DNA of 64,000 nt from Mesostigma viride (taxonomy: Eukaryota > Streptophyta > Mesostigmatophyceae > Mesostigmatales > Mesostigmataceae). Both the position numbers and the translations under genes were made by a program. The DNA lies in assembly GCA_009746045.1 (NCBI GenBank), contig RPFO01000089.1:1489666-1553665 (forward strand), written 5' to 3'. The notes under the pieces were generated by a model. It saw only the letters and a list, made by a program, of their open reading frames with translations, had not been told where the DNA came from and searched no databases. How positions within the stretch are numbered: the first letter of the stretch is position 1; each line of letters opens with the position of its first letter. Below are positions 1-64,000 of the stretch, piece by piece.

Positions 1-2609
<2,609 letters not shown>

Positions 2610-2725
2610 CCTAAACACACAAGCATGCCAACGTTTATGCAAGGAAGAATTCAATGTAGGGAAGAAGGGAGGGGAGTAAGGAAGAAGCCTGCTGCCGAGG
2701 GAGGGTGGAGGCAGGGATTAAGTGT

Positions 2726-3054
2726 TTACCTTTTTGTCATTCCGTGCAAACAGATCTTCACATGTACGTCAGCGTTGCAAGTAGCGCAGCAGCAATTCTT
2801 TTTGGGACAAGCTTCGTCTAAAAGTATAGTTTTGTTAGGATCGGAAGTCTGAACGTCCCGGCTGTTACCGCTCGTTGTCTCTGGCACCACAATAACGTTG
2901 GCGCCTGGCGTCATTGGGATCGATGAGTCATTGGGATCACACGACGCACTTCCCTTACTGCCAGGAGGACCACTGGGGCGCGTTTTCTTCATAGGACCCT
3001 TTCCCTTGCTGCCGCCAGCCGAAGCGGCTCCATTATGCTTGGGCTTTCGAGCCA
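2726..3054 (-). CDS. Hypothetical basic protein, possible first exon
   Basis: A 109-codon frame starting at the ATG at 3054 (MARKPKHNGAASAGG...). The first 45 residues are rich in Lys, Gly, Pro and Ser and would suit a nuclear or DNA-binding tail. The C-terminal part has a Cys cluster (CPKKNCCCATC). There is no recognisable domain. The low-complexity, Lys/Gly-rich start resembles exon 1 of the three-exon gene at 30616-32149, so it could be the first exon of a similar gene whose other exons are missing. It may equally be chance; nothing downstream confirms it. Confidence 0.25.
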
Positions 3055-3203
3055 TACCTCGCGTCTTTCCTGTTGAAAACACCCGTGTGTCCTGCGAAAT
3101 AACACAGCCGCTCAGCCGGTGATCAACATTAAGCTGCGCCGGCAGCTTCCCCCCCTCCCTATAAAGATTTATCCAACTATATTAAAAACCAACAGAGAAT
3201 ACC

Positions 3204-3753
3204 AGTTGTACAAGCTAGTGCTTATACTTTTTATGCGCAAACCTTTTAACCAAGGTTAACGCATATTCTTACATCCTGCGCAGGATGTAAGAATATGCGT
3301 TAACCTTGGTTAAAAGGTTTGCGCATAAAAAGTATAAGCACTAGCTTGTACAACTTAAAACCTTTGCGCGTTGGGGCGGAATATTAAGCGGCTCCCTAAC
3401 TAGGGTTTTACTTCCGCATCGAATTACTAATTCGATATCGAATTACTGATTCGATATTAATCCCGGGAAGGCCCGATATCTACCTCGCTAGGCGATTAAT
3501 TAGGTCCGACCGGTGCCCCGGCGGATCCTCCCAAATAATCCCTACTCGGCACTGTCCCCACGAGGTTTCGAACCCGTGACTTCCGCGCCGCGCCGGTTCT
3601 AAGTTGTACAAGCTAGTGCTTATACTTTTTATGCGCAAACCTTTTAACCAAGGTTAACGCATATTCTTACATCCTGCGCAGGATGTAAGAATATGCGTTA
3701 ACCTTGGTTAAAAGGTTTGCGCATAAAAAGTATAAGCACTAGCTTGTACAACT
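3204..3753. mobile_element. Foldback-type element with 152-bp palindromic ends
   Basis: Two identical, perfect 152-bp palindromes (3204-3355 and 3602-3753) bound a 246-bp core. Each palindrome starts AGTTGTACAAGC and is its own reverse complement, with centres at 3279/3280 and 3677/3678, so each can fold into a 76-bp cruciform arm. The 5-bp direct repeat ATACC lies at 3199-3203 and 3754-3758, immediately outside, as expected for a target-site duplication. There is no coding capacity, so it must be moved by a transposase made elsewhere. The core contains a SINE-like piece. Confidence 0.8.
3356..3601 (-). repeat. tRNA-derived SINE-like core of the foldback element
   Basis: On the minus strand the sequence contains a polymerase III B box, GGGTTCGAAACC, at about 3564-3575. 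Around it, the order of short blocks (AACC, GGAAGTCA, B box, CTCGTGGGGACAG, GCCG) matches the piece at 58682-58833 block by block. No A box was recognised, so it is probably a degenerate or 3' tRNA fragment rather than a functional gene. Confidence 0.5.
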
Positions 3754-3769
3754 ATACCTGCTTGCATTG

Positions 3770-4307
3770 GAGGCACTATGTTTTCCACACTATGTACTCT
3801 TGGAGTACATAGTGTGGATTACATAGTCACTCCTTCCTATGTAATACGGGCGTGTCTCACCGCGTCGGCAGTCCCCTATTCGGAAATCCCGGATCATATG
3901 TACTCCACACTATGTACTCTTGGAGTACATAGTGTGCCACCCTATGTACTCTTGGAGTACATAGTGTGGAGTACATAGTCACTCCTTCCTATGTAATACG
4001 GGCGTGTCTCACCGCGTCGGCAGTCCCCTATTCGGAAATCCCGGATCATATGTACTCCACACTATGTACTCTTGGAGTACATAGTGTGCCCCCCTATGTA
4101 CTCCAAGAGTACATAGTGTGGAGTACATAGTCACTCCTTCCTATGTAATACGGGCGTGTCTCACCGCGTCGGCAGTCCCCTATTCGGAAATCCCGGATCA
4201 TATGTACTCCACACTATGTACTCTTGGAGTACATAGTGTGCCCCCTATGTACTCTTGGAGTACATAGGGTGAAGTACATAGTCACTCCTTCCTATGTAAT
4301 ACCGGCG
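3770..4307. repeat. Tandem array of 152-bp hairpin units
   Basis: Three full units plus partial ones. The landmark catatg recurs at 3895, 4047 and 4199, a period of 152. Each unit has a spacer (cactccttcctatgtaatac...ttcggaaatcccggatcat) and palindromic blocks such as CACACTATGTACTC/GAGTACATAGTGTG. A single unit in the opposite orientation lies at 30181-30380. Some units differ only by inversion of the central ctcttggag/ctccaagag, which is what flipping of a hairpin would produce. Confidence 0.8.
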
Positions 4308-4382
4308 TAATCATGCGTAATCATGCGTAATCATGCGTAATCATGCGTAATCATGCGTAATCATGCGTAATCATGCGTAATC
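4308..4382. repeat. (TAATCATGCG)n decamer array
   Basis: Seven consecutive 10-bp units. The copia element at 4383-7147 inserted into its right edge: the last five bases (TAATC, 4378-4382) are repeated at 7148-7152 and more degenerate taatcat motifs continue to about 7180. Confidence 0.95.
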
Positions 4383-4878
4383 TGTCAAAATGTAAGACTG
4401 GTGGCAGGCTTAAAGATCGAATAATGCTTTACTGATTATATATATTGACTTTGAGTCGGCGTTCAAACGGGTAGCCATGACAATTGCAGGGGCAACATTA
4501 AGTGGAAAAACACACTGTCACAGTATCCGTCGATCTGGAAATAATCTACGGTATAAGTTAGAGTGCATCCAGCCGCCACACACAAGTGGGTGGCTTACAT
4601 CAACACTAAAATGACGCGTCGGGTCACTAGTATGCAAGTACAAGGACATTGCGCCTCCAGGGCAGCACTTAGTGAACATAGGGTCGGCGCGAAGCGCAGA
4701 TCCAGGCAAATTTTGTCAGGCGGCTACAGTACCACTAGGTACGGTACGGATGTCAGCTAACACCGCTGGAAATATATTTAGTCAAATGTAGCAGAAAGTA
4801 GTCATATAAGTTCCGGTATAACCGAAACTAGCACACTCAATAAAAAAACTGTCAGGCATATTGGGGCATATCCTGACA
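4383..4878 (-). repeat. 3' LTR of copia-1
   Basis: 496 bp, TG...CA ended. It is preceded in the minus orientation by a polypurine tract at 4879-4890. Confidence 0.92.
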
Positions 4879-5446
4879 CCCCCCTTGCATACAATGTGCC
4901 TGTTCCCCCCTTGCTCAGAGAGACCTATAGCTAGTGAGGGTATAGCCGGGTACACTCCCATGGCACCCCCCTTACACGGCTATCTGGTTGGAGCTGAGAG
5001 GAGACTTGATGACTGTAGCCCCCAGGTGTCCCTGGGAGGGCGCCACAGTGGCTGTCGCTTGGAGAATGCCGGTGACCCTAGAAAACCTTGGTTGTGGCTG
5101 CTGTTGCTGGGAAAAATGCTGGGACCCTGGAAAGACATCCGGTGGCCCCCAGGTGTCCCTGGGAGTGCGCCACAGGAGAAAAGAACACAGGTTGACTGGT
5201 TGATGCTGGTACTGCAGTACTGGTCACTGCTGGCTGCTGGCATGAAGACCTGCACCTGTCACGTCTGGCAGGGCGGGCTACTAGCCGCTAGCGATGCAGG
5301 AGGGCCAGAGGACGGGTTGGGGGGGCTGGCTGCTGTCGCCTGCTGCAGTGCAGGTTGAAAAGCTCCAGGGCCCACGTCTGGTGCTAGCTGGGCCCAGCTG
5401 GCTGCTACCCCTTGTTCCCGGTCCCGGGGGGAGCTGGATAAGGCGT
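4879..5446 (-). other. Copia-1 internal region downstream of gag
   Basis: GC-rich and noncoding in the gag frame. It includes an imperfect direct duplication of about 35 bp (cccccaggtgtccctgggag near 5009 and 5145). No protease or polymerase motif could be found in any frame. Confidence 0.6.
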
Positions 5447-6337
5447 TTAGAAGCAGAAACCGGGGGGGAGGTCGGGGGCCTCGTGGGAGGGCGCCGGGGT
5501 GTCGGTGGTGTGGTGGGCGGCGGGCCCGCCGGTGTTGCCACGAGTGTTCCGTAGGTGAGGATACTTCCACCAGCAGGTGGGCTCCTGATGAGAGGTGCGA
5601 CCGCAGTGGGTGCAGCTGGGCCGCTGGGTCCCGCCATTGTGACCGCCACGCCCCCTGCCACCGCCGGTGCCACGGCCACCGCGTCCAGAGTGGGAGGTAT
5701 GATACACCCCGGTGGCCTCCGCGGAATCTTTGTTACCGTGCACAAGGTCCCAGGCCTTAAGAAGTGCCGCCTTAGTTTCCTGTAGGGTGATACCGTCCCC
5801 AAGGTTCAATTGTGCAAGGGACGGTAGCAACTCCTCGGTCACGCCGGCGAGCAGATTCTCGGCCAGATCCTCGGGTGCCATTTTGGCGCCGGTGGCAATC
5901 AGGTCGTTATAAGTTAATTCCCCGTCGGTTATATATTGCCGCATTGTGACGCCGTGTTCCAGCTTCATTCGATTTAGCTTGCGGCGTAGTGCTCGCCGGT
6001 TGCTCATCTGCAGTTTGAGATGCTCATATTCTTCACAGATGCGATGATATGCCACGCTGCCAGTTTTCTGAGTAACACTGTTTGCCACTTTGAGTGCCGG
6101 TCCAACGAGGCACTGACAAAGGGCCGCAAAAAGAATCAGGTCGCGTTCCTCATTGACCTCGGTGCCAAGCAGGACAGACAGCATCCCGAATGCTGTCACT
6201 ACGGCCAGAAAAGGAATCTTCGTGTTATCCCACTTTACTGGGTCGAGGCCGTCGAACTGTGTAATATTCTTGCAGGCCTGTAAGATGTTGAGATCTTTCG
6301 TCGCTTTCGTAGCTGCTGCTGTCGCGGCTGCGGACAT
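5447..6337 (-). CDS. gag: Copia-type Gag polyprotein
   Basis: 296 residues from the ATG at 6337. The middle (about residues 25-200) has the layout of plant copia Gag proteins (FDGLDPVKWDNTK start, LKLQMSNRR, MKLEHGVTMRQYI, LLAGVTEELL), which form the particle shell. An RG-rich stretch (about 212-235) is followed by one CCHC zinc knuckle, CTHCGRTSHQEPTC (about 240-253), for RNA binding. The frame ends soon after (PPGFCF) where a complete element would continue into protease. The start matches the usual position a few hundred bases behind the 5' LTR. The open frame fits a gene kept active for particle formation, but a host-domesticated role is unlikely given the intact LTRs. Confidence 0.88.
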   Translation of the reverse strand: MSAAATAAATKATKDLNILQACKNITQFDGLDPVKWDNTKIPFLAVVTAFGMLSVLLGTEVNEERDLILFAALCQCLVGPALKVANSVTQKTGSVAYHRICEEYEHLKLQMSNRRALRRKLNRMKLEHGVTMRQYITDGELTYNDLIATGAKMAPEDLAENLLAGVTEELLPSLAQLNLGDGITLQETKAALLKAWDLVHGNKDSAEATGVYHTSHSGRGGRGTGGGRGRGGHNGGTQRPSCTHCGRTSHQEPTCWWKYPHLRNTRGNTGGPAAHHTTDTPAPSHEAPDLPPGFCF

Positions 6338-6651
6338 GATTGTCTCGGCAAGGTTAAAATCTGGTCACAACCGAGTCTCGGCAAGGTGAAAATCTGGAAA
6401 CAACCGAGAAAACCGGAGACGCTCAATCCGTAATGGTAAAGATTAATATTAATATGCGACGATGGTTGAGAACAGCGAATACGAGATAGAGACGATCGTC
6501 TAAATACTGGAGTTCTTGAATTTCGATACAGGGAAGCCCGTCAAGGATATGCACGACTGGCATAAAGTGCCGACGTCCGATTCAGGGAGTCAATTTGCCC
6601 GATAAATGGGACCAGTTGCAGCAATTTAATTGGCCACCCCGCTCGATACCA

Positions 6652-7147
6652 TGTCAAAATGTAAGACTGGTGGCAGGCTTAAAGATCGAATAATGCTTTA
6701 CTGATTATATATATTGACTTTGAGTCGGCGTTCAAACGGGTAGCCATGACAATTGCAGGGGCAACATTAAGTGGAAAAACACACTGTCACAGTATCCGTC
6801 GATCTGGAAATAATCTACGGTATAAGTTAGAGTGCATCCAGCCGCCACACACAAGTGGGTGGCTTACATCAACACTAAAATGACGCGTCGGGTCACTAGT
6901 ATGCAAGTACAAGGACATTGCGCCTCCAGGGCAGCACTTAGTGAACATAGGGTCGGCGCGAAGCGCAGATCCAGGCAAATTTTGTCAGGCGGCTACAGTA
7001 CCACTAGGTACGGTACGGATGTCAGCTAACACCGCTGGAAATATATTTAGTCAAATGTAGCAGAAAGTAGTCATATAAGTTCCGGTATAACCGAAACTAG
7101 CACACTCAATAAAAAAACTGTCAGGCATATTGGGGCATATCCTGACA
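6652..7147 (-). repeat. 5' LTR of copia-1
   Basis: 496 bp. The minus-strand primer-binding site TGGTATCGAGC follows it at 6641-6651. It should carry the promoter for the minus-strand transcript. Confidence 0.92.
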
Positions 7148-7310
7148 TAATCATCAGAGTAATCATCCGAGTAATCATCGTCCAGACAAGCTGCACTGCC
7201 CCTAAGACCCTAACTTACACAAGATGATGGAGTAGTTTGGTGTTGAAAGGGAAGGTCGAAAGCCTGCGCTTAATGCACCACCCGTAATTACGAGCGAAAG
7301 TACAGCCACC

Positions 7311-8717
7311 ATGGAAAATCCCGTTGACATCGCGCAAAAACGGGCCAAGAGAAAGCGGCAAGTGGCCGAAGCGGCCCGCCGGTGGAGGTTGAAAAGGAAG
7401 TTGACGACTCAATGCATACGTAGTCAGGCGATGGAGGGTGGCAACGCCGCTCCCCCTATTCCTCAAGACAACGTCGGTGCGAGAAGCACCATAATGCCTG
7501 GGCGTGATGGGTTGCACGCTTTCCGGCCAGTGCCCGGGGCTGCGAGTGTCGCCCGCCCCACGGCTATCCCCGCCTGTGCTGCAGTTCGCCCCGTCAACCC
7601 CGCTGTGATGACTCGCGACGTTGCCGTGTCGCCACTTTGTTTGGCTACCATCCCAGATCCCCCGCTGGCACCCACCGGGGCATGCCATTCGGTGCACACC
7701 AAGGAAGCATTGCACAGCAAAGGACATACCGGCGTTGCACGTGCACAAGATGCTTCCAAGCGTCCGGACGCCTGCTGCGGTACACCGAATGCGTGGGAAG
7801 CAATGCAGGCCAGGCTGGCAGAGATGACCACCTGTGCAGAAACCCGGGACATTGTTGAGCGAGGCTTGATGCGGTACCCCCACGTGAGTTTGGGGAAGCG
7901 CTTAGGCGCCGGCCTCTTTGGGTCTGTGCACCTTGTCAAGTCCACTTTACCTGGCTTTGACCATCCTCTGGTCGTGAAAGTGGCAAAGATCCCGCGCGCC
8001 ACAAACCTCGTGCACATACAGCAGGTAATTGTGGATCTGAGTGCTGGGGTGGCCAGGGAAGCTGCTCTCATGACCATTGCGGGGCGTCGAGAGGGCACCT
8101 GTCCACGTGTCGCAGGATTGTGGGCCCCAGTTGAGACTGTAGGTGGCATAGTCATGGAGATGGTGACGGGTGACTTGAAGGCTGCCCGTGATGCCTCCGA
8201 ATACAACCGTCCCTTTGATGTGCGCACGCCTCCCATCTTGGCGAAGTGCGCCAAAGTTTTATCCAATTTGCACTCGGTTGGAATCATTCATAACGATCTT
8301 AAGTGTGACAACTTTTTGTACAAGGTTGAGGAGGGCACGGCGGAGCCAACCATCTACATTGGAGACCTGGGCCAGGCAACCAGAGTGAACGAGATGGCGC
8401 CCATGCGTGTGCCGGGGCAGTCCCGGTGGCACCCGGCCACGGTCTTGCATCCAAGTGCAAAGGCCTTGAGGGGAACGATACAAGCTCGGCCAGAGCACGA
8501 TGTTTATGCTTTCTTGGTCATGGTGGACGACCTGTTCAGGAGGTCGCCCAAGTGCTTTGTCCGCAAGGCAACGGACCCAGTTCTGTGGGAACTGTGTAGG
8601 AAGATTGCTTTTCGACAACAATACAAGCACGATTTTGTGTTACCTGACATGGCCGGGCTGGCGGACATGTTCCACAAAGCCCGCATATTCGTGCCCGATG
8701 CTTACCCCAAGCAGTAA
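7311..8717 (+). CDS. Protein kinase-like protein with basic N-terminal tail
   Basis: 468 residues, single open frame. The ATG sits in a strong context (gccaccATGg), which supports this start. Residues 8-32 are strongly basic (QKRAKRKRQ...RRWRLKRK), likely nuclear-localising or bZIP-basic-like. A low-complexity linker follows to about 190. The kinase domain runs from about 190: glycine loop LGAGLFGSV (about 197), VVKVAK with the ATP-binding Lys, catalytic loop HNDLKCDN (about 326-333, HND instead of HRD), metal-binding DLG (about 352, instead of DFG), and a PEHDVYAF helix-F motif. The key Lys, Asp and Asn residues are present, so activity is possible; the Arg of HRD is missing. The substrate cannot be told. 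It may be a host gene or a captured gene that has multiplied, since a partial copy follows. Confidence 0.75.
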   Translation: MENPVDIAQKRAKRKRQVAEAARRWRLKRKLTTQCIRSQAMEGGNAAPPIPQDNVGARSTIMPGRDGLHAFRPVPGAASVARPTAIPACAAVRPVNPAVMTRDVAVSPLCLATIPDPPLAPTGACHSVHTKEALHSKGHTGVARAQDASKRPDACCGTPNAWEAMQARLAEMTTCAETRDIVERGLMRYPHVSLGKRLGAGLFGSVHLVKSTLPGFDHPLVVKVAKIPRATNLVHIQQVIVDLSAGVAREAALMTIAGRREGTCPRVAGLWAPVETVGGIVMEMVTGDLKAARDASEYNRPFDVRTPPILAKCAKVLSNLHSVGIIHNDLKCDNFLYKVEEGTAEPTIYIGDLGQATRVNEMAPMRVPGQSRWHPATVLHPSAKALRGTIQARPEHDVYAFLVMVDDLFRRSPKCFVRKATDPVLWELCRKIAFRQQYKHDFVLPDMAGLADMFHKARIFVPDAYPKQ

Positions 8718-8719
8718 CC

Positions 8720-8886
8720 GTGTTGCATCCCAAGTGCAAAGGCCTTGAGGGGAACGCTACAAGCTCAGCCAGGGCACGATGTTTATGCTTTCTTCGTCAT
8801 GGTGGACGATCTGTTCAGGAGGTCGCCCAAGTGCTTTGTCCGCAAGGCAACAGACCCACTTCTCCATGAGGTGTGTAGAAAGATTG
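8720..8886 (+). pseudogene. Truncated tandem copy of the kinase 3' end
   Basis: Near-identical to 8443-8611 of the kinase gene (ttgcatccaagtgcaaagg through agattgct), covering the RGTIQARPEHDVYAF region. It begins only a few bases after the stop codon of the full gene and lacks everything upstream. It is cut off by the copia-2 insertion at 8892 (duplication CTTAC at 8887-8891 and 14237-14241). No clear continuation is seen to the right of copia-2. Confidence 0.8.
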
Positions 8887-8891
8887 CTTAC

Positions 8892-9581
8892 TGTCTGGAT
8901 ATTAGTGTATCCACCTGCCCTGCCCACATTGTGCTTGTATATAGTCAGCTTGATAGAGATAGCTGGCCTTGTAGCACTTTTTCCTACTCGATTTGGACTA
9001 CGAATGGCTGAGATACGGCCTTCCAACGTTATATGCACTATGGTCTTGCCAAGTAGACTAGTGTGTCAGCATATCACGTGACAATTGTGCTGACAACTGG
9101 CATGCCAACTGGCCTGAACATGTTGCTAGTTCATGAGGTAGATTCATGGTACAGTGACTACTGTTGTGTCAGATCTTACGTCAGTGTTTCTTGATTCCTG
9201 ACAAGGATTCTAGATACTTTATTCCATGGACATGTGGCGAATGCCTAGAGCACATTGCTTAGTTTATTGACAGATGGCAGTTCCATATGATGGTTATTTG
9301 CATGTTGACAGATGGCAATCATTCCTTATGTTGTATTTCAGCAAATGCCATCTGGCAATCACACAACAAATATTCTAGGAATCTAGAAGTGTTGCAACCC
9401 TTGCTTGACATGTGGCAGTTCTACCTTTGCCACCTAATTGCCTATATAATGAAATGAACAAAGGCAGCAAGGGCATCTCAAGCTGCCAATTATCTGCGTG
9501 AACATTTTGTCTCTCAGTCTCTCACTTCCTCAGCCTTGATCTTGACCTGTGATCTGCAAGGAAGGATCATAAAAGAAAACA
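8892..9581 (+). repeat. 5' LTR of copia-2
   Basis: Contains repeated tgacagatggca motifs (about 9267-9315), possible regulatory repeats, and a TATATAA box at 9443-9449 about 130 bp before the LTR end. Confidence 0.94.
9443..9449 (+). promoter_or_regulatory. TATA box in the copia-2 LTR
   Basis: TATATAA. Transcription would be expected to start about 30 bp downstream, giving the R region of the LTR. An identical motif is present in the 3' LTR at about 14098-14104. Confidence 0.6.
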
Positions 9582-9594
9582 TGGTATCGGAGGA
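9582..9594 (+). other. Primer-binding site of copia-2
   Basis: TGGTATCGGAGGA directly after the LTR. The first seven bases are complementary to the 3' end of plant-type initiator-Met tRNA. Confidence 0.8.
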
Positions 9595-9615
9595 GTGAGG
9601 CTTCTCTTTGACAAC

Positions 9616-10064
9616 ATGGCTGCTGCTGCTGCTGCTTTGGAAAACAAGTACCTCTCTTTTATTCCAGCATGTTCCAAGGCAATTCCCAAGTTTGATGGTT
9701 CTTCCCTGCCAAAATGGGGAGAGACCAAGGAGCTTTTCCAAGCCCACCTGGAGGCCTATGATCTGGAGGGGGTCATTACCAAGCCTGAGGAGGCTACACC
9801 CAAGCAAGAGAAGGTTGTTTACACAGCCTTGCTGGCGTGCCTCACTGGCAGAGCAGCCCAGATTGCAAAGACCATTGGTGAGAGAAAGGGCAGTTTGCTT
9901 TTTGCTAAGTTGGTGGAGGTGTTTGAGCAGCCTAAACTGACCAAGAGCAACAAGCACGACCTGAGGACATCCCTAATGAGGCTGACCAAGCAGCCCAACC
10001 AGTCCATGATGGACTATCTTACCGCTTCAGAACTGCTTCTGAGTGAGTACAGGGATGTGGGGGG
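9616..10064 (+). CDS. gag: Copia Gag, N-terminal part (frame ends at a G run)
   Basis: From the ATG at 9616 (MAAAAAALENKYLSF). It is a typical copia Gag shell region: IPKFDGSSLPKWGETKELF, LACLTGRAAQIA, LRTSLMRLTKQPNQSMMDYL. At seven consecutive G (10059-10065) the reading must move to the -1 frame to continue into VLADNDFAAALKGGLPDAYR, the conserved C-terminal shell motif. One additional G would restore a single gag-pol frame. Either the genome or assembly has lost one G, or ribosomes slip at this run. Confidence 0.8.
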
Positions 10065-13000
10065 GTGTTGGCAGACAATGATTTTGCCGCTGCGCTGAAA
10101 GGTGGTTTACCTGATGCGTATAGGCCTGCCCTCGTTTCAACCAGGTTCGATGAGGACATGTCGCTGCTGGAGGTGAAGAAGGCCATGCTTGAAGCAGATG
10201 ACCTGCTTGTGGGGACGCGCTCCACCACCACGGTCAAGCCTGAGCCAGCAGCTGCCCAAGGCCAAGCATACAGCACAGGCCAACCAACCAAGCCGGGGAG
10301 GCCGACTTGCACATTCTGCGGAAAGGAAGGACATGCGGAGGAGACGTGCTATACCAAGTACCCACATCTCAGCAGGAAGAAGGGCCAGCAGAGGCCAAAG
10401 CGCAAGAACCAGAAGAAGAAGCAGGCTGCGACAGCGAACAACACGGTGGAGGCTCCTGAGCTTCCCGTGGACTACGCGTTTGCAACTACGCGCCTAGTGC
10501 CGGGCGTACCTTTCTGGATTCTGGACTCTGCTGCATCCAGCCACATGAGCCCTGAGGAGGCTGACTTTATCAAGGTTCAGCCAACCAACCTGGCCATCCA
10601 GGGCTCCGGAGGCCGGCTGAAGGCTGTGGGGACGGGGACGCTCAAGCTACGAGTCGCCAACAAGGTGGTGCATCTGCCTCATGCTCTGCACGTGCCCTCT
10701 CTGGGTGCAAGGCTTCTTTCCGTGGCCCAGCTGCATCAGCAGGGACACGAGGTGAACCTACTGCAGGGCAGGGGCGTGGCATGCTTTGCAGGCAGCAAGG
10801 TACCTATCAAGGTGCAGAACAACGTCTACGGTTTGCAAGAATCACAGACTGTGACTACCCCTGCTGCCCACCACACCACAGACAACCCTGCTGCACTATT
10901 GTGGCACTGGCGACTTGGACATGCAGGTGCTGAGCGCATTCGCAAGCTGGCGGCCATACCTGCATCGAACATTACCATGCGGGCTCCAGGTGCGCCAGGC
11001 TGCCCGTCGTGCCCTGCTGGCATGATTAGGCGACGCTCCTTCGCTGCTGGGCAACCACGCTCGACCGTGCCTCGTGCCAAGCTGCATGGGGACATCATGG
11101 GGCCGATGCAGCCATCACTGGGCGGTTCCCAGTACATTCTGGGCATCACTGACGACGCTACAAGGTGGCGTTGGTCTTTTCCTATGCGCCAGAAGAGTGA
11201 GGTGCCACTGCACTTCGACCGACTGCTGTCAAGGGATATCAGGCCCTACTACGACGGTTCTGTGCTTCTAAGGACCGACAATGACGCAGTATTTCTTTCC
11301 GAGGACTTCCGCTCCCTCTGTGCTCGCCATCGAGTTCACCAAGAATTTTCCAGCCCCTACTGTCCGCAGCAAAACGGAGTTGCGGAACGCATGTGGGGTT
11401 TGGCGATGGGAATGACACTGTGCATGCTGCATTATGCTACCCTGCCCAAGACTTTCTGGGCCCTAGCTTTTGCGTGTGCTGTCTACCTGCTCAATCGGCT
11501 GCCATGCGAGGCCAATGCAGACTCTGCTAGCCCTCATCGCCTTTTTCAAGGCGTTGATGCCGACCTGTCGCACTTGCGCATTTTCGGCTGCCCTGCCTAC
11601 TTTCGTGTAGAAGGGCCACGTGGCAAGCTGGAGGACAAAGCCCAGGCTGGAATCTTTGTGGGCTATGACTTGGAGTCGCCTGCTTACCTGATTCTCCGCC
11701 CAGGCTCACGTGACGTTATTCGCAGGCTCCATGTGTCATTCGATGAGACTTGGCGAGCAAATTCTGCTCCCCTGCACGTCGCGAGTCCAGATGTCAACTT
11801 CCAGCTGCCGCCACCTGAGTCTGCCTCGGAATCTGGCGTGGCGCTGGTACCTTTGCCTGCACCCACTGAGCCTGCAGTGCTGCCGCCTGTCACTGCTGTG
11901 CCTGACTCGGTACCTGATAGTCCGGTCACCAGGGCCAAGGCTCGCCAACAGCTGGGCACTGTCACCGGTGCAGACGGCAGTGGCAACGCTGAGCATCCTG
12001 GTCTGGGTGCTGCTCCTGACTCTGAAATTTCTGATGCGGTGCCGGACGCCGGCAACCAAGTTGCGCCAGGAGTTCCTGCGCCCTCGCCTGCGTCTGCGCC
12101 TCAAATTTCGAGTGCAACGGCTTTGCAGCGAGCCATCCACGTACTGCAGCGACCTTCATCTTCAGCGCCCAGCAACCAGGCAGGGGCGGATTCGGTGATA
12201 GCTGCTGCAACGATTGAGGAAAATGTTGGCGATGGCTACTGTCCCTCTAGTGACACATATGGCGCCTATGGTTGGACCTCCTCTTCTCAACGTCTTGCTT
12301 CTCCTAAGTGGGCCCGTTTTTGCCCAAATTACGCTGCTATTCGTGATGTGGTCGAGGATGTATATGCCACTAGTAGTGTCGACCTGGACGTCCCTAAGTC
12401 TTGGCAACAAGCTCGTTCTCTTCCTGCGTGGCAGTCCGCCATGGATAGCGAGATGGCTTCTATTCGTTTTCACAAGGTTTTTTCTTTGGTGAGTAGGTCA
12501 TCTCTTCCTCGTGGCACTTCGGCCCTTCCTTCCCGTTGGGTGTATGCACGTAAGTCGGATGGACGTGAGAAAGCACGTTTTGTATGCAAGGGCTATGCCC
12601 AGCGTGAGGGTGTTGATTTTCAGGACATCTTTAGCCCCACTGTTCGTTCCTCCACAGTGCGTTTGGCTCTTGCTTTTGCAGTCACGCATGGCTATACTCT
12701 GCATCAATTAGACGTCCGCACTGCGTTCTTGTATGCTCCTTTAGAGGAGGATGTCTATGTACGTCCACCCCTGGGCTATGAGGAGTATGACGCCTCTGGC
12801 AAGCTTCTTGTATGGAAGCTTCATCGCAGCCTGTATGGCACACGTCAGGCTCCGCGCAATTGGCATCGCACCTTCCGTTCTCATCTCGTGTCGGATGGTG
12901 CAGTGCCTAGCGCTACAGACACATGTCTTTACCTTTATCCCAGTGCCAGGGGCTTTGTGTTTGTACATGTTGATGACATGATCGTTGCCAGCCCCTCTGC

Positions 13001-13502
13001 CCCTTGGGTAGCCGCCTGGGTTTCTCGCCTTGGTACACGTTTTCAGCTGTCCGATTCGGACCACCCTTCCTTGTTTCTAGGTGTGTGTCTTTCTATTGAC
13101 AGCGTCACCCGTTCCCTTGCCCTGCACCAGTCTCCCTACATCATAGAAATTGCTGCCCGCCTTCTTGGGCTAGGTGAGAGTCGTGGTGTTCCCACCCCGG
13201 TTGTCCCGGGTGCCGTGTTGAGCGAGGGGGGACAGTGTGACCAATCGCAACGGGAGGTGTTCCAGCAAATAGTGGGGGCGCTCATCTACGTCACCACATG
13301 GACGCGGCCAGACGTGGCATTCGGTGTCAACCGCCTAGCGCAACAGATGCAATCACCCACGCTGGGTGATATGCAGGCTGCCAAGCGGGTCATCCGCTAC
13401 CTGCTGGCAACCCACGGCCTCGGTCTCCGCTTCACTGGCGGGAGGCACTTCCGCGACCACGCTTCGAGCTGCTTCGAGGACGGCTCCTGCATTCCTGTGT
13501 GA
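10065..13502 (+). CDS. pol: Copia Gag C-terminus and Pol polyprotein
   Basis: About 1145 residues. In order: end of Gag with zinc knuckle CTFCGKEGHAEETC (about 83-96); protease around ILDSAASSHM (about 150, DSA where DSG or DTG is usual); pre-integrase LLWHWRLGHAGAERIRKL with CPSCPAG; integrase core with GDIMGPMQPSLGG, TDNDAVFLSEDF and GVAERMWG (the D, D, E residues); reverse transcriptase with FVCKGYAQREGVDFQDIF, LDVRTAFLYAPLEEDVY and the active site FVHVDDMIV; then TTWTRPDVAFGVNRL and AAKRVIRYLLAT, the lead-in to RNase H. It then stops in unrelated residues (GSCIPV), only 39 bp before the 3' LTR. The RNase H catalytic segments are therefore missing. The start given is a frame boundary, not a true initiation codon. 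Confidence 0.92.
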   Translation: MLADNDFAAALKGGLPDAYRPALVSTRFDEDMSLLEVKKAMLEADDLLVGTRSTTTVKPEPAAAQGQAYSTGQPTKPGRPTCTFCGKEGHAEETCYTKYPHLSRKKGQQRPKRKNQKKKQAATANNTVEAPELPVDYAFATTRLVPGVPFWILDSAASSHMSPEEADFIKVQPTNLAIQGSGGRLKAVGTGTLKLRVANKVVHLPHALHVPSLGARLLSVAQLHQQGHEVNLLQGRGVACFAGSKVPIKVQNNVYGLQESQTVTTPAAHHTTDNPAALLWHWRLGHAGAERIRKLAAIPASNITMRAPGAPGCPSCPAGMIRRRSFAAGQPRSTVPRAKLHGDIMGPMQPSLGGSQYILGITDDATRWRWSFPMRQKSEVPLHFDRLLSRDIRPYYDGSVLLRTDNDAVFLSEDFRSLCARHRVHQEFSSPYCPQQNGVAERMWGLAMGMTLCMLHYATLPKTFWALAFACAVYLLNRLPCEANADSASPHRLFQGVDADLSHLRIFGCPAYFRVEGPRGKLEDKAQAGIFVGYDLESPAYLILRPGSRDVIRRLHVSFDETWRANSAPLHVASPDVNFQLPPPESASESGVALVPLPAPTEPAVLPPVTAVPDSVPDSPVTRAKARQQLGTVTGADGSGNAEHPGLGAAPDSEISDAVPDAGNQVAPGVPAPSPASAPQISSATALQRAIHVLQRPSSSAPSNQAGADSVIAAATIEENVGDGYCPSSDTYGAYGWTSSSQRLASPKWARFCPNYAAIRDVVEDVYATSSVDLDVPKSWQQARSLPAWQSAMDSEMASIRFHKVFSLVSRSSLPRGTSALPSRWVYARKSDGREKARFVCKGYAQREGVDFQDIFSPTVRSSTVRLALAFAVTHGYTLHQLDVRTAFLYAPLEEDVYVRPPLGYEEYDASGKLLVWKLHRSLYGTRQAPRNWHRTFRSHLVSDGAVPSATDTCLYLYPSARGFVFVHVDDMIVASPSAPWVAAWVSRLGTRFQLSDSDHPSLFLGVCLSIDSVTRSLALHQSPYIIEIAARLLGLGESRGVPTPVVPGAVLSEGGQCDQSQREVFQQIVGALIYVTTWTRPDVAFGVNRLAQQMQSPTLGDMQAAKRVIRYLLATHGLGLRFTGGRHFRDHASSCFEDGSCIPV

Positions 13503-13541
13503 CTTGAGCTGCTAGTGGGCACGTCATTGGACTAAGGGGGG

Positions 13542-14236
13542 TGTCTGGATATTAGTGTATCCACCTGCCCTGCCCACATTGTGCTTGTATATAGTCAGCT
13601 TGATAGAGATTTAATAGCTGGCCTTGTAGCACTTTTTCCTACTCGATTTGGACTACGAATGGCTGAGATACGGCCTTCCAACGTTATATGCACTATGGTC
13701 TTGCCAAGTAGACTAGTGTGTCAGCATATCACGTGACAATTGTGCTGACAACTGGCATGCCAACTGGCCTGAACATGTTGCTAGTTCATGAGGTAGATTC
13801 ATGGTACAGTGACTACTGTTGTGTCAGATCTTACGTCAGTGTTTCTTGATTCCTGACAAGGATTCTAGATACTTTATTCCATGGACATGTGGCGAATGCC
13901 TAGAGCACATTGCTTAGTTTATTGACAGATGGCAGTTCCATATGATGGTTATTTGCATGTTGACAGATGGCAATCATTCCTTATGTTGTATTTCAGCAAA
14001 TGCCATCTGGCAATCACACAACAAATATTCTAGGAATCTAGAAGTGTTGCAACCCTTGCTTGACATGTGGCAGTTCTACCTTTGCCACCTAATTGCCTAT
14101 ATAATGAAATGAACAAAGGCAGCAAGGGCATCTCAAGCTGCCAATTTTCTGCGTGAACATTTTGTCTCTCAGTCTCTCACTTCCTCAGCCTTGATCTTGA
14201 CCTGTGATCTGCGAGGAAGGATCATAAAAGAAAACA
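13542..14236 (+). repeat. 3' LTR of copia-2
   Basis: 695 bp, preceded by a purine tract ending at 13541. Differs from the 5' LTR by the 5-bp ttaat insertion near 13611 and a few bases. Confidence 0.94.
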
Positions 14237-15608
14237 CTTACATCTGTACAGTATGATTACCCCATATTCATCTTAAGTGGAAGGACATATGCTACTCGTG
14301 CATGTGGTGTGTGCCCGAGTAGGTGGCAGTTTACATTCCCCCACCTGCAGGAAGTAGCCCAGAGTGTATTAAAAGCCATATGCCCCTTCTCAGCAGGGCT
14401 ATGGGGTACATATTCTCCCAGCGGAGTTATGTTACTAATTAATTAATCACACGTTCATGGCAGGGGCGAGACACATAAGTCATTTTTTTTAAATATATAA
14501 TTCATCCATGTACACGTACAACGAGGGAGCTAGCACCCTAGCTTGTATCACTGCCTCCCTGTTCTTACGTGCAGGGCCAAGACGTGGACCCTCACCGCCA
14601 ACCTTGCCAACTTCTACCCCATGCCATGCATTGAGCTAGCTCAATGCACTTTGGCAATGTTCACAAGTTTCTGGCGTTGTGGCAGTTGGTGATTTCCAAC
14701 TGGCTGCACCATCTTAAGGCTCCATTCATTGTCAATGGTATGCTGGCCAAGCCAGAGATATTGAGTAAGTCAGGACAAGGCCAAGAGGGCCCAGGTCATC
14801 GAGGACTTACCCCCCCCCCTGCAGTGGGGAAGGAGCGTGTTTGCAAACATGGGAGGCATGCTAGACAATTAGATCGCTAGGGTCGCCAGCACCATAGATA
14901 TACCATACGACTGTTTGCGTCGGCCTGCCTGTATAGATAGCTTACACCGGTATAGGATTGCGTGCACCCATCCCTCCATCCACACCTTGGGGTTAATGCT
15001 CCGTGACTCCCGGCCCAACGGGAGCACGAGTTTAATTATTAATTCATTAATTAATTGGGTCACTTTCGTAAATCAGTGCATGCATGTACGTCCTGGCTAT
15101 TATCAGAACACTTGCCCACGCTCCTTGGTATAATATGCTCACATGGGTCTTATTGCACCCACACAACTTATTGGTCCGGATTATCACGAGATCTTGTGGA
15201 CAGCATGTGCTGGCAGTAAATTACATTAACCCATGGGTTAAATTAGAATATGACTCCGTTGGGACATCATGTAGCACGTATTCGCTAGCATGCTGATGGG
15301 TGGGCGTGAGCGAAGCCACGAAACCTAACTAAGCTAACTCTAAGCTAATCTAAAAAATCAGGGCTCACTCAACATCAGCAAAGCGCCACTTCCTCCTGGG
15401 GTGGGGTGGGGGGGCTTGCCCACGGGCGCTGACGTGTGGGCCTGGACAATGGTCTGCCACCTCATCTTGTCCTGCATGGCAGTCCAAGCAAGAGCGAGGG
15501 AGGAAATGTGTTGTTCAACCAGGGCTGGGACCACTAGGTCGGCTGCCTGTAAGTGAAGAAACAATCCACATGACTTGTCCTCGCCTGCATGTCATGCAAG
15601 TTCTTACA
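14237..15608. other. Noncoding stretch with a dispersed repeat copy
   Basis: A copy of the module seen at 1219-1325 lies at about 14339-14448 (ggaagtagcccagagtgtat, ccatatgccccttctcagc, attaattaat). The rest contains AT-rich attaatt runs and no sustained frame with recognisable motifs. Confidence 0.5.
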
Positions 15609-16462
15609 TCACATCTTGTAGCCACCATGACGAGCCAGCAGACCCTGTTGACGACGAGACTTGAAGAAAGGAGGCGTGTCCCGGTCACAGTCATCAAGGC
15701 CGTACACCCGGTTCCCTGCGTTATGGATCAGTTCCCTGTTTCCTTCCTTCTTGCGATCCCCCTTTCTCATGGGGATTGCAGATGTGGTGCACCTGGGGTC
15801 GTGGACAGTCCCGTTGCATTGGTGGACCATCGTCACAGCAGCCGTGACACGATAAATAGGGAAGAGTTCACAGGCTACCGGTTCGGCAGCCTTCTCGAAC
15901 AAGGGCAGTTGCTGGAGTCTGCTAAACTTGCCCAGTTCTTCGTACCACGTGGGCACGATCCACAAATAGGATTTGCCATCATTCCCTTCCACTGACACTA
16001 CAGCTGTGACTTCACATATCCAATGCTCTCCAGCGTCATCAGCAAGCATGTACCGACGCGGATCCTCCGCGGCACCGACTCTGTAGTCCTGCGGCCTGTA
16101 AGCATAAGTATGCCCCACCGCCACGGTCGCCTTGTATGTTACTGCCTTGCGCCATAGCCGCACACTCGGGGTCTTCAACTCATTCCACGTCTCCGCCGCC
16201 TCGGGAAAATACTCCTTGAAGCGATGCAAGACAATAGCCGGCGTCAAACCATGCTGCACGTGCTCCCACTCGATGACCCCATCATGGGCGTTGCGTGTGC
16301 TGCGGATCAGAAGCTTGGGGATGCCGCCAAAACATGTCCTTACCCGTCCCCCAGCACGTCCCTCGGTGTGTTCAACTGTAGGGTACGCAGCCCCGTCCGC
16401 CAATGCCACCCCCAGTGTAGCCGTGTCGCTTTGGCCGGAGAGCCAGTCCTCATGCACACCTC
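15609..16462 (-). pseudogene. C-terminal exon of a transposase-like gene, downstream of element A
   Basis: Open for about 283 residues starting right at the edge of element A. When A and one ACCTC duplication are removed, it continues in frame from 26669 (…YLFKSGG, then VHEDWLSG). The region has a compact domain with YRPQDYRVGAAEDPRRYM, HWICEVTAVVSVEG and YLWIVPTWYEE that I cannot assign; such tails occur after the DDE domain in large intron-bearing transposases. The end, a basic stretch (KSRRQQGLLARHGG), is at 15609. The gene is broken by the insertion. Confidence 0.6.
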
Positions 16463-17127
16463 AGTTAGCATATTGGGACGCCAATGTGCTAGTTGGATGC
16501 AGGATGAGGAGACCTTTCTAACGCCGTACTGACCGCCTGAAACAGACAAGGGACGTGAGAGTTATCAGGTCCCGAAGTACTGCCGACCGGCGGCGGCGGC
16601 AGTGCACACCGAGGTCGCCGTGGACAGGACACGTGGCAGGCAGGGCCTGCACAGGCTTAGCCTGGACCATCACGTGACTAAGGTCCAAGGAGGCTGAGGA
16701 CGCAGCGGTCCTGTGGCTAAGTAGAGACCAGTAGGCCAGTCGCGGGCTCTGCAAGGATACGCATCCGTGCAGAGCTGTGACAGGAACTGGTGATACCTAG
16801 TCACGGGATGTCAGAGGTCCTTAACGCTGCCTGCAGCAAGGATGCAAGGTAGCGGTAAGCTGAGCTCTGGCAAGGTAGCGGTGCACTGTGCGAGGCCGAC
16901 GGGAGATGCCTTAGGGCACGATGGAAATGAGGTAACATAAAGCTATGGCCTAAGGCAGGTCAAGGCAGTTCTTTGCCGACGCACCGTGGTTGTCACTTGG
17001 AGTGAGCAAGCCAGCGAGAGCGTTACCTGGGGCGAGGAGCAAAGGTTGCAAGCTACGCGACCTAGGTCCTAACAGTCGCGACAAGGACCAGGAGCTCACA
17101 GCAGCTGCCTGGCCGGCGTCGCTAAAT
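16463..17127 (+). repeat. 5' LTR of element A
   Basis: 665 bp. Starts with a hairpin: stem TTAGCATATTGG, loop gacg, stem CCAATGTGCTAG (16465-16492). Confidence 0.93.
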
Positions 17128-18011
17128 CGTATTATTGTTCCGGGTTTTTGAGAAGAGCTCCGGGAGCAGTGGTTTCTGCTCTGCGACAGGCACGAGAAGC
17201 AATGACGCCAGGCGAGCTAGGCTGCAGGCGGTTATTTTCCTCGGTGCTCGGCAGGGCGGAGACAGTGTTATAATATGATGTCGAGACGGCCTGATTGACG
17301 GGTTTGGTGGTCTTGCTACGTGCTCGGGACTTTCTTGGGCGAAGTTGCTGTGATGTCGCTAGGTGGCGCCAGGTGTTTGCTCGCGTCGTGGCTAGTTAAA
17401 GCTATGGCGAAGGGGCTTTGGTGACGCTAGCGGTAGTGAAAGCGGCAAGCGAGACAACCCGTGCGTTTCGGCAGCCAGATCTGTCCAGTCGGCGAGGAAT
17501 TGAGCTTTGCCTGGACTGGTGTGGGTTTGAGGATTTATAGTCTGTGCCCTCGTTGCTTGGCAGCATTTCCGGATGAGCGTTTTGGTCGGCATATTCGTCA
17601 GAGCCAGGAGCAGCTTGTCGTTTTCCCTGCCACGCTTGAGGTGGTAATGGTCTGCAAGGGCTGGACGTCAAGGACGTGTATTGCGGCTTGTAGAACGACT
17701 GAGACCGGAAAGAGCAACTGCAGCTGTCAGAGTGGCAGCAAGCGACTGGTAGCGGCATCGTCACGGCAGTGGTCTACAAAGAGAGCGGTGGACATTGTGG
17801 CGAGGCTTGAGACCTGTGCGGGGAAATCATGCTTGGTGCGTGGTTTGGTATGAGCTCCTTCTGAGGCTTTGTCAACTGTCGAGCGCCTGGAAGAAAGGCG
17901 ACCAGTAAGCCGGTGTTGGGGCTAGTTCCTCTGCTTGCAGGATCAGTTCGGCCTACGTCTCTTCGGTCCGGGCGTTGCTTTCATTGCTGCCACCTTGTAT
18001 CTGTGTCCATA
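17128..18011 (+). other. Element A leader, no intact extra ORF
   Basis: Between the LTR and gag. The equivalent region in elements B and D holds an extra ORF starting about 25 bp from the LTR. Here no frame starts in that place and none is long, so the ORF is lost or unrecognisable. The first bases CGTATTATTG match those after the LTR in D (CGTACTATTG) and B (CGTATTACAA). Confidence 0.6.
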
Positions 18012-19235
18012 ATGCTTAAGGGCAAGAACGGGGTCGGCGGCGGGAGCAAGGCGGTTGCGACGGAGGGTGAGAGGCGGAAAGCGTCAGTGCCAGCAGTCGG
18101 CCAGCCAGAAGGGGAGACGATTCCCACGATGGAGGGCGTGGCGGGGCAAAAGACGCGGTACCGGAAGCGAAAGGAGGAAGCACGGGGGAAGGAGCGCGCA
18201 GAAGGGCCATCGGACAGCTTTGAGCTGGCTGGAGGAGGCCAAGGGGAGGGGATGCAGGCCAACGGTGGTAAGACGGCCCGTGTGGCCGAGGCAGTCGTTC
18301 CTCCTCATGTTTCTGTAGACGCTTGGGCTGGGGGTGCTGGGGCTTCTGCTGTGGGTAGTGATGCTCGCGCGTTGCCAGGAACTAGACCCCACATAAGTGC
18401 TGTAGCCGTGATGAACGGCCAGAAGCCTCTGAAGCCACCCGTGAGTCAGGAGGAGTTAGACAAGTGGTTAGAGGATATGGAGCTAGTCACCTACTCCGTA
18501 GATCCCACTGTCAATCTCGTCCAGGTGTTCCATGCTTCCTCAGTGAATAGGGATTCTTCTGAGCGTGTGAGGGACAAAGCCAGGTCTGCAGTGAAGGATA
18601 AGCTCTCTTGGGAGCAGTTTCTCCTGGGCCTGCGTCAGGAGTTTTCTGACAAAGTCCTCAACCTCACTAATCACTACAAGCTGGCCTATGATGCGTTTGA
18701 GATCAGGGGCTCAGTGTGGATGGTCGCAATGCAGCTAGGCTGTTTGCAGATCAGACAGATGGGTCGCTGGCTGCCTTAGAGAGGGTAGTCTTGAGCATTC
18801 GCCCATCTGCCCCTGCTTGTAAACCCATTCAGACCTCAGGTGCTTCAGCCTCCGCTAGCCAGGTGCAGGGGGATGCCCCAGGGCAGGCAGCCCAGGGAGG
18901 TCCTCATCCTAGCAGGCGTCAGAGGGCTGGGAGGCGCAGGGGGGTTGGAAACCAAGGTGGCAAGGGCCAGCAGCAAGGGGCTCAGAACAAGGGTCAGAAG
19001 CAGGCTGGTGGTCACCAAGGGGGGCAGCAGGGGGGGAGGTAGCCAAGGGCAAGGCAAGAGCCAGGGCCAAGGCAACCAGAATAAGCCAGGCAACCAGAAC
19101 CAGGGGGGTCAGAGGAAGGCCCAGGCTGGGAAGGAGGATAAGTGCTTTGGCTGTGGTAAGACAGGTCACTGGCACCGTGATTGCCCTGATCTGGCCAATG
19201 CTGCAGGAGCAGGTGGTCAGTCCAGGAAGCCGTGA
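18012..19235 (+). pseudogene. gag: Gag of element A, internally deleted and frameshifted
   Basis: Begins MLKGKNGVGGG with a Lys/Glu-rich N-terminal region. The shell part (NGQKPLKPPVSQEELDKWLEDMEL, split here only by position; SVDPTVNLVQVFH) matches Gag of element D closely. After AYDAFEI about 45 residues found in D are missing and the frame changes near 18715. The C-terminal part, in another frame, is Gln/Gly-rich and ends with the zinc knuckle CFGCGKTGHWHRDC (about 19140-19181). It stops at TGA 19233-19235, and pol follows in the same frame. Confidence 0.8.
19233..19235 (+). other. Gag-pol UGA stop, element A
   Basis: TGA followed by CTT. The frame is open on both sides (…GGQSRKP, stop, LSAVPHVNSQ…). 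See the equivalent sites at 36509, 45821 and 53237. Confidence 0.75.
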
Positions 19236-21724
19236 CTTAGTGCAGTGCCCCATGTAAATAGTCAGTCACCCCAGGTGGGGCAGGTGGCACTTGTAAATAT
19301 GGATGATAGGGGTGCACCTCCTGTTCAGCAGCAGGGGGTTGGGAATACTGATGGGCTTGTTCTTCCACATGATTGCAATGTCGCTGCTGCAGCAGTGCAA
19401 TTCCCTGGGCCTGTGGCAGGTACAGGGTCTTCAGTGAGTGTTGGCTCTGGGAGTCAAGCAGCTCAGCTGGAAAGTCCTGCTGGCGCCGAGGGAACCACTG
19501 TTGGCTCTGGGAGTCAAGCTGTGGAGGTCCCTGGTTCCAAGGAGCAGGAGGTGGGTCGTGCGGTCCCGCGCACACAGCCAGGTCCTAGTTCCTCCTTATG
19601 CAGTGAGACTGATAGGGGGTTGAGCTATGCAGCCGCTGGGCATACTCTATACCATGTATTTGGGCACTCTAAACAGGCAGAAATGTTTGCTTGAAAGCTA
19701 GGTAAGCAGCCTCTGTTGGAGTCCTGCACTGCAGCTGCTGAGAACTGTGTCTGTCAGGAGAATCAGATTCACCCACCACGGTCCCACGCTAGAGAGCCTG
19801 CTAGAGAGAGCGGGGGATATCCAAGTAGATATACAGCACATGCGTGGTTTGTATCTGTTGGTGGGGGTGGATAGGTTCAGCCGGTATGGCTGTTGACCAT
19901 CCTGCCTGGCATGGATGAGCATCACTTGTTGTTGGGTCTCCAGTCTTTGTTGCCATGCTTTGGGGTGTACACCTTGGTGCAAGCTGACTTGCAGTTTGAC
20001 TGCTTGAGAAAGCATGCTGATCAGCTTCCGTGTAAGCTGGTAGTGGTCCCTAGAGAGAGTCATGGGCAGCAGGGGCTGTAGAGAGATCTATCCGTGAGGT
20101 AAAGACAGTGGTGCAAGCAGCAAAGACTGTGCCAGTGGTAGCATCTGCTTTGGAAAAGGCAGCCTGGTGCAAGGGGATTGAGGAACAGCTTAACCACAGG
20201 GTAAACTATTACTATGATGGTGTGGCAGTCTCTCCCTTAGCAGCGCAGTTTGGGTTGTTGTCCCCAGAGGTAGTGGGTGCCTGCCTGAGAAAGGCAGATA
20301 GAGTGTTTGCTCGGCTGAGGCGCAAGGACAAGGGCTGGAAAAATGCTGAGGCCCCTTGTGGGAATGGGGGTCAGGATGTGGAAGGAGCCATCAATACCAG
20401 GCAAGCGTGGCAAGTGGCAGGATGGGCTGGTAACCCAGTTGGATGAGGCCAACCATTCTTGTCTGGTAGCCTTGGACAGGGATCCTAGGCGCGTGTACAG
20501 GTTGTCCTGGGCTCACATCCGAGAGAAAAGGCCAAGTGCAATCTGGCCTGTAGACGGCCCTGAGCCTCCCTTGGAGGTTGAGGCTCAGGAGGAGAGCCAG
20601 GCAGTAGATGCTAACCCTCCATGCTTGGATGATGGTCTGTCCTGGATGGACGAGGGTGAGCTGGAATCTGCTGCATCAACTGTCACAAGGCCAGTAGGGG
20701 GCCAGGGCTGGACCAAAGCCCAAGGGGCTCCTCATGGCGGACGTCATCCGGGCATTGATGAGCGGCAAGCGTGATCCCAAGGTATCTAAGCTCACGGGGT
20801 GGGGGTCATGCTGGGCAGCAACATTAGAGGTGGATACCAACTAGCAGGTGTCCATTCTGAGGGCTGAGGATGCTGCAAGGTTGCAGATGTCTGTAGCCGG
20901 TTGCCCAGCCGTGTCTGATTTCTCGAGGAATGTGTCCATGAAAGTTCTGGGGGAGGTGAGTGTGCCTATTCTGGGGGTGCCCACGGTGTTCTGTGTGGTA
21001 GAGGGCTATGAGGGTCCAGCCATACTGGGGCAGAATTTCTTATGCCAGCCGGGGGTGACGATAACCTCTGAGGAATTGGCACTAGAAGGGCAGGGTAGTT
21101 TACCCCTCCAGAGATATCGCTACTCCCAGGGACTTAAAGTGGCTGTAAGGGCTGTGAAGGGTGTTGCAGTGGAGGGGCCTGATTCTAAGGAGCCCATTGC
21201 TAAGGACCTGCTGATCATCCCAACTACGTTTGACCCACGCCAGTTGGGGGTGCAGAGGTACCAGATCCCTGGAACGAGTCCTGTCTGTACCTTGGCGCAA
21301 GCTAGTGGAGATGATGCAAAGCCCCAAGATGGCTAAGGCATGGACTCCTGGCTTCGTTGCTTCTGGGCATGAGTGGATGATTGCCAACTGTGCAGAGCCT
21401 GTAGAGGTCCTCCCTGAGGATCACCAGCTGCTCAGATTGATGTTTGTCCTCAAGCTCAAACAGGTAGATGGTGTCGAGGTGCCACATGTCAGACCAATTG
21501 CAACCGAGTACCATGGCACTAGACAGATCGCAGATGAGGAGCTCTATACACCAGGGATGCTGCATGACACGTGAAGAATGTTGTTGTGTGTTTTCTTATC
21601 CTTCCTGGTCAAAGGCATTACCTATGGCTCTGCTTTGATAGATTTCAAGGGGGCTTTTCTCAAGGGTGACCAGGAAGAGGCTAGGGAGACATGGCGAACA
21701 ATACCACCTTTCTTTGATAAGTGT

Positions 21725-23203
21725 TGTCACGTCCGTGATCATTTACGTCCGTGCACTCAAGAAGTTACGCGGTTGCCGTAATCGGAATCGTTACCGACGT
21801 TTGGTTGGTTCCGATTCAGTAGGCCGCAGGCTTTGTTCCTTGGGCCGGTGTGGAGCGCCGCGCCGGAAAGGCCTGAATTTCTAGAGTGACAGTCTTAGGT
21901 GACCTGACTTAGGTTCAGGCGCAAGACTTTGGGGCGCAAATCCTTGGTGGCTTGCGCAATATTCCGGTGCGTGACATTTGGCAGTTATGAATCTTTTGTA
22001 TTGTCCAGACGGAATGATGTTCAGTCCATCTGACAAAGCTAGATACGCAGATCGCAGTGTGCGGTGTGCTGGCTCGCACGTGGCTGTCGAACAGACTTGC
22101 TCTACATTTTGCTGGCAGTCTAACTGCACGTCAGGCGGCTTGCTGGCAAATGCGACAGCGCATGGATGCCGGGATTTTTGGAGGTATTTAGGAGCACAGC
22201 AGCGGCCATGGTGGTCGTTGTTCGCTCGTTACTCTCCCTCACAACTTGGTGTTGTCGTCAAGGGGTTTAATAGTGGAACAATCCGGAGCAGCCCCCGAGA
22301 GTGGTTGCAATGAGTAATTGTCATGAGATTGGTTGACGGAAGTGATAACTGTTTGGTTTCGTCCAGATGATGTGTGTCTTGTGGGCGAGACTCGGGAAGG
22401 AACCCGGTCGTCGTTGGCCAGTGAGCCATAGCTGGGGTAAGCGGGATAGGTAGACAGGATAGGGGGCGCTAAAGGACACTGCCAGCCGTAAGCCAAGCGG
22501 AGCAGTGTGGCGTCACCCGAGGCCTGCTAGGTTATCAAGAACCGCTTAGCCTTATTTGGACAGTGACGCACAAGTACGACATTATACGACTAGACAACAC
22601 TTGTATTCTTGTCGATGTCTTTTGAAATTAAATGTGAATGGTTTGGTTGCTTTCCAAATATATAAAGCATCATGGTTTTATTCTACACCTGGCTGGCTAC
22701 GGAATTGCCTGTCATGAGGTCGGCGGCCAAGTATGTCCGTGACCTGCATCTCACAGAATTTTAACGAGCGAACAACCCATGATGGGTTCAGTCCGGCCAG
22801 CCTGGGGGTTCCTCCTGCTTCACCCGGGGAAGCACAAGGAAGAGGTTATTGCTTAGCCTTCAAAAGCATCTGAAGAGGTTAGGCTTTTCCCTGTAAAAAG
22901 CCATTGAAGAAGGGGTTATTGCTAAGCCTTTAAAAGCATGCATGTTAAGGTTGTTGCTGATTCTGGAAAAGCATCTTTGAGCAGCTGGAATTTTTTTGGG
23001 GGGGGGCTGCCTGGAATGAAGCCCTCTTTGGGCTTCCTTCTTTTGTGTGAGATGCCTTTCTTTCACTTTTTGCTCTCAAGTTGTTGTGAGCTAAAGAGTG
23101 GGGGGGGAGGTGGCATATCACACACATGATTACTGCTGATAGTGGATGCATTCCAAGTAGCGGTAATGACCAGTCCAGGATGAAATGGCACGCAAACGCG
23201 ACA
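21725..23203. repeat. Tandem repeat unit R1 with a 340-bp insertion
   Basis: Matches R2 (23206-24344) almost base for base: one difference seen (aggagcacag versus aggagtacag). The exception is an extra segment at 22764-23103. It starts TGTCACG and ends GCGACA. Its left neighbour is GTGT, which also follows R2, giving a possible 4-bp target duplication for the pair. Confidence 0.8.
22764..23103. repeat. 340-bp insertion within R1
   Basis: Absent from R2. It holds two similar 35-40 bp blocks (gttattgcttagccttcaaaagcatc and gttattgctaagcctttaaaagcat, each followed by a gaagagg or gttaagg stretch) and poly-G/poly-T runs. No target duplication or known family recognised. The opposite reading, a deletion in R2, is also possible. 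Confidence 0.5.
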
Positions 23204-23205
23204 GC

Positions 23206-24344
23206 TGTCACGTCCGTGATCATTTACGTCCGTGCACTCAAGAAGTTACGCGGTTGCCGTAATCGGAATCGTTACCGACGTTTGGTTGGTTCCGATTCAG
23301 TAGGCCGCAGGCTTTGTTCCTTGGGCCGGTGTGGAGCGCCGCGCCGGAAAGGCCTGAATTTCTAGAGTGACAGTCTTAGGTGACCTGACTTAGGTTCAGG
23401 CGCAAGACTTTGGGGCGCAAATCCTTGGTGGCTTGCGCAATATTCCGGTGCGTGACATTTGGCAGTTATGAATCTTTTGTATTGTCCAGACGGAATGATG
23501 TTCAGTCCATCTGACAAAGCTAGATACGCAGATCGCAGTGTGCGGTGTGCTGGCTCGCACGTGGCTGTCGAACAGACTTGCTCTACATTTTGCTGGCAGT
23601 CTAACTGCACGTCAGGCGGCTTGCTGGCAAATGCGACAGCGCATGGATGCCGGGATTTTTGGAGGTATTTAGGAGTACAGCAGCGGCCATGGTGGTCGTT
23701 GTTCGCTCGTTACTCTCCCTCACAACTTGGTGTTGTCGTCAAGGGGTTTAATAGTGGAACAATCCGGAGCAGCCCCCGAGAGTGGTTGCAATGAGTAATT
23801 GTCATGAGATTGGTTGACGGAAGTGATAACTGTTTGGTTTCGTCCAGATGATGTGTGTCTTGTGGGCGAGACTCGGGAAGGAACCCGGTCGTCGTTGGCC
23901 AGTGAGCCATAGCTGGGGTAAGCGGGATAGGTAGACAGGATAGGGGGCGCTAAAGGACACTGCCAGCCGTAAGCCAAGCGGAGCAGTGTGGCGTCACCCG
24001 AGGCCTGCTAGGTTATCAAGAACCGCTTAGCCTTATTTGGACAGTGACGCACAAGTACGACATTATACGACTAGACAACACTTGTATTCTTGTCGATGTC
24101 TTTTGAAATTAAATGTGAATGGTTTGGTTGCTTTCCAAATATATAAAGCATCATGGTTTTATTCTACACCTGGCTGGCTACGGAATTGCCTGTCATGAGG
24201 TCGGCGGCCAAGTATGTCCGTGACCTGCATCTCACAGAATTTTATGGGGGGTGGCATATCACACACATGATTACTGCTGATAGTGGATGCATTCCAAGTA
24301 GCGGTAATGACCAGTCCAGGATGAAATGGCACGCAAACGCGACA
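23206..24344. repeat. Tandem repeat unit R2
   Basis: 1139 bp, starting TGTCACG and ending CGCGACA, which are near-inverted termini (TGTCACG against TGTCGCG). It follows R1 after two bases (gc). No coding capacity. It could be two LTRs that lost their interior or two copies of a non-autonomous DNA transposon; I cannot decide. Confidence 0.75.
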
Positions 24345-25057
24345 GTGTGCCTGCTGTGTTAAGTGTCCCTGCAGGAGCCCATTACCCGGCCAAGGGGTGC
24401 TACCATACGCGGTATGGTGGCATGGTTGGCTAGCATTTGTGCGCCTGACCTGCTGGTCTTGAGTCGGTTGACAGATTCCCAGCTGGTCGAGGTGGGTGTT
24501 GAGAGTGTGATGCAATCTGTGAGGATGTCTCCACCTCTCATCTTGGGTCCTTTGGATAAGTACAGGCCCTTTGACATGGTTCTCTATGTGGACAGTTCTA
24601 TGGATAGTAGGAAGGTCACAGAGGTCAGGGGGCGGGCAGCAGCATTAATCACCCTGGTGCAGGAACAGTCCTCTCTGGTCTGCTGGTACAGTCGGTTGCA
24701 GAATAGGGTAACCCCAGCAGTGACATTGCTGAGTGCAGAGCAATCTGTGAGGGGCTGCACACAGCCCTTTACTTGAGGGAGCTTTTCTACCAGCTATGTA
24801 AGGTAGCTTCCTGTCGGTTGCAGATGCACACACTGGTGAAAACTGGCAGCATGGGCATGGTGCAGTTCGTGCACAAGCAGCTGGCCAGAAGCAGGGACCT
24901 TGATTATCTGTTGCTCAAGGCACTGTCCTGCTTTGCTGACATTGAATATGTGGCTGGCGTGGACAACCCTGCAGATGCTCTCACCAAGCTTGAGGAGAAG
25001 GCCGTGCAGCAGTACCCTCTGCTCCCTGGGCTCATGGGCCCCATGGTGGGGTGCTAG

Positions 25058-26003
25058 GGAGACCAACGCCTTGCTCTGAGGTGGGATGTATCCCAGTGAG
25101 CTGGGCAGCCACGTGGTGGCTGACAGCAGGTTCTTCAGGGTTCGTACACCCTGCTGAACAGGGGTCAGGGTGGAGTCACTCCCCTGGCTGAGAATATCGC
25201 CTGGCCCTGTCATGGGGTTGCAGAAGGGTCTTAAGGACCTTGTAACCGGCCTTGGGTCTTCATGGAATGGACCCTGAAAGGGCAGCCCAAATGTTGGCTC
25301 TTACAGGTTGCTGTACATTTGTTTATATTCTCTGTAACCAACCTGTTGCATGCTAATAAAACCCTGGTTGTGTGACCATGTTGGACGTGGTTGCCAGGGA
25401 GCCTCATTATGGGTTATTCTCTCTATATTAATAAGTCATAATCGTGTTATCTCCATTTCATGTTTGTTTGTAATGTACAGTTCCAGGAGCTGTTCCAAAC
25501 CTGGAGGATATGGGGTGGGGTTCGATTCCCCAGCTGACCACAGCCTGGCATGTGTGAATCCTGAGTTTATCCCTCAGTGAGGACATGGGCTCCCCAGCTT
25601 GGCAAGCATTAACTGGGCTCTATCCGTGTCTGTTGAATGAAAAGGAAGGGGAATGGTTGTGAGCGGGCGCCTTTGATACGGGCGCCTGTGATAACTGGAA
25701 AGGACCAGGAACTCACAATAATACGTATCATAACTTCCTCTGTCCAAGTTCAGCTGCCTGGATGTAGAGACCTCACTTTTCTCCTCAACCAGGTTCCCAA
25801 AAGAAAGGGTTGGGGGCTGACATCTGGGTCAGGGCTGGGCCTTGGAACCAATGTTGGCTCTGGACTAATCTTTGGGTAAAACCTCAAGTTCCAAAAGAAG
25901 GGCAGCCCTGGCCTCTGGGAGAGGTCAGGGAGTCTGTGGCATGAGTGAGCATGGCTGATTGGAATCTCAGGCTGGTCCAGCCTCCAAAACAAGAAAGGGT
26001 TGG
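25058..26003 (+). other. 3' noncoding region of element A
   Basis: Contains a tRNA T-arm motif (25517-25531), a pair of GGGCGCC heptamers (25665-25671 and 25680-25686), extra purine tracts (near 25796 and 25889) and the polypurine tract next to the LTR (about 25991-26003). Confidence 0.65.
25517..25531 (+). other. tRNA T-arm motif in the element A 3' UTR
   Basis: GGGGTTCGATTCCCC: a 4-bp stem around the universal T-loop, and also a match to the polymerase III B box GGTTCGANTCC. It lies 473 bp before the 3' LTR. Elements B and C have it at the same relative place. Confidence 0.7.
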
Positions 26004-26668
26004 AGTTAGCATATTGGGACGCCAATGTGCTAGTTGGATGCAGGATGAGGAGACCTTTCTAACGCCGTACTGACCGCCTGAAACAGACAAGGGACGTGAG
26101 AGTTATCAGGTCCCGAAGTACTGCCGACCGGCGGCGGCGGCAGTGCACACCGAGGTCGCCGTGGACAGGACACGTGGCAGGCAGGGCCTGCACAGGCTTA
26201 GCCTGGACCATCACGTGACTAAGGTCCACGGAGGCTGAGGACGCAACGGTCCTGTGGCTAAGTAGAGACCAGTAGGCCAGTCGCGGGCTCTGCAAGGATA
26301 CGCATCCGTGCAGAGCTGTGACAGGAACTGGTGATACCTAGTCACGGGATGTCAGAGGTCCTTAACGCTGCCTGCAGCAAGGATGCAAGGTAGCGGTAAG
26401 CTGAGCTCTGGCAAGGTAGCGGTGCACTGTGCGAGGCCGACGGGAGATGCCTTAGGGCACGATGGAAATGAGGTAACATAAAGCTATGGCCTAAGGCAGG
26501 TCAAGGCAGTTCTTTGCCGACGCACCGTGGTTGTCACTTGGAGTGAGCAAGCCAGCGAGAGCGTTACCTGGGGCGAGGAGCAAAGGTTGCAAGCTACGCG
26601 ACCTAGGTCCTAACAGTCGCGACAAGGACCAGGAGCTCACAGCAGCTGCCTGGCCGGCGTCGCTAAAT
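26004..26668 (+). repeat. 3' LTR of element A
   Basis: 665 bp, about two substitutions from the 5' LTR (for example ggtccacgg for ggtccaagg). Confidence 0.93.
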
Positions 26669-27050
26669 ACCTCCACTCTTGAACAAGTACTTGGCAGCTG
26701 GGCTTGATAGCAGTGCTTCACGCGCCTGTGGAGTCAAGAACTTCTCTGGGTCCTCGAGCCCCTTGAGCATATTATCCAACGCGTGCTGCCTCTCCCCTGC
26801 GAAAACAGCGATGCATGGTGAACGGGGCGATGTATCAATCCTTGCAAACAGTACATGCAGTGAGCTAGGCTCATTGATTCCTGAACTTAGTGCACGTTGC
26901 CCCAGGACACTCACCTCGTAACCTCCTCATGGTGCCTTACAATATGCATAACGTCAACAGGGTGGGCTGTCAATGGGCCAGGTTTGGGATCGCCACCTTG
27001 CATGTATGCCCTGGAACACACCCGATAGAGGTGGGCCACGGGGGCCATTC
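26669..27050 (-). pseudogene. Transposase-like gene, exon region upstream of element A
   Basis: Open from 26914 down to the insertion point: INEPSSLHVLFARIDTS, GERQHALDNMLKGLEDPEKF, LTPQAREALLSS, YLFKSGG. It joins the segment at 16462 in frame. Upstream (about 27040-26915) another frame is open and ends HIVRHHEEVTR just before a GTGAGT donor, so a splice junction probably lies here, though I could not place the matching acceptor. Confidence 0.5.
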
Positions 27051-27205
27051 TGACATCCAAAATCACACATCCCAACCCCAAACCCTAAACTATTTTAAAC
27101 CCTAAGCACAGCCCGGCCCTTATGCATGTACATGTCCACGGTACTAACTCGGCTGGAAGCTTGCGTTGCACATGAAAATAGCAGCAGGCTGGTAATAATC
27201 CTTAC

Positions 27206-27553
27206 ATTTCAGCAGCAACCATTTGTCAGCATCTAGGATATGGCGGGCGTTGACGCTTCTCATCAGGTCCCCAATCATGCCGTGATCCCTCTCAAACGCA
27301 TGGCCGTCCATATCCCAGAGCCTGCCCACGTCCTTGGTCTGGTGCGCCACATGGAGCCCCATATGACAGTTGGCTGTGGCAGCGGTGTGGCCTCGCTCGT
27401 TTGCAGTCTTCCCCCTCTGTGCAACCACGCCAGCATTGGCGTACTTTCCACGAGGCCATAGGGCATTGAAACGTTTCAGGAACTCGCGATACACCTTGTC
27501 GGCATTGTCAGCATGCGTCGGGGAAGTGTACTCGCTCAGTACCATCTCCGTCC
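27206..27553 (-). pseudogene. Transposase-like gene, exon with acceptor and donor
   Basis: On the minus strand a pyrimidine tract and CAG (tttgctttcatcgCAG) precede WTEMVLSEYTSPTHADNADK. The exon reads VYREFLKRFNALW, AHQTKDVGRLWDMDGH, GDLMRSVNARHILDADKWLL and ends at a GTAAGG donor (27205). Good splice sites at both ends support a real spliced gene. No known domain was recognised in this piece. Confidence 0.55.
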
Positions 27554-27689
27554 ACTGCGATGAAAGCAAACATGAGCAGCATTACATTGAAAGCACGTTT
27601 CCAGCCAGTCACGTTTACAATGCGATTATAGTATATATGTTTGACTCATGGGGCTTGTAGGTAAAAACCTAAAGCAGCTCACACATCAT

Positions 27690-28191
27690 GAAGTGACATG
27701 TCTATGCAAGTGCACATGATGTAGCATACGGGGAATGCTAGGTTGGCAAGGTCTTTATACCACGCAAAGGTCCCGCACCATTTGAGCAGTGCCTCGAACG
27801 CGCTGGGGAGGCCGTGCGTTAGGTTTTTTGGCAGACTCCCGCACTCGAAGAATCCATTCCATGGCATGTGGTACCATCGGCAGGCACTGCAGGAACTGCA
27901 TGGCCTTGAAGAAAGGGTATCGGGTGAACGGGTTCTTGGGCAATGCGGCCCTTCCGCTGGTGGTGGGCCACGCTCTCGCATATGCATCACATTCCCGGAT
28001 CTCATCGGATTTCAGGAGCCGGGTGCAGATGAAAATGAAGACGGTTTTGATGAGCCCCAAGCACAGCAAGTGAAAGATCTCAATGGGAAACCGTCGAAAC
28101 CTGTCCCATGCAGTGCATGAGACCCTGCCATACGGACGGACGGCTGTGCTTAATACCGTGCTCCGCCTCCGCCTCCTTCGCGAGCTTGGCC
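27690..28191 (-). pseudogene. Transposase-like gene, exon with FHLLCLGLIK motif
   Basis: After an acceptor tttTCCAG (28192-28199) the frame reads AKLAKEAEAEHGIKHSRPS, VWQGLMHCMGQ, then changes frame to FPIEIFHLLCLGLIKTVF. The pattern D/E-hydrophobic-FHLL-hydrophobic-LGLIK is typical of the region after the second catalytic Asp block in large plavaka/CACTA-type transposases. A second frame change at a run of six A (about 27826) is needed to reach AFEALLKWCGTFAWYKDLANL. The two frame breaks indicate decay. Confidence 0.5.
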
Positions 28192-28540
28192 CTGGAAAAC
28201 GCAATGTGTGGGATGGAAGGCACAAAGTTTCACAATCGGGATACATCAAAGCATGCAGACCTTGTGGAATGGTCTACGAAAGCTTGGCAGATATCCGAAC
28301 CACCACGGCAGACCTTATGCTACAGACCATCTGTGCACGGTCAGACCTTGTTGCTGCCACACACACAATTGATGACTGCACACAGGGCGGCGTTGCTTTC
28401 CTCCCGCTGGACCTGGGTACCATCCGCCATGCATGCATGGTGCGGTGTGAATGGGTCTACATAAGACTGGTAGATGCAAGGTGGGGTGCTACCAGACCAA
28501 TTATGTTATATAGCATGGAGTTCATGTAGGGTTAACTTAC

Positions 28541-28885
28541 TTCTCACGAGCCGTCAGTCCCTCACGCTCCATGGTTGCGCACACAGCTCGGTGGCCCTCC
28601 TCCGTACGCAGCTCAAGCACCACTTCGGTGTGCCCCCAGAACTCGGAGTGGAGAGTACAAAAGCCGCAGCCATGATTGCTGCCAGACGCCATGAGCCCCA
28701 TCTCTGCAAACCGCGCCCCGGAATCTAGCAGCCAAAAAAAGGGTACTCTGACCTCCATCCACGACACAACACCGGTCAGAGGGTCTGCCATTTCCATGGC
28801 CACCCCTTGCTGCAGTGGGCGGATCTCGTTATCCAGCAGCCACTTGTTGAAGGCATCCGCATCCACATGCTTTGGCCCATTACAA
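28541..28885 (-). pseudogene. Transposase-like gene, exon with CGFC motif
   Basis: Reads CNGPKHVDADAFNKWLLDN, ADPLTGVVSWMEVRVPFFWL, LDSGARFAEMGLMASGSNHG, CGFCTLHSEFWG and ends at a consensus GTAAGT donor (28540-28535). The block of a hydrophobic strand ending LxD followed by a Cys-x2-Cys (CGFC) within about 30 residues is typical of plavaka/CACTA-like DDE transposases. It connects in frame to 29590 once the 704-bp insertion is removed. Confidence 0.55.
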
Positions 28886-29589
28886 TTCGTTCAAGTGGCC
28901 CGCCGGAGCGGCTGTACAATTTTTCCCAGTGAGCGCGCTGCCAAGTGTACTTGTGGGCAAATTTTTAGGTGCCCCGTCACTTCGAGGTACTAAAAATTAG
29001 GCTACGGTACGAATTCAGCGAATTTCAGCGAATTTTCAGTCGAACCAAAGGAAGTGATGCCAACTACCAAAAAGTTTCCGTTACGAATTTTCAGCCCAAC
29101 ACTCGCGCAAAATGAAGTGACGGCAACTACCAAAAAGTTTCCGTTACGAATTTTCACTCCCACACTTCGCGCAAATTTTAGTAGGGCTGCACGCAAGCTA
29201 CCTTTCAAAATTTTGCGCTAGTATGGAACGCATTTCATTCGTCTGGAGGAACGCTGCCCGCCAACTACCCCCGTTCAGAAAGTTCCGCCGAAGTTTACTT
29301 GAGATTTGGAAATCTGAACGTCCGCGCAAATTTTAGTAGGGCTGCACGCAAGCTACCTTTCAAAATTTTGCGCAAGTATGGAACGCAATTCATTCGTCCG
29401 GAGGAATGCTGCTCGTCAACTGCCCCCGTTCAGAAAGTTGCGCCGAACTTTACTTGAGATTTGGAAATCTGAACGTGCGGTTGGAGTTTCGCGGGGAAAC
29501 CCAAGTTCCCGAGTAATTCACCAATGACGCGCTTCGAACACTTGCCCGCTAAAACCTAAGCAGCCGCTCCGGCTGGCCACTTAAACGAA
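28886..29589. mobile_element. 704-bp inverted-repeat (MITE-like) element
   Basis: Ends are imperfect inverted repeats: TTCGTTCAAGTGGCCCGCC at the left and the complement of TTCGTTTAAGTGGCCAGCC at the right, continuing through GGAGCGGCTG. Internally there are two tandem duplications: about 60 bp (near 29040-29150, aactaccaaaaagtttccg) and about 155 bp (from about 29166 and 29324, cgcgcaaattttagtagggc). No coding capacity. It interrupts an exon: reading resumes in frame on both sides (TLTSS then CNGPKH), with at most a 1-bp target duplication. Confidence 0.7.
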
Positions 29590-30180
29590 ACTTGATGTCA
29601 GCGTGACCACGTGATTGCGGGCAGCCGATCGATCCAGCGTTAGGATCCTGAACTGATACGACACCACATCGGCATCCGTATTGTCAGTGATCTTGAAGCT
29701 ATCCATCCAAAGCACGATTGGGATCACAACGACGGGCAAGCCCAGCCGCGGGCGGGCCTGACACTTGCGGAGGGGGCCCTTCTGCCAGTCCCTGAAATCA
29801 CCTATGGGCTGCATCAAAGGGTGGCCATGGGGATCCCTTAGATCATTCCCATCAGCATCCTTTTCCACGATGCCCCCGGTCGTGACTCCGTATGTCCGTG
29901 ACAAGAAGTAGTCGTGTTTCCCAACTGTGCCCTCTTGCTCCATTTCCGCGAAGTCTTCTTCAGCGTGAACCCTGATATGGCGCTTGTAGGTCCCTGCCTC
30001 CACCAATTCCGTCCAGTTGCTTGCAAATAGCTCCTTCTCATGAAACCCGGGGCTTCCCCTTTTCAGGTGCGTGTGTCGCCACTTGTTGGCATACAAGTAC
30101 TGCACCTCGAAGAGCACCTTGACAGAATCCGAGAGCTTGTCGTCACGCTGGTACAGGACGCCGGTCAGCCTCACCGGACT
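29590..30180 (-). pseudogene. Transposase-like gene, DDE-like catalytic segment
   Basis: About 197 residues open on the minus strand: RDDKLSDSVKVLFEVQYLY, WTELVEAGTYKRHIRVHAEE, PIGDFRDWQKGPL, then PVVVIPIVLWMDSFKITDN with a hydrophobic strand ending in Asp, the likely first catalytic residue, and VSYQFRILTLDRSAARNHV. The layout is that of plavaka/CACTA-type transposases; the family name is an inference. The 5' part is cut by the hairpin repeat at 30181, so no start codon of its own is available. Confidence 0.55.
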
Positions 30181-30380
30181 CCAAGAGTACATAGGGTGGC
30201 ACACTATGTACTCCAAGAGTACATAGTGTGAAGTACATATGATCCGGGATTTCCGAATAGGGGACTGCCGACGCGGTGAGACACGCCCGTATTACATAGG
30301 AAGGAGTTACTATGTACTCCACCCTATGTACTCCAAGAGTACATAGGGTGGCACACTATGTACTCCAAGAGTACATAGTG
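30181..30380 (-). repeat. Single hairpin repeat unit (inverted relative to 3770-4307)
   Basis: The same unit as in the tandem array, in the opposite orientation: paired gtactccaagagtac blocks at both ends, the spacer atgatccgggatttccgaat...cctatgtaat between. It truncates the transposase-like gene and lies in the space shared with the divergent gene at 30616. Confidence 0.8.
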
Positions 30381-30615
30381 TCTCCAATGTAGCAGCACTC
30401 CGCTATGTAGTCGACTCATGACGACTGCCCGAAGCAGCTCCTCTGCGAGTGAGCCACGTGGACCGGGGCCGACGCGTCGCCTTGATTTTTGAATTTCCGA
30501 ACGCGCCAGACCATACCGCCGCGTTACATTTTGCACGAGCGCACGCTTGAAAGCCTCACCAGTGCCCAGAACGCAGCACCAGTGCCCAGAACGCAGCGCA
30601 GCAGCGGAAGTGAAT

Positions 30616-32149
30616 ATGGGAAAGCGCCGGACTGACATGGCGGCACCAAAGGGTGCAGCCACAACAAAGGGCGGGGTCTCGGCACGCGAGGCCCCAGTGA
30701 GAAAGAAGGCCAGGCGAGCCGACGAGGAAAAAAACGACCACTGGGGGAAGGAGAACCTGGACTCGGAGGAGGACATACAAACCTCCGACGACGAGGACGA
30801 CGAAGACGACGATGACGACGATGGGTTGGACACCACGCCTCAGAAGGGTGGGCAGGACAAGGGCTCGGGCCGCAAGGGAAAGACTAGGAAAGCTGAGGCA
30901 GGCAGCGGGGGCGCTACTCATAGCAGGCTGGACCCTAGCGGGACAGCCGCGGACGTCCGCCAACTCAAGAGCGACATGGCGAAGCAGAAAGAAATGACCG
31001 ACAAGATGTATGAGATGCTTCAACAGTTACTGGACCAGGGTCGGCAGCCCCGGTCGCAGGAGGCCACGCCCACGCAGCCGACTCGGCTTTCCAGTGCCTC
31101 AGGACCTGAGGGGAGCCCGGCGAGCGACGCTCGCGGCTCGATCGACGCTGGCTTCGTTCCAGTCTTCGAATGGGTAAACCCCTCTGCTGTATTAGGGGAA
31201 CCCTTTAAAGTGCATCATTCCGTATGCATGGTTCTGCTTGGAGTTGTTTGGGGTGATTATGATCTACGAAATGCAAATGCAATCAACAGTACTTGTCACG
31301 TGTGTCGTTTCACTTCTGGTTGTGTGTTTTGTTTGGGTCTCGCAGTGGAAAAAGAAGGAGATCCAGGCTGCGTTTGACGACATGGATGGCCACTTTCTCA
31401 CCCCTGAGGCCATGGACCAGGAGGATGACGGGGGGCTGTGGAAGAAGTATGTTGCCATCGTGGCGGACGTGGCCATCCAGAACAATTACATGCCAGCGGG
31501 CAGGAGGGAGGCCGCCGCCAAGCACGCAGCATCGGCAATGCGATGCCACCTGACATCAACCAGGTCCAATGCCAAGAAGCAGATTCGAAAGATGACGCTA
31601 GACAACAAGAAGTACGTTGAGGCGGCGGCAGCGCCAGCCGGCGACATCCGCTCCAAGGGGCGTAAACGCCTGGTGTATGACGTAAGTGTATGACTTACGG
31701 GGTCACTTTGCTGCTCAACTAGGTTTAATGGGTGGTGGCCTGTCGAGGAACGTGTGGACTAAAAACGATATGGTAAAGCCTTGCTGTTCTTCCTTGTGCC
31801 CTTTGCAACATCATGCATTATATATCCATGCTGTCGTATGCATTACATTCTACACTTGCTCACTGTCATGTATGTGTGTACGCTTGCAATTGGACTTGCT
31901 CGTGGTGTCAATGCGCAGTTCCTCCTTCGCAAGTTCAAGCACTGGAACGTGGACACGATGAAGCAGCGAAAGGTCCTGATTGACCATGTCGGCCTTGTGG
32001 TAGACTCCGTGTGGGAAGCTGAGGCTGACATGAGGGCCAAATCAGCTAGCGGCCTCGTGGCGAGAAAGTTTCTGACCACCGCTGACGCAGCCAAGTTCGA
32101 TGCAGACCTGGACGACCTCATTGAGGAGGAAGCACTGGACGAGTGCTGA
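30616..32149 (+). CDS. Three-exon protein of unknown function, possible transposon partner gene
   Basis: Proposed exons 30616-31173, 31346-31681 and 31919-32149, joined by introns with GT (gtaaac, gtaagt) and AG (cgcAG, gcgcAG) ends, all in phase 0, giving 374 residues. The start ATG gives MGKRRTDMAAPKG. Residues 1-50 are basic; an acidic run (DDEDDEDDDDDDG) follows; a short coiled coil (VRQLKSDMAKQKEMTDKMYE) lies around 120-145. Exons 2 and 3 encode a charged helical domain (WKKKEIQAAFDDMDG, LWKKYVAIVADVAIQ, RKFKHWNVDTMKQRKVLID) ending in acidic residues. No family recognised. It stands head-to-head with the transposase-like gene, as a second transposon gene (TnpA-like) would; this role is an inference. 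Confidence 0.6.
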
Positions 32150-32506
32150 TAAATGGCATTAGCGGAAGACAATAATGACTATCCACAACTTGTGCACGGT
32201 ATACAATGGCATCAGGCCATGCCTTGGCTGGACCCCAAGTCCAGACTTACCACCAGCTGGTAATGTTACGCTAGGTGGAACCTTGTATTATGGCAGGACC
32301 TTGAAGACATTGATGATGATACTGCCTTTGAATACTCTGTGTTTTTCTGATGTGAGCCAATGATGCTATGTGTTTTATCATGGTGGGCCGCACCTTGTCT
32401 TTTACACTTACACTTATGGTTCTCTGAATAAATTATTTGAATATCATATGTATGTGCATAATAAATTGTTAGAGACTGTCTACATCAAATCCTGCATTTT
32501 TAGATC
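32150..32506. other. 3' flank of the three-exon gene
   Basis: No coding features. An aataaa near 32459 and another near 32426 (ctgaataaatt) could be poly(A) signals for the upstream gene. Confidence 0.35.
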
Positions 32507-33248
32507 CATAACCAAGACGGTAACTAGTTATGGGTTTGGTTACTGGGCCATAACCATGGCAGTAACCAGGCCTGTTTACGGGGCAATAACTAGTAATGGT
32601 TACTGGCCTGGTTACGGGCCAGTAACCAGGCCCGTAACCTGCCCCAGTACATAATAACGGACCAGTAACCATGCCAGGCAATAACCAGGACCGTTTACGG
32701 CGCCGTAACTAGTAATGGTTACGGGCCAGGTTACGGGCCCGTAACCAGGACAGTAGCCATGCCCGAGACTGGCCCGTAACCTATGCTGATGCCAAATACC
32801 GGACCCGTAACCATGCCAGTAACCATGCCCGTTTACGGGTCAGTTACTTGTACAGGTTACGGGCCAGTTACGGGTCCCGTAACCAGGCCAGTAACCCATC
32901 CCGGTTATCAGAACTGGTCCCGTAACCATGCCGGTAACCCATCCCGGTTCTCAGAACTGGTCCCGTAACCATGCCAGTTTACCGCCCGGTAACTTCTACT
33001 TTGGCCGTAACCATGACCGTAACCCAGATAGGTTACGGGCATGGTTACGGCTCCGGTAAAAGTTACCGCCCAGTAAACGTTCCGGTAACTATTACCGCCC
33101 GGTAACCATTACCGGCCGGTATTTAGTCTGTTGCATTCCGGGTTACCGGCCGGTACCCTGGCCGGTAACCTTAAACGTACATGGTTACCGGCCAGTAACC
33201 GCCCCGGTAACCTCAACCGGGGCGTTTACGCCCCGTAAAATTAACTCC
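32507..33248. repeat. Palindromic GTAACC minisatellite
   Basis: About 740 bp built from ggttac/gtaacc motifs separated by 4-10 bp of ggcc, gcc or agg. They appear in both orientations so that units such as GGTTACCGGCCGGTAACC-like palindromes arise repeatedly. Periodicity is irregular (roughly 12-22 bp), most regular towards the right end. It abuts the truncated end of element D at about 33248. Confidence 0.8.
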
Positions 33249-33458
33249 TAGTGAGGGATCCACTGGAGACACAGAAAAGCCACAAGTATTCTTCAAGAAC
33301 TTCTCTAGGCTCTTCCTCCAGATGATGGGACTGGACCTTCCAACCCTTATAGAATTCTCAGGTACCTGGCCTTTATCTCTGCTCTCCATACAGCAGGTAT
33401 AGTCACAAAGAAAGGAGGGATATCTCTCCAAGTCTGCCTAGCCTGATCCTGGTCACCC
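33249..33458 (-). pseudogene. pol: Element D pol, reverse transcriptase fragment left of the TTAA element
   Basis: Continues KGDQDQARQTWRDIPPFF, then a frame change, and RSSPIIWRKSLEKFLK, GFSVSPVDPSL before similarity stops. Corresponds to the palm region just ahead of the HGDD active site in elements B and C. Confidence 0.8.
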
Positions 33459-33712
33459 TTAACCCATAGTCCGGAAACAGTGCGATATATCGCACTGTTT
33501 GACTCCCGGTGGCGCGGCGCTCAATTCCCGAAGCGCCGCGCCACCTGTGACGGAAGTCAGTGGTCCGGTGGGTCTGGGAACACTTAACCCATAGTCCGGA
33601 AACAGTGCGATATATCGCACTGTTTGACTCCCGGTGGCGCGGCGCTCAATTCCCGGAGCGCCGCGCCACCTGTGACGGATGTCAGTGGTCTGGTGGGTCT
33701 GGGAACACTTAA
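33459..33712. repeat. Duplicated 125-bp TTAA-delimited terminal unit
   Basis: Two copies (from 33459 and 33584), each starting TTAACCCATAGTCCGG and containing two hairpins (cagtgcgatatatcgcactg and ggtggcgcggcgctc...gagcgccgcgccacc). A third TTAA closes the second copy at about 33709. They differ at three or four positions. Confidence 0.8.
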
Positions 33713-33845
33713 GGACGAAGGTGATGCATAGGTTTGGGGGTAATATTCGCCATAGCCTGGTAAATACAACGTGTATTGAGACAGTATCACGTGACTTTGG
33801 CGGGAAATTTTCACTCGCGCGCGCGTAACGAGATATGGCTGCTAG

Positions 33846-34460
33846 AGTTAACGTAAAGGATTTGCGTTAGATGGATAGAGATTGTTACGCTCTTTCCAAC
33901 GGCACCTTGAACGCCTCATTTGGTTACGGGACGTAAAAGTTATGACGTTTCCTAGGCTGTGCCGACAGTACCCGGCGCGCCACTGTGGGCGCGTACGGAC
34001 ACAGGATGTACAAGTGTCACTATGACAGTCCGCAGGACGTTGACAGGACTTGTACAGGACTTGATGGTCAATTGATAGGTAGGCGTGCTGTAGCGCGCCA
34101 GGACCTAGGAGACAATTGATGCTGAGTAGTGTACGGATAGGTCCACAGGACTAGCCGTATGGACAATTGATAGATCTGCGCGCCAAAGGCGTGCCAGAGT
34201 CTGTGTAATCAATTGATTGACAGTTCAGCTGTGACAGAGCAGCTGAATACTTGGACGCGTCCCTAGCAAGCTATATGTATGACTTGGTAGCTCTAGGACG
34301 CTAGTTCTTGCGTGCACGATCTCTTGGCACTGCGACCCTGTCGCCTGTGCTGCGTGCAGTCTTGGAAGTGACGTGACTTACGTCTGTGTTCCTTATTCTT
34401 AATAAAGGCAACATTTCCTGCAAGAACCATAGCGGAATTATACACTACACTCTCACAACT
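33846..34460 (+). repeat. 5' LTR of element B
   Basis: 615 bp. Terminal hairpin at 33849-33869 (stem TAACGTAAA, loop gga, stem TTTGCGTTA). An AATAAA at 34401-34406 lies close to the end and could serve as the poly(A) signal of R. Confidence 0.92.
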
Positions 34461-34484
34461 CGTATTACAAGCCTTTTCACGATC

Positions 34485-35234
34485 ATGCCAAATTCCGAAG
34501 AATTCCGCATTCCCACCGACGAGGAGGTAGCTGCTCCGCCGGCCGATCCATTACCGGCTACACGTCCGCGTGAGCCGCAGCCGGCCGCTCCATCGTGGCA
34601 ACAACTTCTTGACGAAGTCACGATTTCCCTCGACGAGTTACATCGTCGACAGCGAGCAGCGCTCCCGTTGCTGGGAGATTTTCCCGAGGACCCCCGCCTG
34701 CCGCAGCTGGTGCCGGCAATTCGCGGTCCATTAGACCAGATCCGAAATATTCTTTCGGCTTTTACGGTCCAGGTCCGTGGCGGCCTGCGTTCGGTGAACG
34801 AAGTAACCACCGCCATTGAGGAGGTGGATAACGCAATTTCCTCGCTCACCGGGTACCAGCGCAACTTGCAAAATTGGGCCTCGACGCGCACGGGGGGCGC
34901 GCCGGTGGTCACTACAAATTTGTTTCAGGACCTCGCGTTGCTTTCGCTGCTTACTCGCGGCGTTCGCACGCGCGAGCGCCAGGTCCTCATAAACCTGGTC
35001 GCATTTCTCTCAGCCTTGCGTGAGTGGATACCAGCGGGCTGGGAGCTTCTTTCAATTTTTACGCATCCTCTTCGCCTTGTCGCGCGTCGGCGTGTTGCAA
35101 TCTTCGTTCCGACGCAAAACCCGGCGACCACATCGGTTTTGATCCATACCGGTGCGGGTCCGGCTCACACGCCAGAGATGGAGGATCCGGAGTATGCGTA
35201 TGAGTACTGTGATTTCAGGGGCCTTGACTACTAA
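34485..35234 (+). CDS. Extra ORF (ORF0) of element B
   Basis: 249 residues from the first ATG after the LTR (24 bp downstream), upstream of gag and in its own frame. The N-terminal 45 residues are acidic and Pro-rich (MPNSEEFRIPTDEE). The rest is predicted mostly helical: WQQLLDEVTISLDELHRRQ, IRGPLDQIRNILSAFTVQV, VNEVTTAIEEVDNAISSL, LLTRGVRTRERQVLINLV. A short acidic/Tyr tail (YAYEYCDF) ends it. No zinc finger, catalytic motif or membrane segment seen. The matching place is occupied by ORFs in C and D, with a similar helical make-up but low sequence identity. Function unknown; a structural or regulatory role is a guess. Confidence 0.7.
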   Translation: MPNSEEFRIPTDEEVAAPPADPLPATRPREPQPAAPSWQQLLDEVTISLDELHRRQRAALPLLGDFPEDPRLPQLVPAIRGPLDQIRNILSAFTVQVRGGLRSVNEVTTAIEEVDNAISSLTGYQRNLQNWASTRTGGAPVVTTNLFQDLALLSLLTRGVRTRERQVLINLVAFLSALREWIPAGWELLSIFTHPLRLVARRRVAIFVPTQNPATTSVLIHTGAGPAHTPEMEDPEYAYEYCDFRGLDY

Positions 35235-35401
35235 ACGTCGGCCAATTTTAATCCAGTGCTGGTCGGCATTTCGTCGACTTTTCAACGGCGTTTCGCGGGG
35301 GCGGCGGCGACACCGGTGCAGGCGGCATAGTCGACAGTTGTACATACTTTCTTTTTTGCGGCTTTGCTCAGGTGTTCTTAGTCGACAGCTTGTAGTACAC
35401 C

Positions 35402-36511
35402 ATGGCCGACGGGCGCCGTAGCAAGGGTGCCCCAGCCAGTGGTAATAATGGAGGTGCAGGTAGTGGGACCGCCCACGTAGATGATGTGGGGGTTACCGGC
35501 GAGATTACCAATGTGCCTATTAATAATAATACACATGCTGTCTCTGGATATGATCTCACCACACAGGGTCTCCTTATTGTTAATCAGCTGCAACCTGTCA
35601 CTTCAGACTCAAAGCCAAAGCAGGCAGAGGAGTTTGTGGAAGGACTAGAGGGGTTTCCAAGCTTGTACGGTGGTACAAACTATTATCAGATCTGGATAGG
35701 CAGCCAGACTTTTGGCAAGTGCACAGATCAGATTAAAGACCTCACTAGAGAGTGCAAGAAGGCCAACAAGGCCTGGGCAGTCTACGTGGCAGAGCTGAGG
35801 GAGCTGCTAGAGGATCAACGGAAGAAAGTGGGGATCCATTGGCAGGATAAATACCAAGGGTGGGAGGTCAAAGGAGACCTCATCCAGAATTTTCTCAACT
35901 ATTGTAAAATGGTTGAGGAGGGCAGGGCTCATGGCTTTAATGTAGCTGACAGCATTGCCCTGACTAACTGGCTGAAGGTTTCTGGGCTGGACAAGGCAAC
36001 ACGTGGCTCTTTAAAGGTCATGTGTGCCCCACACTCTACCCTGAAGGCCTATAAGGTCATAATCAAACAAGCACTCGAGGCAGAGGAGCTGTTTGAGGGT
36101 GGAGTGCCAGCTGTGAAGGCTACCCATGCAGGTGGGCGTGCCCAGGGGGGCTCCAGAGCGTCTGAGGCTGACAGAAGCCAAGGAGGGCGTGGGGGCAACC
36201 GTAACAAGCGGAAGGCCAGCCGTTCACCCGACCCTGACAGGCAATCACATGCCAAGTCGGTGTTCAGGAGGGTGGGTGGCAAGCCCAAGCAGGGTAACGC
36301 GTCTGACAACGGGGGTGGTGGCCAGGGCAAGTCCAAGGTTCAATGCTACCTGTGCAAGGGGTGGGGGCATATCAAGAAGGAGTGTCCCAGCTTCAAGAAG
36401 TCCCAGGGCCAGGGCAGCAACAAGAATAACAACAACAAAAACAACAAGAACAAGTCCCAGGCAAGCCAGCCTTCAAAGGGCAGTCAACAAGAAGACAACA
36501 AGGAGCAGTGA
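35402..36511 (+). CDS. gag: Gag of element B
   Basis: 369 residues from ATG 35402 (MADGRRSKGAPASGN). A disordered Gly/Asn-rich start is followed by a helical shell region (KKANKAWAVYVAELRELLED, DLIQNFLNYCKMVEEGRAHG, ADSIALTNWLKVSGLDKATR), a basic RGG-like stretch (about 240-290) and a CCHC zinc knuckle CYLCKGWGHIKKEC (about 316-329). The tail is Lys/Asn/Gln-rich. Frame intact; ends at TGA 36509-36511, which is followed by CTG. Confidence 0.88.
   Translation: MADGRRSKGAPASGNNGGAGSGTAHVDDVGVTGEITNVPINNNTHAVSGYDLTTQGLLIVNQLQPVTSDSKPKQAEEFVEGLEGFPSLYGGTNYYQIWIGSQTFGKCTDQIKDLTRECKKANKAWAVYVAELRELLEDQRKKVGIHWQDKYQGWEVKGDLIQNFLNYCKMVEEGRAHGFNVADSIALTNWLKVSGLDKATRGSLKVMCAPHSTLKAYKVIIKQALEAEELFEGGVPAVKATHAGGRAQGGSRASEADRSQGGRGGNRNKRKASRSPDPDRQSHAKSVFRRVGGKPKQGNASDNGGGGQGKSKVQCYLCKGWGHIKKECPSFKKSQGQGSNKNNNNKNNKNKSQASQPSKGSQQEDNKEQ
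36509..36511 (+). other. Gag UGA stop, element B
   Basis: TGA followed by CTG. The same frame stays open for 47 codons (to a TGA at 36653), after which pol continues in another frame. In B, therefore, the readthrough frame has probably been broken by a later indel. Confidence 0.6.
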
Positions 36512-36651
36512 CTGTCTGAGGCAACCCCTACACACCATAATTCACCCAGGGGGGAGGCCAGGTGCTCCAATGCAGATTTTATATCTGGGCAACAAGAGGG
36601 TGATCTCCAGGTTCAGGTGGCCCCAGGTCACCTGGAGAGGTACAGGTTCCT

Positions 36652-39600
36652 ATGAAGACGTCCTTGACAGCTGGTGCAGCTGTAAGAATGTCTGACCCCA
36701 TGCATCCTCGTGCTGGGCACGAGGGTGGACCTCTCATTTTGAGAGAAACCAATGTACAACCACAGAGGGGTGTGAAGGCCTCTGGTGGTATGCATGTGGT
36801 CCCTGCTGGCGGTCCAGGTGTTGGGCATGAGCAGGGTGACTCAGGCTCTGAGTCAGAACAGGATGGAAGTCAGCATGGTGATGCTGGACAACCTGACAGC
36901 ACAGTCCTGACTGTGCCAGGGACTGCTTCCTCCGTGTACCAGGAGTTGGGTGCCCGAATCCACAACATGTTTGGGCATGCCACTTCTCTGTCAAACAACT
37001 TTGCCTTCCGTATGGGCAGGGCACCCCTTCTCAAGGCGTGCCAGCAAGCTGCCTCACGGTGTAAGTGCCAGTTGTCCTCCAACAAGCCCAGGAAATCACA
37101 TGCCAAAGCTCTACCTCAGAGCATTGGTGATCTGCAGTGTGATATCCAACACATCAGGGGCATGCAACTGTTGGTGTGCGTGGACAGGTACACAAAGTAC
37201 AAGGTGCTAGAGCATTTACCTTCTATGAAGAACAGGTACTTGCTGGCTGCCCTGCAGAATGTAAGAGCCAAGTTTCCTACCACAAGGATCCAGGTGGACA
37301 TGCAGTTTCAGCATCTCAAGGGTGATCCCACCCTTCCTGAGTTGCTGGTTACACCTAGGGAGGCTCATGGGCAGCAGGGTGCTATAGAAGGGCAATCCAG
37401 GAGGTCAAGAAATTGATCATCTCTGAAGACTGGGTACCCTTGTCTGCACCTGCACTTGTCAGGAGTGCATGGTTGAGGAACGTGGAGCAGCAGCTGAACA
37501 GCAGGGTCAATTTCTACTATGATGGAGTTGCTGTCAGCCCAATGGGTCTATATCATGGCCTGTGCCCCCACATGTGCTGGAGGGCTGGAAACATGCTGCA
37601 CATGTCACCTTTGCCAAGCTGAGGGAGAAGGACCGGGGTTGGAAGATGCTGGAGCCACAGTGGGTCAGAAGGTCCTAGCTTGGAAGGAACCTAGCCTTAT
37701 GGCAAACGTGGTAGCTGGAGTCCTGGGGTGGTTACCCAGGTTGATGAAGCTAGCCACGCATGCTTGGTCAGCATGGAGGACGAACCAAAGCATGTACACC
37801 GGCTGAGTTGGTCATATGTCAAGCCTAACCTGATGAATGAGGGCAGTCAGGCACAAGGCTCACAGGATCTGCAGGATTTTCAGGTCCCAAGTGACATCAC
37901 TGACGCAACGACCACATCTGTTGCAGGGGAATCTGTCAGCCCTGGCCAGGTTGCAGAGGTACTTGTTGAACAGGCTGCAAGGTCAACAGCTGGGGAGTCA
38001 ACTGTCAAGCCCAAGGCTCTAACCAAGCCCAGGGGGACTAGTTTGGCTGGATTGATTGGGGCTCTGCAAAGGGCCAAGAAGCAGCCCAAGGTAGCCAAGC
38101 TCAGGTGGCATGGCAATCTGGGGCTGGACACTGCCTTAGAGGTAGACACTAATTCTCAGGTTTCCATCATTGGGACCAGAGCTGCAGCAGGGTACAGCAT
38201 GACTGAACCCAGCTATCAGTTTGTGTCTGACTTCAGTGGCGGGGTACACGTGAAGGTACTGGGTGAGGTATCTATTCCTATCCTTGGACAGGACACTGCA
38301 TTTTGTGTCTTGGAGGGCTATCAGGGACCTGCTCTTCTGGGGCAGAATTTCCTATGCCAGGATGGGGTAGTGATCACGTCCTCTCTCCTGACTAAGGAAG
38401 GGGCTGGTCAGGTCCCACTGATTAATTTCAGGACCACTCACCTATCACGTGCAGTAACCAGGACGGTTAAGCGTGTGCAAGTGTGCCAGGGGCAGGAGCC
38501 CTTGGTTGATGACCTCATATTGCCAGCTGCTAGTCATCCAAGCAGTTTGGGCATTGGTCCTCACTCACTTGCTGGACACAGCCCTATCAACTACCAAGGC
38601 CTGGTGAAGCTCATGTCCTCTCCCATTATGTGTCCCCAGGTCACACTGGGTCTGATTAAATCTGGGGAGGACTGGATCTCCAAGAAATGCGTGGAACCTG
38701 TCAATGACCTGCCTCCTGCACGACGTCTACTCAAGCTCAAGTTTGTCATCAAGATGAAGGAGGTGGACGGGGTCAAGGTACCACATGTCAGGCCAGTGCT
38801 GAATGAGTTCAAGGGTACTGGTGAGTGCACTGCTGAGGAGTTGTATACCCCTGGCATGCTGCATGACACTTGGAGGCTGCTGCTGTGTGTATTTCTAGGC
38901 CTTCTCAACAAGGGCTTGGACTATGGCTCAGTGGTGGTAGACTTCAAGAGGGCATTTCTGGAGGGGGATGCAGATGTGGCACAGGAAAAGTGGGAGGGCA
39001 AGACGCCTTTCTATGTTAGGGTGCCTGCTGTATGGAAAAGGGACATCCACACGGAGTTCCTTAAAATCCTCAAGGGCCTGGAGGGCCTGAGGTCAAGTCC
39101 AATAATCTGGAGGGAGACTCTCAACCGTTTCCTGAAGGAGCATTGCAACTTGAAGGTCTCTCCTGTAGACCCCTGTCTGTTTCTGGGGCAATGGGAAGGC
39201 CTACCAGTGTATGCTTCGCTGCACGGGGATGACCTACATCTGATAGCTCCCACGTCGTGGCTTAAGGAGCTGATCTCCATCATTAAGTCCAAGTTTCCTC
39301 TGGGTAGGGAGCAATGGCAGGTGGAGAATGAGCCTCTGCTGTTTGTGGGCATGGAGGCCACACTGGTGAAGAAGGGGGGGAGTGGCGTATGCTGCTGGTG
39401 GGGGGCAATGATTATCAAGAGACCCTCATTAGCAAGCTTCCTCCAACCATCACACAGGCACTGTGTCCTATGGTGAGGGGCATGGTTGCTTGGGTGGCAG
39501 GCATTTCCAGGCCAGACCTTATGGTCATAGCCAGGTTGCCTGATGACATGCTGGTGGAGCTAGGGTCTGCCAAGGTGGCTGATCAGGTCAGGGCTTCATC

Positions 39601-40132
39601 TGGCATTCTGTTGTCTGCAGTGGATTTATCACAACCCATTTGCATGGAGCTGTATGTGGATAGCTCAATGGACAGCAGGCAGGTCTCCAAGGTCAGGGGC
39701 AGGGCTGCAGGGCTCTTTGTGCTCAGACAGGAAGGCCTGGGGAGTTTGGTGAGCTGGTTTAGTCGCCTGCACAAACGGGTGGCTGTCAGCAGTGATGTGG
39801 CAGAATGCAGGGCTATTTGTGAAGGCATTCACACAAGCCTTTATCTGAAGGAGTTGCTTCATCAGATGACTTCTAACACTCCTTGGCCACTTCAGGTTAC
39901 CACTCTTCTCAAAACAGACTCCATGGGGATGGTGCAGTTTGTGCACAGGCAGATGGCCAGAAGTAGGGACTTGGATTATCTCCTTCTTAAGGAATTGTCC
40001 TCCTTGGCCAATATTGAGCATATCCCTGGGGTTGACAATCCTGCTGATGCTTTGACCAAGCTAGTGCAGAAGGCAGCAGTGCAATACAAGGTTCTTCAGT
40101 CTCTGATGGACCCATCTCAGCAAGCTGTCTAA
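36652..40132 (+). pseudogene. pol: Pol of element B, frameshifted
   Basis: Integrase (36652-37416): LGARIHNMFGHATSL, CQQAASRCKC, VCVDRYTKYKVLEHL, VDMQFQHLKG, then REAHGQQGAIE where the frame changes (about 37385). Integrase tail follows in two other frames. From 37728 to 39476 one frame encodes the SH3-like strand pattern (HVHRLSWSYVKP), retropepsin (LEVDTNSQVSIIG, about 38140; EGYQGPALLGQNFLC, about 38310) and reverse transcriptase (VVDFKRAFLEGD; LRSSPIIWRETLNRF; YASLHGDDLHL at about 39212). A frame change near 39390 leads to RNase H (39389-40132: LYVDSSMDSRQVSKVRGRAA, DVAECRAICEGIH, LLKTDSMGMVQFVH, NPADALTKL). At least four frame breaks. Confidence 0.88.
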
Positions 40133-41082
40133 GCTGGTGCCTGGTTATAGGGCATTGGAGAGCAGATTGTGTGGTAGTGTCAGCATTGTGACTGGCATAA
40201 TACCTGTATTTTAGTCTGTACTAAGGCTCATGGACCATGGTACACTCACTCTGATTTTAATCAGGATACAGCCAGGTTTTGGCTGGGGTTCATGCTGTTG
40301 ACTACACAAGGTTGACAGGTCCATTACAGACCATGTATTCTATTTTTAAAAGAAATGTATATTTGTACATACTTCTCACAATGGTCTGGGAACCTTTATT
40401 CTGGGGTTTATAGGGCGGGGTTCGATTCCCTGGTATTATGTTTCTACAAGCTGGCCTGTTCAGGTGTTTGCCTGTTCAGACTTCCCTAGTTCCCCAGGGC
40501 AGGATTTAATTGTTGCCTATGTGTTTCATTTTGTCATTTGTTTGCTGTGGCAGTTTACCATCTGGCAAGTAGACGGGCGCCGTAAGACGGGCGCCAATAG
40601 ACCCCTGTTGAGAGAATGACAGGCAAACTATTGTAATACGCCTTACTTTGTCAAGTGGTATTTTAATTGTCATGGATTTATTGTACTTATATTGAATATG
40701 TACTGGGTTTTATGGGATTAGTATCTGGGATTAATGTAACTCACCGCCAGAAGGTCATTGTACTGGAGGCTCTACCGAGGTGATGGGATTAATTCCTGGA
40801 GAAGACCTCATAGAATTAACCTGTATGTATTTAATTTTGTGTGTTCTAATATCTGGTGGTACTCTGTAATGCCACTTCCATAGGTTTTTATCCATTTCTC
40901 ATGGAATGGTTTTCCCTGTGGCAGATCTGTTTCTTTTCCAGTTCCTTAAAAGAAAAGGCTGGGGGAATGGCAATGGCCATTAAAGACATCTGTTCAAGCT
41001 TCAAGCTGGAGTGAAGGACATTTCAAGCTACTTCAAGGGTCCCTGGCAGGGGATGTGATCCCTAAAGAAAAGAAGGGATTGG
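40133..41082 (+). other. 3' noncoding region of element B
   Basis: Carries the T-arm motif (40417-40430), twin GGGCGCC heptamers (40575-40581 and 40589-40595), a purine tract near 40947 and the one beside the LTR (41067-41082). Confidence 0.65.
40417..40430 (+). other. tRNA T-arm motif in the element B 3' UTR
   Basis: GGGGTTCGATTCCC, preceded by GGGC as in element C; 652 bp before the 3' LTR. Confidence 0.7.
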
Positions 41083-41697
41083 AGTTAACGTAAAGGATTT
41101 ACGTTAGATGGATAGAGATTGTTACGCTCTTTCCAACGGCACCTTGAACGCCTCATTTGGTTACGGAACGTAAAAGTTATGACGTTTCCTAGGCTGTGCC
41201 GACAGTACCCGGCGCGCCACTGTGGGCGCGTACGGACACAGGATGTACAAGTGTCACTTTGACAGTCCGCAGGACGTTGACAGGACTTGTACAGGACTTG
41301 ATGGTCAATTGATAGGTAGGCGTGCTGTAGCGCGCCAGGACCTAGGAGACAATTGATGCTGAGTAGTGTACGGATAGGTCCACAGGACTAGCCGTATGGA
41401 CAATTGATAGATCTGCGCGCCAAAGGCGTGCCAGAGTCTGTGTAATCAATTGATTGACAGTTCAGCTGTGACAGAGCAGCTGAATACTTGGACGCGTCCC
41501 TAGCAAGCTATATGTATGACTTGGTAGCTCTAGGACGCTAGTTCTTGCGTGCACGCTCTCTTGGCACTGCGACCCTGTCGCCTGTGCTGCGTGCAGTCTT
41601 GGAAGTGACGTGACTTACGTCTGTGTTCCTTATTCTTAATAAAGGCAACATTTCCTGCAAGAACCATGGCGGAATTCTACACTACACTCTCACAACT
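41083..41697 (+). repeat. 3' LTR of element B
   Basis: 615 bp. Its terminal hairpin has TTTACGTTA where the 5' LTR has TTTGCGTTA, giving a perfect 9-bp stem. Confidence 0.92.
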
Positions 41698-41702
41698 GCT
41701 AG

Positions 41703-42786
41703 CGTGCCGTTATCAAGGAAATTTTGCGTCTCGCGGCTTGTAATGGTTCAGAATGTTGCTCAGAATGATGATGCGTGATTTTCGTAGGTCAGGGGTGGCC
41801 AGATGTATAGCATTGGTAAAATACAGGTAGGACATTACTGCTTTCTTGGTCGTCAGTACCAGATGAGTAATGGCATGCCGTATTTCGATTTTCTTCTTAT
41901 GGCCCGGCAGTCTGCGCCAGCCCGAGCACCCAGTTTTGGTACGGGACATCCGCAGCAGCGTCCCTGTGAATTCGGATGCGTTTATAGGTCATCTTTGCAC
42001 AGAACATCAACCTGGTAATCATGTCGGATGCATGCATTATGCGGCTATGGCGGCCTATGCCTGGAAAGCATTAGCCAGTGTGAGATATGAGGGTCCCGGC
42101 CAGCAGAACCCGGAAAGGTCGTGATCAAGCCAGGTACGGCAACGTGTTTGCATGTCGTTTGCACGGGAATCTGTCGTTTATACATCCATTTTACACGAGT
42201 GTATCAGTGCCTCTTGCAGCAGGTTTCCATGCCTGCTGTATGAGTGCTATTAGCCCCAAATCTGCTCAGTTTGCGGTGTTTCTTTGGAGGATGCCATTCC
42301 GTTAGTGCTGGTTTAGCACTTCTTTGTTTCCCAGCACTTTTTACAGTCCTATGTGGCTGTATACAATGCATAAGTGTGTGGCATTTCATGGATGGCTGCT
42401 TATGCGCGCGTAACCCACACACGTAAGTGAGCGCATTATACAGGTCAGATGGGCTATCCGTGCGGTCTGACCCAAGGAAAGCATGGTGGCACTATCTATT
42501 GACATTGTCCAACCCCAGAATAATTTTGTAGAACCCTCCCTGCAGGGGTAAACTACTAAGGGGATTTCCCTTGCCTGAAAATGATCGTCTTTTGTCCAAC
42601 TTTGGCAGTAAATATCTTGCAAGGCACTGAATGGACTCGGGATATTATTGCATTTTCTGAAAGCCCTTGAAGTGTAGATACTCCTAGCACCCTGGTTGGG
42701 GGTATTTGGAGTTGTGGCCTATGAGTTATGATTTTTTCCATTTTCAGGGGTCTAAAAATGCCAAAAACCCATTCCCGGACTATGGG
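41703..42786. other. Right part of the TTAA element
   Basis: About 1.08 kb. Several short frames exist on both strands but none shows a transposase motif. Ends with the inverted repeat CCGGACTATGGG. Confidence 0.5.
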
Positions 42787-42790
42787 TTAA

Positions 42791-42829
42791 GAAAAGCCCT
42801 CTTGAAATCAATCAGCACAGAGCTATAGT
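42791..42829 (-). pseudogene. pol: 39-bp island of element D pol
   Basis: Between the TTAA element and element C. It encodes SVLIDFKRAFL, the first catalytic Asp block of reverse transcriptase. It reads in frame from 50865 on one side and to 33458 on the other. The last five bases (ATAGT) are the duplication made by element C. Confidence 0.85.
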
Positions 42830-43525
42830 AGTTAACGCCAAGCGCATTGGCGTGATCCTGATTCGGCATATCTCTGCGATTCCAGCGGCACCGGAACGAG
42901 TTCATTCCGACAAGTATCAAGAAAGTTATGGCGTTCCGACTTCTCGGTCGCGCGCGAGCGCGAGCCGGCTGTTCTTCTAAGTCGGACGTGAATATTTGCC
43001 GACGACATATGGGGTCGACAGTAATTCCTGGGCTGACAGGAATTAGGTGCTGTACCTACGACGGTATTGGATTGATACGTCGTACGCAGGAAATAGGAAC
43101 CTTAACCTGTGGTCTGTTGGTACCGCAGGCTTAGTCCTGGACTTCTAGGTGCAGATGCAATAGTCACTGTGGACTGTGCTCTGTGGTCATTGTGCCTGTA
43201 TGGCAGACCTACTGTATAGGAGTGGGCGCTGTACAGGTAGTGAATACTGTACCGGGGGTGTTATTACTGAGCAGGCCTCCTAGGCTGCTCAGGACTAGCA
43301 AGCACAGTGCACAAGTATATAAACAATAGGCCAGTGCCAAATGGGCATCTCTTGCGAGCCCGCCTCACGTGTTGTGCCTTGACTTGGCAAGCGCGTGTAC
43401 AAGCCTCAAGTGTGTGAGCGCTGTAAACATTATCCGATTTTAACAAAGCTCCGTTTCCAACCATATTCACACATTGCTGCATTGCAACCATATCCTTCAC
43501 ATTGCGTGTGATAAGAACGTTAACT
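42830..43525 (+). repeat. 5' LTR of element C
   Basis: 696 bp. Terminal hairpin 42835-42853 (stem ACGCCAA, loop gcgca, stem TTGGCGT). A TATATAAA box at about 43316-43323 marks the likely promoter, some 200 bp before the LTR end. Confidence 0.92.
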
Positions 43526-43618
43526 CAAATTACAACCAGTCTCAGCGGAACGGCCAGGAGGGTCGTTGCCGGTTGCGGTGTGCAGCGTTGACGACGAGAG
43601 GAGCTCGTCCGGTGGTGA

Positions 43619-44534
43619 ATGGTGCAGGAGGAACAACGGCAGCAGGATTTCCGGTTTCGGCAGTCTGCTGGGGGTTCGATTTCTCCTGAATTACGTCGTG
43701 TCGTTCGGGATCTATCTTTATTGCTTGCAGATCGTCCGCCTGTAAATCGCAGCTTCGTGCAATTCGTCGACGACCAGGTCGAAGATTGGGAGCGAATTCT
43801 GCGACACGTACAAACCATCGTCATTCCGGAGCACCGGAGCATCGACGACCTTGAGCAGGAGCTTCACGGGTTGGTCGGCATCCAGACGGTGATTACTGCA
43901 GTAGCAGAGCGAGTGCGGACGGAGTTGGCGCAAGGCGAGGCGAGGTTGCGGAGCAGCTGGCGCAGGGCGACACGAGTTTGTACCGACAGTAGCGGGCGCG
44001 GGAGTACCACGTGCTTTCGCAGGCGGCATCGGCGACGAGGGTGTTGCAGCGGGGCCAGTTAGGCGTGAACGACGCGGAGCGGAGCACTACAGGCGGCTTG
44101 CAGAGGTCGGGGCGACAGCGGAAGCCATCGCCGGAGGACAGCGCGCGACAAGAGTCGGCAGGTTTCCAGAGCGAGTAAGAGTTCCTTTTCAGGAGCTGCC
44201 CCCGCCCCTTCGCGTTCGTGTGACGCGTTGGGAGAGTTTGCACCTCTTGGGTACGATAGTGACCTTGAGGTAGGAGCAGGGGGTGTCGCTGGGCTAGGCG
44301 ACGAGACACTTGGCGACCACGAGGTGCCAAGTACAATCCGCGGGGTGCCAACGACGGGTTGTCACCTGTCTACTTTACCAACGGTGACGATTCAGTCATC
44401 GCGGGCCGACAGCGGGTCGACGACGGCGCAGCAGGTAGCAGGGTACCAGAGCTGATTGTGGTGAGCGACAGCGACGACGACAGCGACAAGGAGAACCAGG
44501 ACGCGCCTGGGGCCAGCCGTGGTGGTCTTGCCTG
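43619..44534 (+). pseudogene. Extra ORF (ORF0) of element C, broken
   Basis: Starts with ATG 43619 (MVQEEQRQQDFRF), 93 bp after the LTR. The first 110 residues look helical (LRRVVRDLSLLLADRP, VEDWERILRHVQTIVI, DDLEQELHGLVG). Near 43945 the likely frame changes, and a stop and further shifts follow. A last open piece (ELIVVSDSDDDSDKENQ) ends at 44534. Position and helical composition match the ORFs of B and D, but sequence identity is low. Confidence 0.55.
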
Positions 44535-44644
44535 AGTGGTAACACTTGGCACTTTCCTTTCTTGTTCAGTAGCTTATATTGCTTTAATTGCTGCTTGGCC
44601 ACTTGGCTGGCTGTAGCAGATCTGAACAGAGGCCATCATGGAGG

Positions 44645-45823
44645 ATGGAGCTATCAACCAACAAGCGGGCTTTATGGGCTTCGCGGCGCGGCGCTGGGCT
44701 GGATGGACGAGATGGACGCGATGGACGCGGTGGACGCGATGGACGCGGGGACGGCCAGGCGCTGGGAGACCAGGCTGAGGTGCCAGATAATCAGAGCCAA
44801 GGATCGCAGGGCGGGCAGCACGCGCCAGCCGCAGATCAAGCGGCGCCTAAGCGACCAACCGTTGCTGAGGGGTACGCGGTGCTAGGCCAGTTTCAGTCCA
44901 TCAAGGACAATTGGCAGCCCCGGGATGCTGAGAGGATGTTAGAGGACATGAACTTGTACACGGAGATATACAACGGTGACAAGCTTCGCATCCTGGCGTC
45001 TAGTGCCTACATACGGCAGTCGGCGAGGCGGCTGTTCAAGTTTGTTCGGGAGCGACACGCGGCGGGGGACACCTGGACGGCGTTTATGACGCGACTCAGG
45101 TCGTTCCTGAGTGACAAGAGGACCATAGATGGGTCCCACCTGAAGCAAGAATACCTGGACTACAAGCCCATCAAGGGGCAGCTAGTGGTCCACGCCTTTG
45201 AAGACTTCGTCAAGCTGAGGGAGGACGCCATGGCCAAGGGCTTCTTCGTCGCAGATCGGATGGCCATGGGCGACTTTCTCAAGTCGCTGCAGCTGGATCC
45301 GGTCACCATGGATAATGTGACCATCCACATGCGACAGGTCCATGGCTGGGCAGCCATGACGGACCAGTTGTATGAGTGTTTCAGCGGCAAGTACGTGGGT
45401 GGTAAGCGCCCTCGTCAGGGTGATGAGGAGGCCACTGAACCCACGGTTAAGTCCATGAGGGGATCGGGCCACGGGGGCCCAGCGCCCTCGAGAGGGCCTG
45501 AGACCTCTTCAAGGGGTCGAGGAAGGTCCAGGAGGGGGCGTGACAGAAGGGCTGGACGGGGGACCCCGCCGAAGTCGGGACATCCACAGTCCCAGTTTGA
45601 CTTCAAGAGGGTGGGTGGTCCTCCCAAGGCTGGGCCCAGCAGTGGGACCTCACGGGACATCAGTCAGGTGGAATGTTATTTCTGCCAGGGGAAGGGTCAC
45701 TTCAGGAATGAGTGTCCCTCGTACCTGAGGCAGGAAGGTCAGAGCAAGCCAGCTCAGGGTGGCAGCAAGGACAAGGCTGGTCCATCCCAGGACAAGGGCA
45801 AGGGCAAGGCTGCTGATCATTGA
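44645..45823 (+). CDS. gag: Gag of element C
   Basis: About 392 residues from the ATG at 44645 (MELSTNKRALWAS); a longer frame without ATG exists upstream. Contains a GRDGRDG-type repeat (about 20-38), a helical shell region (QFQSIKDNWQPRDAERMLED, YIRQSARRLFKFVRERHAAG, FEDFVKLREDAMAKGFFVAD), an RG-rich basic stretch and a CCHC zinc knuckle CYFCQGKGHFRNEC (about 344-357). The Lys/Gly/Gln-rich tail leads to TGA 45821-45823, beyond which the same frame stays open as pol. Confidence 0.88.
   Translation: MELSTNKRALWASRRGAGLDGRDGRDGRGGRDGRGDGQALGDQAEVPDNQSQGSQGGQHAPAADQAAPKRPTVAEGYAVLGQFQSIKDNWQPRDAERMLEDMNLYTEIYNGDKLRILASSAYIRQSARRLFKFVRERHAAGDTWTAFMTRLRSFLSDKRTIDGSHLKQEYLDYKPIKGQLVVHAFEDFVKLREDAMAKGFFVADRMAMGDFLKSLQLDPVTMDNVTIHMRQVHGWAAMTDQLYECFSGKYVGGKRPRQGDEEATEPTVKSMRGSGHGGPAPSRGPETSSRGRGRSRRGRDRRAGRGTPPKSGHPQSQFDFKRVGGPPKAGPSSGTSRDISQVECYFCQGKGHFRNECPSYLRQEGQSKPAQGGSKDKAGPSQDKGKGKAADH
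45821..45823 (+). other. Gag-pol UGA stop, element C
   Basis: TGA followed by CTT. Gag and the 1197-codon pol frame are in phase and separated only by this codon, so pol would be made by stop-codon readthrough. Confidence 0.8.
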
Positions 45824-48800
45824 CTTGAGCCTGCACACATCCCTGAACCCTGGAGGGTGCCCCCAGGGGTGTGTAATGAAGCTGCTAGTGACAGCAGTGA
45901 GGGGCAGCCCCATGCTCTAGTGAAAGAGCCTATTGGACACGATGGGGCAAGCTTGGTTACCACAGAGAGTATGCCAGCTGTAGCTGCAGTGGTTACTCGC
46001 CAACGTGCCCGCCATGGCGGTGCTGAGCCTGAGGTAGGACCTGGTGATGTGGACCCAGGTGGATCTCAGAAGCATTCTGACCGTGCAGGACTGGCACAGG
46101 ATGGTCAGGATGAGGATAGGGCTGGAGACAGTCTGACAGGCACGACCCTGGTGCCTCCTGTACATAAGGGATCTGTACATACCTTGAGTGCTAATAATGA
46201 CAATAAAAGGTTTTCTCTCTTGTATGACATTGCCTCAAGGTTGCATACCATGTTTGGCCATGCAGCTCAGTCTTTGCAAGTTGCTAGACGGCTGGGAGGA
46301 AGTGAGTTGTACTCCATCTGCCAACAGGTTGCTCAAGCTTGCAAGTGCAGGCTAGTTGCTAGAAAGCCCAAGCAGTCTCATGCCAGGACTCCTATTTTGC
46401 AGCCAGGCCATGTGCAGGTAGATATTCAGAGAATCAGGGGTTTGAAGCTGCTGGTGGCAGTGGACAGATATACCAAGTACAAGACCCTAGAGATCCTGCC
46501 TGACATGGAGAAGCCTACATTGATTGCTGCTCTGAAGTTGACAAGGAGCAGGTACCCTGGGTTGGAGTTGTTGCAGTGTGACATTCAGTTTGAGTGCTGT
46601 GAGAACCTGCCAGAGTTTCCAGAGTTGCTGATTACACCCAGGGAGAGCCACGGCCAGCAAGGGGTGGTGGAGAGAGCCATCCAAGAGATCAAGACTGTGC
46701 TGCTGGTGGAGAGGATTCCAAGGACGTCATCTGCCATTGTGACATCTGCATGGCTACGTTCTGTGGAGGACAGGCTGAACCTGAGGACTCCCATGTTCTT
46801 TGGTGACATTGCCATCAATCCTCTTATGCTGCATACCAGGATGCTGCCAGCTGATGCTGAGCAGGCATGGAAGGAGAAGCTAGAGGCCAAGTTCCTCAAG
46901 CTGAGGCAGAAAGACAAGGGCTGGAGTGTCCTAGAACCTAACGTTGGACAACAGGTTGTTGTGTGGAAGGAACCAAGCTTTCCAGGGAAACGTGGCAGCT
47001 GGCATGATGGGGTGGTGACCCGAGTAGAAGCCGCTGGCCATAAGTGCTGGGTGGCCATTGATGGCTCCCAAGCAGTGCACCGTCTGTCCTGGTCAAAGAT
47101 CCGTCCCCGGGGAGGTAATCAAGGAGACCTCTTCCAGGTGCCCGCTGGTGTACAAGGCGGGGGTGACGTGGAGCTTCCTGATCAGGGTGCTACAGCTGTA
47201 TCGAGCCCTCAGGGTGACCCTGGCCCGGCCCCTGGGGTACCTTCACATACGGTGGTTGGGCAAGCAGGCGGACAGGCTGCACCTCCGGAACGGCCCGACA
47301 CCAGGCCTAGGGGTGTGCGTCTATCAGATATTGTACAGGCTTTGCAAAGAGCCAAGAAGGAGCCTAAGGTGTCCAAGCTTGTCCAGTTGGATGAACCTGA
47401 GGTAGCTGCCATGGAGATAGATACCAATGCACAGGTTTCTGTCATGGGACCTCAGCATACAGGAGAACTGCTGGTCGGAGAACCAAGTTGCCCCTGGGTG
47501 TCTGATTTCAGTGGTAGGACGCATCTAAGGGTGTTGGGAGAGGTTACTGCCCCTGTCATGGGTGTGGATGTGACCTTCCTTGTCCTAGAGGACTATGATG
47601 GCCCTGTGATTTTGGGTCAGAATTTTCTGGGCAATCCTGGGATTTCTATCAGAGCTACAGCTCTGAGAAGAGATGGCTGGGGGATGATTCCCCTAGAAAA
47701 TTTCAGGACAACATTTCCAGTCAGGTGCAGGGCCAAGCCGGTCAAGGGTGTAAAATGGGATGAAGGGGAGGTGCCCCCAGCGGCCAGTTTGGTGATTCCA
47801 GCTGTGTTGCACCCCAGCAGTATTGGCATAACTCACAGGAGCCTTGCTGCACACTCTCCTTTGACATATGACCAGCTGGTCCAAGAGATGAGCTCGCCTA
47901 CTTTGTTTGAGGCTTGGAAGCTCGCCTTCTCCAAGGCATTGGAGGAGTGGTTGCAGTTTGAGTGTGCTGCACCAACAGACAGACGTCCCCCAGCATCAAG
48001 GAAGCTTGCTTTGAGATTTGTGCTGAAGAGGAAGGTTGTGGATGAGGTATCAGTGCCCCATGTCAGGCCTGTCCTGAATGAGTATCACGGCACGGGGAGT
48101 CTGCCAGGAGAGGAGCTATACACGCCAGGGATGCTACACGACACATGGAGAATTTTGCTATGTCTCTACGTGGGGTTGCTGAACAGGGGAGCAGCTATGT
48201 CATCAGTGCTGCTGGACTTCAAGAGGGCATTTTTAAAATCTGATCCAGAAGTGGCCAGGAGGGTGTGGAAGCAGGATGAGCCTTACTGTGTTGAGGTGCC
48301 TGCCATCTGGAAGCTGGAGCTGCATCAACAATTCCTGGTTATTCTGAAGGGCCTGGAAGGACTCAGGTCGAGCCCAATCATCTGGAGACTCACGCTGCAG
48401 GAAGCTCTGATCAGTGAGTGTGGCTTGAGAGTGTCTTCAGTTGATCCCTGTTTGCTGCTGGCCCAATGGGAGGGTCTGCCAGTGTATGCTAGTTTGCATG
48501 GAGATGATCTGCATTTGCTAGCCCCCACGACCTGGCTGAAGAAGTTTATTCCTGTCATCAGTGGCAAGTTTTCACTGGGCAAGGAGCTGTGGCAGGAGCC
48601 CAACAAGCCTGTAGTGTTCTGTGGAATGCAGGCTACCCTGTTCAGGAGGGACGGGGAGTGGAGTATCAGGCTTCAGGCTGGAGGAGATTATAAACAGACC
48701 ATTGTGAAGGCCTTGCCAGAGAAGATCACCCAGGCTGCAGGACCTGAGTTGAGAGGCATGTGGGCCTGGTTTGCCAGCATCTGTGGTCCGTCTTTGATGG

Positions 48801-49414
48801 TCCATAGCAGAATGCCTGATGAGGTGCTTGAGGATGAGAAGCCTCGAGTCATAGCCCGGTTGGTGGAGAGTACCCCTGATCTGATTTTGTCTGGGATTGA
48901 CTTTGCCCAGCCTATCACCTTGGAGATCTTTGTTGACAGTTCCATGGATGCTCGCCAGGTTACCAAGGTCAGGGGGAGATCTGCTGCTCTGTTTGCTTTT
49001 TATCAGAGCAGGGCAAGTTTGTTCAGCTGGTACAGCAGACTGCAGAAGAGGGTCTGTATCAGTTCAGATGTGGCAGAATGCAGGGCCATATGCGAGGGGA
49101 TCCAGTCCAGCCTGTACATAAAGGAGTTAATGCTGGAGCTGGCTTCAGTTACCCCTTGGACCTTGCAGATGGAGACGTTGTTGCTAACAGACAGCATGGG
49201 TATGGTCCAGTTTGTTCACAAGCAGCTGGCCAGGAGCCGGGACCTGGATTATTTGTTGCTGAAGGAGTTGGCCAGTTTGGTTGACTTGAAGCATATCCCT
49301 GGCGAGGAGAACCCTGCTGATGCATTGACAAAGCTGCCACACAAGGCCCCAGCCCAGTACAATGTACTGAGGAAGCTCATGAATGCTGACTGTCAAGTCG
49401 GTCTATCTGTCTAA
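45824..49414 (+). CDS. pol: Pol of element C: integrase, retropepsin, RT, RNase H
   Basis: About 1196 residues, uninterrupted. A disordered linker (1-125) has no protease motif. Integrase: LHTMFGHA and CQQVAQACKC (zinc-binding type, about 46230-46350), VQVDIQRIRGLKLLVAVDRY, CDIQFE, SHGQQGVVERAIQEIK (D, D, E). SH3-like tail: VVVWKEPSFPGKRGSWHDGV, HRLSWSKIRP (46940-47105). Retropepsin: MEIDTNAQVSVMG (about 47410) and GPVILGQNFLG (about 47600). Reverse transcriptase: VPHVRPVLNEYHGTG, LLDFKRAFLKSD, GLRSSPIIWRLTL, YASLHGDDLHLL (48486-48520). RNase H: IFVDSSMDARQVTKVRGRSA, DVAECRAICEG, LLTDSMGMVQFVH, NPADALTKL. RT and RNase H follow the copia pattern, but the protease lies after integrase. Confidence 0.9.
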   Translation, partial: LEPAHIPEPWRVPPGVCNEAASDSSEGQPHALVKEPIGHDGASLVTTESMPAVAAVVTRQRARHGGAEPEVGPGDVDPGGSQKHSDRAGLAQDGQDEDRAGDSLTGTTLVPPVHKGSVHTLSANNDNKRFSLLYDIASRLHTMFGHAAQSLQVARRLGGSELYSICQQVAQACKCRLVARKPKQSHARTPILQPGHVQVDIQRIRGLKLLVAVDRYTKYKTLEILPDMEKPTLIAALKLTRSRYPGLELLQCDIQFECCENLPEFPELLITPRESHGQQGVVERAIQEIKTVLLVERIPRTSSAIVTSAWLRSVEDRLNLRTPMFFGDIAINPLMLHTRMLPADAEQAWKEKLEAKFLKLRQKDKGWSVLEPNVGQQVVVWKEPSFPGKRGSWHDGVVTRVEAAGHKCWVAIDGSQAVHRLSWSKIRPRGGNQGDLFQVPAGVQGGGDVELPDQGATAVSSPQGDPGPAPGVPSHTVVGQAGGQAAPPERPDTRPRGVRLSDIVQALQRAKKEPKVSKLVQLDEPEVAAMEIDTNAQVSVMGPQHTGELLVGEPSCPWVSDFSGRTHLRVLGEVTAPVMGVDVTFLVLEDYDGPVILGQNFLGNPGISIRATALRRDGWGMIPLENFRTTFPVRCRAKPVKGVKWDEGEVPPAASLVIPAVLHPSSIGITHRSLAAHSPLTYDQLVQEMSSPTLFEAWKLAFSKALEEWLQFECAAPTDRRPPASRKLALRFVLKRKVVDEVSVPHVRPVLNEYHGTGSLPGEELYTPGMLHDTWRILLCLYVGLLNRGAAMSSVLLDFKRAFLKSDPEVARRVWKQDEPYCVEVPAIWKLELHQQFLVILKGLEGLRSSPIIWRLTLQEALISECGLRVSSVDPCLLLAQWEGLPVYASLHGDDLHLLAPTTWLKKFIPVISGKFSLGKELWQEPNKPVVFCGMQATLFRRDGEWSIRLQAGGDYKQTIVKALPEKITQAAGPELRGMWAWFASICGPSLMVHSRMPDEVLEDEKPRVIARLVESTPDLILSGIDFAQPITLEIFVDSSMDARQVTKVRGRSAALFAFYQSRASLFSWYSRLQKRVCISSDVAECRAICEGIQSSLYIKELMLELASVTPWTLQMETLLLTDSMGMVQFVHKQLARSRDLDYLLLKELASLVDLKHIPGEENPADALTKLPHKAPAQYNVLRKLMNADCQVGLSV

Positions 49415-50162
49415 AAGCTGAGAGCTGGGTGCTTAAGTCTCTGGATATCAGGCTGGGAGCTTGATTGTACATAATCCTGAGCACACCTTGAGGGGTGAGA
49501 CATGTCTCTGGTGTGGGAATGTCTGACATTGTCTCTGATGGAGAGATGTCTATCTGGGGTTTTCATCTCAGTCTGAGGTTTCCCCAGATCTGTGGTTTGT
49601 GGGCGGGGTTCGATTCCCTGGTGCCGTCTTAAGGCGGAGTTTCACGGACTGGCTGACCCATCCACCATGCTGGTGAGGTGGCGACAGGTCCCCTGATTTT
49701 CCACGGTTGGAACGAGTATGGGAGCTTGTGTTTTGCATGTGCTTCGCGTAGATGTTGTGTCTGGTTCGATAAGGGGCAGCAGACCGGCGCCGACTCCCGT
49801 CTGGGGGTCAGCAATGTTTTCTGATGAGCTGTTGTGGGTGATCTGTGGGGTTTCGCCTAAGGTCCTGAAGGTTGTACATACTTCTCAAGTTCTTAGCTGA
49901 ACACCTATGGGCTGCCACAGTTGGCCAACCTCTTGTACATGGGTAACACAACGAGCCTCCCGTGAAGGGATAGGGACTCATTGTAATTTGTTTGTGCTCC
50001 TGAGCCAGTATGGGTGCTATGTACATATAATAAGGAATCCAAGCTGACTGTCATGCCCAGCGGGTTGTGACTTGTAGTCTGGGGAGGATATCCAGTACCC
50101 ATTGTGTGTGTTTGTATGTAGACTTGTGTGAGCTGCTACAGCTCAAGAAAAGAAAGGATTGG
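49415..50162 (+). other. 3' noncoding region of element C
   Basis: Carries the T-arm motif at 49605-49618, one GGCGCC core (about 49795-49800) and the polypurine tract at the LTR edge. No ORF of note. Confidence 0.65.
49605..49618 (+). other. tRNA T-arm motif in the element C 3' UTR
   Basis: GGGGTTCGATTCCC, preceded by GGGC as in element B; 545 bp before the 3' LTR. Confidence 0.7.
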
Positions 50163-50859
50163 AGTTAACGCCAAGCGCATTGGCGTGATCCTGATTCGGC
50201 ATATCTCTGCGATTCCAGCGGCACCGGAACGAGTTCATTCCGACAAGTATCAAGAAAGTTATGGCGTTCCGACTTCCCGGTCGCGCGCGAGCGCGAGCCG
50301 GCTGTTCTTCTAAGTCGGACGTGAATATTTGCCGACGACATATGGGGTCGACAGTAATTCCTGGGCTGACAGGAATTAGGTGCTGTACCTACGACGGTAT
50401 TGGATTAATACGTCGTACGCAGGAAATAGGAACCTTAACCTGTGGTCTGTTGGTACCGCAGGCTTAGTCCTGGACTTCTAGGTGCAGATGCAATAGTCAC
50501 TGTGGACTGTGCTCTGTGGTCACTGTGCCTGTATGGCAGACCTACTGTATAGGAGTTGGCGCTGTACAGGTAGTGAATACTGTACCGGGGGTGTTATTAC
50601 TGAGCAGGCCTCCTAGGCTGCTCAGGACTAGCAAGCACAGTGCACAAGTATATAAACAATAGGCCAGTGCCAAATGGGCATCTCTTGCGAGCCCGCCTCA
50701 CGTGTTGTGCCTTGACTTGGCAAGCGCGTGTACAAGCCTCAAGTGTGTGAGCGCTGTAAACATTATCCGATTTTAACAAAGCTCCGTTTCCAACCATATT
50801 CACACATTGCTGCATTGCAACCATATCCTTCACATTGCGTGTGATAAGAACGTTTAACT
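50163..50859 (+). repeat. 3' LTR of element C
   Basis: 697 bp, with one extra T near the end relative to the 5' LTR and a TATATAAA box at about 50649-50656. Confidence 0.92.
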
Positions 50860-50864
50860 ATAGT

Positions 50865-53236
50865 AGGGCACACCCTTAACCAGAAAAGACAGAAATATAC
50901 ACAGCAGTATCCTCCACGTGTCATGCAGCATCCCTGGAGTATAGAGCTCCTCATCTAACAACTGGCCAGTGCCATGATACTCGGTTACAACTGGTCTGAC
51001 ATGTGGCACCTGGACACCATCCACCTCCTTGAGCTTGAGGACAAACATCAATCTGAGCAGCTGGTGAACTTCTGGCAGCTCATCCACAGGTTCTGCACAG
51101 TTGGAAACTATCCACTCATGCCCAGAGGCAACAAAGCCAAGAGTCCATGCCTTAGCCATCTTGGGGCTTTGCATCATCTCGACTAACTGGCGCCAGGGAA
51201 TAGGACTGTGAGCAGCTATCTGGTACCTGTTTACCCCTAACTGCCGTGGATCAAAGGTGGTTGGGATGATCAACAGGTCCTCAGCTATGGGTTCCTGACC
51301 TTGGGGACCCTCTACTTGCTGACTCTTAACAGCCTTCACCGCCACAGCAAGACCCTGGGAATAGTGATATCTTTCAAGGGGGAGGCTGCCCCTGCCTTCT
51401 AGTGCCAACTCATCAGAGGTCAAAGTAACCCCTGGCATGCACAAGAAGTTCTGACCCAGTATGGCAGGCCCCTGATAGCCCTCTACCACACAGAACGTGG
51501 TGGGCACCCCTAAGATAGGCACACTCACTTCCCCTAGGATCTTCATGGACACCTTTCCTGAGAAATCAGACACAGCAAGGCAACTGGGATGGGACATCTG
51601 CAAGCCTACAGCATCCTCTTCCCTGATGACAGACACCTGTGAGTTGGTATCTACCTCCATTGTAGCTGCCCAGCACGACCCCCACCCCGTGAGCTTGGAT
51701 ACCTTGGGATCACGCTTGCTGCGCATGAGTGCTCGGATGACGTCCGCCATGAGAGGCCCCCGGGCCTTAGGTGGCTGCCCCGTCCCCTCTGGCCTTGTGA
51801 CAGTTGCTTCAGCAGCCTCTTCCTGCTCGTCATCCTCCAGCAGGGACAGACCATCATCCACCACCAGAGGATTGTTAGCTGCTGCTGCCTGGCTCTGGCC
51901 TGGCTCCTCAACCCAACTGGGAGGGCCTGGCCCGTCTGCAGGCCAGATTGCATGTGGCCTTCTCTCCTTGACATGAGCCCAGGACAACCTGTACACGTGC
52001 CTTGGATCCTTTTCCAAAGCCACCAGGCAAGATCTGTTAGCTTCTTCCACACGAGTGACAACCCCATCCTGCCACTTCCCCCGCTTGCCTGGTATAGATG
52101 GTTCCTTCCACATCCTGACCTTCAGCCCCACCGGCTGAGGCCTCAGCACATTCCAGTTCTTGTCCTTACGTCTCAGCTGGGCAAACAGCCTGTCTGCCTT
52201 CCTAAGACTGGCCTGCACCACGTTTTCAGGCAATAAGCTATACTGCAGGGCCAGGGGAGAGACAGCCACACCATCAAAGTAATAGTTAACCCTGTGGTTC
52301 AGCTGCTCTTCTATCCCCTTACACCAGGCTGCCCTCTCTAAGGCAGATGCCACAAGTGGCACTGTCTCTGCTGCTAGCACCACTGTCTTCACTTCACATA
52401 TGGATCTCTCCACAGCCCCTTGCTGCCCATGACTCTCTCTGGGGACTACTACCAGCTTACAAGGCAGCTGGTCCTGATGCTTGAGCAAACAGTCAAACTG
52501 CAAATCTGCCTGCACACTCTTGCACACCCCAAAGCCTGGGATCAGGGCCTTCATACCCAACAACAAGTGATGCTCCTGCATACCAGGCAGAACGTCTATC
52601 AGTCTATATCTACTGAACCTGTCCACCCCCACTAATATATACAAGCCCCTAATATGCTGGATATCCATCTGGATATCGCCACGCTCTCTAGCAGGCTCCC
52701 TAGCATGGGACTGGGGTGGGTGAACAGCGTTCTCCTGGCAACCACAGTTCTCAGCAGCAGCCTGGCAAGCCTCCCACAAAGGCTCTCTCCCTAGCTTCCA
52801 AGCAAACATTGCAGCCTGCCCAGAATGCCCAAACATGTGATGCAACCTATGGCCAGCCTCAGCATAGCTCAGCACTCTCTCAGTACTGACCTGGTGAGAC
52901 GTCTGGACCGTGTGTGGGGACACATGATCCACACCTGAGGTTCCAGGGCTTCCCTGCAGGCCGTCCTGACTCCCCAAGCCAGGCCCTGCACCCTGGACCG
53001 CTCCAGGCCCTTCCAGCAAGGTCCTTTGGCCCTTCAGGCCAGCACTGACCTGCTGGAGACCCGCCACCTGCATGAGGCATAGGGAATTCAGCTGCAGCAT
53101 TGTTATTGCAATCCAGTGGAAGAACAACATCTTTACACCCTTGGTGCTGCACAAGGGGCACACCCCTATCCTTATGTACATCCAGCACACCTTCCCCAAG
53201 GGGTGATTGACTATTTACAGGGGATGGCGTAGCTAG
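50865..53236 (-). pseudogene. pol: Pol of element D, main part
   Basis: Follows the gag UGA. Linker, then integrase (LHHMFGHSGQAAMFAWKLG, IHPP-type Cys region with NCGCQ, VGVDRFSRYRLIDVL, ADLQFDCL, SHGQQGAVERSICEVKT), SH3-like tail (VRMWKEPSIPGKRGKWQDGV, HVYRLSWAHVKE), retropepsin (MEVDTNSQVSVI; EGYQGPAILGQNFLC) and the start of reverse transcriptase (VPHVRPVVTEYHGTG, WRILLCIFLSFLVKG). Except for a frame change near the start of pol, it is open until element C cuts it at 50865. The reading then resumes at 42829 and 33458. Confidence 0.88.
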
Positions 53237-53239
53237 TCA
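53237..53239 (-). other. Gag-pol UGA stop, element D
   Basis: TGA followed by CTA on the minus strand. TGA CTA is the best-known efficient eukaryotic readthrough context. Confidence 0.7.
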
Positions 53240-54604
53240 CTGCTGCCCAGACTGGCCCCCTGCCCCAGCAGGCTTGCATGGCCTTCCTGTCAGGGCACTC
53301 ACGACGCCAGTGACCCTCCTTGCCACACACAAAGCATGCTCCACCCTTCTTCCCAGACCCAGCCCCACCCTTGCCAGGCTTCCCCTGGCCTCCTTGAGAC
53401 TGCCCACCCTGCTTGCCCTGATTGCCTTGAGCTTGGCTCTTGCCTTGCCCTTGGCCACCCTTGCCCTGCTGACCACCAGCTTGCTGGCTCCCAACAACCC
53501 CTCCTTGGGAACCTGCTCCTTTGCCACGCTGAGCCCCATTCCTCTGGCGCCTGAAGTGCCTACGCTTGTTAGGCCTTGCCCCATCACGGGCTGGGTACCC
53601 GGGGACATCACCTTGGGCCTGTACAGCGGAGGTGGCATTGCTGCCGTGGGACTGTATGGCTTTGCAGGCAGGGTCTGGCTTCCTGATACTAAGGATCACC
53701 AGCTCTAGAGCACGCAAGGACCCATCTGTCTGGTTTAGAAACATGCGGGCACTGTTCCTCCCATCCACACTCAACCCCATTCGGTCCAGGAAATAGTCTG
53801 CCAAGGCCCTATCTGTGACCAGGAAGCCATACTTGGCCCCCTTGTCTCTGATTCGGTTGAGCCTGGCCCATTCCTCTGCAACAGGGCCAATGATCTCGAA
53901 CGTGTCATACTGGTGTTTATAGTAGTTTGTGAGGTTTAGAACCTTGTCTGAAAACTCCTCCCTCAGTCCATCCAGGAACTGTGCCCAGGTTAGCTTGTCC
54001 TTCACAGCCACTCTAGTCTTTTCCCGCACACGTTCTGAGGAATCCCTGTTGCATGTGGACGAGTGAAACACCTGCACTAGATTCACAGTGGGGTCCACGG
54101 AGAGCACCACCAGCTCCATGTCCTCAAGCCACTTATCCAGTGCTTCCTGCGCTAATGGTGGACAGAGAGGCTTTTGGCCATTCATGACGGACACCGCGCT
54201 CATATGAGGCCTCGACCCCGGTAATGCCCTAACTGTCTCAGCCACAGCGGGCGTCACAGTACAGTAACGACACCACTCGGGCCAGCAGGGTTGGGGGAGG
54301 GCACGTCTACATGACGACGCTTACCATTGTCGTCAGAGGACAAGTCCCTCTTACGTTTCTCCAGCGTTGGTTGTCCGCCAGCCACCAGCACAGCATCCGA
54401 AGGCCACTCCGCCCGCGCCCGCTTGGCCTCCTCCACCGCCTCCTCATGTTTGCGCTTGCCTCCCGGCCTCTTGCTCCCGTCACCGTTGCTAGCAGGGATC
54501 GCTTCCCCCGCCATGGGCTCCTTCTCCTTTCGCACCTCCTGGCCCGCATTCGCAGGCCTCTCCTCCTCGCCTTTGTCGCCGTCGCCAGCCTTCCCACGAG
54601 GCAT
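53237..54604 (-). pseudogene. gag: Gag of element D, frameshifted
   Basis: Starts at ATG 54604 (MPRGKAGDGDKGEEE), Lys/Glu-rich for about 115 residues, with a frame change near 54260 into VAETVRALPGSRPHMS. The shell region is full length (LDKWLEDMELVVLSVDPTVN, EEFSDKVLNLTNYYKHQYD, EWARLNRIRDKGAKYGFLV, ALADYFLDRMGLSVDGRNSA). A Gln/Gly-rich tract and the zinc knuckle CFVCGKEGHWRREC follow. A further one-base slip just after the knuckle hides the original end, KPAGAGGQSGQQ then TGA at 53237-53239. Confidence 0.82.
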
Positions 54605-54726
54605 TATAATATGTACAAAGCGACACTGCAACACGCAAGGTTATGCAAAAGAAGACAGGAATTCAAGCGTCGGGCAGCTCCTCTGCCTCGCGCTCTGCCT
54701 CAGCTGCGGCTTCCCTCTCCCGCTCT

Positions 54727-55806
54727 TCAGCAGTACGTGGCAGCCACCGGCGTCCTCACCCGAGGAATAGCTCGCACCTCCTCCTCAGAATAATGTCCAA
54801 GAAGGCGACTGACGGGCCTCCCGTCTGAGGTTTGGTCAAACGGCACACGCCGCTCGTTAGGGCGTCTGCCCCACACCAGGTTACGCACCCAGCGTCCTCC
54901 CCCACCTCGTCGCTCGTTGTATGCCCCACTGCCGTAAGTGCTGTAGTCGTGCAACGGCTCCGGCGGGACGTGATAATCTGCACGCTGTCGCTCGGAGAAC
55001 CCTGCTGCAGAACCGCCCCCCTCGTCCAACTGCTGGGACGAGCGTGTAATGATACCCGACGGGCGGTCGACGAACTCGTCGTGCACTGCCTGCGGAGACA
55101 GGTCCCGACCTGTGACGATTTCCACCGACGGACCGTATGCACCGGGGGCTCCAACAACACGAGGAGTGTCTAATGTTGACCAGATGCCGGCGGGACGCGT
55201 GGTTATAAGCCACCGATCTGCGTGGCCCCGCGACTCCTGGAGCAAAATGTTAACGAGGTGCTCACAGGTTTGAGCAACTACTTCTTGCGAGGACCAGGGG
55301 CTGTCCTGCTCACGCACCTGCGCGTCACGCACAAGGTGTGAAGCGTTCGTCCCTTCGCCGAGGAAGCTTGTTGCGACCCAATGGTTAAACAATCGGGTGG
55401 CACCAAGACTTATCGCGACCAACTGGCCCAACGCTTCCCGAGCGAGATCCAAACCGTGCAGCGTTACGTGACCCCCTTGATAGGCGATTTCAAGGCTGTA
55501 AATGAGCGCTGCGACCTTGTCTCTCAGCGCAATCAAGCGCTCGACCGTCACACGACTCGTCTCCCCGGGAGAAGTCGTGGCCCGCACACGCATCACAACA
55601 GGATCGTTGGCAGACGGCCCTTCTGCGTTGCCGAAGACGGCTACCCAGCCTCCTCGCGCTAAGCCTCTCGCCAGATGCGCAGCTTGTACAAACGTCGACG
55701 CGGTTTCCGGCCGGCTATACGGGTGCAGAGGTCCTTCTGCCTCCTGCCGCGGCACTGCCGCTCCTTGGCTTGGCGATTGCTCAAGCGCCGGAATGTCTTC
55801 CGACAT
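54727..55806 (-). CDS. Extra ORF (ORF0) of element D
   Basis: 359 residues from ATG 55806 (MSEDIPALEQSPS), 27 bp after the 5' LTR, intact, upstream of gag and in its own frame. N-terminal 60 residues are disordered; the middle is helical (VTVERLIALRDKVAALIYSL, LAREALGQLVAISLGATRL, EVVAQTCEHLVNILLQES); the C-terminal 130 residues are Gly/Arg/Tyr-rich (YSTYGSGAYNERRGGGGRW, NLVWGRRPNERRV). No known domain. That it stays open in the oldest copy while gag and pol have frame breaks is notable. May act with Gag; this is a guess. Confidence 0.65.
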   Translation of the reverse strand: MSEDIPALEQSPSQGAAVPRQEAEGPLHPYSRPETASTFVQAAHLARGLARGGWVAVFGNAEGPSANDPVVMRVRATTSPGETSRVTVERLIALRDKVAALIYSLEIAYQGGHVTLHGLDLAREALGQLVAISLGATRLFNHWVATSFLGEGTNASHLVRDAQVREQDSPWSSQEVVAQTCEHLVNILLQESRGHADRWLITTRPAGIWSTLDTPRVVGAPGAYGPSVEIVTGRDLSPQAVHDEFVDRPSGIITRSSQQLDEGGGSAAGFSERQRADYHVPPEPLHDYSTYGSGAYNERRGGGGRWVRNLVWGRRPNERRVPFDQTSDGRPVSRLLGHYSEEEVRAIPRVRTPVAATYC

Positions 55807-55833
55807 GAAATGCGCCACAGAAGCAATAGTACG

Positions 55834-56479
55834 AGTTAGCAAACAAGCCCAGAGCGTGTGAGCTCTTGGTCTTTCACGCCGAGTTGAGCCAATTGCTGGG
55901 GGACAGCAACCTTTAGCCCAAACACCAAGCCACACCTTGTTGGTCACTTCCACGTTCAAGTGGGCAACCAGAGCGCGTGCTTCCGAGATAGCTTGGCCAT
56001 CCCCATGACCAAGCTATATGCCTCTTTGTTGCTCCTCGTTCCCATCGGCGTGACGAGGCACATTGCAGGCTTGCTAGCAAATCCTCAACGTCCACTGGCA
56101 TCCTTGCAGAGCCAGGACGAACTGGATTTACCTAGCCACCTGCAACCTAGGAAGTACAGGACCTGTCACAAGCCTGCAAGACCTAGTATCCTTGCAGCCT
56201 TGTGCCAGTTCCAGTACCCCACCAGTCCCAGGCTGCTGTCCCTCCTGGTCTACGTGGACTACAGTCACGTGATAGACAGGCTAAGCCTGTGCAGGCACGG
56301 CCTGCCACGTGTCCTGTCCACTGCCCCAGAGGGTTGCACCCTCGCCGGCCGCGGACGGCTAGGACTTCGGGATCTCATATCTTTCTCGTCCCTTGTCTGT
56401 TTCAGGCGGTCAGCACGGCGTTGGAAAGGTCTTTCCAAACTGCATCCACTTAGCATATTGGCCGCCCAAAATGCTAACT
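55834..56479 (-). repeat. 5' LTR of element D
   Basis: 646 bp. On the minus strand it starts AGTTAGCATTTTGG and ends TTGCTAACT. Similar throughout to the LTR of A (for example acagacaaggga, ggacaggacacgtggcagg, gcctgcacaggcttagcct). The terminal hairpin is stem TTAGCATTTTGG, loop gcgg, stem CCAATATGCTAA. The right flank starts CGTAT; the partner duplication is lost with the other end. Confidence 0.85.
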
Positions 56480-58281
56480 CGTATCATGCTCCACCATATA
56501 TTCCCAAATATTACAGGTGGGGGGACATGCAGCCCCAGATTTTCAGGTCGTTCTGATGAGCGCAGCTCTAGTTGATGGATTTCCTAGGTAGCCACCTGTG
56601 ACGAAGCTAAGGGAGGTTTTTTAGTGTATCTTACCACATAAACACCCCTTTATCCATCCAAACCATGCAAAAACTGGCCAAACCACATGCTGCCAACCTC
56701 TGCACATACGTTACCTCCTATAACACAGGCAAGGTTTGACGCCATTCTGGCAAGAACTGCCCAAGTTACAACCATTCCAAGACGGCCACCCATGTAGACA
56801 CTACAAGGAAATTAGAGTAACTATTCAGCCACACTAGCACCTCCTTCTTCATCAAAGACATCTGCAAACTGACCAAAGCACACATAATTAACTCTTGCAC
56901 GCTGACGGCAACGCATGCTCAACGTAGGGGGTCATTGTGACAAGAACTACTCAAGTTGATGGGCTTCCTATACGACCACCTGACAAGGCGCTACGGACCA
57001 CTCAGTAAGTTAGTTACCCCACAGTGCCACTTCATATGCCATCCAACATGCACCAAAACCATGCTGAGTATGTTTACAAAGTACAAAGGGGTGGCCACGC
57101 ACCTCATATGTCTTCATCATCCCTCCAGCATGGCCAGCCTTGTAAATATGTTCATAGCCTTGAGGATGGTAGCCCTAATATGCCTAAGCAGCATTTCATA
57201 TGTTTCTCCTAGGTTAGAGTGTAAGGTTGATGACAACAAAGCTAATCAACTCAACAACACCTCCTAAACTGTCCTCCCCGGCACGGATGACAAACTGGGA
57301 CTATGGAGGGCAAGGAACCAAGTAGGAACATGGTATATATAGGTTGCATGCAGTCATGCATGTCAACCATGGTTGGCTCAGCACATTGTAGTCTTGTCAC
57401 ATAATCATAACAAAGGAAAGCTCAAACAACCATTGGTGCCAGCTATCTACATGCAGTCACACAAATGCAATATCTCAAACATCGTCATCACTATAACACT
57501 TCCATCCCTGCACGATAAAATGCAAAGAAACCATTGGCGGGCCTTCAGCGCATGAGCGCTGTGATGCCGCTGCGAAGAGAGGGTGCGTCACTCTCACACA
57601 ACAAGAAGCGTCCATGCGCACAACATCCTTGCCGGAACACGTTTTATGAAATGCCTTATACCTTCCTGAAGAGCTATAGGCTGCGACTGAAGCGGCCCTG
57701 ATCACGACATCAACGAAAACAATCTAAAGCTGCCAGGTATTCGACAACACAACGGCAAGCGACGGCGAGCTAGCTGGCGGAAACTGCCCAAAAAGAGCGC
57801 AAAAAACTTCGAACGATGAGCTCATACAAGAAAGCACTGATAGCAGATAACATTCGCGACAAATCTGTACCTCGCCCTCGTAAATCCCTCGCCCAAGCGC
57901 GCAACAATGTTCAGCCGTTCTTCCATGGACAGGTCAGACACACACTGCGCAGGTCTGAACAATTACTTACCGATAATGGCCAAAAATCTGGCAAAAAGCA
58001 CCAGCTCGGTTTAGAATTCGATGCAACCGATATTAACGCCTGCTTCACGGTCAGAACAACCCCAACAACCGCGATTTTACAGCCGCTATCATGAATTCTA
58101 TTTCATTCCGCGCCACCAAAAAAATTCAGATTACCCCCCATGCCGATGGCATAAAAAAACGACAGCGATATTGTAAACCAGCTTATTTCCGCCACAAGCT
58201 AACATTATAAACTCATAGTTTTTTAGATTCGAGTAAAATTTTTGCATTTTGCCTTCCCTATAGTGTGGTAGTTTTGCCTGA
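56480..58281. other. Noncoding flank of element D
   Basis: AT-rich with no convincing gene. A short Lys-rich frame at 57816-58094 (92 residues, MSSYKKALIADNIRDK) starts with ATG but has no recognisable domain and could be a first exon or chance. No repeat relationship to the rest of the window was noticed. Confidence 0.4.
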
Positions 58282-58402
58282 ACGCAGTCGCCATGGCCAC
58301 TTCCGCAAGGGGTGCACGCACCGTACACGTGAAATTTATGACCTTCGGTTCCGGCGTGAATTTTTTGGCGCCAAAAAATTCGGGCACGTCCCGTCCCCTT
58401 AA
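58282..58402 (-). repeat. Transposon end related to the TTAA element at 61494
   Basis: On the minus strand: TTAA, GGGGACGGGACGTGCCC, ttttttggcgccaaaaaattc, then cacggtgc...cacccc...ggccatggcg. The same order of blocks appears at 61490-61590 in the opposite orientation. The partner end of this copy was not found, so it is probably a truncated or solo end. Confidence 0.55.
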
Positions 58403-58681
58403 TTAACTAATTAATTGTGACCAGCCTGCAGCTATTACGCAAGGCACCACGGTGTCTTTCTAAGACGCATACGCTGATATATTTTCCCGACGCCATTACG
58501 CACTACTATGGCCAGCAAACGCTCCTCTGCGCAACGCAGCCTGGCGGCTGCACTCGGCCCCGAAAATACGTCTGCAGCTCCGGCTGCAGCTTCGCCCACC
58601 GGCCCAGAAGGCAGCGGCGCCACTAGCCAAGCTCTAGTGGTCGCCCAGCCTCGCCCAGCCAGTTAGGTTAAATAGTGCCGG

Positions 58682-58833
58682 GTTCCGGCAAGTGCCTAAC
58701 TAAAACCTTGCCTCGTGGAGGGGGGTCGAAGAGCCCGAGACATCCGCCTAGGTCGCTGAGCACGCAAATGATATTGTGCCGGAGCTGCCTCAGTGAGGAT
58801 TCGAACCCCTGACCTCCAAGGTGCACAGGTTTT
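58682..58833 (-). repeat. tRNA-derived SINE-like element flanked by a 21-bp direct repeat
   Basis: A 152-bp segment flanked by direct repeats (agttaggttaaatagtgcc plus gg at 58661-58681 and 58834-58854), the size of a retroposition target duplication. On the minus strand it contains a perfect polymerase III B box GGTTCGAATCC (about 58797-58807). Related in block order to 3356-3601. No A box recognised. Confidence 0.6.
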
Positions 58834-58901
58834 AGTTAGGTTAAATAGTGCCGGAACCTTTTGCCGCCTGAGGCAAATCGGTCCGTCACACTATTTTGCC
58901 C

Positions 58902-58971
58902 GGAATAACCACTTCCGAGCACCCAAGTTAATTCGGCCGAATAAACTTGGGTGCTCGGAAGTGGTTATTCC
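58902..58971. repeat. Perfect 28-bp inverted repeat with 14-bp loop
   Basis: Arms ggaataaccacttccgagc... and its exact complement around an aattcggccgaata loop. It lies exactly at the border between the SINE-like region and the integrase fragment, and may be a small foldback element or the scar of one. Confidence 0.75.
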
Positions 58972-60003
58972 ATGGGAGAATAATACTTCTTAATGCTATG
59001 ACAGCTCACCCTGTGAGGCTTTCCATTGGTATTGTGCTTGACATCCACTGTCTTGCCATTTTTGGTAAATCCACGGATGGTAACTGGACCTAGCCAAGTT
59101 CCAACCTTACCAAAGCTGTTTTCCTTGTAATAGAGGACTTGATCACCTTTTTGGAATACTGGCCTGGGATGGGTTGTATCTTTTTCTGCCAGTTTTGCTG
59201 AGGTTTGTGCACGTGCAGTGTTGTACAGTGCTATCACCTCTGGGGGATATACGCCTGCCTGCAGTCCTGCTGGGATGACCTCACCCCACTTGGCATACAG
59301 GTCTCATGTTTAGGGTTGTGCACATTTCATGACACCAGAGTGCCCTGTCACAATATACCCCTGAAGTAGCATCCTTGGAGGGATTTTTAGCTAGTAGGGT
59401 TTTGACAGGTCTGATGGTTCTTTCAATGACCCCCTGACCTTCATGATCTTCCAGCCCAGCAATCTCTATTGCTTCATGCACACCCTTCCCGGTCAGTCAG
59501 ACAGGAAAATTGTTGATCAAGCAAAATTCTGTCAACTGGATAGAATCTGGGTAAAGCAATCATTAGTGCAACACGTAGCTGCCCTGCTGACATGCCAGCA
59601 GGTAGTGGTTCCATGACTGTGAACCTGGACCATGAGTCTTTTAGGATCAGGTAGGGTCGGACATCCTTGTTGATGTGCATTACATCCCCCACTATCATGC
59701 CTCTAGTGGTGGATGGGGTTGCAGTATGCCAGTTTGAGTTTTGGGGCTGTTAAACTGACAGTCTTGACAGTTCTGTCGAGCCAGTTTTACTGCATTCCTG
59801 AGTTGTTTTCCCATGCTACTACCCCCCAGGCGTTTTGCCAGATCCTTAGCCACTGTTGTTTCATGACCCATGGCTAAGTGCAGCTGGTGAGCAAGCTCCT
59901 TGATATCAATGGAGTTGTCAACAGTGGGGGTTAGTGCTTTGATATAGGGTTCCAGTACAGGGTTACTATTGGGAGGACAGAAGTCTTGCTGCCTCAAAAT
60001 CAA
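58972..60003 (-). pseudogene. Integrase fragment of a fifth retroelement
   Basis: Minus-strand pieces in overlapping frames: zinc-binding part (ELAHQLHLAMGHETT, ARQNCQDCQFNSP), core (GDVMHINKDVRPYLILKDSW, VDRILLDQQFSCL, DHEGQGVIERTIRPVKTLL) and an SH3-like C-terminal tail (FQKGDQVLYYKENSFGKVGT, VSCHSIKKYYSP). The order and the GQGVIER...VK motif match the integrases of elements A-D, but this one is diverged and keeps a clearer H-H-C-C finger. Three frame changes; no protease, reverse transcriptase or LTR nearby. Confidence 0.75.
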
Positions 60004-61489
60004 TCAGGCCTTTGCTGCACCATCCCCAATGCAAATAAGATCATCATCCTCAGAGTAGCCAAGGTGAGAGAACTCACTGTTGTTTGGGTTGAACCGGGGT
60101 CGGTTGCAGCGGGAGCCTGGAGCCAGGTTGTGCCTCGTGTAGTGTTGCGGCCCGACCCTTAGAATGGGCGCAACAATGGAATAAATTACATAGGCAGTTT
60201 GGCCTGTCGTTCTAATTTGTATGGAACTTTGATAGTTAAGTGATTTGGACTAGTTATTTTTGGACCTAGGTTGAGATAATATGCGACCTTCTATGTAGGG
60301 GCCGGTGCAGTTGCGCCGCGCTGGTTGAGATCTTGCCTGTACTTATATGCGTGGATCCTGTAGTTGAGGGTCGATGTCGACCCGAGGATCTTGTATGGAA
60401 TGCATGCTTTGGAATTCTCTAGAGGGTCGGCGCTGTATCGGCGCCGTCACAGGCCTAGGTTAAATTGGTCCGAGGACAAGAGTCTCGTCCTCTTGGTTTA
60501 ATGAATGTTAAGTGCGATGACGCCTTCGTATTGAGCCTGGGGCAACTATCCATTTGTAATTGGTGTTGCTAGCCTTTACAAGTGTGTATCAATTAGCTTG
60601 GCATCAAGCCGCGGTGCCAGATATCTCACGACTCACGTCGTGAAGCGCAATCTACGTTAGGCCACCTTGAATCTTCCTAATACCGGCATGGTTGATCTTT
60701 CGCTACGTAGCTCAGGTTAGGAGTGTAAATCCTGGGAGGTAACACTGGTTATCGGAGGGAAATGTGCTGGCAAGGTTAGCTAACTCTCGCGGAGAGAGTT
60801 AGTGTAGCCAGTTAGGAAACCAAGGCGGAGCTTGGGGTAGATAGAGGTTCCTGTATTCAACGATCGCTGGACAGGTCGGCGGCCAGTCCGTAAGGAATTC
60901 AACGACGATTAAGACGGCGAGCGGCCAGTAGGGAATACTCGGCTGGGCCAGCCATGGCCCTGTGGTGAGGTGCTGTCGACAGTAGCGGTATTACGCCCGG
61001 TTTTCAACGACACCAGAAGGTGGCGGGCGGCCAGCTCCGGGGTTCTCAACGATACCGACGATGGTGCGTCACCTAGTTTAGATTTATATTTTTAAGAGCT
61101 ATGCCCGCGGAGGGCTGGCTTAAGCGCTCTGCCTTCTTTCCGGGTCCGCACGCGTAGGGGGATTTATGTTAATTGTCGTGCTCTCTATAGGCGTTTACAT
61201 GTCGTTCGTGCCAATGGACGTCGCGGAGACGCTCATTTTGTGTGGCCAACACCAGGTCGTGGGGTGGATACCGTCTGGCTGTTGCCGACTGTGTTGTCAA
61301 CGGTGTCTGCCTCTATGTGCTCCGCGGAGGGGAGGAGAGTATTGTGCACTTGGTCGCGGAGAGCTCGTGTGTGTGCTGATAGACTCCGTCTTCTTCCTCG
61401 TTGAGTTACGTGGTAACTGCACTGCACGTAGAGGTATTCCTGGGATTCCCTTTCTCTTTCCTGCAAGCTTCTGCTAGCCTTAAGGGGAC
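60004..61489. other. Noncoding, with a degenerate repeat
   Basis: Between about 60857 and 61070 a motif of the type caacga...ggcggccag recurs four times at irregular 40-100 bp steps. A small hairpin (ctaactctc gcg gagagagttag) lies at about 60780. No gene with recognisable motifs. It could include the leader or LTR of the element whose integrase lies to the left, but no paired LTR is present. Confidence 0.4.
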
Positions 61490-61493
61490 GGTC

Positions 61494-63395
61494 CCGGCGC
61501 GAATACTTTGGCGCCAAAAAAATTCGCAGTACCCGTCCGTACCGTGAAAAAGTGGTGCACGGTGCGCGCACCCCTACCGGAGCTGGCCATGGCGACGTGC
61601 TTTCAGGCAGAGTAGAAAAAGATAGCTCGCGGAATGCAGAGAAACTGTGCGAATCTTAAAGACGATGAGTTAACGATACTACTTCGTAGCGGAGTTCGCG
61701 TTTTTTGCAGTGTCGATGGTTTTATTGATGACCATCGCCACGGGGGTCCAATCTGATGTTTTCGTCGAGAGGAATAAATTAGAATGCACGCTGGCGGCGG
61801 TGATTGTCAGGTTATATGGGCTTTATCCAGCGTCAAGGATGCGTTTAAATTGTTATTGGTAATGCTTCAAAAAAATCGCTGGGTTTCGGCAAGATATCCG
61901 TCATGATCGGTAAGACACTCTCCAGGCTCGCGGGATGCGCGTCTTATTATTCCATGGAAGGTTGTTCTTTCTTGTGCCGCTGGGCGAAGGACCATGCCGG
62001 TAATGGTAGGATCGTGTGCTCAGTGTGACCCTATGAATGTTTCGCTTCCTTTATGGGTTATCAACGCAAGTTTTCGGCATCTTTCCGTGCAGTTAGCGCC
62101 AGGTATAATGCCATTCCGTGCTGCGCATCGCCAGATTCCTGGCACCTTTCAGTGGTTTTTTTATGTACGTTGCATGGCTGGGACGTGTCAAAGCGTGACC
62201 GTGGCATATCGTGAAGTTGTCAGGGATTTGCTGAGTGGTTTCTTGGAAGGAGATTGCTAACAGCACTCAGTTTTGTGTGAATATTGACGCAGCCTTTCTT
62301 AGCAGAGGCTTCATTGTGGTTAGAGGCTCACAAGCTTGAGTTTGTTTCTTGGCAAACAATTGCGCTGGAAAGAAAGGTGGCAGTGGTTTTTATGAGGGGC
62401 ATACTGCATAGGTGGAACTGCACGTAGGTAGGGGTTATTGTTGTCTTGTTGGCCTTTCTCCTACTAAAATGGGAGAGCCCTAATTCATATGCTAGCAAGG
62501 CAAGGTAACCATGGTAAGAAGCCTTGGCAAGCAGCATGTATGATAATTCTGCTTTCTCTGTGGACTGTCTGTTGTTACCCTTGTTGGGCAATTAGCGGAT
62601 ATGGCTTTCTAGGGTGTGTTTGAATTTGGTCAGCTTGGTTTTGGGATGATGCCCACACCATAAACCTGGAATATGCTTTAGAAGTGTTGGCTAGGCATGT
62701 AGAGCTACCTGTCTCATTGTTGTGCACACACGCAACAGGTTGCCCGTGTCGAGGTAAGGCAAGGGCACATGACGTGCCCAGCCACCTCCTTGTACATTGT
62801 GGTCGAATTGGGCATGGTCAGGAGGATGGCATAGGAAGTGTTAGTGTACTCACTATTACTAATGATACTCACTCTTGCCTTCCTTAGCGTCTGCACAGGT
62901 GGCCAACTGCCAAAATTAATAACTGCTACAGCTGAGCTCAGAATGCCACCAAACTTTGACAGTGCCTTCTATGGTCATGAAAAATTTTGACTTGTGCTTT
63001 TCAGGCCTAATTGATGTGTTATGATCGAGTGTGTATGGGGACGCCCCCCCTAAAAAAGCGTATTTTGTGGTAAAAAATTAATAACATGAAGGGATGTGCT
63101 GATTTTGTTGATCCAATTAGGTAGAAACCATGTCCCATGACATTTTTATATGGGTTGTGCTTTTGGCATGCAATTGGTTCTCCCACTGTTCTGGGCAAGA
63201 TGTGCCCAAAACAGCGTTTTTTCTATTTTTAGCACATAGCCGGTGTATGGCTGGGGGTAGTACCCCCAACAAGTGGTGGTATGCATGCCCAAACATCATG
63301 TTTATGGTCCCCAATCATCATTCAGTGGTTGGCAGTTGCATTTCTGTAGTTATTAGGGGGGGTAAGTTTTGATACAATTCCATGGGACCCTCCCC
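61494..63395. mobile_element. TTAA-flanked DNA transposon, non-autonomous
   Basis: TTAA at 61490-61493 and 63396-63399; terminal inverted repeats GGGGACGGTCCC and GGGACCCTCCCC (one mismatch). About 1.9 kb. Short frames inside (for example 61994-62260, 88 residues) show no transposase motif. The TTAA duplication points to the piggyBac group, but the ends differ from those of the element at 33463. Confidence 0.6.
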
Positions 63396-63406
63396 TTAAA
63401 TGCATT

Positions 63407-63601
63407 ATGTCCTTAAGGGGAAAGCGAAGAATAAATAAGGGAGGGCAATCTGGGCATCTTTATTATGCTGTGGCTCATGACGGGGGGGATGGTAGGCCTG
63501 CCATATTCTATGGCTGGAAGGCTTGTGAGGAACATATTACTGTAAGGATAAAGTTCTGTCCAAGGGCTCTACTGCTAAGTGAAAAGGGTTTGATAATCTA
63601 G
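63407..63601 (+). CDS. Possible RNase H1 N-terminal/viroplasmin-type fold fragment
   Basis: 64 residues from ATG 63407. The segment HLYYAVAHDGGDGRPAIFYG, then WKACEEHITVRIKF, has the spacing of the small RNA/DNA-hybrid-binding domain at the N-terminus of RNase H1 (Y-Y-A-V, a glycine stretch with I/F-Y, W-x-x-C, and K-F). The match is to remembered family features, not a search. It could be an exon of an RNase H1-like gene or of a retroelement. It ends at a stop without the rest of such a protein. Confidence 0.35.
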   Translation: MSLRGKRRINKGGQSGHLYYAVAHDGGDGRPAIFYGWKACEEHITVRIKFCPRALLLSEKGLII

Positions 63602-64000
63602 TATATGCAGATAAGTTTATTAGGGAACACATGCCATTACCTGAAGGCATGCACACCACTCGTGATTGCTCTCATTTCCCCACTCACGGCAAAGTAGACA
63701 GCAGTCAAGAGGCCGGGACAGCAGTAACAGTCACCTTTTCCCAGCTGACTATTGGCCCTAGCAGACAATAGGGGGGATTCCAGTACCTAGGGAACATAGC
63801 ACTAGTACTCAGGCCTTATATATGGATGGGTCTGCATGCGAGCTTGAACGATCAGGGGAAGGCTTGGCTTCACTCCGTTTCCCTTGAGGGGAGCGTAGGG
63901 TCCGCATTCCTGCGCGCCCTCCCCATGAGCCCTTTGTTCGCGCAGGTTCCGGCCCTTTACGCCATCGCTCTCCGCCACCAGCTCTTTGCCCCGCAACCTC
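63602..64000. other. Noncoding window end
   Basis: A short minus-strand frame (63802-63996) shows no recognisable motif. Nothing else seen. Confidence 0.4.

Follow-up and report, generated by a model that had tools for sequence, protein, structure and literature searches.

A probable copia-like LTR retrotransposon lineage in Mesostigma viride with a likely retropepsin-like domain between integrase and reverse transcriptase

Introduction

The position of integrase (IN) is a standard marker by which copia elements are told from gypsy elements. The canonical copia and gypsy orders, and the Gmr1 exception to them, are described in the available text of two papers (PMC12440569, PMC2774666). A 64,000-nucleotide stretch of a Mesostigma viride contig (RPFO01000089.1), here called the window, contains one canonical copia element and four related LTR elements, A to D. 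As in Ty1/copia, the lineage of A to D appears to have an RVT_2-type reverse transcriptase (RT), with IN ahead of RT and RNase H (RH) behind it, and 5-bp target duplications. Unlike Ty1/copia, its putative protease (PR) comes after IN, its RT motif is HGDD, and its LTR ends are not TG...CA. It resembles Ty3/gypsy elements and retroviral pol in that the protease adjoins RT and in its nearest profile, PF13975 (gag-polyprotein putative aspartyl protease). However, IN comes first in the lineage and not after RNase H, and its RT is of the RVT_2 type.

Gmr1, of the gypsy lineage, is a precedent for a changed IN position, although the order given for it in the accessible part of its description is copia-like and does not place IN before PR (PMC2774666). 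Tca2 of Candida albicans also has a UGA between gag and pol, but the portion of its description at hand reports a potential pseudoknot 3' of the stop (PMC2194720), and none beyond chance was found in A to D. Troyka likewise has LTR ends other than TG...CA; in the excerpted account, however, it has a gypsy-like order, CG...CG ends, and 3-bp duplications (PMC12440569). Dinoflagellate DIRS elements with reordered domains appear in the available text of another paper and are not this lineage (PMC5890265). Two Mesostigma genome papers mention LTR elements in their main text, so far as accessible, and neither copia nor gypsy is named there (PMC6947507, PMC7027972). No report of an IN-PR-RT order was found in searches of open-access papers, among the titles and abstract openings listed. 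A to D probably represent one copia-like LTR retrotransposon lineage with the order gag-IN-PR-RT-RH, for which a readthrough and processing mechanism is proposed.

Structure of element C

Element C occupies 42830-50859 on the plus strand. Its 5' LTR (42830-43525, 696 bp), which runs AGTTAACG...CGTTAACT, is 99.28% identical to the 3' LTR (50163-50859, 697 bp) when the pair is compared. The LTR termini, AGTTAACG...AACT, and the target-site duplication ATAGT, present on the left (42825-42829) and on the right (50860-50864), were read from the sequence. A polypurine tract (50145-50162) adjoins the 3' LTR, and A and B have similar tracts at theirs. Gag (44645-45820) starts at the first in-frame ATG, 44645, of a stop-to-stop ORF (44588-45823) and contains a CCHC knuckle near ORF residues 362-378 (Pfam zf-CCHC, E 1.3e-4). 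It ends in UGA CUU (45821-45826), a readthrough-type context, and pol follows in the same frame. Paired LTRs, a target duplication, a polypurine tract, and both gag and pol mark C as an LTR retrotransposon.

The pol ORF (45824-49414, plus strand) is intact and encodes 1196 aa. The original prediction placed integrase, protease, RT, and RNase H in that order here, and this was borne out in an ORF open for all 1196 codons. The integrase (46211-47116, residues 130-431) aligned to retroviral integrases in a structure comparison. The retropepsin-like domain (47393-47659, residues about 524-612) was located with PF13975 and a PDB profile search. The putative copia-type RT and RNase H (47822-49408, residues about 667-1195) carry HGDD at residues 892-895. 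C interrupts the RT gene of D. That element has minus-strand orientation, and its break falls at about 50857; a related protein, P0004, matches D up to this cut and not past it there.

Related elements and proteins

Element A (16463-26668, plus strand) is a broken copy with LTRs 99.7% identical and UGA CUU at 19233. Element B (33845-41697, plus strand) is a frame-shifted copy with LTRs 99.0% identical, and its IN tail, PR, and RT lie within a single ORF (37695-39476). Such high similarity between the two LTRs of A, and between those of B, suggests that the lineage has moved recently. In element D (50857-56480, minus strand), the RT of which is cut by C, IN, PR, and the start of RT lie within a single minus-strand ORF (50854-53214). 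D has an LTR-like stretch at 56250-56480, and a second LTR was not found in the window. A (ACCTC) and B (GCTAG) also have target duplications of 5 bp, again read from the sequence. The LTRs of B and C have the termini AGTT...AACT, and those of A have AGTT...AAAT. The usual tRNA primer site begins with TGG, as does the sequence after the 5' LTR of the in-window copia. After the 5' LTRs of C, B, and A (from 43526, 34461, and 17128), the sequences are CAAATTACAACC, CGTATTACAAGC, and CGTATTATTGTT, with no TGG start.

Relatives were found outside the window. P0002 (1214 aa, ENA) is 62% identical over 98% and has the same domain order end to end. P0004, a genome protein of Mesostigma viride (EukProt), shows 98.4% identity to D across 64 residues; P0008 (Mesostigma viride, EukProt) shows 88% identity to A across 90 residues; and P0006 matches B at 98.8% identity across 248 residues. 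Two transcripts cover parts of pol, with P0011 spanning the IN tail to DTNSQ and P0010 spanning PR into RT. No relatives were found by tblastn in viral and prokaryotic contig collections.

Two of the matches are to dinoflagellate transcript proteins in EukProt. P0009 (Lingulodinium) is 97.5% identical to D over 158 residues (51277-51750), and P0010 (Prorocentrum lima) is 85% identical to A over 116 residues (20938-21285). These close matches could come from either library contamination or horizontal transfer. RT fragments on the minus strand at 33249-33466 are 91-97% identical to P0004 and are perhaps part of D's RT that was displaced by later insertions. Inside A there is a 1039-bp direct repeat (21725-22763 and 23206-24244, 99.9% identical) that is perhaps a nested insertion.

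Integrase and reverse transcriptase

The IN of C possesses a finger of the form H-x4-H...C-x-C and a D-x52-D-x29-E core, both marked by invariant residues, and an SH3-like tail. With Pfam, rve matched weakly in the relatives as well as in the IN segment of C, and Agenet was weak on the IN tail. NCBIfam gave only an IS481 transposase on the IN core (E 0.07 and 0.17). The identities of integrase, RT, and RNase H in the pol of C are supported by structure comparison of predicted models. The full-length AlphaFold model (mean pLDDT 54.3) is confident for most of RT and RNase H and not for PR.

RVT_2 was matched by six relatives scanned, B (ORF 37695-39476), P0002, and P0004 to P0007, with E values from 1.6e-12 to 0.014, and exceeded its cut-off only in P0005. 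It was absent in C and P0003, and RVT_1 was matched by none of the scanned sequences. The RT profile of the lineage aligned to the in-window copia RT with hhalign (E 1.8e-5). From these profiles the RT of the lineage can be assigned to the copia type. Its motif is HGDD in all six of the sequences aligned, of which two are near-identical. The counterpart is HVDD in the in-window copia and YVDD in most elements.

The canonical copia (8892-14236, plus strand, LTRs 98.99% identical) serves as a control. Its Pfam domains, Pol_BBD (157-233), gag_pre-integrs (263-305), rve (342-440), SH3 (504-568), and RVT_2 (810-1053), show the usual order in the same genome. No alignment was obtained between PR and IN of the new lineage and this copia; when the whole of P0002 was included in the comparison, only its RT matched. 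Since their domain order is not that of copia, the elements are named copia-like and not strict copia members.

Retropepsin-like domain

In the pol of C, MEIDTN begins at residue 530, with DTN at 533-535, and ILGQNFL is at 596. LGQNFL had been expected about 60 residues past the DTN motif, and the measured distance is 66 residues. A DTN site common to A, B, and D had also been predicted and was found as EVDTN at 20827, where a stop follows directly in A, LEVDTN at 38136 in B, and MEVDTN at 51660 (minus strand) in D. The catalytic triplet is DTN and not D[ST]G in every readable copy.

PF13975 was matched by five of the six core segments, two of the five being near-identical, with a best E of 9.7e-4 and 20.1 bits against a curated cut-off of 28.2. 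All protease profile matches were under their curated cut-offs. None of four reversed controls matched any protease family. In D, B, and P0002, the PF13975 match takes in the Asp and ILG motifs and the stretch between them; on the PR segment of C, the unrelated DUF6898 scores level with it. In one PDB profile search all three sequences at E<=10 were retropepsins (E 0.12-0.65), and another gave citrate lyase (E 0.81) beside retropepsins. In PDB profile searches with the longer alignments (A1, A2), unrelated chains dominated, and retroviral integrase also appeared at E 0.53 and 0.59. The whole pol of C had no match in PDB by phmmer. The domain between IN and RT is therefore likely retropepsin-like, as weak but agreeing profiles suggest, a description of sequence resemblance. 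The original prediction of a retropepsin is supported to this extent by PF13975 and PDB. Its profile part agreed, weakly, and modelling of the segment spoke neither for nor against it: AlphaFold of the PR segment alone gave a pLDDT of 42.6, and the Foldseek and VIA matches of this low-confidence model were retroviral proteases but insignificant, and are not taken as proof.

The domain may instead be a conserved pseudo-protease, marked by DTN, that is retained as a module aiding RT in pairing or folding, with Gag-Pol cut by a host protease or left uncut. This is unlikely. DTN in all copies where it is readable would favor it, but Asp and Thr are kept in all of them. The corresponding triplet of the in-window copia is DSA, so the third residue varies within this genome. 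The dN/dS of PR also resembles that of RT and IN. In simple Nei-Gojobori counts on the single pair A and D, one of them a broken copy, it was 0.121/0.644 = 0.19 for PR (130 codons), 0.17 for RT (112 codons), and 0.14 for an IN stretch (89 codons). The PR segment evolves under purifying selection, like RT and IN.

It is even less probable that the segment between IN and RT is some other small beta domain and no protease, any protease having been lost or gone unrecognized. The weak profile scores and the unsuccessful structure model are in keeping with such a domain. Against it, the Pfam and PDB profiles agree on one family, the reversed controls are negative, and the match spans both motifs in D, B, and P0002.

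Search for a protease ahead of integrase

The absence of DSG or DTG between the gag stop and the IN finger of C had been predicted, and the 139 residues there contain no D[ST][GAN]. The sole D[STN][GAN] in the pol of C is the DTN. DSG does occur in the linker between gag and IN in B (GDSGSESE) and P0008 (VGVDSGSQ) and is absent from this linker in C, A, D, and P0002; A has VGSGSQ at the site of VDSGSQ in P0008. C also has two DSG triplets ahead of its gag (44114 and 44408). None of these DSG triplets, whether in a linker or before gag, is shared; they were rejected as candidates for an upstream protease and are read as chance. No conserved protease candidate was found ahead of integrase, the presence of one having been set beforehand as a result against the proposed order.

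Extra ORFs are present between the 5' LTR and gag in B (285 aa, 34377-35234) and D (428 aa, 54727-56013). They had no significant Pfam match (DUF7800 at E 0.069 for B; none at E<=1 for D) and are marginally similar to each other (E 0.02-0.04, 18% over 66 residues).

Recurrence of the domain order

The order had been proposed as a lineage trait. It appears to be one, since it recurs beyond C in D and P0002 and piecewise in B and in the transcripts P0010 and P0011. That it arose by accident, through rearrangement or nesting of one copy, is hardly credible: A to D are nested and three of the four are broken, but C is intact, the same order is found in D, B, and the separate protein P0002 at about 40-60% identity, and P0002 contradicts such an accident.

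Gag stop context

The gag stop context is UGA CUU in C and A and UGA CUG in B. In D, a frameshift lies between the knuckle and the stop, which is UGA CUA G by alignment with A. UGA-CUN is thus present at the gag stop in all four elements, D by alignment. TGA followed by CT makes up 123 of the 4733 stop trinucleotides in the window (2.6%), so its presence in four of four is hardly expected by chance, with the reservation that A and D are closely related. In human genes, UGA CUA is a high-readthrough consensus, according to the part of the source available (PMC4359377). No excess of RNA structure was found after the gag UGA (z -0.82 in C, 0.27 in A, 1.54 in B, and -0.35 in D). As the copies stand, gag and pol share a frame in C and A only; in B and D the two are in different frames. 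The frame after the gag stop is open for 152 codons in A and 47 in B. The context suggests that the gag UGA is read through to make Gag-Pol.

Proposed mechanism and significance

In the UGA-CUN context, some ribosomes would continue past the gag stop and produce Gag-Pol. The retropepsin domains of neighboring Gag-Pols could then pair in the particle, which would release IN and RT-RH. RT-RH would copy the element RNA into DNA, and IN would join this DNA to the host with a 5-bp stagger. The order most likely came about in one of two ways. A copia-like ancestor may have had its protease module relocated between IN and RT, or it may have lost the protease and gained another there.

Whether A to D form a distinct deep branch of LTR retrotransposons, with a copia-like RT, IN-PR-RT-RH order, DTN, HGDD, C-x-C finger, AGTT...AACT ends, and UGA-CUN readthrough, is more doubtful, and the chance of it is put a little short of even. 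A third order in a recently active lineage would mean that the protease module can change its place relative to integrase. It would also offer a natural test of whether the protease must adjoin Gag. Classifiers based on domain order would misfile elements of this kind.

Other features of the window

A 496-bp direct repeat, 100% identical, is found at 4383-4878 and 6652-7147. It flanks a minus-strand ORF with a copia-type gag (Retrotran_gag_2, E 6.9e-7), and the whole (4383-7147) is perhaps a young, gag-only, non-autonomous element. An ORF at 7236-8717 contains a protein kinase domain (E 9.1e-10).
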